A stretch of 39,743 nucleotides of DNA from Paludibacteraceae bacterium (GTDB lineage: Bacteria; Bacteroidota; Bacteroidia; Bacteroidales; Paludibacteraceae): contig JAFVTU010000004.1 in assembly GCA_017503075.1 (NCBI GenBank), positions 1 to 39,743 on the forward strand. The letters are read 5' to 3'. The position numbers and the translations under genes were made by a program. This document shows positions 1 through 39,743 of this stretch, piece by piece. The notes under the pieces were generated by a model. That model saw only the letters and a list, made by a program, of their open reading frames with translations, searched no databases and was not told the DNA's origin. Numbering within the stretch: position 1 is the stretch's first letter; each line of letters starts with the position of its first letter.

Positions 1-1254
1 AAGATTAGTTTTGAAGAACCTGCTATAGCTACTTTTAGACCCGATCAATTCAATATGATTCAGCTCTTGCATGAGAACACTAGTGCAGATTATGACGCTT
101 CGCTGACAATTTATAGTATTGGTCTCGGCGAAGAGTTTGGCAGGGACAATGTATTGATGGATTATTCTGGCATTTATGATAAATTGGCGCAACGCTCCGT
201 GCTGATGGCAGATGTAAAGGGTGTGCTGAATCAGCGTGGAGATACTACCGTGATTAATGTTAGTGTCATAGGTTGGGATGCAGTACAATACGATATCGAA
301 TTGTGGTATGCTGTGCCAGAACCTGTGAGGACGGTGGAATTGGAAATGCCAGTAGAGTTTATCAATCGAATGCAAGATGGCTACTATACCTTGGGTGCCT
401 ATACTCCTGATTCCACATGGTATGTCTCTTTTTCACCAATGACGAGTGAGGTAGCTGGTACATTTGTTAACGATGGTGTGTTTGGTAGATTCGGTGATAC
501 GGAGGGCAAATATGACTTCTATGGTGGAGAGACTTTTATCTACGAAGAAGCCAACTTGGGCAGATATTCCGTAGAGAAAGGCACTCTCGTAGTTGAGGTT
601 GCAGAGAGCGGAGAAATTACAGCAGAAGCTAAAGTGATTTGTTCGAATGCGGTATATTACCATATTAAGATGACTTCGGAGTATAATACTCATTTGGATT
701 ATGATGAACCAGAATTGGAGGTTGATCGTACATATACCACCGAGGATAATGTGACGATAGATGACCAAACGGCGCAGAAAGACTATATTTATTTGGAGCT
801 CACTGCTGCCGACGGATTGGATGGTGCTGCATTCTTCTTCTATGTAGAAGAGGCTGATGAGGAGACTATTATACCAGTTGGCACTTATACGATAGATTAT
901 AGCGAAGATTACGGCACTGTACAAGCCAACCCTGGAGTGCAAGGTAACGGCGTATGGCCATCATTCTATGCGGAGAAATTGGAGGATGGATCGCTTGTTG
1001 TACCACTTTGGCTCATAGTAGGTGGTACAGTAGAAGTAAGCAAGGATAAGAACGGATATATGCACCTAGAAGTGAATGCGTATAACTCATACGGCGTAGC
1101 TGTACATATCGCATATGATGGTACACCTATCAATGCTGGTATGGAGAATATAACCACAGAGCCAACTGCGGCGGAGAAAGTATTGAAGAATGGTCAGTTG
1201 TTGATTATCCGCAATGGTAAGATCTTCAATGTGGTAGGTCAATCTGTGAAGTAA
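1..1254 (+). CDS. Secreted beta-rich protein, 5'-truncated
   Basis: The reading frame is open from base 1, so the gene begins outside the window; the internal ATG at 55 is not the true start. The visible 417 residues appear to hold about three related beta-strand-rich units of 100-120 residues, rich in Tyr, Thr, Glu and Asp, as in exported Bacteroidales proteins. The C-terminus (KVLKNGQLLIIRNGKIFNVV then GQ) closely resembles the ends of the proteins at 1390-2790 and 36782-37813. I infer that this is a lineage-specific sorting or anchoring tail, perhaps a reduced T9SS-type signal. I do not recognise the family. A strong hairpin follows the stop. Confidence 0.75.
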   Translation, partial: KISFEEPAIATFRPDQFNMIQLLHENTSADYDASLTIYSIGLGEEFGRDNVLMDYSGIYDKLAQRSVLMADVKGVLNQRGDTTVINVSVIGWDAVQYDIELWYAVPEPVRTVELEMPVEFINRMQDGYYTLGAYTPDSTWYVSFSPMTSEVAGTFVNDGVFGRFGDTEGKYDFYGGETFIYEEANLGRYSVEKGTLVVEVAESGEITAEAKVICSNAVYYHIKMTSEYNTHLDYDEPELEVDRTYTTEDNVTIDDQTAQKDYIYLELTAADGLDGAAFFFYVEEADEETIIPVGTYTIDYSEDYGTVQANPGVQGNGVWPSFYAEKLEDGSLVVPLWLIVGGTVEVSKDKNGYMHLEVNAYNSYGVAVHIAYDGTPINAGMENITTEPTAAEKVLKNGQLLIIRNGKIFNVVGQSVK

Positions 1255-1292
1255 GATTTATGACATAGCCACACAGTTGGACTATACCAACA

Positions 1293-1333
1293 ACAATAAT
1301 CCCCGCAACTCGTATGAGTGCGGGGATTATTGT
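1293..1333. terminator. Bidirectional hairpin terminator
   Basis: A perfect 15-bp inverted repeat (ACAATAATCCCCGCA at 1293-1307 and its complement at 1319-1333), with a small inner stem, lies between convergent genes ending at 1254 (+) and 1390 (-). The A/T-rich outer flanks suit termination in both directions. Confidence 0.8.
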
Positions 1334-1389
1334 TTGCTGAATTACTTATAACTTCTCAGTTATATAGTTAAGCGGTTAAGAACGAGAGG

Positions 1390-2790
1390 TTAGCGAGTAA
1401 TCTCGCGTCCTTGCAGGTCGTATTCTACTCCATCAATGCGGATGATGAATTGACCATTGCGCATGAGTTTCTCTATGTGAGCTTTGTCAAATACTACATT
1501 CTCTACTGCTGTTTCATCAGACAATGTGCAAGTGATGGTATATGTTTTGCCATTGTACAATTTACCCGTTGCAACAAAACCACCTTTCTCATCCATGACT
1601 ACACTACCATTCTTGATGCGCCAGACATAGTACAGTTGCTGTTTATCGGTATCTAAAGTCTGAGATTGATAATATGCCATATGTGAACCTTTAACTACTA
1701 GTGCTAATGGATCAAAATAACCCGCAGTAAAGGTATTCTCCACATCGCCCTCTGCAAATGACAAAGTATCTATATTCGCAGGGAGAATGGTATCGGGAGT
1801 ATTGAACTCTAAATCCACAACCATTTTCATTGCTCCATAGAAACCAGAACGAGTTACTTTACTAGCTATCAATCTCAAATTCAGTTTATTGTCGGATGGT
1901 TTGCTATATTCTACCGATGAGAAAATAAGGTCTTTTTGATGAGGAACCGCCTTGGCTTCAGTAAGTCCGAACGGCCATTTAAAATGCTCGCCACCTGTAG
2001 TGCCTGCTACAACAGGTTTTTCTTCCGCATTGATTACAGGTTTCTTTGTAGATCCTGTGATATATGCCACTATCACACAGTTCTCTGCCATAAAGTTCTC
2101 TGGCAATTTATAAGTATATGTCTTGCTGTATGCTTGATTTTCCACAGTCACTTTATCTCCTAATGCATCAGAGCAAAGCAAGTCGCGAACTACGCGCGGG
2201 TGGACGAACTCTATCCATCCTTTTCCTTCGAAAGATAGATCTCCTTCATCAACTTGCTTGCCGATAAGACCATTCTCCTTGATGAGCACAGTGAGCAAAT
2301 ACTCTGTCACATCTACATTCGCCACTTGTCCGCTCACCGTGATAGTCATGTCTCTGGTTGCTGCATCATAGGTGTGATTAATCTCCACTGATGCTTCAGC
2401 TGTAGTGCCACATTTAGCATCTATCAGTTCTTCCATACCATCATTGGGTAAAAAACGAGGATCAAAAGCGACCGATGTGCCAGTAATCTTTGTGCGATTG
2501 ATTGCTATCGAAGGAGCCCCTTGTACACCACATGTCCTACCAATCTTCTCGCTCTCAGAGATGGTATATTCATCTGGTTCGTATCCATAGTGATGGCTGA
2601 CCCATATACACGGAGTAGTACTATTTCTGAAATATTGATCCAAACAATACATACCCTCTGGGCAGTATATGCAAGCTGCACCCGTAAAGTGCTCAATGAG
2701 GTATTTACGAGGGAATGAACTTGGCACCTCTTGTGCAGAAACTACAAGTGTTGCACACAGCAACACAAGAATAGTTAAAATCTTTTTCAT
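1390..2790 (-). CDS. Omp28-like secreted protein with CxxC thiol motif
   Basis: This 466-residue protein starts with a clear signal peptide (MKKILTILVLLCATLVVSAQ). The first 250 residues match the Omp28-related family: a thioredoxin-like segment LIEHFTGAACIYCPEG with a CxxC pair, then WVSHHYGY and a GAPSIAINR-type segment. The tail (KLMRNGQFIIRIDGVEYDLQ) is the NGQ-type tail shared with the genes at 1-1254 and 36782. It is the last gene of a leftward block, 3 nt after the stop of its paralogue at 2794-4614. It is probably exported to the cell surface or outer membrane. Whether the cysteines are redox-active is not shown. The family call is by motif only. Confidence 0.75.
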   Translation of the reverse strand: MKKILTILVLLCATLVVSAQEVPSSFPRKYLIEHFTGAACIYCPEGMYCLDQYFRNSTTPCIWVSHHYGYEPDEYTISESEKIGRTCGVQGAPSIAINRTKITGTSVAFDPRFLPNDGMEELIDAKCGTTAEASVEINHTYDAATRDMTITVSGQVANVDVTEYLLTVLIKENGLIGKQVDEGDLSFEGKGWIEFVHPRVVRDLLCSDALGDKVTVENQAYSKTYTYKLPENFMAENCVIVAYITGSTKKPVINAEEKPVVAGTTGGEHFKWPFGLTEAKAVPHQKDLIFSSVEYSKPSDNKLNLRLIASKVTRSGFYGAMKMVVDLEFNTPDTILPANIDTLSFAEGDVENTFTAGYFDPLALVVKGSHMAYYQSQTLDTDKQQLYYVWRIKNGSVVMDEKGGFVATGKLYNGKTYTITCTLSDETAVENVVFDKAHIEKLMRNGQFIIRIDGVEYDLQGREITR

Positions 2791-2793
2791 ATC

Positions 2794-4614
2794 TTATTTT
2801 TTTAAACCTTTTGTTATGTCTACCAATTGCTTCAACTCAGTTGCTTTGTTGATCTTAGGCAAGTAGCTAGCGCTGCTAGCGGTGTAGCTACCAGCAACCG
2901 TTGTACCGCCGTAGGTCTTGATATTGAGCGTGATATTACCTGCCGCATCTACCACCATCTCGCCCTCGTTCATACGCCAGATATGCGCACATGCAAGTTT
3001 CCCTTGATTAAGATAACTACTTACCGCATATGTAATCAACGATCCACCAAATGAAGTTTCCTCATCAATACGATAGCCCGCAGTAATAGTTCCCGTGGCA
3101 TTGTCATCTTGAATTGGATATGTTCCCTCTTGCAGAGTAGTAGCGTTCGTATTGAGATATAGGATAGCAACAGGTTGTGATGCACCGTAAGCAGTTTGAA
3201 TAGTCTGATTAGAAATCATCTGAATCTCTAGTTGACTATCATTCTCTTGAGTCACGTTAACTGCATCAAATTTGAGGGACAAACTTGGTCCCTTTCCCTC
3301 TGTGATTCCATAAGGTACATATTGCTCGCCTCCAGTAGTGCCCACTATGAGAGGCGCTTGCTCGGCATTGATAATCGGCTTTTGAGCTAATGGAGTGAGA
3401 TATGCTACTATGCAGCAGTTCCCAGGTACCCAATTCTGATTTATAGTATAAGTTAGTTTGTGACTGTACTTCTTATCCTTGACTTGGATCACATCGCCCA
3501 AAGCATCGGTGATGACATCTCTCACCACACGTGTGTGCATAAACTCTTTCCAAGTAGCTGTTTGCCATGAATATACATAGTCGGCTTGCTTGCCTACCAA
3601 TCTATTTTCTTTGATAAGGACTGTCAACAACATTTCTGCATCTATCTTGATATCCATCTCACCACTGACTGTGATATCCAATTGTCTAGTATTCTGATCA
3701 AATGTATGCTCTATTTCGATAGATGCATATGACATCGTTTCATCCTTTATGGTCATCTCAGGCAGATAGCCAGGGTGGAAGACCAATCCTTCCTCTTGTA
3801 GTGTACGATTATGTGCCATATTAGGAGCACCAGAAACACCTACTACTTGACCTATCTTTTCGTTATCAGCAATTGTATATTCATCCGTACCATATCCATA
3901 ATGATGGCTCACCCATATGTATGGAGTGGTAGCATTCTCTATATGATCCACGATCGAATACATACCACCTGGACAATAGCCGCATTGCTCTGTTGTAAAG
4001 TGCTCAATCAAAAATTTGCGTGGGTAAGGTTTGCTTGCTGCTAATTCCTTGACATATACCACACATGTATCACTCACCACTCCCCTCGCAGATGCAATAA
4101 TCGTGGTAAATCCTTCTCCGATAGCCGTTACTAATCCAGAGTAGTTGTTGACAGAAGCAACCTTAGCATCGCTGGAGCTCCAAAATACAATCGCGTTCTT
4201 CTCTGGCGTGATAGTAGCCAACAACTGATAGGTAGTACCTGTGTACATTTCTATTGTATCAGGCTGAATAGTGATGAAGTATGGAACAATCACAGTAATC
4301 ACACAGGTATCACTCACCAATCCATCTCCCGATGCTATAATCGTGGTAGCACCTTCAGCAATCGCCGTCAGTAAGCCAGACTCATCAACCGTAGCTACCG
4401 ATTCATCGCTAGAAGTCCATATCACTGTAGCTGTTGTATCTGGAGTGATTGTAGCTTCCAATTGATACGTCGTACCTTTTTGTACATCCACTGAAATAGG
4501 CTCAATAGTTATGGTATATAATGTTGGATTCTCTGGTACTATAGGCGTATTAGGTTCACAACTCGACATTATTCCCAAGACAAGCATTGGAAGGAAATAT
4601 AATATCTTTTTCAT
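2794..4614 (-). CDS. Omp28-like lipoprotein with two Big_2 Ig-like domains
   Basis: This 606-residue protein has a lipoprotein signal (LGIMSSC), so it should be lipidated. Two tandem BID_2/Big_2 immunoglobulin-like repeats follow at about residues 30-110 and 112-190; each has the TYQLxATITPD and ATVIWTSSDESVATV pattern. An Omp28-like domain with FLIEHFTTEQCGYCPGG and WVSHHYGY follows from about residue 195. The Omp28 part is a clear paralogue of the gene at 1390-2790 (shared NAEQAPLIVGTTGGEQ-like segment). It sits 3 nt upstream of that gene and 19 nt downstream of the gene at 4634, so the three are probably co-transcribed. The Ig domains probably act as a stalk or adhesive module; this is inference. 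Confidence 0.78.
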   Translation of the reverse strand: MKKILYFLPMLVLGIMSSCEPNTPIVPENPTLYTITIEPISVDVQKGTTYQLEATITPDTTATVIWTSSDESVATVDESGLLTAIAEGATTIIASGDGLVSDTCVITVIVPYFITIQPDTIEMYTGTTYQLLATITPEKNAIVFWSSSDAKVASVNNYSGLVTAIGEGFTTIIASARGVVSDTCVVYVKELAASKPYPRKFLIEHFTTEQCGYCPGGMYSIVDHIENATTPYIWVSHHYGYGTDEYTIADNEKIGQVVGVSGAPNMAHNRTLQEEGLVFHPGYLPEMTIKDETMSYASIEIEHTFDQNTRQLDITVSGEMDIKIDAEMLLTVLIKENRLVGKQADYVYSWQTATWKEFMHTRVVRDVITDALGDVIQVKDKKYSHKLTYTINQNWVPGNCCIVAYLTPLAQKPIINAEQAPLIVGTTGGEQYVPYGITEGKGPSLSLKFDAVNVTQENDSQLEIQMISNQTIQTAYGASQPVAILYLNTNATTLQEGTYPIQDDNATGTITAGYRIDEETSFGGSLITYAVSSYLNQGKLACAHIWRMNEGEMVVDAAGNITLNIKTYGGTTVAGSYTASSASYLPKINKATELKQLVDITKGLKK

Positions 4615-4633
4615 ACCTTAAAAAATCACAGAA

Positions 4634-5230
4634 TTATTGTTTGATATACTTCTTACCATTAATAATATAGATACCAGCAGGTAACTCACTTAGGTCGTTG
4701 TATGGCATTTTCTGACCGAGGATGCTATAGATAATGCCATTGTATTGTGGAGCAACCACATCCTCCACTGCGCTAGTAAGATAGCAATACTTAACGGTTA
4801 AAGTAATTGCAGGATTTACACCGTCATTGAAGGTGTAGTCAATGGTAGTAGTACCAGCTTCCGTAGGAAAGAAGTGAGTCTGCCAATCTCCTGTTGCTGA
4901 GAACAGGTCTATAGACAACTCTTGTTTGAGTTCGCCATTGCTTTGGAAGCAAGAACCTAAACAGAACTGATCGTTCGATGGGATAGATGAACGCTCAATA
5001 GTTACCTTCAACTGTTTGTTTGCGGGAGTGACATAGCCCATGAGAGACATCACATTTTTTCCAGAGATAAAATCTTCTTCGTGTTCTGTCACTGCAATGG
5101 TAGTGTCTTTGGTAATCTCGGTGATTACTTCTTCGTCGTTCTCATCGAAATAGCTAATGCTTAATCCCATACCAGCGCGTGCTGTAAGCAGCATACTTGC
5201 CATTAAGAAGGTTGTAAAAATCTTTTTCAT
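4634..5230 (-). CDS. Small secreted protein with T9SS-like C-terminal domain
   Basis: This protein of 198 residues has an N-terminal signal peptide (cleavage near residue 20) and a middle region of unknown function. Its end matches the logic of a type A T9SS sorting domain: IIYSILGQKMPYNDLSEL followed by PAGIYIINGKKYIKQ. It lies between two Omp28-like genes, 3 nt after the stop of the upstream lipoprotein gene at 5234-6061. Export through the type IX system is inferred from the tail. I see no enzymatic motif. Confidence 0.7.
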   Translation of the reverse strand: MKKIFTTFLMASMLLTARAGMGLSISYFDENDEEVITEITKDTTIAVTEHEEDFISGKNVMSLMGYVTPANKQLKVTIERSSIPSNDQFCLGSCFQSNGELKQELSIDLFSATGDWQTHFFPTEAGTTTIDYTFNDGVNPAITLTVKYCYLTSAVEDVVAPQYNGIIYSILGQKMPYNDLSELPAGIYIINGKKYIKQ

Positions 5231-5233
5231 ACT

Positions 5234-6061
5234 TTATTCAATAATGTTTTTAAATTTATATTCGTTTACCTGTATTGCTGTACCATCTTTCATTACAACA
5301 CCCACAATATTGCAGTTCTTGGCTACCACATTATCGGGCAGGGTATAACTGAGGGTGATAGCGGTGGATTCACCATCTTCTACAGTCACTGGCATCCCCC
5401 ATGTGCTAGTAATCGCGTCTCTCAATATATGGTTATGCACATACTCTTTATTTGTCTTTTTATTTGGCATTATTTGTGGTCCTATGATAGAGTCCTCGGT
5501 TAGCCATGCGATATATTCTAATGACAACATATCATATGACAAATTCTCGATTGTGGCCACGATTTGTATGTTGCTAGAGTCAACTTGTATCGCTTGTGTC
5601 AAAGTTACAGGTGAGATCATCATGGCGGACTGCTGGCACGCGGTTCCCCAAGTCTGGTATTCTTCCTTCTGCGACATATTCACAACACCAAATGGGAGAA
5701 ATGGGATTTCCCAATGCTTGTAATACTCATCTGATTCGGGGCATGTATAATCCCATTCTGGACGACCTGCCTGAGTGAGCGAGTTGCTAGCAGGATGCAT
5801 TTCCACTACTACCAGTTTCTCCCCATAATACTCCTGCAAATCGTGTGCCGTAGTGGCAGCGTTAGGGCAATTGTTGCATTGTAATCCCGAAAACTCCACA
5901 ATCAGCGTCGTGCGATTGGTTTCCTCCATCTCCACAGGGATAAATTGATCGTTCTCTGGTATTACTTCGCAAGCCACTACTAGTATGGTCAGCAACAACA
6001 CAGAGCAATACTGAACCATCTTGAACCATTTTGAACTATTCTGAACCATCTTCTTTACCAT
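5234..6061 (-). CDS. Omp28/thioredoxin-like lipoprotein
   Basis: This 275-residue lipoprotein has the lipobox LTILVVAC near residue 31, then an Omp28/thioredoxin-like region with FSGLQCNNCPNAATTAHDLQ and KLVVVEMHPAS, giving a CxxC pair. The ATG at 6061 overlaps the stop of the upstream DUF6029-like gene by 7 nt, implying translational coupling. Residues 5-17 are encoded by a run of GGTTCA-type repeats (6012-6050), so the original start may be Met15 (6019), which would give a normal short signal peptide. Its partner genes suggest a surface or outer-membrane assembly with the barrel protein; this is inference. Confidence 0.72.
   Translation of the reverse strand: MVKKMVQNSSKWFKMVQYCSVLLLTILVVACEVIPENDQFIPVEMEETNRTTLIVEFSGLQCNNCPNAATTAHDLQEYYGEKLVVVEMHPASNSLTQAGRPEWDYTCPESDEYYKHWEIPFLPFGVVNMSQKEEYQTWGTACQQSAMMISPVTLTQAIQVDSSNIQIVATIENLSYDMLSLEYIAWLTEDSIIGPQIMPNKKTNKEYVHNHILRDAITSTWGMPVTVEDGESTAITLSYTLPDNVVAKNCNIVGVVMKDGTAIQVNEYKFKNIIE
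6012..6050 (-). repeat. In-frame TGGTTCAnnA low-complexity repeat
   Basis: On the coding strand this stretch reads as successive TGGTTCA or AGTTCA words spaced about 9-11 nt apart. It encodes the N-terminal extension of the lipoprotein at 5234-6061. The same word family appears in frame in the VapE gene (30433-30495) and the spanin-like gene (38505-38550). Confidence 0.65.
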
Positions 6062-7719
6062 GTAAAATTATATGTAAGTGTCACACCTTGTTGTTCGGGT
6101 ACATAGCGGCATACACCTCCAGAACAGTTAAATCCCTCACGCGTTTTAGTGTATCCTGCCATGAGGCGATGTGCACCATGCGTGTAAGTAGCAGCCACAG
6201 TGTAGTAGTGTCCATTGGTAGCGTCAGGTGCATGGCCGATATTATACATCCATTGTCCAGATAGCACCAATTGACGCCATAGACTCAGTTCGTACAATGC
6301 AGCTATCCATTGACCTTCATACTGTCTGGAGTAAAGGTATTGTAGCTCTGCACGCATTTGCACTTTCTTGTTCATCGCATATTTGGCTTCTACAACTCCT
6401 ATGCCAGAACGAGCGATTCCGCTTTTTCCGATGATGCGCTTATTGTAGGTTTGATACATAGCCATAGCACCGATATACCATTGTTTATTGATCTTCTTAT
6501 TGAGTTCCAAATTCACATCGGTATAGTATGGTTCTTCGCTCATGCCAAACCATGTATCGCTTGTTCCTCGGATATGTGAAGCATTGAGTTTTAATGTCGT
6601 GCCATACTTTCCTCCCATAGCGGTGCCGCGTTTCCATGTATAGCGCACCTCGCCTTGGAAAGCCCATTCGTTGGCTGTCAAATCTGTGCTATAAGGATAA
6701 AGTGATGTTAGCATATAGGTATGCTGCATCGCAAACGGAGGCATATGGTTAATGGTGCCCGCTATGAGATTGGCTTGCCTATCCGAACGGAACGACATAT
6801 TCTCCGAGCGTTTCACTTGCGCCAACACAGCTAGTCCCTTTTGCGAATAACTGAGCGACATCAGTAGTGCTTCGCCATGATTGTAACTATAGTCATTCAA
6901 TATACTTGGGTCATTGGCCTTATAGGCGTACTCTACCATCGCGTTCCATCCCTTCATCTGCAGTTGTGCACGCACGCTACCTGCGCCTACCCACTTGGGC
7001 AAGTTGTACATATACGCCTGCATGGCACTTGGGTCAATAAACAGGATGGTATCTGCTTTCTGATACTTGCTCACATAGCTTCCACCAATCGTAAGGTTAG
7101 CACCAGCATCTTGCAACTGAGGAATCCACTCTTGTAGTCCTAGTTCGAGGTTCGCTCCAAGTACTGCATCTTGCTTGTAGTTCCAGCCCCAAGCACCGTC
7201 GGTATAACAATTCCAATAGCGGCGTTGCTTACCGCCTAATGCAGTGAGGTAGATACCCTTGTATGGAGTTACCTCTATCTTTCCACCACGCAATGCATTA
7301 TCCACACCCAACGCGCGGTCTTCATATAAACGTAGCACCATACCACTGCCGAATTGACCATACACATCTCCCACTGTAATCTTACCCCAATCAAATGTAG
7401 CGCCTACATGCAAATGGCTCAAACCATATCCACCAAAATCTGGGTCGTAGCCCAGCATAGGCCATTGGGTCAGTTCCGCACGAGTGATGAATTCTAAACT
7501 TTGAAATCCGAGTTCCGATTCTCGATTTCCGCTTCCAACTCCTCGATCCCAGCGCACACCCAAATCTAAGTATGAGTTGCTGAGGTAGTAACCTTCCTCT
7601 ATGGTTGGAACGGGCACCAATGCTTCGTGCTGAATGCCTCCTACGACAATCACTGTATCCTTTGCCTGTAGCAAAGTCGGGATGAGGGCGAGAATGAGTA
7701 TGAATGTTCTTATTTTCAT
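6055..7719 (-). CDS. DUF6029-like outer-membrane beta-barrel protein
   Basis: This 554-residue protein has a signal peptide (IRTFILILALIPTLLQA), followed throughout by alternating aromatic/polar strands typical of a beta-barrel and ending in aromatic LTYNFTW. The segments YYLSNSYLDLGVRWDRG and FGSGMVLRLYEDRALGVDNA resemble my recollection of the DUF6029 family of Bacteroidota, which often accompanies Omp28-like proteins. It probably resides in the outer membrane. It is the second gene of the leftward block after the tlpA-like gene and overlaps the next gene by 7 nt. No transport substrate can be deduced. Confidence 0.68.
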   Translation of the reverse strand: MKIRTFILILALIPTLLQAKDTVIVVGGIQHEALVPVPTIEEGYYLSNSYLDLGVRWDRGVGSGNRESELGFQSLEFITRAELTQWPMLGYDPDFGGYGLSHLHVGATFDWGKITVGDVYGQFGSGMVLRLYEDRALGVDNALRGGKIEVTPYKGIYLTALGGKQRRYWNCYTDGAWGWNYKQDAVLGANLELGLQEWIPQLQDAGANLTIGGSYVSKYQKADTILFIDPSAMQAYMYNLPKWVGAGSVRAQLQMKGWNAMVEYAYKANDPSILNDYSYNHGEALLMSLSYSQKGLAVLAQVKRSENMSFRSDRQANLIAGTINHMPPFAMQHTYMLTSLYPYSTDLTANEWAFQGEVRYTWKRGTAMGGKYGTTLKLNASHIRGTSDTWFGMSEEPYYTDVNLELNKKINKQWYIGAMAMYQTYNKRIIGKSGIARSGIGVVEAKYAMNKKVQMRAELQYLYSRQYEGQWIAALYELSLWRQLVLSGQWMYNIGHAPDATNGHYYTVAATYTHGAHRLMAGYTKTREGFNCSGGVCRYVPEQQGVTLTYNFTW

Positions 7720-7833
7720 CTTGTATTGTTTACTTTAACCTTCGGTATAGCATTGGTGTAGCTTGGGTTATCTATCGTGTATCTACCGTGTATCTACCGT
7801 AATTAACACGAGATAGTAAGGGTATTGGATTTG

Positions 7834-8304
7834 TTATTGTAATGCTTCGTAGATATCCTCCTCACCACCATCTACATAACCTGTGTGGTTATATACAATC
7901 TGTCCATTGCCATCTAGCACGAATACATGAGGTACGTTTTGTACGTTCATAGCACGTTTGAAGTCGCCATTAGGGTCGAGTAACACCTCGTATTCCCATC
8001 CAAATCCATCCACCATAGGTTTTACGCGATGGGCGTCTTGCGCTTGGTCAATGCTGACGATAATTACTTTCACGCCTGTTTCGTCTTGCCAGTCAGGATA
8101 CACTTCGTGAATGGCTTTCAACTCACGCAGACATGGTTTGCACCATGTAGCCCAAAAGGAGATGATGATAGGTTTACCATCGTTGCTAATTTCACCTGTT
8201 TGCACAGTGTTGCCATCCATATCTTGTAACTTTACATTTGGCAGTTGCGCGCTCATTGCTAATGCGCAAATAGCCATGATACTAACTACTAAAATCTTTT
8301 TCAT
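7834..8304 (-). CDS. TlpA-like periplasmic thiol-disulfide oxidoreductase
   Basis: This 156-residue protein has a signal peptide (KKILVVSIMAICALAMSAQ) and a complete thioredoxin fold of the TlpA/ResA type. It has IISFWATWCKPCLREL with the WCxxC active site near residue 55, then the cis-proline region VQNVPHVFVLDGNGQIV. It would reduce or shuffle disulfides in the periplasm. Its place upstream of the DUF6029 barrel and the CxxC-bearing Omp28 proteins suggests that those cysteines are its clients; this is inference. It starts 47 nt after the tex stop, with no recognisable TTG/TANNTTTG promoter between, so read-through from tex is possible. Confidence 0.9.
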   Translation of the reverse strand: MKKILVVSIMAICALAMSAQLPNVKLQDMDGNTVQTGEISNDGKPIIISFWATWCKPCLRELKAIHEVYPDWQDETGVKVIIVSIDQAQDAHRVKPMVDGFGWEYEVLLDPNGDFKRAMNVQNVPHVFVLDGNGQIVYNHTGYVDGGEEDIYEALQ

Positions 8305-8314
8305 ATATTCTTGC

Positions 8315-8360
8315 CTTTAAACTTTCAACTTTAAACTTTCAACCTTCAACCCTAAACCTT
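8315..8360. repeat. CTTTAAACTTTCAA low-complexity repeat
   Basis: Tandem variants of CTTTAAACTTTCAA and CCTTCAACCCTAAA fill the tex-tlpA gap and run into the last codons of tex. The repeat resembles in style the other word repeats in the window. Confidence 0.7.
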
Positions 8361-10451
8361 CAGCGACAGCTGAATCCGTCCGCGTTGTTTATCGATGTCA
8401 ATCACTTTTACCATCACGTGTTGATGCAGTGCGACCACTTCCGTTGGGCTGCTGATGCGGCGATTGCTCATCTCTGAGATGTGTACTAGTCCATCTTTAT
8501 GCACGCCTATATCCACAAAAGCACCGAAATTAGCAATATTGGTCACTATGCCTGGTAGCCTCATGCCTATTTGCAGGTCATCAATGGTATGCACGTTCTC
8601 GTCGAAATGCCATTCTTCCAATTGTTCGCGTGGATCGCGACTAGGTTTCTCCAACTCGCGCATGATGTCTTGGAGCGTAGGCAATCCCACTTTATCGCTC
8701 ACGTAGCGCTGCAGATCAATCTTCTCGCGTAGATTAGCATGGCTCATCAGGTCGCTCACGTTACATTTCAGGTCTTTTGCCATCTGCTCTACGATATTGT
8801 AGCTCTCTGGGTGAACGGCGGAATTATCCAGTGGGTTATCGGAATTAGTGACGCGCAAGAATCCTGCTGCTTGTTCAAAAGTCTTTGCCCCCATCTTAGG
8901 TACTTTCAGTAGTGCTTTGCGGTTAGGGAACGCACCATTCTCGCTTCGGTAGTTGACGATATTCTGCGCCAATGCAGGTCCTAATCCTGAGACATATGTC
9001 AATATATGCTTGCTCGCGGTGTTGACATCTACGCCTACATGGTTTACTACGCTCTCTACGGTCTGTTGCAGGCTTTCTCCGAGGCGTGTTTGGTTGACAT
9101 CGTGTTGGTATTGTCCTACGCCAATCGATTTTGGATCTATCTTTACTAATTCTGCCAATGGATCCATCAATCGTCTGCCTATGGATACCGCACCACGTAC
9201 AGTCACATCCTCATCAGGAAACTCCTCTCGTGCTATCTTGCTTGCCGAATATACCGATGCACCACTCTCGCTGACCACGAAGAGTTGTGGTGGTGTAGAG
9301 TGGTTCTCTAAGGCGATGCGCACCATTTGCTCACACTCACGAGATGCCGTGCCATTGCCAATGGCGATGGCTTCGATTTGGTAGCGCGCAATCAAGTCTT
9401 GGAGCGTTTTGGTGGAAGTGATGTTGTTGACGAATACCACCGTATGGTGCAACAGGTCTCCTTGTGCGGATAATACGACGGTCTTGCAACCAGTACGGAA
9501 CCCAGGATCAAGTGCTAAGACGCGCTTCTGACCTAATGGTGACTCAAGCAATAGTTGACGAAGGTTTTGTGCAAATACACGTATCGCTTCTTCGTCTGCT
9601 CTTTCTTTGCTAGCTGCGGCAAATTCGGTTTCGATGGATGGTTTGAGTAGCCGCTTATAGCTATCCTCCATAGCAAGTTCCACTTGGTACGTGGTGTCGC
9701 TGCTAGTTTTAAGGAATAGTCGCGCTAACTTATCCAATGCTTTTTCGCTATCGGGAGATATGTCCACGCGGATAAATCCTTCTGCTTCTGCACGACGGAT
9801 AGCCAATAGGCGATGGGAAGTGATGCGGCGGAGTGGCTCTTTCACTGCAAAATAATCGCGGTATTTCTGTGCCTCTTCGTCTGATTCTTTGCCTTTTATG
9901 ACTTTAGTGGTCAAGATAGCAGAATAGGTAAACTCTCGGCGAATACTATTTCTAGCTTGCTCATCTTGACTAATCCACTCGGCAATGATATCCCTTGCGC
10001 CCTGCAACGCTTCATCTTGCCTCTCGCCTAATCGCCTAATCGCCTCATCACCTTCACGTTTTTGTTCAAAAATAGCTTTTGCGAGTGGCTCATATCCTTG
10101 TTCACGAGCCACATCAGCACGTGTTTTTCGGTGCGGCTTATATGGTAAATAGATATCCTCTAGTTCGGTTAAATCCCATGAGTTTTCAATACGAGCTTTG
10201 AGTTCAATGGTCAATTTTCCTTGTTCTTCTATCGTTTTTAGGATAGTTGCTTTGCGATCTTCAATCTCTAAATAACGATGGTATTCGTCGGCTATAGCGG
10301 CAATCTGCACTTCATCTAGACTACCCGTCTTCTCCTTGCGATAACGCGCAATGAAAGGGATAGTAGCATTCTCATTGAGAAGCGCCACAGTGGCAGCCAC
10401 CTGTTTAGCAGCTACCCCTACTTTCGCCGATATCAATCCGAAATATTCCAT
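8352..10451 (-). CDS. tex: Transcription accessory protein Tex (S1 RNA-binding)
   Basis: This 699-residue protein is full length for the Tex family. Its order is an N-terminal helical segment with ATIPFIARYRKEKTGSLDE, a YqgF/RNase H-like domain (LALDPGFRTGCKTVVL, about 320-440), the VGQYQHDVNQ segment, helix-hairpin-helix motifs (about 480-560; ILTYVSGLGPALAQNIV, LLKVPKMGAKTFEQAAG) and a C-terminal S1 domain (MRLPGIVTNIANFGAFVDIG, about 625-699). Tex binds nucleic acid and influences transcription and tolerance of difficult templates. Its last codons overlap a low-complexity repeat. A good promoter lies just upstream on the minus strand. Confidence 0.97.
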   Translation of the reverse strand: MEYFGLISAKVGVAAKQVAATVALLNENATIPFIARYRKEKTGSLDEVQIAAIADEYHRYLEIEDRKATILKTIEEQGKLTIELKARIENSWDLTELEDIYLPYKPHRKTRADVAREQGYEPLAKAIFEQKREGDEAIRRLGERQDEALQGARDIIAEWISQDEQARNSIRREFTYSAILTTKVIKGKESDEEAQKYRDYFAVKEPLRRITSHRLLAIRRAEAEGFIRVDISPDSEKALDKLARLFLKTSSDTTYQVELAMEDSYKRLLKPSIETEFAAASKERADEEAIRVFAQNLRQLLLESPLGQKRVLALDPGFRTGCKTVVLSAQGDLLHHTVVFVNNITSTKTLQDLIARYQIEAIAIGNGTASRECEQMVRIALENHSTPPQLFVVSESGASVYSASKIAREEFPDEDVTVRGAVSIGRRLMDPLAELVKIDPKSIGVGQYQHDVNQTRLGESLQQTVESVVNHVGVDVNTASKHILTYVSGLGPALAQNIVNYRSENGAFPNRKALLKVPKMGAKTFEQAAGFLRVTNSDNPLDNSAVHPESYNIVEQMAKDLKCNVSDLMSHANLREKIDLQRYVSDKVGLPTLQDIMRELEKPSRDPREQLEEWHFDENVHTIDDLQIGMRLPGIVTNIANFGAFVDIGVHKDGLVHISEMSNRRISSPTEVVALHQHVMVKVIDIDKQRGRIQLSLKV

Positions 10452-10471
10452 GTTACAAATTATTTAGCACG

Positions 10472-10502
10472 CAAAGGTAGTAAAAATATTTGGAACACGC
10501 AA
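10472..10502 (-). promoter_or_regulatory. Bacteroidota-type promoter of tex
   Basis: On the minus strand TTG (10500-10502) and TACCTTTG (10472-10479) are separated by exactly 20 nt, matching the primary sigma consensus of Bacteroidota. The tex ATG follows about 20 nt downstream. Confidence 0.8.
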
Positions 10503-10568
10503 GAATTACGCATTAAAAGTACCTTTTAATGTTATTTTTCACAAAATACAGTTCAATTTCCATATTAT

Positions 10569-10599
10569 TTGCATGGTTCAAAAAAAAATTGTAACTTTG
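10569..10599 (+). promoter_or_regulatory. Bacteroidota-type promoter, divergent from tex
   Basis: TTG (10569-10571), a 20-nt spacer, then TAACTTTG (10592-10599). It shows that the ATG at 10569 cannot be the translation start of the following gene and supports the ATG at 10653. Confidence 0.8.
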
Positions 10600-10652
10600 C
10601 AAGCGATTGTACATCTTTTTCAATTAAGACGCAAAAAACAGATATAAGAATT

Positions 10653-10991
10653 ATGAGAGACATAGTAGATTTAATCGAGGTTGACAATGACGCTCCGTAT
10701 TCGTATTGGGTTTCGGTGGAAGTCACGGAGAAACAGGAAATGATTGTCGAATTGGAGTACAAGAACTTCGAGAACCATGCCCATGACTACAAGCAACAAG
10801 CCATTGTGGATAGCGAAAACACCGCCATCATATCCGATTACTTGCAAGTGCAGTTATCTGACCTCACCGAATATTTGCACGACGAGTACTACCACTCCAT
10901 CTGCTATAACGAGAGCGAAGATGCCGAGGGGCTTTTTGCTGACCTCTTGGACCTCATCCTCGATTGCGGTGCTAAGTATAAGTTAAAGTAG
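10653..10991 (+). CDS. Acidic protein of unknown function (112 aa)
   Basis: The start at 10653 (MRDIVDLIEVDND) is chosen because the promoter's -7 box lies at 10592-10599, inside the longer frame. The protein is strongly acidic, with predicted beta-strands in the first half (YWVSVEVTEKQEMIVELEY) and helices in the second. There is no signal peptide, membrane segment or motif that I know. It lies 90 nt upstream of the TrkA-N/RyR membrane protein with no clear promoter between, so it may be the first gene of that module. It is probably cytoplasmic; the function is unknown. Confidence 0.7.
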   Translation: MRDIVDLIEVDNDAPYSYWVSVEVTEKQEMIVELEYKNFENHAHDYKQQAIVDSENTAIISDYLQVQLSDLTEYLHDEYYHSICYNESEDAEGLFADLLDLILDCGAKYKLK

Positions 10992-11081
10992 AGGGAGCGA
11001 AGGGAAGTAAAAATAAATTGCGTAATCTAGCATCTAATAACACACACATAACACGCAATTAATATATCAATACACACGATT

Positions 11082-13889
11082 ATGGAAATTTGGATAAACA
11101 TTGCAGGCGTTTTAGGATTAGTCTTTTTACTGGGCATGCTGATATGGTTTTGCGCCAAACCAATAGCACGAGATCAGTTGCTAGTGACATTCAATTGGAA
11201 GTATTTCCTCCTCGTAGCACTAATAATGATTGCATGTACTGCACTGATAGCATGGGCATTATCGATGCATTGGGTGAATAGTTTCAATGCCGAGAATGAC
11301 TTTTATCGTGCCGTCCAGTTTAGTCTAAAGATGAAAGAAGCTAAAGATGGCGATTTGAATATATTCTCATTCATCTTAGTCATGCTCTTCCAAGTCGTGG
11401 TGTTTGAGGGTCTAGTACTAGCGACCATCGTAGGCTGGACAGGACGCCGTGCGAAACGCTACCAAAATGGTGAAGTGAGATACCACTGTGTAGGAGTATT
11501 CAAAGGTATCTTAAGACGGGATGATTTTGCTGTCGTTATCGGTGCCAATGAGGTTGCGCCATCTGTAATCAAGAACCTATTGAAACACGAAGACAAGAAG
11601 AAAAACTCTCTCAACTACGCACACGAAAACGAGAACAAATATGTCATTTTGCAAACGAGTGGCAATGTGGCTAAGGTTCGCCAAATGCTGCAATCTTATC
11701 TGACGGAGAAAGAGTATAATCGTGTAATTATCTATAGCGATCTGCGCAATTCCTACGAAGGACTACAACACTTGCACCTGCAGCATGCATCTGAAATCTA
11801 TGTACTAGGCGAGAACACCACTCTCAATGGCGGCGAGACATTCCACGACACCATGAATATGCGCTGCGTGAATATGATCGCCAAGGTGTTGAGCAACAAA
11901 AAGGCACATAGAAGACTACTAAAACGAAGCTGTAGGTTGGATAGCAGAATCGCCAAACTGAATCAGGAGATTAAATGGCTGAGTGATAACCAAACCGAGA
12001 AAAACCAAAAGAAGGCTGAAAAGCTTAAGAATGGCATTAAGAAGAGATTAGAAAATAGATTATCACGCATTAATGACAAGATAGACCATCGCAAGAGAGT
12101 CTGCAAAGTACTCTTTGAGTACCAAACTACCTACTCTATTTTCCAATTCTCGGATGTCACGGAGGAGGTTAAGCAGGCTATGCACTTTATCCCATTCAAT
12201 CGCTACGAGTCATGGGCTCGCCGCGTGATTGTGGACAACCATGCATTGGCGCTCATTGATGAGAATGACGACAAGTGTAAACACGCAACAGAATACGACA
12301 ACAAAGTAACTTACAGACCACTTGATGGTTATGAGGGCATTCGATTTGATGATAAGCAACGCGTACACTTTATCGTAGTGGGCATGTCCAAGATGGGTGT
12401 AGCCATGGGCGTGCAAGCGCTATTCCAAGCCCACTACCCTAACTATGTTAACCATAAAGTCGGAAACCCTAGAAGCCGCATCACCTTCATTGATGCCAAT
12501 GCGGAGCAGGAGATGCAGTTCTTCAAAGGACGCTACGCTTCGCTATTCGAACTAGCGCGCCATCGCTATATAGATGCCAACACATGCAAAGAGAACCAAC
12601 TCAATAGTCGCTATGGTTGGGTAGATCCTACACGGCAGAAAGACTACCCATGGATGCATCTAAGCAAAGGGGGTAAGAACTTCTTAGATGTGGAGATTGA
12701 GTTTGTGAAGGGCGAGTTGGAGTCAGATGGAGTGCGCGAATATCTGCGCCAAGTGACGGCAGACGACAAATCCATGGTCACTATAGCTATCTGTTTGCCA
12801 GAGACACATCAGGCAGTAGCTGCCGCATTGTATATGCCAGCAGAGGTATATCCTCAGGTAAAAGAGATATGGGTATATCAACGCGAGGCAGCAGATATCA
12901 TTCGCAATCTCAACCCAGAGAACGACAACAAAGAGTTGAATGAACATTATAAGAAACTCAAACCATTTGGTATGCTCTACGGCGAATACATCGATAGTCG
13001 CACCTACTACCTCAAGGCGTTGCTAGTCAATGGTATATATGATTTGGATAAGAAAAGTGTTTTAGACCCACTTGACATGGATGACAAAACAACCTACAAA
13101 GACCTACGCAAGCGTTGGAATGGTTTGTCCGTAGCATTGAAGTGGTCAAATAAGTATTTTGCTGATACAATATACCAAAAGATCAGGAGTGCTATGCCTA
13201 CCCCACTAAAAGAAGATGCTGCTATTGGTGGATACAATAATCCTGCATTTTTCACCGAGGGGTGGTACGAAGAAATAAAGAATGCTTTGCAGAAGGCCGA
13301 TGGACTAGCAGAATGCGAGCACAACCGCTGGAATATACAACAACTGTTATTAGGGTTCACTCCTGCCGACAAAACAACATATCAATATATATGTACAGAA
13401 CAGAAGAAGACAGCTAAGCAACTTTCTCCACTCAGCAAGAAGAAAGAAAAATTTATCAAGGATAATACAAATTATTTGAAGAAATTATTGGAGGATATTA
13501 AAAATAAATTCCCAGCGAACGATTTGACGGAAAATGTGGACGATTTGAATTTCACTGAACTATTAGCGTTTATAGCTGAGAAAAACAAAAAGATTAAGAA
13601 GGAAAAGAATCAGATTGTCATCGATGCAGAGATGAGTGCACAACTTCAGGCAATGAAAGAGTGTGAGAAAAAAATCAACGAAATTAATAAACCTTTGACA
13701 CGATACAAAAAAGCACTCAAGTCCCCTATTAACAAGATTCACTACTGTATCTGCGATTTCGATCACCTGTACGCTGTGGACCCTGGTGCTAAGAAGTATG
13801 ATAAAAAGCTAAATGATAACATACCATTGATTCTCAAGTTGGTGGATGGGTATCACTATAAGAAGAAAGCAACAAACGCTACTAATTAA
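11082..13889 (+). CDS. Membrane TrkA-N/RyR domain protein (935 aa)
   Basis: Two or three membrane segments lie in the first 125 residues (5-27, 42-62, about 98-120). A first Rossmann-like segment (FAVVIGANEVAPSVIKNLL, near 150) follows, then a coiled coil (about 286-340). A second TrkA-N-type Rossmann segment (HFIVVGMSKMGVAMGVQALF, near 429) leads to TIAICLPETHQAVAAALYMP. A RyR-like helix (GLAECEHNRWNIQQLLLGF, near 740) and a Lys-rich coiled C-terminus end it. TrkA-N domains bind NAD(H) or related nucleotides. RyR domains are known in bacteria, including Bacteroides, and may bind nucleotide-like ligands. It begins a run with a second RyR protein and a metallopeptidase. I infer a membrane-anchored ligand sensor. 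Domain calls are by motif. Confidence 0.75.
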   Translation: MEIWINIAGVLGLVFLLGMLIWFCAKPIARDQLLVTFNWKYFLLVALIMIACTALIAWALSMHWVNSFNAENDFYRAVQFSLKMKEAKDGDLNIFSFILVMLFQVVVFEGLVLATIVGWTGRRAKRYQNGEVRYHCVGVFKGILRRDDFAVVIGANEVAPSVIKNLLKHEDKKKNSLNYAHENENKYVILQTSGNVAKVRQMLQSYLTEKEYNRVIIYSDLRNSYEGLQHLHLQHASEIYVLGENTTLNGGETFHDTMNMRCVNMIAKVLSNKKAHRRLLKRSCRLDSRIAKLNQEIKWLSDNQTEKNQKKAEKLKNGIKKRLENRLSRINDKIDHRKRVCKVLFEYQTTYSIFQFSDVTEEVKQAMHFIPFNRYESWARRVIVDNHALALIDENDDKCKHATEYDNKVTYRPLDGYEGIRFDDKQRVHFIVVGMSKMGVAMGVQALFQAHYPNYVNHKVGNPRSRITFIDANAEQEMQFFKGRYASLFELARHRYIDANTCKENQLNSRYGWVDPTRQKDYPWMHLSKGGKNFLDVEIEFVKGELESDGVREYLRQVTADDKSMVTIAICLPETHQAVAAALYMPAEVYPQVKEIWVYQREAADIIRNLNPENDNKELNEHYKKLKPFGMLYGEYIDSRTYYLKALLVNGIYDLDKKSVLDPLDMDDKTTYKDLRKRWNGLSVALKWSNKYFADTIYQKIRSAMPTPLKEDAAIGGYNNPAFFTEGWYEEIKNALQKADGLAECEHNRWNIQQLLLGFTPADKTTYQYICTEQKKTAKQLSPLSKKKEKFIKDNTNYLKKLLEDIKNKFPANDLTENVDDLNFTELLAFIAEKNKKIKKEKNQIVIDAEMSAQLQAMKECEKKINEINKPLTRYKKALKSPINKIHYCICDFDHLYAVDPGAKKYDKKLNDNIPLILKLVDGYHYKKKATNATN

Positions 13890-13891
13890 TT

Positions 13892-14095
13892 ATGGCACTA
13901 ACAACCCTACAAAAAGACGCAATATTAAGCAATCTACCTTCTGTTTTCGCCAATGAAGAAGGTCGCATCAAGCTCGCAGAATATATCATAGCAGGTGAGA
14001 TTAGTTGGGAAGAGATTGAGGAAATGGGTTCATTGTCTGCATCTCAGATAGCAGAGTTGCGGTTGATTGTTAGCCTAAAAAGGAGTGCCAAGTAA
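13892..14095 (+). CDS. Small helical protein (67 aa)
   Basis: This gene begins 2 nt after the stop of the TrkA-N/RyR gene, so the two are almost certainly translationally coupled. The sequence (MALTTLQKDAILSNLPSVF, then GEISWEEIEEMGSLS and a helical tail) predicts four short helices and no membrane segment. I do not recognise the family. Tight coupling suggests an accessory or partner subunit of the large protein; this is inference. Confidence 0.75.
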   Translation: MALTTLQKDAILSNLPSVFANEEGRIKLAEYIIAGEISWEEIEEMGSLSASQIAELRLIVSLKRSAK

Positions 14096-14097
14096 TA

Positions 14098-14131
14098 TAT
14101 GCCATTTTGTCAGTACTGTAATGATGGCATA
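14098..14131 (+). other. Intergenic hairpin
   Basis: TATGCCAT (14098-14105) and ATGGCATA (14124-14131) form an 8-bp stem between the small helical gene and the RyR gene. There is no U tract, so it is more likely a processing or stability element than a terminator. Confidence 0.4.
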
Positions 14132-14177
14132 CAATTTGATTAAAAATAAGTGTCTTAATCACTTAACTAACAAATAA

Positions 14178-14477
14178 ATGAAAATGAAACCTACTTACAT
14201 TCCTAAACCTGAGAATTTGGACAATATCCAATTGTCCGAGGAATTAAACGGCCTAGTAGAAGCTATGGCAAAGAATGTCCACGAAGTGTGGGCGCAATCG
14301 CGCATCGAACAAGGTTGGACCTATGGTCCAGAGCGCAACGATCAGCTCAAACATCATCCATGTCTTGTACCTTATGAGGAGCTGCCCGAAGTGGAGAAAG
14401 CCTACGACCGCGACACCGCCGTCGGTACCCTAAAACTCATCAGCCGATTAGGATTTAAGATTACCAAGGAGTCATAA
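14178..14477 (+). CDS. Stand-alone RyR domain protein
   Basis: This 99-residue protein consists almost wholly of a canonical RyR domain: LVEAMAKNVHEVWAQSRIEQ, then GWTYGPERNDQLKHHPCLVP and YEELPEVEKAYDRDTAVGTL. RyR domains are named after the animal ryanodine-receptor repeat, and single-domain versions occur in Bacteroides. The start MKMKPTYIPKPE follows a short gap after the preceding gene. No membrane segment or signal is seen. It may bind the same ligand as, or interact with, the RyR-bearing membrane protein upstream. The metallopeptidase gene begins 4 nt later. Confidence 0.9.
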   Translation: MKMKPTYIPKPENLDNIQLSEELNGLVEAMAKNVHEVWAQSRIEQGWTYGPERNDQLKHHPCLVPYEELPEVEKAYDRDTAVGTLKLISRLGFKITKES

Positions 14478-14481
14478 GGTT

Positions 14482-15477
14482 ATGTCTATTTACAGCAGTA
14501 AATTGGGCTACCAGCATTATCAGGAAGGCGAGTACCAGCAAGCAGTCAGTTGCTTCACTAAAGGTCTGCTTTTCGATTGGGGATGTGTCGATTGGTTAGC
14601 CCACTGCTACAAACATGGCTATGGTGTAGAGCAGGACCTTTCGATGGCAAAGGATTTATACTCCAGTTGCTATAACAGTAGCACTTGTATCCAGAGGAGA
14701 AATTCCTATTTCCAAGGGCTTCGCAAGCAGATGGATGCACTGCAGCACATACCTGATTACCAAGCCATCACACGCTATATTGACGGCATAGGCAATGTAC
14801 GTGTCGTAAAAAGCCGAAATGTCATAGAACCTCGCATGCGTTGCAATCAAGACGAGATCCTCGTCACAGTCGAAGACAGTCAACCGTTCCTGCTAGGCAT
14901 TTCCTATGCGCTGTACTATGTACCGCGGAGCAACAGCGAATGGACATGTGACGGTCAGAACCGCTACTACGATGGCTATACCCTCCAGACCGACCATTTT
15001 CGTTTGCAGGTGCAGCGCGGTACCACCGATAGTTATGTCAGCCAAATTGATGGCGAACTATGCCAACTATTTTTCCCCAAGAACGCTTGCCTAGACTACT
15101 TCTATGTGCAAAAATTCATCCACCGAAAGGTGAAAGACTTGCTTTTCAAACGCGCTAAGCAGGTTTTACCAGGGGTCTTGCGACGCGTGTCTGAGCGTAT
15201 AAAGGTTCCTTATGAGGAATGCGAAGTGGTCAGAACACTCTACTCGTATGCTGCGCGGAATTACGATCAAGGCAAAAGAATCGCGCTCAGCACCACTTGT
15301 CTGCAATTGCCTAAAGAGAGTCTTGAGGCGCTATGTATACACGAACTTACACACAATTTCATAGGCGGTCACAGGGCAGAATTCTATCACAAACTGATTG
15401 AACTGGGAGGCAAAGAAGCCTACCAACTAGACAAGAATCTATGGAAAGAGGATAAATGGCCATACCTGCAAATTTAA
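14482..15477 (+). CDS. Sel1/TPR-like protein with YgjP-type metallopeptidase domain
   Basis: This 331-residue protein has two parts. Residues 1-70 look like Sel1/TPR helices (YQHYQEGEYQQAVSCFTKGL, CYKHGYGVEQDLSMAKDLY). The C-terminal region ends with the zinc site HELTHNFIGGH (residues 287-297) followed by RAEFYHKL; the spacing matches YgjP/DUF45 (HELxHxxxxxH, then FW). KRIALSTTCLQLPKESLEAL before it matches the family's strand-helix. It would be a cytoplasmic zinc-dependent peptidase of unknown substrate. It starts 4 nt after the RyR gene, so the two are co-translated. A RyR-peptidase pairing suggests ligand-triggered proteolysis; this is inference. Confidence 0.8.
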   Translation: MSIYSSKLGYQHYQEGEYQQAVSCFTKGLLFDWGCVDWLAHCYKHGYGVEQDLSMAKDLYSSCYNSSTCIQRRNSYFQGLRKQMDALQHIPDYQAITRYIDGIGNVRVVKSRNVIEPRMRCNQDEILVTVEDSQPFLLGISYALYYVPRSNSEWTCDGQNRYYDGYTLQTDHFRLQVQRGTTDSYVSQIDGELCQLFFPKNACLDYFYVQKFIHRKVKDLLFKRAKQVLPGVLRRVSERIKVPYEECEVVRTLYSYAARNYDQGKRIALSTTCLQLPKESLEALCIHELTHNFIGGHRAEFYHKLIELGGKEAYQLDKNLWKEDKWPYLQI

Positions 15478-15605
15478 TTGATAAATTAGGAATCACCCTA
15501 CCCTAATTGCTGGCGACTCTGTAGCCGTATAGAGGAACTGGGGAAGCCCTACTGTTAGTGGTGAGAGAGTAGAGCTTTTTGGACAATCCTACAAAATCCA
15601 AACAC

Positions 15606-15645
15606 AAAAAAATCGCACTGAAAGTAAACTTTCTGCGATTTTTTT
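15606..15645 (+). terminator. Terminator after the RyR module
   Basis: AAAAAAATCGCA (15606-15617) pairs perfectly with TGCGATTTTTTT (15634-15645), with an inner GAAAG/CTTTC stem and a TAAA loop. The T-rich 3' arm gives a good intrinsic terminator. Its last bases overlap the next promoter. Confidence 0.85.
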
Positions 15646-15674
15646 GCGTATATCGAAAACTTTCAGTATCTTTG
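15644..15674 (+). promoter_or_regulatory. Promoter upstream of decayed secreted gene
   Basis: TTG (15644-15646), a 20-nt spacer, then TATCTTTG (15667-15674). It now drives only the frameshifted gene at 15701. Confidence 0.75.
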
Positions 15675-15700
15675 CAGCGTAAATCGTATATGATCTCATT

Positions 15701-15912
15701 ATGAAAAGATTTTATCTCCTCTTTCTCACCATAATGGTTACCACATGCCTCTGGGCTGCATGGGGAATGGCGCAGAATTACAACGATATTCATCTGCCCA
15801 TCTATACGCGTGTGGGTGCACATGACTATATGTTCATAAAGATGATGTAGAGATCATCAGCCGCAAGGAATTGGCACTGCAAGCCCTCCAGTATCAGATG
15901 CAAAAGGAATAA
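15701..15912 (+). pseudogene. Frameshifted remnant of a small secreted protein
   Basis: From the ATG at 15701 a signal-peptide-like frame (KRFYLLFLTIMVTTCLWAAW, then GMAQNYNDIHLPIYTRV) runs 49 codons and stops at 15848-15850. In another frame the sequence continues from 15841 as DDVEIISRKELALQALQYQM then QKE and TAA at 15912, which reads like genuine protein. A single indel near 15840 would join them into about 70 residues. It has its own promoter. I do not recognise the family; loss of a larger middle portion is also possible. Confidence 0.5.
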
Positions 15913-15979
15913 CTAAAACACCAGCTCCATGTCCTATTCCGAAAAAGCAATAATTTTTTGGATTATGTTCCGAAAAAGT

Positions 15980-16010
15980 TTGGTGATTTAGAAAAATAGT
16001 AGTACCTTTG
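15980..16010 (+). promoter_or_regulatory. Promoter of first LRR-TIR unit
   Basis: TTG (15980-15982), a 20-nt spacer ending AAAAATAGTAG, then TACCTTTG (16003-16010). The downstream part is nearly identical to the promoter at 18386-18416, including the leader up to the ATG. Confidence 0.85.
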
Positions 16011-16050
16011 CGTGCGGAATTACAATAAAAACTATAAAACACTAATTATT

Positions 16051-16854
16051 ATGAAACACATTCTATTTACACTATCGCTTCTAGCGATTGCAACCGCTGC
16101 GATGGCTAGTGATTTTACTGTGGATAAAATCACCTATGAGATTACCTCTCAACAGACTGTATCAATTGTGAGTGCGGATTCGACTATTCAATCTGCCAAT
16201 CTTATGCCAACTGTGACCTATCAAGGCATCACCTATAGTGTAACAAGTATAGGAGAACATGCCTTCGCTAATTGCTATTCCCTATCATCCGTTACTATTC
16301 CTAGTAGCGTAACAAGCATAGAAATGGGAGCTTTTGAGGCTTGTTCTTCACTGACATCCATCATCATCCCCAATAGTGTAACGAGCATTGGTAATCACGC
16401 ATTCCATGAATGTGAATCCCTAGCTGCCATTACCATCTCGGATAATTTAACCCATATTGATGGGCAGACTTTTGATGAGACGGCGTTTTACAAAGATCCT
16501 TCCAATTGGGAAGATGGCGTATTATACCTCGGTAATTGCCTCCTTGCTACCCAATCTGACATTTCGGGTGAGTATAGTATAAAAGAAGGCACTCGACTCA
16601 TTGACGCTTCCGCTTTTTCTCATAGCGAGTTGCTTACTGCTATCACCATCCCAAATAGTGTAACAACTATTGAATGGTTAGCGTTCAGCTATTGCACTTC
16701 ACTGAGCACTATTAACTACACGGGCACAATGGAGCAATGGGATAAGGTCATCAAAGGATATAAATGGAACTACAACATCCCCGCTCAAGCGGCTATTTGC
16801 ACAGATGGCTGTATATTACTGCCTAAGTCAGATGACGGCATGATTATACTCTGA
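16051..16854 (+). CDS. Secreted BspA-type LRR protein
   Basis: The start at 16051 is chosen because the promoter's -7 box ends at 16010, ruling out the ATG at 16012. The 267-residue product has a signal peptide (HILFTLSLLAIATAAMAS), a short beta region and BspA-type LRR_5 repeats of about 23 residues ([20 protein letters not shown]). It ends with a conserved cap (YTGTMEQWDKV and ICTDGCILLPKSDD). It is probably exported to the periplasm or surface. It sits 7 nt upstream of the TIR-TM-LRR gene and is probably its co-expressed partner. Its first 65 residues and C-terminus are nearly identical to the protein at 18458-19699. Confidence 0.88.
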   Translation: MKHILFTLSLLAIATAAMASDFTVDKITYEITSQQTVSIVSADSTIQSANLMPTVTYQGITYSVTSIGEHAFANCYSLSSVTIPSSVTSIEMGAFEACSSLTSIIIPNSVTSIGNHAFHECESLAAITISDNLTHIDGQTFDETAFYKDPSNWEDGVLYLGNCLLATQSDISGEYSIKEGTRLIDASAFSHSELLTAITIPNSVTTIEWLAFSYCTSLSTINYTGTMEQWDKVIKGYKWNYNIPAQAAICTDGCILLPKSDDGMIIL

Positions 16855-16861
16855 TATAGAA

Positions 16862-18238
16862 ATGGGAGAGCAGAAGAAATACGATGTGTTTATCAGCTAT
16901 TCGAGGAAGGATTTAGAGGAAGTAAGCACATTTGTAGAGATGCTAAAAACGCGCATCCCTACCCTTGAAGTCTGGATGGATCTTGAAGGGATTACCGCAG
17001 CAGATGAGTTTGATGAGAAAATCATCTCTGCCATAGATGCGTCATCGTATGTGATTTTTGCCGTATCTCCTAACTCCAACTCTATTGGAGAAGGTTCTTC
17101 GAAATGGACAAAAAAGGAGTTAGTTTATGCGAAAAATACAGGAAAAAAAGTTATTCCTGTATTGCTAAATGGCGCGGAACTGAATAGTTGGTTCCTCTTC
17201 GAGTTTGGTCGAGTAGATTGTATTGACAGTTCGAACAAACACCAAATAGAAAAATTGCTCAAAAACATCGCCAAATGGAGCAACAAAGAGTTAGTAAAAC
17301 CACAAAAAGAGAAAAAAGTCCTAACCCTGGATGAGCAACAATTGCTCAATGAAGCACGAACACTCAAAGATCGAATTGAGAAAAACAAACGAGTGGCAAA
17401 AATTGCGCTTATTTCAGTCTTGGCATTGTCAGTACTAACTATATCTATTGTATTTGGTATCAATCGCTACAAGGCATACAAAGCAATACAATATACGGTC
17501 CTCAACGACTCTATTGCCCCTTATACAATCGAGATTTCTGGTTTTGAACTTATAAACGGATACATCCCTAAAAAGATTTCTATTCCAAAAAAAATTAAAA
17601 AGAATGACACCACATATCTAGTAACCAGGATTGGAGATGGTGCGTTCAGCGGTTGCACCTCGCTGACTTCCGTAACCATCCCTAATAGCGTGACAGAGAT
17701 TGGACAAGATGCCTTTATAGGTTGCAGATCATTGATTTCCATTACCATCCCTAATAGCATAACGAGTATTGGCTGGTGGGCGTTCAGCAATTGCTCTAAC
17801 TTGACTTCGATTACTATCCCTAGTAGTGTGATTTGGATTGCATCCGGAGTGTTCTATAATTGCTCTTCTTTGACCTATGTAACTATCCCTAATAGCGTAA
17901 CAAAGATTGGACCGTATGCGTTCTATAAGTGCTCGGCGATAACCTCTGTAACTATCCCAAATAGCGTAACAGAAATTGGAGACAAGGCGTTCTGGGATTG
18001 CAAATCTTTGACTTCCGTGACTATCCCTAATAGCGTAACAGAGATTGGAGAAGGAACGTTCGAAGGTTGTACCTCGTTGACCTCGGTAACTATCCCTAAT
18101 AGCGTGACACATATTGGTGAAAGGGCGTTCGTTGGTTGTAGTAATCTTAAGGCCATTTACATCCCTCGAGGTTCTAAGGCACGCTTTGCGAAGATGTACT
18201 GTTTGGAGGATTTGCAGCATTTGCTCGTAGAACGATAA
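16862..18238 (+). CDS. TIR-transmembrane-LRR receptor-like protein
   Basis: This 458-residue protein has a clear TIR domain at residues 5-130 (KYDVFISYSRKDLEE, EVWMDLEGITAADEFDEKII) with SKWTKKELVYA, where E86 sits at the position of the NADase glutamate of catalytic TIRs. A linker, one membrane helix (residues 179-200, ALISVLALSVLTISIVFGI) and at least eight BspA-type LRR units (about 253-440, each ending in a GxAFxxC-like motif) follow. With Lys/Arg residues before the helix, the TIR should be cytoplasmic and the LRRs periplasmic. This is the domain content of animal Toll-like receptors in reversed order. It follows a secreted LRR gene by 7 nt. Sensing of an envelope or foreign ligand, with NAD+ cleavage as output, is inference. 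Confidence 0.93.
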   Translation: MGEQKKYDVFISYSRKDLEEVSTFVEMLKTRIPTLEVWMDLEGITAADEFDEKIISAIDASSYVIFAVSPNSNSIGEGSSKWTKKELVYAKNTGKKVIPVLLNGAELNSWFLFEFGRVDCIDSSNKHQIEKLLKNIAKWSNKELVKPQKEKKVLTLDEQQLLNEARTLKDRIEKNKRVAKIALISVLALSVLTISIVFGINRYKAYKAIQYTVLNDSIAPYTIEISGFELINGYIPKKISIPKKIKKNDTTYLVTRIGDGAFSGCTSLTSVTIPNSVTEIGQDAFIGCRSLISITIPNSITSIGWWAFSNCSNLTSITIPSSVIWIASGVFYNCSSLTYVTIPNSVTKIGPYAFYKCSAITSVTIPNSVTEIGDKAFWDCKSLTSVTIPNSVTEIGEGTFEGCTSLTSVTIPNSVTHIGERAFVGCSNLKAIYIPRGSKARFAKMYCLEDLQHLLVER

Positions 18239-18267
18239 AACTGAGATGAAGTAGTATGGTGTAGTAT

Positions 18268-18360
18268 TTGTAATCTAGGAATACCACACTACACCATCCT
18301 ATACAACCCTCCACAACCCTATACAACCCTACACCATCCTACACCATCCTACACCATCCT
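18268..18360. repeat. TACACCATCC repeat with conserved core
   Basis: A core TTGTAATCTAGGAATACCA (18268-18286) is followed by tandem TACACCATCC and TACAACCC words up to the next promoter. A nearly identical core occurs in opposite orientation at 35860-35879, flanked by related words, so this is a dispersed element. Confidence 0.65.
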
Positions 18361-18385
18361 AAAATAGCCATTTTTCACTACTTTC

Positions 18386-18416
18386 TTGCATATACCGAAA
18401 AATAGTAGTACCTTTG
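18386..18416 (+). promoter_or_regulatory. Promoter of second LRR-TPR-TIR unit
   Basis: TTG (18386-18388), the 20-nt spacer CATATACCGAAAAATAGTAG, then TACCTTTG (18409-18416). The region from the spacer to the start codon is duplicated from 15990-16050. Confidence 0.87.
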
Positions 18417-18457
18417 CGTGCGGAATTACAATAAAAACTATAAAAACAATACTTATT

Positions 18458-19699
18458 ATGAAACACATTCTATTTACACTATCGCTTCTAGCGATTGCAA
18501 CCGCTGCGATGGCTAGTGATTTTACTGTGGATAAAATCACCTATGAGATTACCTCTCAACAGACTGTATCAATTGTGGGTGCGGATTCGACTATTCAATC
18601 TGCCAATCTTATGCCAACTGTGACCCATCAAGGCATTACCTATAGTGTAACAAGTATAGGAGAGAGAGCTTTTGAGAATTGTTCTTCACTAACATCCATC
18701 ATCATCCCCAATAGTGTAACGAGTATTGGTAATTTTGGTGGCGATTATGGTTATGGTTCTACTTCAGTACTCGGTAATATCCCCTATAGAACTGGGAACG
18801 TTTTTATGGGTTGCCCTTCACTTACAACGATTAAGGTAGATACAAGCAATCCATATTACGACAGCCGTAATAACTGCAACGCAATTATTGAAACGGCGAC
18901 AAACACCTTGATTGCTGGCTGTCAAAACACATTCATCCCTAATAGTGTAACGCGTATTGCCGATTTCACATTCTATAGATGCGAATCCCTTACTTCAATC
19001 ACAATTCCTAGTAGCGTAACAAGCATAGGAAACAATGCATTCTTTGGTACAGGCATCTATAATGACAAATCTAATTGGAGAGATGGAGCATTATACATCA
19101 ACGATTGTCTTATTACATTAGATAAGAATTACCGGGGTGATTATATGATACCAGAAGATACCCGCCTAATCGCCGATTGGGCATTCCAAGATTGCTCATT
19201 CATCACATCGGTCACACTTCCCAATAGCATAACCCATATCGGATGTGGAACTTTTTATGACTGCACCGCCCTTACTGCTATCACCATTCCAAATGGCGTG
19301 ACTAAGATTGAATCTTATGCGTTTGACAAGACGGGCATTTATTTAGATAGGGATAATTGGGAAGATGGGATACTATACATCACAAATTGTTTGATTGCTA
19401 TCAAGGATATAAAGGATGATTGTATCATCAAAGAAGACACTCGTCTTATTGCTGATTGGGCATTCTATGACTGCTCAACCATCAAATCCATCACCATCCC
19501 CAATAGCGTAATGATTATTGGAGAGTTGGCTTTCAGCTATTGCACTTCACTGAGCACGATTAACTATACGGGCACAATGGAGCAATGGGCTAAGGTTCTC
19601 CTCGGACGATGGGATTACAGCATCCCTGCGAAATCTGCTATTTGCACAGATGGTTGTATATTGCTGCCTAAGTCAGATGACGACATGATTATACTCTGA
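18458..19699 (+). CDS. Secreted BspA-type LRR protein, paralogue
   Basis: The start at 18458 follows the promoter; the upstream ATG at 18386 lies in the -33 box. The 413-residue product has the same signal peptide and first 65 residues as the protein at 16051 and the same C-terminal cap (YTGTMEQWAKV, ICTDGCILLPKSDD). It has more LRR_5 units, interrupted by IYLDRDNWEDGILYITNCLI-type inserts. It probably acts in the periplasm or on the surface. It heads a unit with the TPR gene (43 nt downstream, no promoter between) and the second TIR gene. Longer repeats than its sister suggest different ligand specificity; this is inference. Confidence 0.88.
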   Translation: MKHILFTLSLLAIATAAMASDFTVDKITYEITSQQTVSIVGADSTIQSANLMPTVTHQGITYSVTSIGERAFENCSSLTSIIIPNSVTSIGNFGGDYGYGSTSVLGNIPYRTGNVFMGCPSLTTIKVDTSNPYYDSRNNCNAIIETATNTLIAGCQNTFIPNSVTRIADFTFYRCESLTSITIPSSVTSIGNNAFFGTGIYNDKSNWRDGALYINDCLITLDKNYRGDYMIPEDTRLIADWAFQDCSFITSVTLPNSITHIGCGTFYDCTALTAITIPNGVTKIESYAFDKTGIYLDRDNWEDGILYITNCLIAIKDIKDDCIIKEDTRLIADWAFYDCSTIKSITIPNSVMIIGELAFSYCTSLSTINYTGTMEQWAKVLLGRWDYSIPAKSAICTDGCILLPKSDDDMIIL

Positions 19700-19742
19700 T
19701 ACTATTACCGTTGCAAATTGTAGCTCCAAAATCTTAACTCTT

Positions 19743-21914
19743 ATGAAGCACACAATACTAATCATACTGCTAACTACTTCTGTATTCTGTTATGCCGATT
19801 CAGTACAACAAGGCTGCGTAAAAACTCGTGGTCGTATGATCAATGGTAAACACGTTCCAGGTCAAGGATTGCCAGGCTCTATTGTTTCCATCAAAGACAG
19901 AACAGCTATTGGTGTTAAAAACAGCAATGGTACTTTTTCGTTCCCTGTTACAGACAACCACTTCCGTGTAGATTCGGTAAAGAAAAAGGACTATGTACTT
20001 TTGGATGCCGATGCCACTTCTAAGATATATACCCACACAGCGGATACGCTATTCTTCGTGATGGAAACACCTGAGCAAATTTTGCAAGATAAATTAGCCA
20101 CAGAGCGCCGACTGCGTCGTAGCCTGCAAGCTAAATTGCAAGCCCGCGAGGAGGATTTGGACTCATTGATAGCCCTTCAAAAGATTTCACAAAAGGAATA
20201 TCAGCAGAGTTTGCAAAAGTTATATGCCGAGCAAAGTGAGAATGATAAACTAATCAGCAATATGGCAGAACGCTACTCCACATTGGACTATGATCAAATG
20301 GATGAGTTCTATCGTCAAGTAAGTTACTATATCGAGCAATGTGAGTTTGTAAAGGCAGATTCTTTGCTAAAGACACGCGGTAATATACATGTGCAATTAG
20401 AAGCTGCTAAGCAGCAAGGACAAGCCATACAACAAGATGAAGAGAAATTACAGCGAGCAAAAGTTGTGCACCAACATGATATAGATGAATTGGCGAAACG
20501 TTGCTATAGTTATTTTGAGAATTTCAAAATGCAATACCAAAATGATTCGGCAGCATATTATTTAGAGCAACGCGTACAATTAGATCCAACAAATACACAA
20601 TGGTTAGAAGATTTAGCCGATTTTTTGAGGGATTATTTAGCTCAATATGATAAGGCGTTAGAATATTATCAAACAGCATTAGAGATTAGAAAACAAGTAT
20701 TGGGTGAATCTCACCCTGATGTGGCGCTATCATACAATAATATCGGACTAGTTTATAACGACCTTGGGGAATATAATCAAGCATTGGAACATAACCAACA
20801 AGCTTTAGCAATCAGGAAGCAAGTATTCGGTGAATCTCATCCAGATGTGGCCACCTCATACAATAATATTGGATTAGTTTATGGCGATCTAGGGGAATAT
20901 AATCAAGCGTTAGAATATATTCAACAATCATTAGCGATTTTGAAACAAGTGTATGGAGAATCGCATCCTAATGTAGCCACTTCATACAGCAACATTGGAT
21001 TCATTTATGAACACCTAGGGGAATATAATCAAGCATTGGAACATAACCAACAAGCTTTAGCAATCAGGAAGCAAGTATTCGGTGAATCTCATCCAGCTGT
21101 GGCCATCTCATACAATAACATTGGATTAACTTATGAACACCTAGGGAAATATAATCAAGCATTAGTACATCATCAACAAGCTTTAGCAATCAAAAAACAA
21201 GTGTTCGGTGAAGTTCATCCTGCTGTAGCAACTTCATACAATAACATTGGTGCTATATACGATTACCAAGGTGATCATGCCCTCGCATTGGAATATTATC
21301 AACAAGCTTTAACAATCAGGAAACAAGTGTTCGGTGAAGTTCATCCAGATGTTGCAGGTTCATACAATAATATTGGAGTTGTATGTTATTTTCAAGAAGA
21401 TTATGTTAGGGCATTAGAATATTTCCAACAGGCATTATCAATCCATAAGTTAGTATTCGGCGAGTTTCATCCTACCGTAGCCACCTCATGTAATAACTTA
21501 GGTACTATATATGATTTACATGGTGATTATATTCTAGCGTTAGAACATTATCAACAAGCGTTAGCAATCAGGAAGCAAATATTCGGTGAATCTCATCCAG
21601 ATGTGGCACTTTCATACAACAACATTGGATATATATATAGTGCCCAAGGTGATTATTCTCTCGCTTTGGAATATTATCAAAAAGCATTGGCTATCTATAA
21701 ACAAGCATTTGGAGATACTCATCCAATGGTAGCACTATCATACCATAATATTGGATATGTATATAATGCTCTAAGTGACTATGCCCTTGCCTTGGATTAC
21801 TACCAACAAGCATTAGATATAAGAAAACAGGCGTTAGGACAGGAACATCCAGATACAAAAGTTACACAAGAAAATATAGAAACAATTATACAAAAAATGA
21901 ACGAAACTAAATAA
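19743..21914 (+). CDS. Exported TPR protein with ten kinesin-light-chain-type repeats
   Basis: This 723-residue protein has an N-terminal signal peptide (HTILIILLTTSVFCYA) and a beta domain like CarboxypepD_reg (RGRMINGKHVPGQGLPGSI, about 25-100). A coiled coil (about 115-250) and ten perfectly spaced 42-residue TPRs (302-721) follow, of the form YNQALEHNQQALAIRKQVFG then ESHPDVATSYNNIG. It lacks a membrane helix after the signal, so it is probably periplasmic. Its stop is 3 nt from the ATG of the TIR-TM gene at 21918, implying tight coupling: an exported TPR scaffold presented to the periplasmic domain of that TIR protein is likely (inference). The NB-ARC/TPR logic of STAND proteins is absent because there is no NTPase. 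Confidence 0.88.
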   Translation: MKHTILIILLTTSVFCYADSVQQGCVKTRGRMINGKHVPGQGLPGSIVSIKDRTAIGVKNSNGTFSFPVTDNHFRVDSVKKKDYVLLDADATSKIYTHTADTLFFVMETPEQILQDKLATERRLRRSLQAKLQAREEDLDSLIALQKISQKEYQQSLQKLYAEQSENDKLISNMAERYSTLDYDQMDEFYRQVSYYIEQCEFVKADSLLKTRGNIHVQLEAAKQQGQAIQQDEEKLQRAKVVHQHDIDELAKRCYSYFENFKMQYQNDSAAYYLEQRVQLDPTNTQWLEDLADFLRDYLAQYDKALEYYQTALEIRKQVLGESHPDVALSYNNIGLVYNDLGEYNQALEHNQQALAIRKQVFGESHPDVATSYNNIGLVYGDLGEYNQALEYIQQSLAILKQVYGESHPNVATSYSNIGFIYEHLGEYNQALEHNQQALAIRKQVFGESHPAVAISYNNIGLTYEHLGKYNQALVHHQQALAIKKQVFGEVHPAVATSYNNIGAIYDYQGDHALALEYYQQALTIRKQVFGEVHPDVAGSYNNIGVVCYFQEDYVRALEYFQQALSIHKLVFGEFHPTVATSCNNLGTIYDLHGDYILALEHYQQALAIRKQIFGESHPDVALSYNNIGYIYSAQGDYSLALEYYQKALAIYKQAFGDTHPMVALSYHNIGYVYNALSDYALALDYYQQALDIRKQALGQEHPDTKVTQENIETIIQKMNETK
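20646..21905 (+). repeat. Ten tandem 126-bp coding repeats
   Basis: Ten units of 126 bp encode the TPR array with no change in phase. Units 2 and 4 share a nearly identical stretch of over 70 bp (near 20772 and 21024), which points to recent internal duplication or conversion. Confidence 0.8.
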
Positions 21915-21917
21915 CCC

Positions 21918-23051
21918 ATGCAACCACAATACAAATATTTTGCCTTTATCAGTTATAACTCTCACGACATTGCTTGGGGGAAGCGACTTCAACGCAAATT
22001 AGAGGGTTATAGAATGTCAGCTACATTGTGTAGTGAACATGGATGGCAACGAAAACCTATCAATCCTATATTTTTTGCTCCCTCAGATATTCAGCCAGGT
22101 GGATTGACGGAAGAACTACAAGAAAGACTAAAAGCATCGCGTCATTTGATTGTAATATGTTCTCCTCATTCTGCACGATCAGAGTGGGTGGGAAAGGAAA
22201 TCGAATATTTCCATCAATTGGGACGTACCAAGAATATCCATTTCTTCATTGTGGATGGCGAACCACATAGCGGTAATCCTGATACCGAGTGTTTTAACCC
22301 AATAGTAGAAACTCTTGGACTACCTGAAATCCTAGGTGCCAATGTCCATGAACCAATATTTCGTTGGTCATGGCTGAATAAAGAGCGCGCCTATGTACAA
22401 CTGATTTCCAAACTATTAGGGGTTGAGTTCGATGCTATCTGGCAGCGTCACAAACGCCTATTGTATAGCAAGATTATTGCATGGACATTGGGGATATTGG
22501 GAATTTTGTCTACACTAACGAGCGTATATATCATAAACCAACCTACAGACGTCAAAGTAATGCTCAATGAAACCTCATACTCAAATAAATATCTTCCACC
22601 ATTGAAAAATGCAGATGTTACCTTAAAACTTCATAATGAGGGAAAAAAGGCAATAATACTTTCATTAGACTCATGTGCAACATTCCAAAACATCCCACAT
22701 AAATTCTTAAACAAAGAAGTAGAAATTTCGGTTCGTTGCAAAGATCACATAGATGTAGATACGACATTACTCCTGTCTGAAAATCTCACAATAGATATTT
22801 ATCGCAATCCCTCTATATATGGGGATGTTAAATTTCAAATATGGGATGAGAATGCCAACGGAGTACCACATGTTGGAGTGAAGATACTAGACTACGAAAC
22901 CACATCAGATGCCGAAGGATATGTATCACTATTCATTCCTCTGGAGCGACAGCGAACGAAATACCATGTAGAAAGTTCGGTTAAATTTGAACACGATACT
23001 ATTACGATGCCTAGTGGAGATAATGACATTCTAATTATTAATCCTTTTTAA
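21918..23051 (+). CDS. TIR-transmembrane protein with exported beta domain
   Basis: This 377-residue protein has a TIR-like domain at residues 5-175: YKYFAFISYNSHDIAWGKRL, FFAPSDIQPGGLTEELQERL and LIVICSPHSARSEWVGKEIE, with E94 at the expected catalytic position. One membrane helix (about 185-207) and a C-terminal exported part (208-377) follow, ending in a CarboxypepD_reg/Ig-like segment (VPHVGVKILDYETTSDAEGY). It is coupled to the TPR gene by a 3-nt gap. The region DIQPGG replaces the usual WMDxEGI, so it belongs to a different TIR subfamily from the other island members. Cytoplasmic TIR with a periplasmic sensor is inferred from topology. Confidence 0.87.
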   Translation: MQPQYKYFAFISYNSHDIAWGKRLQRKLEGYRMSATLCSEHGWQRKPINPIFFAPSDIQPGGLTEELQERLKASRHLIVICSPHSARSEWVGKEIEYFHQLGRTKNIHFFIVDGEPHSGNPDTECFNPIVETLGLPEILGANVHEPIFRWSWLNKERAYVQLISKLLGVEFDAIWQRHKRLLYSKIIAWTLGILGILSTLTSVYIINQPTDVKVMLNETSYSNKYLPPLKNADVTLKLHNEGKKAIILSLDSCATFQNIPHKFLNKEVEISVRCKDHIDVDTTLLLSENLTIDIYRNPSIYGDVKFQIWDENANGVPHVGVKILDYETTSDAEGYVSLFIPLERQRTKYHVESSVKFEHDTITMPSGDNDILIINPF

Positions 23052-23116
23052 CTGACTTACATATTTCATCTTTAAGTAACAAATTTTAACTCACAAAATA
23101 TAACTAACACACACTT

Positions 23117-23818
23117 ATGAACAGCACAACTATCATCCCCCTACTCTCTGCCCTCATTCCAGCTCTTGCATTGCTGGGATATATCTATTGGCAAGATCGT
23201 AAATCACCCGAGCCATGGCATAAGCTACTTAAAGCCACATTACTAGGCGTACTGGCCATACCATTGACTATGTGCATCGTCTTTCCATTGCAAACTATTG
23301 GCATCGTACCTGATTCGTACAATACTTTTGGCGATGTTGTGAATTTCTCTTTCCTCGGAGCTGCTATCCCAGAGGAACTCGCAAAACTATTGATGCTATG
23401 GCTCTTCTTGCGCAAGAATCCGTTTTTTGACGAGCGCATGGACGGTATCGTGTATGCTGTATGCGTGTCACTAGGCTTTGCGGGGTTGGAAAATGTGATG
23501 TATGTGCTTGGCAATACGGATTGGATGTCAGTGGCACTGATGCGCGCATTTACTGCTGTACCAGGACACTTCTGCTATGGTGTAATCATGGGCTATTTCT
23601 ACTCGCTGGCTAAGTTTGACCCTAAGAACCGAACCAAATATTCGATTTTGGCGCTAGTGGCACCTATCCTAGCACATGGCATCTATAACACGATAGCCTT
23701 TGCTACCACCTTACCGCTGGTACCTGAGATACTTTTGTATATCGTGTTTGTAGTCTTCTGCTTCCTGCTTTGGAGATGGGCAAGCAAGTCCATCAAGAAG
23801 CATTTAGAGACGGCGTAG
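23117..23818 (+). CDS. PrsW family intramembrane metalloprotease
   Basis: This 233-residue multi-spanning membrane protein has the PrsW signature set: AAIPEELAKLLMLW (E86, E87, K90), DERMDGIVYAVCVSLGFAGLEN (E125), AVPGHFCYGVIMGYF (H151) and APILAHGIYN (H187). About seven to eight helices are predicted. PrsW of Bacillus performs site-1 cleavage of the anti-sigma factor RsiW. Here no anti-sigma gene is adjacent; the gene lies between two TIR-TM genes, 65 nt after the first, with no clear promoter. I infer that the single-pass TIR proteins or other envelope sensors may be its substrates. Confidence 0.92.
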   Translation: MNSTTIIPLLSALIPALALLGYIYWQDRKSPEPWHKLLKATLLGVLAIPLTMCIVFPLQTIGIVPDSYNTFGDVVNFSFLGAAIPEELAKLLMLWLFLRKNPFFDERMDGIVYAVCVSLGFAGLENVMYVLGNTDWMSVALMRAFTAVPGHFCYGVIMGYFYSLAKFDPKNRTKYSILALVAPILAHGIYNTIAFATTLPLVPEILLYIVFVVFCFLLWRWASKSIKKHLETA

Positions 23819-23886
23819 AGTATAAACGATACGAGTTACGATGCATTAAGAGGCTATTAATACACATCATTACAATAGTTACGACC

Positions 23887-24426
23887 ATGGATATCTGTCA
23901 ATTAACACCAGAACAACTATACCAGCGGCTATGCGAAAGCGAGTTTAATACATGGCCTTACGAAAAGCGCAATTTAGGAGAAGAGATGACACTAGTCAAA
24001 ATCTCATCGTGTGGCTATTGGAGATCCATGTTCTTCATGGATCACAGGGTCCAACGGGCATTTATCTTTATTGATCCCCATTTCAGACTGCTAACCGTTA
24101 ACCAAGAAGACATCAACTGGGAAAGTCTGGAAAAACTTCCACAAAAAGCAAAGGAAACAGCAACGGAATTGTATTTTGGATATCCTTCTTTCATCTATTC
24201 ATTTAATCAAGGTGTAGCACTCGTTTGCTGGCAACTAGTCCCCGATGGACGCTACTACATGGATGAGGATGGATATGGTATGGAGGATGACGATGAGGTA
24301 AATATTTACGGAGTTATTGACAGAACTGGCAAAGTCATTGTGCCTTTTCGACTAACAAACGACTCAAGCGAGCACCAACTCATGCTGCAAGAAGCTATCC
24401 AAATTCTGCAAGCACGCGATAGATAA
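23887..24426 (+). CDS. WG-repeat-like protein (179 aa)
   Basis: The open frame extends into the PrsW gene, but I take the ATG at 23887 (MDICQLTPEQLYQRLCESEF), 68 nt after the PrsW stop. There is no signal peptide or membrane helix. The second half contains beta repeats such as GYPSFIYSFNQGVALVCWQL and IYGVIDRTGKVIVPFRL, resembling WG (KWG) repeats found in bacterial conflict and envelope-associated proteins. It is probably cytoplasmic. Its role in the island is unknown. It may be co-transcribed with prsW, as the next promoter is at 24479. Confidence 0.65.
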   Translation: MDICQLTPEQLYQRLCESEFNTWPYEKRNLGEEMTLVKISSCGYWRSMFFMDHRVQRAFIFIDPHFRLLTVNQEDINWESLEKLPQKAKETATELYFGYPSFIYSFNQGVALVCWQLVPDGRYYMDEDGYGMEDDDEVNIYGVIDRTGKVIVPFRLTNDSSEHQLMLQEAIQILQARDR

Positions 24427-24478
24427 TCCTCCATCAAAGTGTCTTCTAAACTAGGAATAGCGTTTTTCTGGTATTTTC

Positions 24479-24509
24479 TTGCATATCTCATCAAAAAGCA
24501 GTACCTTTG
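24479..24509 (+). promoter_or_regulatory. Promoter of TIR-FISUMP gene
   Basis: TTG (24479-24481), spacer CATATCTCATCAAAAAGCAG, then TACCTTTG (24502-24509). The spacer begins CATAT, as in the promoters at 18386, 26120 and 32878. Confidence 0.85.
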
Positions 24510-24530
24510 CAAACTGAACATATAAACATC

Positions 24531-26057
24531 ATGGCATCAGAGAAGAAAGAACGCATATTTATATCCTACAAGCGCGTAGATAAAGAGCGCGTGTTTGCTA
24601 TCAAGGATGGCATCGAGCAAGCGACTGGCGAGAAATGCTGGATCGACCTTGATGGCATCGAAAGCGATGCGCAGTTTGCGGATGTAATCATTAGCGCAAT
24701 CAATCATTGCGAGGTATTCCTCTTTATGTATTCTGCAACTCATGCGAAAATCGTAAATAATAAAAAAGATTGGACTATTCGTGAAATAAGTTTTGCTGAA
24801 AAAAAAGACAAACGAATTGTATTTATAAATATAGATAACACGCCATTAACAGATTGGTTCGAACTAAATTTTGGAACCGTTCAGCAAGTTGATGCCACCG
24901 ATGCTGAAAAACTAAAGCGCCTATATAAAGACTTATGCTCTTGGTTAAAAACAGATCTAAACACTTCTGTTGAAGTAGCAAAAGTCGGAAAAAATTCTTT
25001 TCGGCGTGTAATTGATACTATCACTCCGCCCACCCCATCTAGACGATGGTTATGGATTATATTAGTAGCAGTAGCGATGCTACTGATCGGCGGAGGTGCA
25101 TATCTAGCAAAGAAGAAGAGCACGACTACAACGCCAACTACGGCTACAACTACAACGCAGACACAAACACAAACACAAACACAAGATAGTTTGGCTCGTG
25201 CCCTACAAGCAGAGGCGGATCGTTTGGCTCAAGAGCGTGCCAAATTGGAGGCAGACAAAGCAAAACTGCAACAATCCAAGCCAACTGCCACCGCCCAACC
25301 AAAGCCAGTTGCCACAACAACACCAACCTCCACTTCGGCTTCCACTACATCTACAGAGCAAACATCTACTACCACCCCTACCACTCAGGCGAAACCCACA
25401 ACCACTTCTACCCCTAACAAGGTAAGTGCGGTCGCTATTCACAATGGGCATAAGTATGTGGATTTGGGATTGTCTGTAATGTGGGCAACTACTAATGTGG
25501 GAGCCAACAGTTCTAATTTAGAAGGGAAGTATTTTGCGTGGGGAGAAGTGAATGCGAAGCAAGAATATACATGGAATACATATAGACATTGCGTTACTGG
25601 TCCCTATGATTTTACTAAATATTGCAAGAAAACCAATGCATACAATGGTGAGTATATTGACAATAAATCTCGATTGGAATTGGCAGATGATGCAGCGCAT
25701 GTACATTGGGGAGGGAAATGGCGTATGCCCACTGCAGCAGAGATGAAGGAACTGATAAAAAGATGTAAATGGCAATGCGTTACTCGTAATGGAGTAAAAG
25801 GACAATTGGGTACTGGTCCGAATGGTAATACAATATTTTTACCGATAACAGGGATGTATAGCGGAGCAAATAAAATGTCTGCTGGTTATACTGGAGCATA
25901 TTGGTCGAGTACATTGGACGAGCCATTTATCAATTCTGCAATTCATATGTATGTAAACGAAATACAACCTAATACAGCAGAACAACAGCGTTATGTAGGT
26001 GCAAATATTCGCCCTGTATTAAGTCGTGAAGATATAACAGATTCGGCAAATCATTAA
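24531..26057 (+). CDS. TIR-transmembrane-FISUMP surface receptor-like protein
   Basis: The start at 24531 (MASEKKERIF) follows the promoter and matches the paralogue at 29093. The 508 residues contain a TIR domain (1-145: ERIFISYKRVDKERVFAIKD, KCWIDLDGIES, KDWTIREISFA with E85), one membrane helix (173-192) and a Thr/Gln-rich and coiled linker (195-300). A FISUMP domain (303-503: HKYVDLGLSVMWATTNVG, WGGKWRMPTAAEMKEL, YWSSTLDE, NIRPVL) ends it. FISUMP domains are typical exported domains of Bacteroidota and Fibrobacter. The topology puts TIR inside and FISUMP outside. A strong terminator follows. The first 45 codons are almost identical at DNA level to the gene at 29093. Confidence 0.92.
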   Translation: MASEKKERIFISYKRVDKERVFAIKDGIEQATGEKCWIDLDGIESDAQFADVIISAINHCEVFLFMYSATHAKIVNNKKDWTIREISFAEKKDKRIVFINIDNTPLTDWFELNFGTVQQVDATDAEKLKRLYKDLCSWLKTDLNTSVEVAKVGKNSFRRVIDTITPPTPSRRWLWIILVAVAMLLIGGGAYLAKKKSTTTTPTTATTTTQTQTQTQTQDSLARALQAEADRLAQERAKLEADKAKLQQSKPTATAQPKPVATTTPTSTSASTTSTEQTSTTTPTTQAKPTTTSTPNKVSAVAIHNGHKYVDLGLSVMWATTNVGANSSNLEGKYFAWGEVNAKQEYTWNTYRHCVTGPYDFTKYCKKTNAYNGEYIDNKSRLELADDAAHVHWGGKWRMPTAAEMKELIKRCKWQCVTRNGVKGQLGTGPNGNTIFLPITGMYSGANKMSAGYTGAYWSSTLDEPFINSAIHMYVNEIQPNTAEQQRYVGANIRPVLSREDITDSANH

Positions 26058-26065
26058 ATCGCACA

Positions 26066-26099
26066 AAAAGTGTTGCACATATAGGTGCAGCACTTTTTT
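26066..26099 (+). terminator. Intrinsic terminator after TIR-FISUMP gene
   Basis: AAAAGTGTTGCAC (26066-26078) pairs with GTGCAGCACTTTT (26085-26097) with one G-T pair and a 6-nt loop, ending in a T run. Confidence 0.88.
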
Positions 26100-26119
26100 G
26101 CTTTTAATGCTGCATTTTC

Positions 26120-26150
26120 TTGCATATATTAGAAAAAAGTAGTACCTTTG
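26120..26150 (+). promoter_or_regulatory. Promoter of SH3b membrane-protein/TIR unit
   Basis: TTG (26120-26122), spacer CATATATTAGAAAAAAGTAG, then TACCTTTG (26143-26150). It is the only clear promoter before the genes at 26194, 27639 and 29093. Confidence 0.85.
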
Positions 26151-26193
26151 CAACGATAAATTATTATTTCATACAATATTGAGCACTATAGAT

Positions 26194-27528
26194 ATGTTTA
26201 AACTAAAAAAAAGTGTAGTTTTGTTTCTCTTCCTATTGAGTTGCATTACCTACTCATTCGCACAGGTTCAATATGAGGTTACCGCTCAACCATCCTTAAA
26301 AATACGTAACGCAGCTAGTCCCAATGCGATCGTAGTGAGCAACTTGAATTATGGCGACCGAATAAATGTCTATACGATTAAAGAAGGTTGGGCTGAAATT
26401 AGATTCAATGGGAAAAAAGCTTATGTCAATGCAACTTACATCAAGCCTTGCCCATCCACTACTACAGTAAAAACACCTGCTAAGTCCTCTTTTATTACCT
26501 CAAGAGAGATTGCTGTTTATGAAGTTATTTCTACACAGCCACTAGATGTTGTTAATTTAGCAGGTTATAAGAAAGGGACTCTTCAACCAGGTCAAAAGAT
26601 TGAAGTGTATTCTATCAGAGATGGCAAAGCATTGATTAGACATAAGGGGAAACAAGCATATGTAAATGCGAGTTATCTAAAGCCATGCTATCAAAGCCAT
26701 AATAAAGAATTTACTCCAAAATATGTGAATGTAGATTACTACGCAACAGGCAATGTAGAATGGATGATTTATGTCATTCTCTCGTTAGCTGTTGTGTTGT
26801 TAATTCTACGATACTTTATCAAAATTACTTTTGAATGTGATGGAAATCCCAAAATACTGCTACTGATAAATCGACTGTTATTTTTAGTACTAGCAGGATT
26901 TGAATTTGCATATGTTTTGTTAATGGGATCAGATGCTCTATGGTTCTGCCAACCAAGTACAGTAGGATGGATATGGACAATTGTTAATTTTATTTTGTTC
27001 GGAACTCTGATTTATACTCAAGTGATAAGTTATTTTATAGTGGTAGTTCATAGTAAATTTTCAACTAAAATCGGGGAGTGCTCGTGGCTAATATTTGCAT
27101 TTATCACATTGCTTTATTCGACATTTTCATGGGAACATGGATATGAGACCATTTTGTATCTATTCGGAGCATGTCAGTTGATACAATTATTTCTCATTTT
27201 CAAAGGCGTTATTCCGCAAGAAGGCATAATAAAAGCATTGTGGTTTTCGTTGCTTTATTTAGTAGCATCTGCTGCTACGATTTTAATGATATCTCTTTGG
27301 ATAAAAATGCTTATTATTGCCATGCTTATTTTAATGTTTATAAAAGGAGCATTTAGCAATAAGCGTACTGCCGATTCTTTAGAGGATAAATCTAGAAACA
27401 CTGTATATGGAAGGCGTATTAACGATGATACTTTTGAAACGAACAGCGGAAAATTGTATGATCGAGTAGGCAATACCAACGAGTTCCAAAAACGGCATGG
27501 AAGTAGTGATTCGTTATTCGAAAACTAG
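26194..27528 (+). CDS. Exported double-SH3b protein with six to seven membrane segments
   Basis: I choose the ATG at 26194 over the TTG at 26179. The 444-residue product has a signal peptide (SVVLFLFLLSCITYSFAQ) and two SH3b-type domains (about 25-85 and 102-160; LKIRNAASPNAIVVSNLNYG, GKKAYVNATYIKP and GKQAYVNASYLKP). Hydrophobic segments between about 185 and 395 and a polar cytoplasmic tail follow. SH3b domains usually bind peptidoglycan or peptides. The layout resembles a 7TM receptor with an extracellular sensor, and it lies directly upstream of a TIR gene. Base composition is more AT-rich than the left part of the window, suggesting acquisition. Confidence 0.75.
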   Translation: MFKLKKSVVLFLFLLSCITYSFAQVQYEVTAQPSLKIRNAASPNAIVVSNLNYGDRINVYTIKEGWAEIRFNGKKAYVNATYIKPCPSTTTVKTPAKSSFITSREIAVYEVISTQPLDVVNLAGYKKGTLQPGQKIEVYSIRDGKALIRHKGKQAYVNASYLKPCYQSHNKEFTPKYVNVDYYATGNVEWMIYVILSLAVVLLILRYFIKITFECDGNPKILLLINRLLFLVLAGFEFAYVLLMGSDALWFCQPSTVGWIWTIVNFILFGTLIYTQVISYFIVVVHSKFSTKIGECSWLIFAFITLLYSTFSWEHGYETILYLFGACQLIQLFLIFKGVIPQEGIIKALWFSLLYLVASAATILMISLWIKMLIIAMLILMFIKGAFSNKRTADSLEDKSRNTVYGRRINDDTFETNSGKLYDRVGNTNEFQKRHGSSDSLFEN

Positions 27529-27638
27529 ACATACCAACAAAACAGGATACCTACAAGGGAGTCCTAATATTATGCTTCTTAACGATTTTAATTATTTTTG
27601 TAGCGGATATTCTTTAAACGAAAAAACTTTTAAATCCC

Positions 27639-29024
27639 ATGAGTCAACAGAAAAAATACGATGTGTTTATTAGCTATCGTCGCAAAGATACAACAGACAA
27701 AGCGGAACATTTATGTACTTTACTAGAACTCTATTGCGATGGCAAAGTAGGATTCCCCAAGAATAAAGATAGTAAAGTTAGTTTTGACAAAGAAAATCTT
27801 TCTGGAATATTTGATATTGAATTAATTAGGCGGATTGATGGTTGTACTGATTTTGTTCTTATACTTGGCAAAGATAGTCTCAATTACGATGCATCTGCTC
27901 ATGCGAGCGAAGAGGTTGAGTTCTATACATCTTTAGCACAAGCATCTATCGCTGATTTTGAGAAAAAAATATTAGAGTTTCCTAACAAAAAAATAGATTT
28001 CTTTCGAATAGAAATTGCAAGAGCATTATTTAGAGCATCGCAGGGTGATAGTGATATCAATATCATTGTTGTCTCCCCACATAGCGAAAAAGGAGCAGAT
28101 GGATATAATTTTTCGGCATTAGAATTGCCGCCTGATATAACTAATATCAAAAGGTATAATGCCGTATTGTATAATGAACATGATGATGACTTCTTTAGAG
28201 AGATTGCTCCTAAAGTGTGTGAAAAATTAAAAACACCTCGGAGTATAAATGCTGATGAAATTTTGGAGGGCTTATTCAGAGAGGATAATAGCGACACATT
28301 ACCTAAATATGCTTTGACATACAAAGAACGATTTGACATAGCGTTTTCGGTTGGAGAATATGATAAAGCATTCCAAATATGTGCAGAATTAGCACAAAGT
28401 CATGGTTTTTTAATGGAAAAAGAACTCAATGATGTTATCCCTAAGTTAAAAAACATCCCGATACCTCCTTTTATGGATATTGATTACGAGTGGCTCATTT
28501 TAATACTAAGCAAAAAGAAATATTCAATAAAAAAAAGAAAAGGATACAAAAACCATGAATTAGAGATTGATATAAATAAATCCTTAAATAAATCGAGGTT
28601 ATTTGAGAATGCTACATGTTACTACCTTTATATCGGATTAGATAATTCCAAAAAGAAAATAAAAATCAATAAATGGTATTATTTAGTAGAAACGACGGTT
28701 GGATTAGGCGTGGTCATTTTTTTATTGCTGACAATGTTAAGTAAATGTTATAATCTAACATTTTTAGACGATTGGATCGTTTCTTTAAATTTTTTGACAG
28801 ATTTTTCCAGATCCGAAATGCCTAAACTAATAAGTATGTTGTCTACTTCTGTTACACGTACAGAATTAATACTAAATATGGTAATGACTGCAATATCTCT
28901 AGAAGCATGTTTTAGGAACTTGCTTCCGTTTTTAAGGTTCCGTAAAAAAGTGGTAGCTGATATTGCTTCTGCAATGATAAAAAAAATAATAAGTGATCGG
29001 AATAATTCAGAGTCAGCATGTTAA
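27639..29024 (+). CDS. TIR domain protein with C-terminal membrane segments
   Basis: This 461-residue protein has an N-terminal TIR domain at 5-150 (KYDVFISYRRKDTTDKAEHL, DFVLILGKDS, KIDFFRIEIARALFRAS with E125, then INIIVVSPHS). An AT-rich coding middle region (210-340) without a known domain follows, then one clear membrane helix (about 347-367) and a possible second (about 408-427). The TIR has an insert between the usual fourth strand and the glutamate helix (residues 78-120). It lies 110 nt downstream of the SH3b membrane gene with no promoter between. The TIR should be cytoplasmic. Its partner is probably the SH3b receptor-like protein. Confidence 0.85.
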   Translation: MSQQKKYDVFISYRRKDTTDKAEHLCTLLELYCDGKVGFPKNKDSKVSFDKENLSGIFDIELIRRIDGCTDFVLILGKDSLNYDASAHASEEVEFYTSLAQASIADFEKKILEFPNKKIDFFRIEIARALFRASQGDSDINIIVVSPHSEKGADGYNFSALELPPDITNIKRYNAVLYNEHDDDFFREIAPKVCEKLKTPRSINADEILEGLFREDNSDTLPKYALTYKERFDIAFSVGEYDKAFQICAELAQSHGFLMEKELNDVIPKLKNIPIPPFMDIDYEWLILILSKKKYSIKKRKGYKNHELEIDINKSLNKSRLFENATCYYLYIGLDNSKKKIKINKWYYLVETTVGLGVVIFLLLTMLSKCYNLTFLDDWIVSLNFLTDFSRSEMPKLISMLSTSVTRTELILNMVMTAISLEACFRNLLPFLRFRKKVVADIASAMIKKIISDRNNSESAC

Positions 29025-29092
29025 TCGGTAAAGAAACACCACGAGATATCATTGAAGGTACAGCAAATAAGCAAGAATAATTCGTAAACATC

Positions 29093-29902
29093 ATGTCATC
29101 AGAAAAGAAAGAACGCATATTTATATCCTACAAGCGCGTAGATAAAGAGCGCGTGTTTGCTATCAAGGATGGCATCGAGCAAGCGACTGGCGAGAAATGC
29201 TGGATCGACCTCGATGGCATAGAGAGCAATGCGCAATTTGCTGCTAAAATCATGACCGCAATAGACAGATGTGATGTATTTCTTTTTATGCGATCCAAGG
29301 AACACAATGGAATTGTCAACCTAGAAACTGATTGGACGTATCGCGAATTAAACTACGCGTTGGCAAAGGATAAAAATATCGTTTTTATTAATCTAGATAA
29401 TTCACCGATACCTGATTGGGTTACATTTATTTTTCCGCATAAGCAAGAAGTAGATTCTACTGACCCTAAGAAGATAGACCGCTTACACAGTGACCTAATA
29501 GAGTGGTTGGGAATTGAAATAGAAACACAATGTCTATCTATAGATGAATATTGCAATATAGCTCATAACTACTACTATGGTTTTAATGGTGTAAGCCAAG
29601 ATTATGCAAAGGCTGCAAAATACTATCGAAAAGCAGCTGAATTGGGAGATGGTGATGCCCAAATGCGCTTGGGATATTGCTATGCTGCTGGCGAAGGTGT
29701 AGAAAAGGATTATACTGAAGCCGTGAAATGGTTTTGCAAATCTGCCGAACAAGAGTATAGTTATGCCCAATTTAACATGGGTTGGGCTTATGAATTTGGG
29801 CAAGGAGTAGAAAAGAATCTTGCAGAGGCCAAAAAGTGGTACCAAAAAGCTGCAGAGCAAGGACATATACAGGCTCAAGAACAAATCAAGAAGTTATCAT
29901 AA
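29093..29902 (+). CDS. Soluble TIR protein with Sel1 repeats
   Basis: This 269-residue protein has an N-terminal TIR domain (1-145), nearly identical for the first 45 residues to the TIR-FISUMP protein, with E85 in ETDWTYRELNYA. Three to four Sel1-type repeats follow (150-269; YAKAAKYYRKAAELGDGDAQ, MRLGYCYAAGEGVEKDYTEA). No signal or membrane helix is seen, so it is the one fully cytoplasmic TIR protein of the island. Sel1/TPR repeats usually mediate protein contacts, so it may act as an adaptor or soluble effector. A strong bidirectional terminator follows. Confidence 0.92.
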   Translation: MSSEKKERIFISYKRVDKERVFAIKDGIEQATGEKCWIDLDGIESNAQFAAKIMTAIDRCDVFLFMRSKEHNGIVNLETDWTYRELNYALAKDKNIVFINLDNSPIPDWVTFIFPHKQEVDSTDPKKIDRLHSDLIEWLGIEIETQCLSIDEYCNIAHNYYYGFNGVSQDYAKAAKYYRKAAELGDGDAQMRLGYCYAAGEGVEKDYTEAVKWFCKSAEQEYSYAQFNMGWAYEFGQGVEKNLAEAKKWYQKAAEQGHIQAQEQIKKLS

Positions 29903-29928
29903 GCAACACTTGTCTGTTTAGAAACAAC

Positions 29929-29969
29929 AATGGGCAAGGCGTGAAATCACACCTTTCGCCTTGCCCATT
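29929..29969. terminator. Bidirectional terminator at right end of TIR island
   Basis: AATGGGCAAGGCG (29929-29941) and CGCCTTGCCCATT (29957-29969) form a perfect 13-bp stem between convergent genes. It also overlaps the end of the minus-strand gene at 29947. Confidence 0.8.
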
Positions 29970-30195
29970 TAATAATCCGCAATATGCTATCCTCTGAGAG
30001 GGCGTATTGCGGATTTTTGGATAAACGATAGGCACACTCCATATCACTTATTTTCGGTTGCTGCTGGCGCATGTCTATATACGCCAGCAGAACTTTACTA
30101 TGCGTATAGCGCGCCTTACTAACGATACCAAAGGCGTATAACTCCTCTATTTTTGCCACATTCTCTGGCAATTGCAGAAATGATAAATACGTCAT
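29947..30195 (-). CDS. Small protein of unknown function divergent from VapE gene
   Basis: This protein of 82 residues (MTYLSFLQLPENVAKIEELY, then QQQPKISDMECAYRLSKNPQ) is mainly helical and basic at its end (IIKWARRKV), with no membrane segment or signal. It is divergent from the VapE-type gene, with TAACTTTG (minus strand, 30215-30222) as a likely -7 box but a weak -33. An 11-bp inverted repeat (29974-29984 and 30005-30015) lies in its coding region. The family is unknown to me. Its position suggests a regulator or helper of the VapE cassette; this is inference. Confidence 0.65.
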   Translation of the reverse strand: MTYLSFLQLPENVAKIEELYAFGIVSKARYTHSKVLLAYIDMRQQQPKISDMECAYRLSKNPQYALSEDSILRIIKWARRKV

Positions 30196-30263
30196 AATTC
30201 TGTGATTTTTCCCACAAAGTTACAACAATACGGGCAACAAAAAAAGGTCAAAATTTTGCCCTT

Positions 30264-30292
30264 TTGAGGGTCGAAAAAAAGCAGTAATTTTG
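30264..30292 (+). promoter_or_regulatory. Promoter of VapE-type gene
   Basis: TTG (30264-30266) and TAATTTTG (30285-30292), with an 18-nt spacer that is shorter than the 20 nt seen at the other promoters. The sequence just before the -7 box (GAAAAAAAGCAG) matches the style of the island promoters. Confidence 0.6.
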
Positions 30293-30321
30293 CACCGTGA
30301 AACGCATAAAAGCAAACGACT

Positions 30322-31776
30322 ATGACCAAACAAGAAGCTGCCATAAAGTACATTACGGAGAATTATCTCGAATACAATCGGCTGAGGCATGACATTGTGA
30401 GCGATAAACTCCAAATTCGCATGGATTTGGAGGGTTCAGAATGGTTCAACGTAGTTCAAAATGGTTCAACAGTTGTTCAAAATGGTTCAGAGTTGTCCTT
30501 CAAGAAAACAACATTGAACAATATTGAACGCGAAGCATTGAACAATATTGAACAAGGCTATTGGCGAGAGATGACAAAGCATGACATCAACTCTATTGTG
30601 TGTCATTGTGCGCAGGAGTACGATGCGAATATAACGAGTAGAGAAGTGATGACAGCACTCCAATCGGATCTGATACCCGATGTGCACCCGCTGAGGGAGT
30701 ATGTGTTGTCGTGTGGAGAATGGACGGAGGAGCAACCGGATTGGATTGACTTTGTCGCATCTCAGGTAAAGGTAAAAACCTCACCTGAGGGCGACAGTTT
30801 AGAGGACGCCGCAAGCGGCTACAGTTTAGAGTTTAGAGACGAGGGAAACAATGCTACACCATCCTACACAACTCTACACCACACTACACCAAGCGCGGAC
30901 GCCCTCTGGCGGGCGTGCTTTAAGAAGTGGTTCGTAGCGATGGTGGCGAGTTGGATGAAAGATGAGGTGGTGAATCATCAGGTGCTGGTGCTAATCGGTA
31001 AACAAGGTATCTTTAAGACTACTTGGCTCGAACATTTGATACCACCACATTTGAGGGCATACGCCTGCAAGTTGGCGAATAGCAATGACCTCAACAAAGA
31101 TGAACGCTTGCGTATTGCGGAGTTTGGGTTGATCTCGCTGGATGAGATTGACTCGATGAACAACCGCGAGTTGAATCAACTGAAATCGGTCATCACCGCC
31201 ACGGATGTGAACGAGCGTGCTGCCTATGCTTACACCAAGGAGCGTAGGGTGCGGTTGGCTAGTTTCTGCGCGAGTGGTAATAGGCGGGATTTTCTGACGG
31301 ACATCACGGGCAATAGGCGTTGGCTACCGTTTGAAGTGGAGGAAATACAAAATCCGTTTTTCACCCTCCTGCCTTACGAGCGGATGTATGCGCAAGCGTG
31401 GGCATTGGCACAAGATCCGCTATTCAGCTATTGGTTTGACTTGGATGAGATAGAGGTGCTGGAGGAGCATAATCAGCATTTTAGGGATGAGAGTAATGAG
31501 GAGCAGTTGTTGCCGATACTCTTTGATGTGCCAGCGGAGGGCAAAGGCGAGTTTATGACGACGGCACAGATAAGTGAGCGATTGGTGACCTACGGCAACA
31601 TTAAGAAGCCAATGGCGTTAGGTCGTTTAGGAGTAGTCATGGGTAGTATGGGATATAGATCTGTTACACGAGGCAATAGGCAAGCACGTTTGCGCGGATG
31701 GATTGTATATCAACGAGATACAGAAGAAATTGCTGCTAACAAAAAACTTTTAGCTAAAGAATGTGTAACAGTGTAA
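30322..31776 (+). CDS. VapE-type P-loop ATPase (primase-helicase-like)
   Basis: This 484-residue protein carries the VapE/D5-like ATPase core: LVLIGKQGIFKTTWLEHLIP (Walker A, near 226), RIAEFGLISLDEIDSMN (Walker B, near 270), ASFCASGNRRDFLTDITGNR and RWLPFEV (sensor/arginine region, near 320-335). VapE proteins occur on integrated elements and phage satellites and support replication. The N-terminal region carries in-frame low-complexity insertions (about residues 38-77 and 158-191). The TAA stop lies in an octamer repeat of the inverted repeat at 31763-31848. It heads the accessory cassette. Confidence 0.88.
   Translation: MTKQEAAIKYITENYLEYNRLRHDIVSDKLQIRMDLEGSEWFNVVQNGSTVVQNGSELSFKKTTLNNIEREALNNIEQGYWREMTKHDINSIVCHCAQEYDANITSREVMTALQSDLIPDVHPLREYVLSCGEWTEEQPDWIDFVASQVKVKTSPEGDSLEDAASGYSLEFRDEGNNATPSYTTLHHTTPSADALWRACFKKWFVAMVASWMKDEVVNHQVLVLIGKQGIFKTTWLEHLIPPHLRAYACKLANSNDLNKDERLRIAEFGLISLDEIDSMNNRELNQLKSVITATDVNERAAYAYTKERRVRLASFCASGNRRDFLTDITGNRRWLPFEVEEIQNPFFTLLPYERMYAQAWALAQDPLFSYWFDLDEIEVLEEHNQHFRDESNEEQLLPILFDVPAEGKGEFMTTAQISERLVTYGNIKKPMALGRLGVVMGSMGYRSVTRGNRQARLRGWIVYQRDTEEIAANKKLLAKECVTV
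30433..30553 (+). repeat. In-frame GGTTCAA and ATTGAAC repeats in VapE gene
   Basis: At 30433-30495, GGTTCA/GTTCAA words recur every 9-12 nt and encode NVVQNGSTVVQNGSEL. At 30512-30553 an 18-nt word (CATTGAACAATATTGAAC) occurs twice, 24 nt apart. All keep the frame. Confidence 0.75.
30793..30892 (+). repeat. In-frame hairpin plus CAGTTTAGAG and CTACACCA words
   Basis: ACAGTTTAGAG words flank a GCCGC-AA-GCGGC palindrome (30808-30819) and are followed by CTACACCA/CTACACAA words (30852-30892). Together they encode an apparent linker, about residues 158-191 of the VapE protein. Confidence 0.7.
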
Positions 31777-31848
31777 CACTTCTTTTACTATTCTCGTCCG
31801 CGCGTGTACGGGGACGAGACATAAGAAATAGTTGTTACACCGTTACAC
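31763..31848. repeat. Iterated octamers in inverted orientation
   Basis: Two GTGTAACA octamers (31763-31778) face TGTTACAC and CGTTACAC (31833-31848): a 16-bp inverted repeat with one mismatch. A CTCGTCC/GGACGAG hairpin lies between. It overlaps the VapE stop codon. It could be a protein-binding site (iteron or operator) or a terminator-like structure. Confidence 0.65.
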
Positions 31849-31885
31849 GCAAAACACCCCTTAAATTAACTAAATTTTTACAACT

Positions 31886-32071
31886 ATGAACAAGAGTCAA
31901 ATTCGATTTGCAATGGCAGCACACGCTGCATGGATTGTAATGAAAAACCCCGTATTAACACGCGTTTATATGGAGCAATGGGAGAAGATGTACCCACGAC
32001 CATTGTCGGTGGAAGGCGAAGAACTGACACTGTATGGGTATGTGTTTCAGGTGATGTATAAGGCTGCATAG
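31886..32071 (+). CDS. Small protein of unknown function (61 aa)
   Basis: The product (MNKSQIRFAMAAHAAWIVMK, then RVYMEQWEKMYPRPLSVEGE) is amphipathic and helical, with no signal or membrane segment. It follows the octamer repeats after the VapE gene, preceded by an A/T-rich leader typical of translation starts here. Codon use looks coding. The function is unknown. Position in the cassette and length suggest a DNA-element accessory protein; this is inference. Confidence 0.6.
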   Translation: MNKSQIRFAMAAHAAWIVMKNPVLTRVYMEQWEKMYPRPLSVEGEELTLYGYVFQVMYKAA

Positions 32072-32087
32072 ATGTCTCTTGGCTCTT

Positions 32088-32132
32088 TCGCGACCACTTC
32101 GCGACCACTATATCATATCAGTGGCTGATATG
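32088..32132. other. Direct repeat plus hairpin
   Basis: TTCGCGACCAC occurs twice in tandem (about 32087-32108) and is followed by the perfect hairpin CATATCAG-TGG-CTGATATG (32114-32132) in the gap before the next gene. This may be an operator or attenuator. Confidence 0.5.
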
Positions 32133-32159
32133 TACCACATCTCTAAACACTAAACTAAT

Positions 32160-32429
32160 ATGCAAGTTTCCTTTCACTCCCCAGTAGCGGGTCTCATTGG
32201 CAAATTAGAATACAATAGCAAGTTTTACATCCGCAAGATGCATGGTAAATACATCTTGCAGCGTTGTCCCAACCGCCAAAACCATATTCCCACACCCCAC
32301 GAGAAAGCCAACCAACAACGGTTTATTCAGCAGTATAAACGGCTGCGCCGTGGTGATGGCTCGCAAGCGAGCGGTAGTGTCACCGATGGGCGAGGTGCCA
32401 GTTTAGAGATTAAAGGCAAGGAAAAATGA
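32160..32429 (+). CDS. Small basic cassette protein (89 aa)
   Basis: The product (MQVSFHSPVAGLIGKLEYNS, YIRKMHGKYILQRCPNRQNH, then PTPHEKANQQRFIQQYKRL) is basic, with short strands followed by a helix. It seems distantly similar in layout to the proteins at 35434 and 35964. Its last 24 or so residues come from the hairpin/word repeat family (GCTCGC-AA-GCGAGC at 32359-32372, CAGTTTAGAG near 32401), so the original C-terminus was probably extended. Its stop overlaps the next start as ATGA. The function is unknown. Confidence 0.6.
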   Translation: MQVSFHSPVAGLIGKLEYNSKFYIRKMHGKYILQRCPNRQNHIPTPHEKANQQRFIQQYKRLRRGDGSQASGSVTDGRGASLEIKGKEK

Positions 32430-32605
32430 AATCAAGAACTAAAATAGAACTCTCTCGCGCAGCGGGTGTGAGTCCAGAGACCTTCCGCCGTTGGCTGAAG
32501 ACCGACCGTGCTTTTCTGGAGGCGAACGGCATCCGCCCCACCACTAAGCTCTTTCCACCTAAAGTAGTCAAATACCTTTGTGACAAATACGCCATCGACC
32601 TCTAA
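32426..32605 (+). CDS. Small HTH-like protein, DUF4248-like
   Basis: A 59-codon frame starts in an ATGA overlap with the previous stop (translational coupling). The protein has a helix-turn-helix-like start (RTKIELSRAAGVSPETFRRW) and ends with KLFPPKVVKYLCDKYAIDL. This resembles, from memory, the DUF4248 proteins found beside VapE genes in Bacteroides. It probably binds DNA and may regulate the cassette. The family call is tentative. Confidence 0.62.
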   Translation: MKSRTKIELSRAAGVSPETFRRWLKTDRAFLEANGIRPTTKLFPPKVVKYLCDKYAIDL

Positions 32606-32645
32606 ACACTCATCACTAAACTCTAAACAGTAGCGGCTTTGCCGC
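32606..32645. repeat. CTCTAAAC words with GCGGC-TTT-GCCGC hairpin
   Basis: Read on the minus strand this is a hairpin (32633-32645) followed by TACTGTTTAGAGTTTAG, matching the element at 30808-30840 in the VapE gene in opposite orientation. Confidence 0.65.
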
Positions 32646-32729
32646 GTCCACTCAACAGAAAAATGCATTTTTTTTGCGGAAAAGTGCATTTTTTTTGACA
32701 AACTGACAAGTTTTAGCAGTTTGATGTTG

Positions 32730-32737
32730 TAATTTTG
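32730..32737 (+). promoter_or_regulatory. Outer promoter -7 box upstream of methyltransferase
   Basis: TAATTTTG in the context ATGTTGTAATTTTGCAGCCG. The same context recurs with TACCTTTG at 32901-32908. No good -33 TTG lies 20 nt upstream, so it is a weaker promoter or a relic of duplication. Confidence 0.45.
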
Positions 32738-32877
32738 CAGCCGATTTCAAAAAAACTGCATGTTAAACGACTAAAAACAAAAATTATGGCTACTGCACAA
32801 ATGCTACAAATTCCATTTCCAGAGTTTACAACTATTGCACCTACAAAATCGGAACAATCAGAAATTAGTAAAAATCC

Positions 32878-32908
32878 TTGCATATCTGCAAAAAATGTTG
32901 TACCTTTG
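32878..32908 (+). promoter_or_regulatory. Inner promoter of the cytosine methyltransferase gene
   Basis: TTG (32878-32880), spacer CATATCTGCAAAAAATGTTG (20 nt), then TACCTTTG (32901-32908). It lies inside the longest possible methyltransferase frame and shows that the functional start is probably the ATG at 32936. Confidence 0.8.
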
Positions 32909-32935
32909 CAGCCGATTAATTGTAGCACGATATTT

Positions 32936-34078
32936 ATGCCTAATTCCACCAATAATATTTCTACCGTCATACTACCTAAAAATAGCAGTATGATTGCGTC
33001 TATTTTAAATTCTTCCCAACAAAGCCATCAAGCATTACCACATACTCTCCCAAGGACAATTCGTGTAGTGGATTTATTTGCAGGTGTAGGGGGGATACGA
33101 CTTGGATTTGCCCAAGCAGCAAAAGAAATTGGCATAACTACCGATTGTGTATTCTCGTGTGAAATTGATGATTGGGCTTGTAAAACATATCGTAAGAATT
33201 TCCCCAACGATACACATGATCCCAAATGTGACATCACTGCTGTTGATGCAAAAGCAATACCCGATTTTGATGTTCTTCTGGCTGGTTTTCCTTGTCAAGC
33301 ATTTTCTATCGCAGGCAAAAGAGGCGGTTTTGAAGATACACGAGGCACATTGTTTTTTGATGTCGCTCGCATAATAAAAGAGAAGCAGCCTAAAGTATTC
33401 TTATTAGAAAATGTAAAAGGATTGACCAATCACCGTAGTGGAAAAACACTGCAAGTTATTCTTAACACTCTCCGTGAAGATTTAGGATATACTGTTTTTT
33501 ATAAAGTTCTCAATGCAAAAGAATATGGCGTTGCGCAACTTCGTGAAAGAATATATATAGTTGGTTTTAAGACTGGTGGAAAAGGTTTTGAATATCCGTT
33601 ACCATTACCACAAGAGGAACGCAAAGTGATTAGGGATATTATAGAAGAAAAACCTGTAGATGCGCGATATTATTTATCAACCTCATATCTTGCAGCATTA
33701 AAAGCACATAAAGCTCGTCATCAAGCATTAGGGCATGGATTTGGTTATGAGGTTCGTGATCTTGATGAAGTGGCTGGTACGATTGTCTGTGGAGGAATGG
33801 GTAAAGAGCGAAACCTAATAGTAGATACACGCCAAACAGATTTTACAGTCAGAACGCACATCAAAGGAGAATACAACAAAGAAGGTCTAAGAAAAATGAC
33901 CCCATTAGAGTGGGAGCGTTTACAAGGTTTTCCAGACAATTGGACTGCTGGAATAGCAGATGTTCATAGATACAAGCAAATGGGGAACTCTGTTGCTGTA
34001 CCTGTTATTAAAGCAGTATCAAAACATATTATTGTGGAAATGTTAAACTCTATGTACATCAACGAAGAATATTCGTAA
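32936..34078 (+). CDS. DNA cytosine-5 methyltransferase, HpaII-like (predicted CCGG)
   Basis: From 32936 it encodes 380 residues. The full set of C5-methyltransferase motifs is present: I (VVDLFAGVGGIRLGF), IV (AGFPCQAFSIAGKRGGFEDT with the PCQ cysteine), VI (LLENVKGL), VIII (QLRERIYIVGF) and X (KQMGNSVAVPVI). The target-recognition segment (ARYYLSTSYLAALKAHKARH, then GHGFGYEV) and IVCGGMGKERNLIVD closely follow M.HpaII as I remember it, so CCGG is the predicted site. The frame stays open upstream to ATGs at 32786 and 32735, but a good promoter lies inside that extension, whose translation looks non-conserved. It pairs with the nuclease gene downstream. Confidence 0.93.
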   Translation: MPNSTNNISTVILPKNSSMIASILNSSQQSHQALPHTLPRTIRVVDLFAGVGGIRLGFAQAAKEIGITTDCVFSCEIDDWACKTYRKNFPNDTHDPKCDITAVDAKAIPDFDVLLAGFPCQAFSIAGKRGGFEDTRGTLFFDVARIIKEKQPKVFLLENVKGLTNHRSGKTLQVILNTLREDLGYTVFYKVLNAKEYGVAQLRERIYIVGFKTGGKGFEYPLPLPQEERKVIRDIIEEKPVDARYYLSTSYLAALKAHKARHQALGHGFGYEVRDLDEVAGTIVCGGMGKERNLIVDTRQTDFTVRTHIKGEYNKEGLRKMTPLEWERLQGFPDNWTAGIADVHRYKQMGNSVAVPVIKAVSKHIIVEMLNSMYINEEYS

Positions 34079-34085
34079 CTGAATA

Positions 34086-34247
34086 TAGAGTAGCAAAGAA
34101 TAAATATACCAAGCAAAAGGCATATATCAGCGAGAACTAAGTCGGCAAAATTTAGATGGCGAAGGATATATGCACCGCTAATCCATGCTGAACATGGGTG
34201 AGTGGAGTATCGTCATCACGTTTGCCGACTGCTGTTCTCTTACTCTA
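34086..34247 (+). ncRNA. Candidate structured RNA or small mobile element between M and R genes
   Basis: In this non-coding gap, nested complementary segments occur: TAGAGTA (34086) with TACTCTA (34241), GAGAAC (34132) with GTTCTC (34234), and GTCGGCAAA (34141) with TTTGCCGAC (34221). A local stem CCATG/CATGG (34183-34197) sits inside. GCATATATC (34120) with GATATATGC (34165) crosses the last two of these stems, which would be a pseudoknot. Alternatively the outer repeats are ends of a small inverted-repeat element. No promoter box was identified. Confidence 0.4.
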
Positions 34248-34281
34248 CTCGCCTATGTTTTTGCTAAAAACAAACTAAGTT

Positions 34282-35055
34282 ATGGCAAAAAATGTAGGTG
34301 AATACGATGAAATGCGTATCAAGTTGTGTCTTATTGAACTAAGAGATGCAGAACAACCAATCGTTATTGATGGTCAGGAATTGCACATTCAATCTGTTAA
34401 AATGGGAGAAGAATTTTCTTCTCTGCCAATAGGAACCGATCTTACTGCAATGAGCGATGCTGCAATCGAGAAACTAGCAAAGTCTGTAGGAGCCTCAAAA
34501 GCCCCAACGGGAGCAAAAGCAGATGTATATATCAATGATGTTGGTTATTCTGTTAAATCACATCGTTCTGCTCCTCCTGCACTTGTAAATCATACACCAC
34601 GATGGGGATGGAAGCGTATATGTGACTCTTTACAGGTAGATATTACTCCCTTGGATGAAATAGTCGCAGAATATTTCCGTCTTCGTAGTGCAGGAGAAAT
34701 CGGTGAAGATGTGGGTAATGACAATTCTTTATCTCCTTTCTTAAATCACAAAGAGTACCTACGCCCTATTCTCAATTATTTTTTATTTTCTGGAAGTGGT
34801 GTAGGTGATTCAAGGTACCCAGCAAATTATGTTTTAGATTGTGCAGATCCGTATGATATAAACACATGGAAACTTTATGACCACACAAATTATTTGGATT
34901 TAGTTTGGGATAGACTTGTGTTTAGTATGAGAAATAAGGGATTCAACCCAAGATATACCCGCCCCAATGACTTATGGAAGAATGCTGCCTGCTCACTATG
35001 GGCGCATCGTTTTGATGGTAGCATAAAAGGTTCACTTCATGTGAGAGCTAAATAA
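34282..35055 (+). CDS. Type II restriction endonuclease, probable HpaII-type partner
   Basis: This 257-residue protein lies downstream of an M.HpaII-like methyltransferase on the same strand, the expected place for the cognate nuclease. TGAKADVYINDVGYSVKSHR (residues 76-95) looks like a PD-(D/E)xK-type core: D81, then a strand ending in SVKS with K92. The rest (LDEIVAEYFRLRSAGEIGED, YDHTNYLDLVWDRLVFSMRN) is compatible with the HpaII endonuclease family, which I recall only partly. It would cut unmethylated sites. It is shorter than R.HpaII (about 358 residues), so N-terminal parts may be missing or the family may differ. Confidence 0.7.
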   Translation: MAKNVGEYDEMRIKLCLIELRDAEQPIVIDGQELHIQSVKMGEEFSSLPIGTDLTAMSDAAIEKLAKSVGASKAPTGAKADVYINDVGYSVKSHRSAPPALVNHTPRWGWKRICDSLQVDITPLDEIVAEYFRLRSAGEIGEDVGNDNSLSPFLNHKEYLRPILNYFLFSGSGVGDSRYPANYVLDCADPYDINTWKLYDHTNYLDLVWDRLVFSMRNKGFNPRYTRPNDLWKNAACSLWAHRFDGSIKGSLHVRAK

Positions 35056-35094
35056 TCCCCCCTCAATCCACTTTATTCTACTTTATTCCTGCTC

Positions 35095-35128
35095 AAACCC
35101 ACACAAGCCCACAACGCTGTGTGGGTTT
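35095..35128 (+). terminator. Hairpin terminator after nuclease gene
   Basis: AAACCCACACA (35095-35105) pairs with TGTGTGGGTTT (35118-35128), followed by TGTTGT. A TATCTTTG box (35133-35140) follows at once and may be a weak promoter. Confidence 0.75.
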
Positions 35129-35140
35129 GTTGTATCTTTG

Positions 35141-35433
35141 CACTCGATTTCAATGCGCAACGAAATTAACCCCAGTTATTAACCATTAAAACTAACCCTT
35201 AACCCCCTCCCGCGGCATGGAGGATAGCGAACTCGAGTATTTAATAATTTTTTGTTTTGCTCTCAAATGCAGCAACTGCATTCATTAGAGCAAAAACAAA
35301 AAGACATCCTTGATTTTTATTTATTTTTGTAGCGAAGCGTATTTTTGTTTCAAAAAAAATAATTGTCAATAATTGACGACTTGATTGACGCTAATTGTCT
35401 TAAAAAAATACACTCTGTTCGATTGCCGACGAT
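35141..35433. other. Non-coding stretch with large hairpin and ATTGAC repeats
   Basis: It holds no convincing gene. A long hairpin spans 35249-35302: TTTTGTTTTGCTCT pairs with AGAGCAAAAACAAAA (one bulge), and inside it AATGCAG-CAA-CTGCATT. Next comes GTCAAT-A-ATTGAC (near 35365) and two further ATTGAC/ATTGTC words before the gene at 35434. The left part (TTAACCCCCTCC, then a CATGGAGGATAGC segment) recurs in variant form at 35797-35825 before the next gene, so both genes have related leaders. Confidence 0.6.
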
Positions 35434-35745
35434 ATGGCTATTATCAAAAATTCCACTCCTTTTGATTCGATTCAAAAGAAGTTCTCAGGTTCGGATGAGA
35501 TTCATTTCCGTAACCGCAAGAAAGACAATGCCACCATTGGTGTGCGTGTGAAGAACCCTTATGACGGTGGCAACAGTGAAGCGCAGCAGGCAGTGCGCAA
35601 TGCTTTCAAGGCAGCACAAGCGCAGGCGACAACCATTCTCGCCGACCCAGAGCAACGAGCTACCTACGAGGCGAAATTCAAAGCGCAAAAGAAGTACATC
35701 ACACTGCGTGGGTATGTGGTGGCGCAAGTATTCGCGAAGCAGTAA
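35434..35745 (+). CDS. Cassette protein with beta N-terminus and helical C-terminus (103 aa)
   Basis: The product (MAIIKNSTPFDSIQKKFSGS, DEIHFRNRKKDNATIGVRVK, then ILADPEQRATYEAKFKAQKK and YITLRGYVVAQVFAKQ) is basic and soluble. It resembles small proteins I have seen next to VapE-type cassettes in Bacteroidales, function unknown; a structural or nucleic-acid-binding role is possible. The stop codon TAA sits in the loop of a GCGAAGC/GCTTCGC hairpin (35734-35752), one of the variable hairpins of this region. Its leader shares words with that of the next gene. Confidence 0.75.
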   Translation: MAIIKNSTPFDSIQKKFSGSDEIHFRNRKKDNATIGVRVKNPYDGGNSEAQQAVRNAFKAAQAQATTILADPEQRATYEAKFKAQKKYITLRGYVVAQVFAKQ

Positions 35746-35828
35746 GCTTCGCTAGTGGAAAAAGAAAACATTAAACCTATTAAACATTAACCCCTTAACC
35801 CCCTCCAACGGCATAGAGGGTAGCAAGC

Positions 35829-35944
35829 TTGGTATAGGATGGTATAGAGTGGTATAGGATGGTATTCCTAGTATTACAACCCTACACAACACTACACAGC
35901 GCGCAGCGCTACTATACAACCCTATACATTCGGCAAAAGCCGAA
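35829..35944. repeat. GGTATAGGAT/CCTACACAAC repeat with two hairpins
   Basis: GGTATAGGAT words (35831-35860) lead into the core TGGTATTCCTAGTATTACAA (35860-35879, inverse of that at 18268-18286). CCTACACAAC words follow, then hairpins AGCGC-GCA-GCGCT (35898-35910) and TTCGGC-AAAA-GCCGAA (35929-35944). Confidence 0.7.
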
Positions 35945-35963
35945 GCTTGATTGCCGAACACGA

Positions 35964-36290
35964 ATGGCTGGAAGTATTTTTTACTTAGCGCCCGTGGATA
36001 ATGCATCGGGCAAGATTTTCGGAAAGAAACAGAAGTTTGTAGCAGTGCGCCGCAAACAAGGTAAACGCCAACGCGGGTGCGCTGTGATGGGCGAACGAAC
36101 CACTCCATACGGAGCTAACGAGATCGCTTGGCAAGAGAAATTTGCACAAATCTGTGCTGCTGCTCGTGCACGCATGATAGATCCTAATCATGTGGCACAA
36201 GACCAAGCGGATTTTGCTGCACAAAGCAAGTACAAGACCTTCTATCAGTATGTTTGGAACTTGATGCGTGCGGAGATTGAAGGTGAGTAA
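35964..36290 (+). CDS. Cassette protein of unknown function (108 aa)
   Basis: The ATG at 35964 (MAGSIFYLAPVDNASGKIFG) is preferred to the frame start at 35859, since the upstream portion is translated repeat DNA. The protein is basic in the middle (KKQKFVAVRRKQGKRQRG) and helical at the end (YKTFYQYVWNLMRAEIEGE). It shares the layout of the 32160 and 35434 proteins (strand-rich start, Thr-Pro turn, helices) and may be a distant paralogue. No motif is recognised. The CCGAAGC-AA-GCTTCGG hairpin begins right after the stop. Confidence 0.65.
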   Translation: MAGSIFYLAPVDNASGKIFGKKQKFVAVRRKQGKRQRGCAVMGERTTPYGANEIAWQEKFAQICAAARARMIDPNHVAQDQADFAAQSKYKTFYQYVWNLMRAEIEGE

Positions 36291-36503
36291 CCGAAGCAAG
36301 CTTCGGAAGTTGAAAGAGTTTTAAGAGTTTTAGTCGCAGCACAGCTGCTGTTCTAAAGGTATGAAAAAGATTCAACTAATGACCGCTATCGTAATGTGCA
36401 GTTTTGTCCTCGCGTTCGGCAATTGAGGCGCACAGAACTCGCTAAGCGAGTTGAAAGCGCCCAATGCCTCCGCTCTCCCCACGAAGTCACGCACTTCGTG
36501 GGG
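36291..36503. repeat. Cluster of hairpins with GTTGAAAG and TGTTCTAA words
   Basis: Hairpins are at 36291-36306 (CCGAAGC-AA-GCTTCGG, then GTTGAAAG), 36336-36348 (GCAGC-ACA-GCTGC, then TGTTCTAA), 36436-36452 (AACTCGC-TAA-GCGAGTT, then GAAAG) and 36477-36503 (an 11-bp stem with a CACGC loop). Stems differ, but words after them recur. Confidence 0.75.
36361..36426 (+). CDS. Very short hydrophobic peptide (21 aa), possibly a relic
   Basis: ATG at 36361 encodes MKKIQLMTAIVMCSFVLAFG then N and TGA. The first residues parallel those of the next gene (MKKVQLILSISLCGFG). It may be a truncated duplicate of that gene, or a small membrane peptide like those known beside VapE/amidase cassettes. Expression is not shown. 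Confidence 0.4.
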   Translation: MKKIQLMTAIVMCSFVLAFGN

Positions 36504-36531
36504 ACCCCGTGAGGAAATAAATGTAAATGAT

Positions 36532-36717
36532 ATGAAAAAAGTTCAATTGATTTTATCAATAAGTCTGTGCGGGTTTGGAGTCTTGCTATTAGTAGCAGGT
36601 TTTGTGACACCACCTGTGGGAGAGATTCACCACTCGCTGTTGATAGCATTTGGAGAGATATTGACATTCTCGGGTTCGCTCATCGGCATTGACTATAAGT
36701 ATCGCTATAAGGAATAA
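36532..36717 (+). CDS. Small two-helix membrane protein (61 aa)
   Basis: The product (MKKVQLILSISLCGFGVLLL, VAGFVTPPVGEIHHSLLIAF, then GEILTFSGSLIGIDYKYRYK) has two hydrophobic helices joined by a PPVGEIH turn. I recall similar small membrane proteins next to lysis-like genes in Bacteroidales cassettes. It may be holin-like; this is inference. A hairpin terminator follows. Confidence 0.8.
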   Translation: MKKVQLILSISLCGFGVLLLVAGFVTPPVGEIHHSLLIAFGEILTFSGSLIGIDYKYRYKE

Positions 36718-36721
36718 AACA

Positions 36722-36747
36722 ACAAAGGCAGACAAAACTGCCTTTGT
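36722..36747. terminator. Bidirectional terminator
   Basis: ACAAAGGCAG (36722-36731), loop ACAAAA, CTGCCTTTGT (36738-36747), located between convergent genes ending at 36717 and 36782. Confidence 0.82.
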
Positions 36748-36781
36748 GAAAAACACCAAAATCAAGTGAACTTTGAATGAC

Positions 36782-37813
36782 TTATTCTACGACCTGACCC
36801 ACTGTGTTATACAGAGTTCCCTCATGCAATATATACATCTGACCATTGCGGATAAGCTTTTGCGCAGGATTAGATGGATTGACAAATACCTCTGGTACGG
36901 CAGCAGTGGTGATGGTACGGATCTCTTTGAAATCTTCCCACCAGATGGTATTGCTATAGGTGCCAATATATTCCGCAGGGACATAAAGGGTTGCAGCAGC
37001 AGGATTTATACCGCAACTTGTTGCTGCAGGTGGTGTAGGCATATAAGCGGTTACTTCTCGGATTTTTGGGCAATAATAGAACGCCTCCTCTCCAATACTC
37101 GTTAGATTTTTTCCGAGAGTGACAGAAGTCAAACTAGAGCAATAAGCAAACGCACTTCCTCCAATACTCGTTACGCTGTTAGGGATTGTCACAGAAGTCA
37201 AACTAGAGCACCAAGAGAACGCCCAACCTCCAATCTCTGTCACGCTATTAGGGATAGTGATGGAAGTCAAACCAGAGCAACTAGAGAACGCCCAATATCC
37301 AATACTCGTTACGCTGTTAGGGATGGTGATGGATGTCAAACCATGGCAATATTCGAACGCACCATTTCCAATACTCGTTACGCTGTTAGGGATAGTGACA
37401 GAAGTCAAACTAGAGCACCAAGAGAACGCCTCCTGTCCAATAGTCGTTACGCTGTTAGGGATAGTGACAGAAGTCAAACTAAAGCAATACTCGAACGCAT
37501 ATCGTCCAATACTCGTTACGCTATTAGGGATAGTAATGGAAGTCAAACTAGAGCAACCATCGAACGCATTATCTCCAATACTCGTTAAACCATCAGGGAG
37601 GGTGACATACTTGATGTAGATTTTGTAATCAGACCATGGTACTGATGAGGAAGAAGTTTTCATCCATCCCGTACCAGCGATAACCAAGGTGCTGTCTTTG
37701 GTGTTGAGAGTCCAGGTGAGGTTATCACCGCAGGTGCCATCGACAACGGCTGCATAAGCAGAGAAAGTGCATGCGCTCAATAGCGCAAAGAAGAAAGTAA
37801 AAAGGCGTTTCAT
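36782..37813 (-). CDS. Secreted BspA-type LRR protein with NGQ tail
   Basis: This 343-residue protein has a signal peptide ([20 protein letters not shown]), a short beta domain ([20 protein letters not shown]) and about eight LRR_5 repeats ([20 protein letters not shown]). The C-terminus [20 protein letters not shown] then VGQVVE is shared with the genes at 1-1254 and 1390-2790. It is the only minus-strand gene inside the cassette and may be a cargo gene. Its repeats are very close at DNA level to those of the TIR-LRR gene at 16862, in opposite orientation. Its 5' leader of over 100 nt contains two variable hairpins. Confidence 0.9.
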
Positions 37814-37843
37814 GTTGTATGATGTTTTGAGTTGTTATTCGTT

Positions 37844-37910
37844 CTAATCGCCCTAAAGGGCTGTTCTAAAGTTCTAACCGTTCTAAGCGCACCTGCGGTG
37901 CTGTTCTAAT
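37844..37910. repeat. TTCTAA words with two hairpins in LRR gene leader
   Basis: The word GTTCTAA or CGTTCTAA occurs six times in this span. Hairpins GCCC-TAAA-GGGC (37850-37861) and GCACC-TGC-GGTGC (37889-37901) are each followed directly by TGTTCTAA. The block lies between the minus-strand promoter (37932) and the LRR start codon. Confidence 0.75.
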
Positions 37911-37931
37911 GTTTGTTAAACCTTTGCGCTG

Positions 37932-37962
37932 CAAAGGTACAGAAAATAAATCAAACAAGCAA
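37932..37962 (-). promoter_or_regulatory. Promoter of the minus-strand LRR gene
   Basis: On the minus strand TTG (37960-37962), a 20-nt spacer, and TACCTTTG (37932-37939). The predicted transcript has a leader of about 110 nt. Confidence 0.83.
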
Positions 37963-37997
37963 ATATTTGTTGTTAAATCCTATATAATTTTATTTTT

Positions 37998-38492
37998 ATG
38001 CTAATCAAGTTAATCCGCAATAAGCCTTCGGGCAAAGCCATCTTTGGTCGACTGTTGGTCGACTGTGAAAATGTTTCAGGGTTTCAAAGTTTCAAATTAC
38101 AAATGGATACCCTTGAGCATACCGACTACGCCATCCCTGCGGGATTCTATCGCGTCAGACTGACACAATCACCACGATTCAAAGAGATACTTCCACTCCT
38201 AGACGGAGTGATGGGATTTCGAAAATCAAACGCAGAATATAGAACGCGCTCTGGCATCCGCATACACGCAGGCAGTACCATTGACCACACAGAAGGGTGT
38301 ATCCTTGTCGGTTCCGCCGATTTACCCAATAAGCGGTTGTTATCTTCTCGCAAAGCACTAAATCAGCTGCGTGAGTATTTGTTGAACTATCAAAAACAAA
38401 ACCCCAATGAAGAAATTTATATTGAAATCAGCGAGCCCGATGCTTATCCTATGTATGATATTCCTTGCCCTCCCGAGCTGCAAAAGCCATGA
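37998..38492 (+). CDS. DUF5675 family protein
   Basis: This 164-residue protein shows the DUF5675 pattern: LIRNKPSGKAIFGRLLVD at the start, IPAGFYRVRLTQSPRFKEIL, PLLDGVMGF, then RSGIRIHAGSTIDHTEGCIL with the RIHxGN-like and EGCI motif near residues 90-105. The family is common in phage lysis regions and bacterial cassettes; its activity is unclear. Residues 24-35 (NVSGFQSFKLQM) appear to be an insertion encoded by GTTTCAAAGTTTCAAA-type words (38068-38100), as I recall the family going directly from VDGE to DTLE. Its 3' end overlaps the spanin-like gene by 86 nt. Confidence 0.82.
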   Translation: MLIKLIRNKPSGKAIFGRLLVDCENVSGFQSFKLQMDTLEHTDYAIPAGFYRVRLTQSPRFKEILPLLDGVMGFRKSNAEYRTRSGIRIHAGSTIDHTEGCILVGSADLPNKRLLSSRKALNQLREYLLNYQKQNPNEEIYIEISEPDAYPMYDIPCPPELQKP

Positions 38493-38814
38493 GGCGGTGG
38501 TGCAAAGTAGTTCGGCAGTTGTTCAGAATGGTTCAACAGTTGTTTTTAGAACTGACACCGTTGTGGTGCACGACAGCGTGTTTGTAAGTGAGCGGCAGCG
38601 AGGTGACACTGTGTATCTAACACATGTAGAATGGCGTGACCGCTGGCGCACGCGCGTGGAACGCGATACGGTGGTGGATGTGCGGGTGGAGAAAGAAGTG
38701 GTACAACTACCGCCAGAGCGGTATGTGCCGAAGTTCTATCGGTGGTGCACGGGATTGCTGTTGGCAATCCTCGTGCTGGCAATAGGATGCCTCGCGCTGA
38801 AGCGCTGGCTATAG
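38407..38814 (+). CDS. Spanin/Rz-like lipoprotein with C-terminal membrane helix
   Basis: This 135-residue protein has a lipoprotein signal (LCMIFLALPSC), a beta/coiled middle rich in Val, Asp and Arg (RTDTVVVHDSVFVSERQRGD) and a C-terminal helix (WCTGLLLAILVLAIGCLALK). It overlaps the DUF5675 gene by 86 nt in another frame, an arrangement common in phage lysis gene pairs. It could link inner and outer membranes as a spanin does; this is inference. Residues 34-47 (SSSAVVQNGSTVVF) are encoded by GGTTCAA-type words like those in the VapE gene. Confidence 0.7.
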   Translation: MKKFILKSASPMLILCMIFLALPSCKSHEAVVQSSSAVVQNGSTVVFRTDTVVVHDSVFVSERQRGDTVYLTHVEWRDRWRTRVERDTVVDVRVEKEVVQLPPERYVPKFYRWCTGLLLAILVLAIGCLALKRWL

Positions 38815-38816
38815 GT

Positions 38817-38940
38817 ATTGGGTATCGGACGCTCGCATGGCGAGCTATAGGACGCCTCTGCGAGGCTATAGGACGCGCCAAAGGCGCTATGGGCTATAAC
38901 CTCTTGCCTATAACCTATAATCTCTAACCTATAACCTCCT
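38817..38940. repeat. Hairpin array spaced by TATAGGAC, then CTATAACCT repeats
   Basis: Three hairpins with 3-nt loops, GCTCGC-ATG-GCGAGC (38831-38845), GCCTC-TGC-GAGGC (38854-38866) and GCGCC-AAA-GGCGC (38875-38887), are separated by the constant word TATAGGAC. CTATAACCT words follow to about 38936. Confidence 0.8.
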
Positions 38941-39361
38941 AAAACTTTTCCATCCAAAAATTTGCATATCCGTAAATTTTGTTGTACCGTCGGACACTGC
39001 CTTGGGGAGGTGTTTCCAATGATTACGGGCGGTCGTGTCTACCCTGTACGACACTACCCTGTAGCCATACGGCTGCGTGACCGCAAGGGTCGCGCCATTC
39101 TATGTTTGCGCTAATCCTCCATGTGGGGACTTGTCGGGCGCTGCACTCGAAGTGCCATCCGAGGCACTTCTTCACCCTCGTAGTTACTTTCGCACTATGC
39201 AGCCCATACTACAGTTCGCTCGTAATTATTTTCAAAAATCGGTTGACACCTTATTCATCCATGATCCAACACTTCGCTTTCAAGCGAGCTTGAGCGAGTG
39301 CTGCATATCGGATGAGATAGATTGCATCTATCATCTTTTTGAAAATAATTACTCGCTTTAC
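38941..39361 (+). other. Non-coding structured region with decayed promoter
   Basis: There is no convincing gene. TTG (38962-38964), spacer CATATCCGTAAATTTTGTTG (20 nt) and TACCGTCG (38985) mimic the island promoters but lack the TTTG half of the -7 box. Further on are AGCC/GGCT and GACC/GGTC hairpins (near 39064-39090) and a duplicated ACACTACCCTGTA-like word. It may be a decayed gene leader or a non-coding RNA. Confidence 0.45.
39232..39352. repeat. 17-bp perfect inverted repeat
   Basis: GTAATTATTTTCAAAAA (39232-39248) and its exact complement (39336-39352) enclose 87 bp that contain further palindromes (CAAGCGAGCTTG; GATAGAT/ATCTATC). It ends 9 bp before the next promoter. Confidence 0.8.
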
Positions 39362-39392
39362 TTGCGTATGTGCATTTTTTGTTGTACCTTTG
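39362..39392 (+). promoter_or_regulatory. Promoter of secreted Sel1 gene
   Basis: TTG (39362-39364), a 20-nt spacer ending TTTTTTGTTG, then TACCTTTG (39385-39392). Confidence 0.85.
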
Positions 39393-39434
39393 CGCAGAAA
39401 ATGAAAAAATAGTATTCATTAAAAATATAAATGT

Positions 39435-39743
39435 ATGAAAAAGTATTTCTGTTTATTGCTTGTATGGGCCATGTGCTTTGTGGCTGTTCATTCTAGTAAT
39501 GCGTATGACTTCTCTGCCACTCTTGCAAAGGCCGAACAAGGGGATGCCAGAGCACAAGTCAATTTAGGCTATATGTATGCTAATGGCCGTGGCGTTGCTC
39601 AAGACTATTACGAAGCTGTCAAATGGTATCGTTTAGCAGCCGAGCAAGGGAATGCAACTGCACAATGCAATTTAGGCAACATGTATGCTAATGGCCGTGG
39701 CGTTGCTAAAGACTACTACGAAGCTCTTAAATGGTATCGTTTA
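39435..39743 (+). CDS. Secreted Sel1-repeat protein, 3'-truncated by window
   Basis: From the ATG at 39435 the frame is open to the window end (103 codons). It has a signal peptide (KKYFCLLLVWAMCFVAVHSS) and Sel1 repeats (AEQGDARAQVNLGYMYANGR, GVAQDYYEAVKWYRLAAEQG), two of them nearly identical at DNA level. It is exported, in contrast to the cytoplasmic Sel1-TIR protein at 29093. The function is unknown; secreted Sel1 proteins usually bind other proteins. Confidence 0.85.
   Translation, partial: MKKYFCLLLVWAMCFVAVHSSNAYDFSATLAKAEQGDARAQVNLGYMYANGRGVAQDYYEAVKWYRLAAEQGNATAQCNLGNMYANGRGVAKDYYEALKWYRL

Follow-up and report, generated by a model that had tools for sequence, protein, structure and literature searches.

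Background

Animal Toll receptors join a cytoplasmic TIR domain, one membrane helix and leucine-rich repeats (LRRs) across the membrane in a single chain. A gene from a bacterium of the Bacteroidales, described as gut-dwelling, raises the question of whether bacteria have arrived at a receptor of the same plan. The gene lies in a stretch of 39,743 nucleotides from a Paludibacteraceae bacterium (assembly GCA_017503075.1, contig JAFVTU010000004.1), which was analysed as a whole and is referred to here as the window. An earlier note, made from the sequence alone, had read the encoded protein as an N-terminal TIR domain with a candidate catalytic Glu, one membrane helix and an outward-facing BspA-type LRR domain, with a secreted LRR partner encoded immediately upstream. 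That reading was followed up here with profile searches, structure models, a survey of related TIR proteins and an inspection of the surrounding genes.

Prokaryotic TIR groups have diverse architectures, as described in the accessible part of a TIR survey (PMC7075850), and both TIR and STAND domains occur in predicted conflict systems, according to the available portions of PMC7159879 and PMC10907252. In the accessible excerpts of the literature, the named triggers of bacterial TIR defence are phage capsids for staphylococcal Thoeris and the phage protein YonE for SpbK; both systems respond to phage proteins, presumably in the cytoplasm.

Results and discussion

The TIR domain and its candidate catalytic glutamate

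Along the 458-residue chain the order is TIR, helix, LRR (Table 1). The TIR_2 profile (PF13676) matches residues 9-132 with 60.1 bits against a cut-off of 28. From the single sequence, AF2 produced no usable model of the TIR domain (pLDDT about 35); run on residues 1-210 with a 66-row alignment, it recovered a TIR fold. The resulting model matched solved TIR structures, the catalytic TIRs SARM1, AbTir and SPARTA being among the top matches. Because the fold was recovered with the alignment and matched to solved structures, the assignment is not due to chance, and the first reading of the N-terminus is upheld by structure prediction as well as by profile.

The candidate catalytic residue, E86 (codon 17117-17119), is the Glu of W82-T-K-K-E86, a WxxxE motif. 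It is invariant in 11 of 11 rows of one alignment and in 66 of 66 rows of a larger one, the latter having been chosen as TIR matches, and in SARM1 chains its aligned counterpart is the Glu of WVHKE, presumably SARM1 E642. The conserved Glu and the structural matches suggest that the domain is probably an NADase acting through E86. Defence matches from PADLOC, run on ten window proteins, and from NCBIfam were weak or below cut-off.

The membrane helix and the LRR domain

Hydropathy singles out one 19-residue window, 176-194 (mean 1.69), which lies inside a helix predicted at 156-209 in the AF2 model; the single membrane helix proposed after the TIR domain is thus retained. Beyond it, the LRR_5 profile (PF13306) scores 245.6 bits against a cut-off of 27.7. 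Seven regular 23-residue units start at residues 268, 291, 314, 337, 360, 383 and 406, preceded, by eye, by a degenerate unit (Cys265) and followed by a short cap, so that the original count of at least eight BspA-type units is a fair one. In the single-sequence AF2 model the LRR part reaches a pLDDT of about 90, and the solenoid matches BspA-type structures, among them TpLRR of T. pallidum (TMt 0.71).

Topology of the LRR domain

A folded N-terminal domain of about 178 residues without a signal peptide, followed by one helix, leads us to infer an N-in/C-out orientation. In a diderm 'outside' here means the periplasm, not the cell surface. Charge statistics were taken from 60 TIR proteins in which a single helix follows the TIR domain. 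When the 15 residues on either side of the helix are compared, Lys and Arg are more numerous on the N-terminal side in 43 proteins, fewer there in 4 and equal in 13. The window protein's own bias is weak (4 before, 3 after).

A further statistic is the Bacteroidota O-glycosylation motif, used on exported sequence only and counted here as D(S/T)(A/I/L/V/M/T); a wider motif is also reported. Enrichment was expressed as observed counts against shuffled sequence, signal peptides and helices were called by simple in-house hydropathy rules, and the rows kept were those from Bacteroidota with no more than one helix following the TIR. In 43 Bacteroidota TIR-helix proteins the sequence beyond the helix contains the motif 74 times against 32.3 in shuffles (2.29-fold, z 7.6), and in 62 exported control proteins of the same loci the enrichment is 2.45-fold (z 12.9). 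The C-termini of 68 helix-less TIR proteins stand at chance (27 against 26.1, 1.03-fold), controls without signal or helix at 1.27-fold (164 proteins, z 3.5), and the TIR domains themselves at 1.30-fold (n = 125, z 2.3). At least one motif is found in 34 of the 43 TIR-helix proteins and in 19 of the 68 helix-less ones. For five related control motifs the values beyond the helix range from 0.61 to 1.51-fold, with the N(S/T)x type at the top (1.51-fold, z 3.1; 1.35-fold in proteins without a helix). Within the window protein the motif occurs twice, at residues 216 and 249, both beyond the helix. Among nine TIR-LRR_5 fusions, described below, it fails to separate helix from helix-less forms, one of the latter (L036:7293-8999) having three.

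C-termini beyond the helix are thus extracytoplasmic as a matter of family-wide motif and charge statistics, by which the LRR domain of the window protein is most likely periplasmic, on the non-cytoplasmic side where it had originally been placed. As an observation of wider use, exported and cytoplasmic parts of Bacteroidota proteins can be told apart by how densely D(S/T)(A/I/L/V/M/T) occurs in them, and this measure may serve as a general topology test.

Distribution among relatives

Related TIR proteins were collected from 178 genomes of the genus (TIR matches in 28 and 30 genomes in two scans), from 393 genomes drawn from the order (matches in 34) and from the best 80 of at least 423 loci of a GTDB scan, whose matching contigs are titled as Paludibacteraceae bins from ruminants. 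Leaving out 33 partial or multi-TIR ORFs, and 9 more in which the TIR match was short, reduced the 194 distinct TIR ORFs, 168 of them complete, to 152 rows; a weak LRR call (L041:7227-7991, E 8.5e-7) was also dropped.

A helix follows the TIR domain in 76 of the 152 proteins and LRR_5 in nine, all nine exceeding both Pfam cut-offs. Five of the nine have the helix: the window protein, L016 (G063), L017 (G031), L079 (G142) and L171 (G071). The remaining four (two in G052, L041 in G117 and L161 in G142) have none. The architecture that the earlier note proposed to look for therefore recurs in four other genomes, as part of a broader set in which the helix is common and several C-terminal modules occur, LRR_5 among them, and not as an isolated layout. 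The accompanying view of the LRRs as a membrane ectodomain fits the five fusions with a helix and not the four without. All nine fusions fall among the 47 rows from this genus and none among the 105 others; as the survey is a sample, their absence beyond the genus is provisional. Among the ORFs fetched, the linker-helix segment had no match other than its own copies from the window, and no full-length relative was found. A tblastn search with residues 1-210 gave no plasmid match, and IMG/VR yielded two distant TIR loci.

Exchange of C-terminal modules

By Pfam, the C-termini with a helix (n = 43) comprise FGE-sulfatase in 7, LRR_5 in 5, Sel1 in 3 and Lcl_C in 1; those without (n = 57, the 11 of 68 shorter than 40 residues being left out; 25 of 37 families listed) comprise Sel1 in 24, FGE-sulfatase in 7, LRR_5 in 4 and Lcl_C in 4. 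All four modules are thus present in both forms. In a TIR tree of the 152 rows, which has few columns and many open forks, the LRR label needs at least six changes and the helix label 29. The window TIR groups with L048 and L049 (SH-aLRT 99), to which it is 62% and 59% identical over the TIR domain (among the best 80 of at least 423 loci); both lack the helix and carry Lcl_C in place of the LRR. The other TIR-TM-LRR_5 proteins, from four genomes, belong to other TIR lineages. The plan therefore seems to have been built by domain swapping, and the protein belongs to a modular set of TIR proteins, with or without a helix and with interchangeable LRR_5, FGE-sulfatase, Lcl_C or Sel1 modules, often found in gene islands.

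The gene island

Five TIR or TIR-like genes, all on the forward strand, lie between 16862 and 29902 (Table 1). In genome G000 the only other TIR_2 match is on contig C10. Some relatives likewise have clustered TIR genes, and some have them beside TIR-SIR2 and nSTAND1 genes.

Table 1. Features of the TIR-TM-LRR locus and its island, in window coordinates
Feature	Position	Strand	Basis
Promoter-like -33/-7 site upstream of the LRR / TIR-TM-LRR pair	15979..16010	+	Pattern TTTG-N17..23-TAnnTTTG; suggestive only
Signal-peptide LRR_5 protein 1	16051..16854	+	LRR_5 117.8 bits; signal-peptide-like start
TIR - membrane helix - LRR_5 protein, 458 aa	16862..18238	+	ATG start; ORF listing, Pfam and models
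TIR domain, residues 9-132	16886..17257	+	TIR_2
Membrane helix core, residues 176-194	17387..17443	+	Hydropathy and predicted helix
BspA-type LRR domain, residues 254-450	17621..18211	+	LRR_5, profile span
Signal-peptide LRR_5 protein 2, partial duplicate of protein 1	18458..19699	+	LRR_5 157.8 bits
Signal-peptide TPR protein	19743..21914	+	TPR_12
TIR - membrane helix protein, 377 aa, C-terminus without known Pfam family	21918..23051	+	TIR_2 43.0 bits; helix 186-204
PrsW-family intramembrane protease	23117..23818	+	PF13367 128.9 bits, cut-off 23.5
TIR - membrane helix - Lcl_C-like protein	24531..26057 (ORF listed from TTG 24507)	+	TIR_2 45.5 bits; Lcl_C 24.3 bits, below cut-off 34.9
Divergent TIR-like protein, 461 aa	27639..29024	+	TIR_2 14.8 bits, below cut-off; weak match of TIR profile built here
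TIR - Sel1 protein without membrane helix	29093..29902	+	TIR_2 46.2 bits, Sel1 110.6 bits

The ORF of LRR protein 1 is listed from a GTG at 16012, the ATG given in Table 1 being, by eye, the better start. The promoter-like site ahead of it follows what we take to be the Bacteroidota-type -33/-7 consensus; given this site and the gap of only 7 nt to the TIR-TM-LRR gene, the two genes probably form one transcript. The pattern has seven matches in the window, counting both strands. Co-regulation of the island through a shared promoter was considered and rejected: a strict shared pattern occurs five times in the genome, three of them in the island, and a looser form at 34 sites, four of them on this contig, so that it is probably an ordinary promoter type. 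A separate promoter-like match lies at 15643, and a short ORF noticed by eye at 15701-15850 has an exported-protein-like start and stops after 49 codons.

The suggestion that the secreted LRR protein upstream is a partner of the receptor did not carry over to the other four TIR-TM-LRR genes, whose upstream neighbours are a phosphoglucomutase (L160), an outer-membrane efflux protein (L163), DUF1846 (L164) and PrsW (L171); as an obligate partner it is rejected. Secreted LRR proteins do occur near other TIR genes in G013 and G069. LRR gene 2 is 94% identical in DNA to the start of LRR gene 1 over 302 bases. Of the LRR_5 genes, four lie in the window, and matches above cut-off are found on 10 contigs of G000. 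Equal-score LRR_5 matches on contigs C17/C28 and C4/C26 indicate that the assembly may hold the same stretch twice. Downstream, exported TPR genes that are alike precede the same 377-residue TIR gene here and in G071.

Further observations concern the neighbourhoods of the relatives and the remainder of the window. By Pfam, a TIR-SIR2 protein is encoded directly beside an nSTAND1 NTPase in L163:7107-12056 (G063) and L186:9053-14294 (G013), and L176 (G093) resembles this pair by layout alone. RyR-domain proteins (PF02026, over the cut-off) lie at L181:7358-9074 and L186:3080-5809, upstream of a membrane-TIR gene of the 377-residue type. They adjoin a sigma-like gene, which scores below cut-off in L181 and has no Pfam match in L186, and the arrangement possibly bears on the regulation of the membrane-TIR gene. 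Within the window, a 935-residue protein (11082-13889) has several predicted helices, no Pfam or NCBIfam match and, by eye, an RyR-like stretch near residue 740; the suspected RyR domain was rejected, with no Pfam match and a 21-residue match to an RyR protein at E 0.39. The product of 26179-27528, inside the island, has a signal-like start, a bacterial SH3 domain and several membrane helices. The region 30322-35055 encodes a VapE-like protein and then a C5 cytosine methyltransferase (32735-34078), whose 257-residue neighbour, without a Pfam match, could be a restriction partner.

Comparison with known systems

The parallel with animal Toll and Toll-like receptors, whose layout is described in the accessible part of PMC7075850, lies in a cytoplasmic TIR, one helix and an LRR domain, here most likely across the membrane as well. 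Unlike them, the window protein has its TIR first, its LRRs are BspA-type and most likely periplasmic, not at the cell surface, and the catalytic-type Glu is kept. In the tree of related TIR proteins, the nearest TIR rows found are bacterial and have other C-termini. With the order reversed and the nearest kin carrying other modules, the protein is Toll-like in plan but not a Toll-like receptor. Of the original statement that it has the domain content of such receptors in reversed order, the content and the order hold, and the likeness itself would be a convergence of plan, given the BspA type of the repeats, the reversed order and the different C-terminus of the closest TIR kin.

SARM1, AbTir, the SPARTA TIR-APAZ protein and Thoeris ThsB have the TIR fold and the WxxxE Glu in common with the window protein, which differs in adding a helix and an LRR sensor in one chain and in that its NADase activity is putative. 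Among the ten window proteins scanned with PADLOC there were weak ThsB matches (best E 1.3e-6), no ThsA and no Argonaute, and the C-terminus of the window protein is a helix and LRR_5, not the APAZ of SPARTA. The BspA-type LRR proteins TpLRR and BACOVA_04585 share the repeats and the fold, with no TIR fusion in the entries listed. Closer at hand are proteins of the same TIR subfamily from the genus and order, the helix-less TIR-LRR_5 proteins (L018, L036, L041, L161) and the TIR-Lcl_C proteins (L048, L049); the former have the same LRR_5 module, and neither group has a helix, so that both are presumably cytoplasmic. The putative antigen sensors diversified by DGRs are likewise exchangeable, are predicted on either membrane side and count TIR among their linked effectors, but usually have a C-type-lectin fold diversified by a retroelement (accessible portion of PMC10907252). 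No reverse transcriptase was seen among the window proteins scanned with Pfam, a subset of the ORFs.

Searches of open-access papers on TIR proteins, outside which most subscription papers lie, found no description of a bacterial TIR-TM-LRR protein, and the available parts of PMC9092222 and PMC8195603 do not describe one either; within the papers searched, the concern that the architecture might already be a characterised system is therefore set aside.

A proposed mechanism and its alternatives

We put at about even the chance that the protein is a single-pass inner-membrane receptor, with a cytoplasmic TIR and a periplasmic BspA-type LRR, that is clustered by ligand and cleaves NAD+ through E86. 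An envelope-side ligand, such as a phage, envelope damage or the product of a rival, would engage the periplasmic LRR, perhaps with help from the co-encoded secreted LRR protein. Ligand would cluster the receptor and bring the TIR domains together, and the assembled TIRs would then cleave NAD+ through E86, leading to growth arrest or death, or to an ADP-ribose signal.

A different mode of activation is suggested by the protease gene of the island. The tether would keep the TIR inactive until PrsW, upon periplasmic engagement, cut the TIR-helix proteins and freed the domain. PrsW follows the 377-residue TIR-helix gene directly in G000, G071 and G069 (TIR 78% identical in G071 and 77% in G069), a second copy adjoins the TIR-TM-LRR gene in G071, and in G003 and G093 it lies some 3 kb from the TIR match on the same contig. 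Precedents come from the accessible parts of PMC3482391, where PrsW acts as site-1 protease on a single-pass anti-sigma factor, and PMC13142454, where an amoebal TIR is restrained by a membrane helix and toxic without it, its authors suggesting release by proteolysis. Set against this, 127 of the 178 genomes of the genus have PrsW, usually once; it does not share a contig with the more distant full-length homologues of the 377-residue protein (lists compared by eye); and three of the four other TIR-TM-LRR loci have none in the stretch fetched. PrsW as a general partner is rejected, being directly beside the 377-residue TIR gene in three genomes only; its frequency in the genus and its location apart from the distant homologues make it a local partner at most, and we consider release by PrsW unlikely. 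Rather unlikely, too, is a regulator of envelope stress or the cell surface, in which the TIR would be a scaffold passing on a periplasmic signal with neither NADase activity nor a part in phage defence. Many window neighbours are exported proteins, and in L181 and L186 RyR proteins and a weakly sigma-like gene are found in the vicinity of relatives of the 377-residue TIR gene, but the sigma match falls short of the Pfam cut-off and the window showed no such gene. A scaffold is also at odds with a WxxxE Glu kept in every row of the 66-row alignment and with NADase TIRs among the top structural matches.

The remaining alternatives bear on the LRR half. It might be cytoplasmic, the hydrophobic segment being a mere anchor or not inserted and the repeats sensing inside the cell like those of the helix-less cousins; four helix-less TIR-LRR_5 proteins in the same genus and the weak charge bias of the window protein would fit. 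The protein has a single clear hydrophobic segment, set within a long predicted helix, and both of its O-glycosylation motifs lie beyond it; together with the family-wide motif and charge statistics, these features make this reading very unlikely. Equally improbable in our estimation is a chance chimera, in which repeated LRR sequences recombined and so joined a TIR-helix gene to an LRR gene, no receptor function having been selected. LRR genes are duplicated on both sides of the TIR-TM-LRR gene, no full-length relative turned up among the ORFs fetched and the nearest TIR kin carry Lcl_C; yet the 458-codon frame is intact, TIR-TM-LRR_5 proteins with other TIR lineages exist in four other genomes, and the repeats have diverged (58-77% pairwise at the DNA level), so that the array was not freshly made.

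Conclusions

The best reading of the protein is a modular membrane-spanning TIR receptor with exchangeable sensors that probably acts as a defence NADase. More tentatively, and in our view less likely than not, the genus may run a set of membrane-spanning TIR immune receptors whose exchangeable periplasmic sensors (LRR_5, FGE-sulfatase, Lcl_C) detect phage or rivals and signal by TIR clustering or PrsW release, the Toll-like plan having been reached independently. If the sensor of such a TIR protein faces the periplasm, some bacteria would have envelope-facing innate receptors built by domain swapping, in parallel to the Toll receptors of animals.
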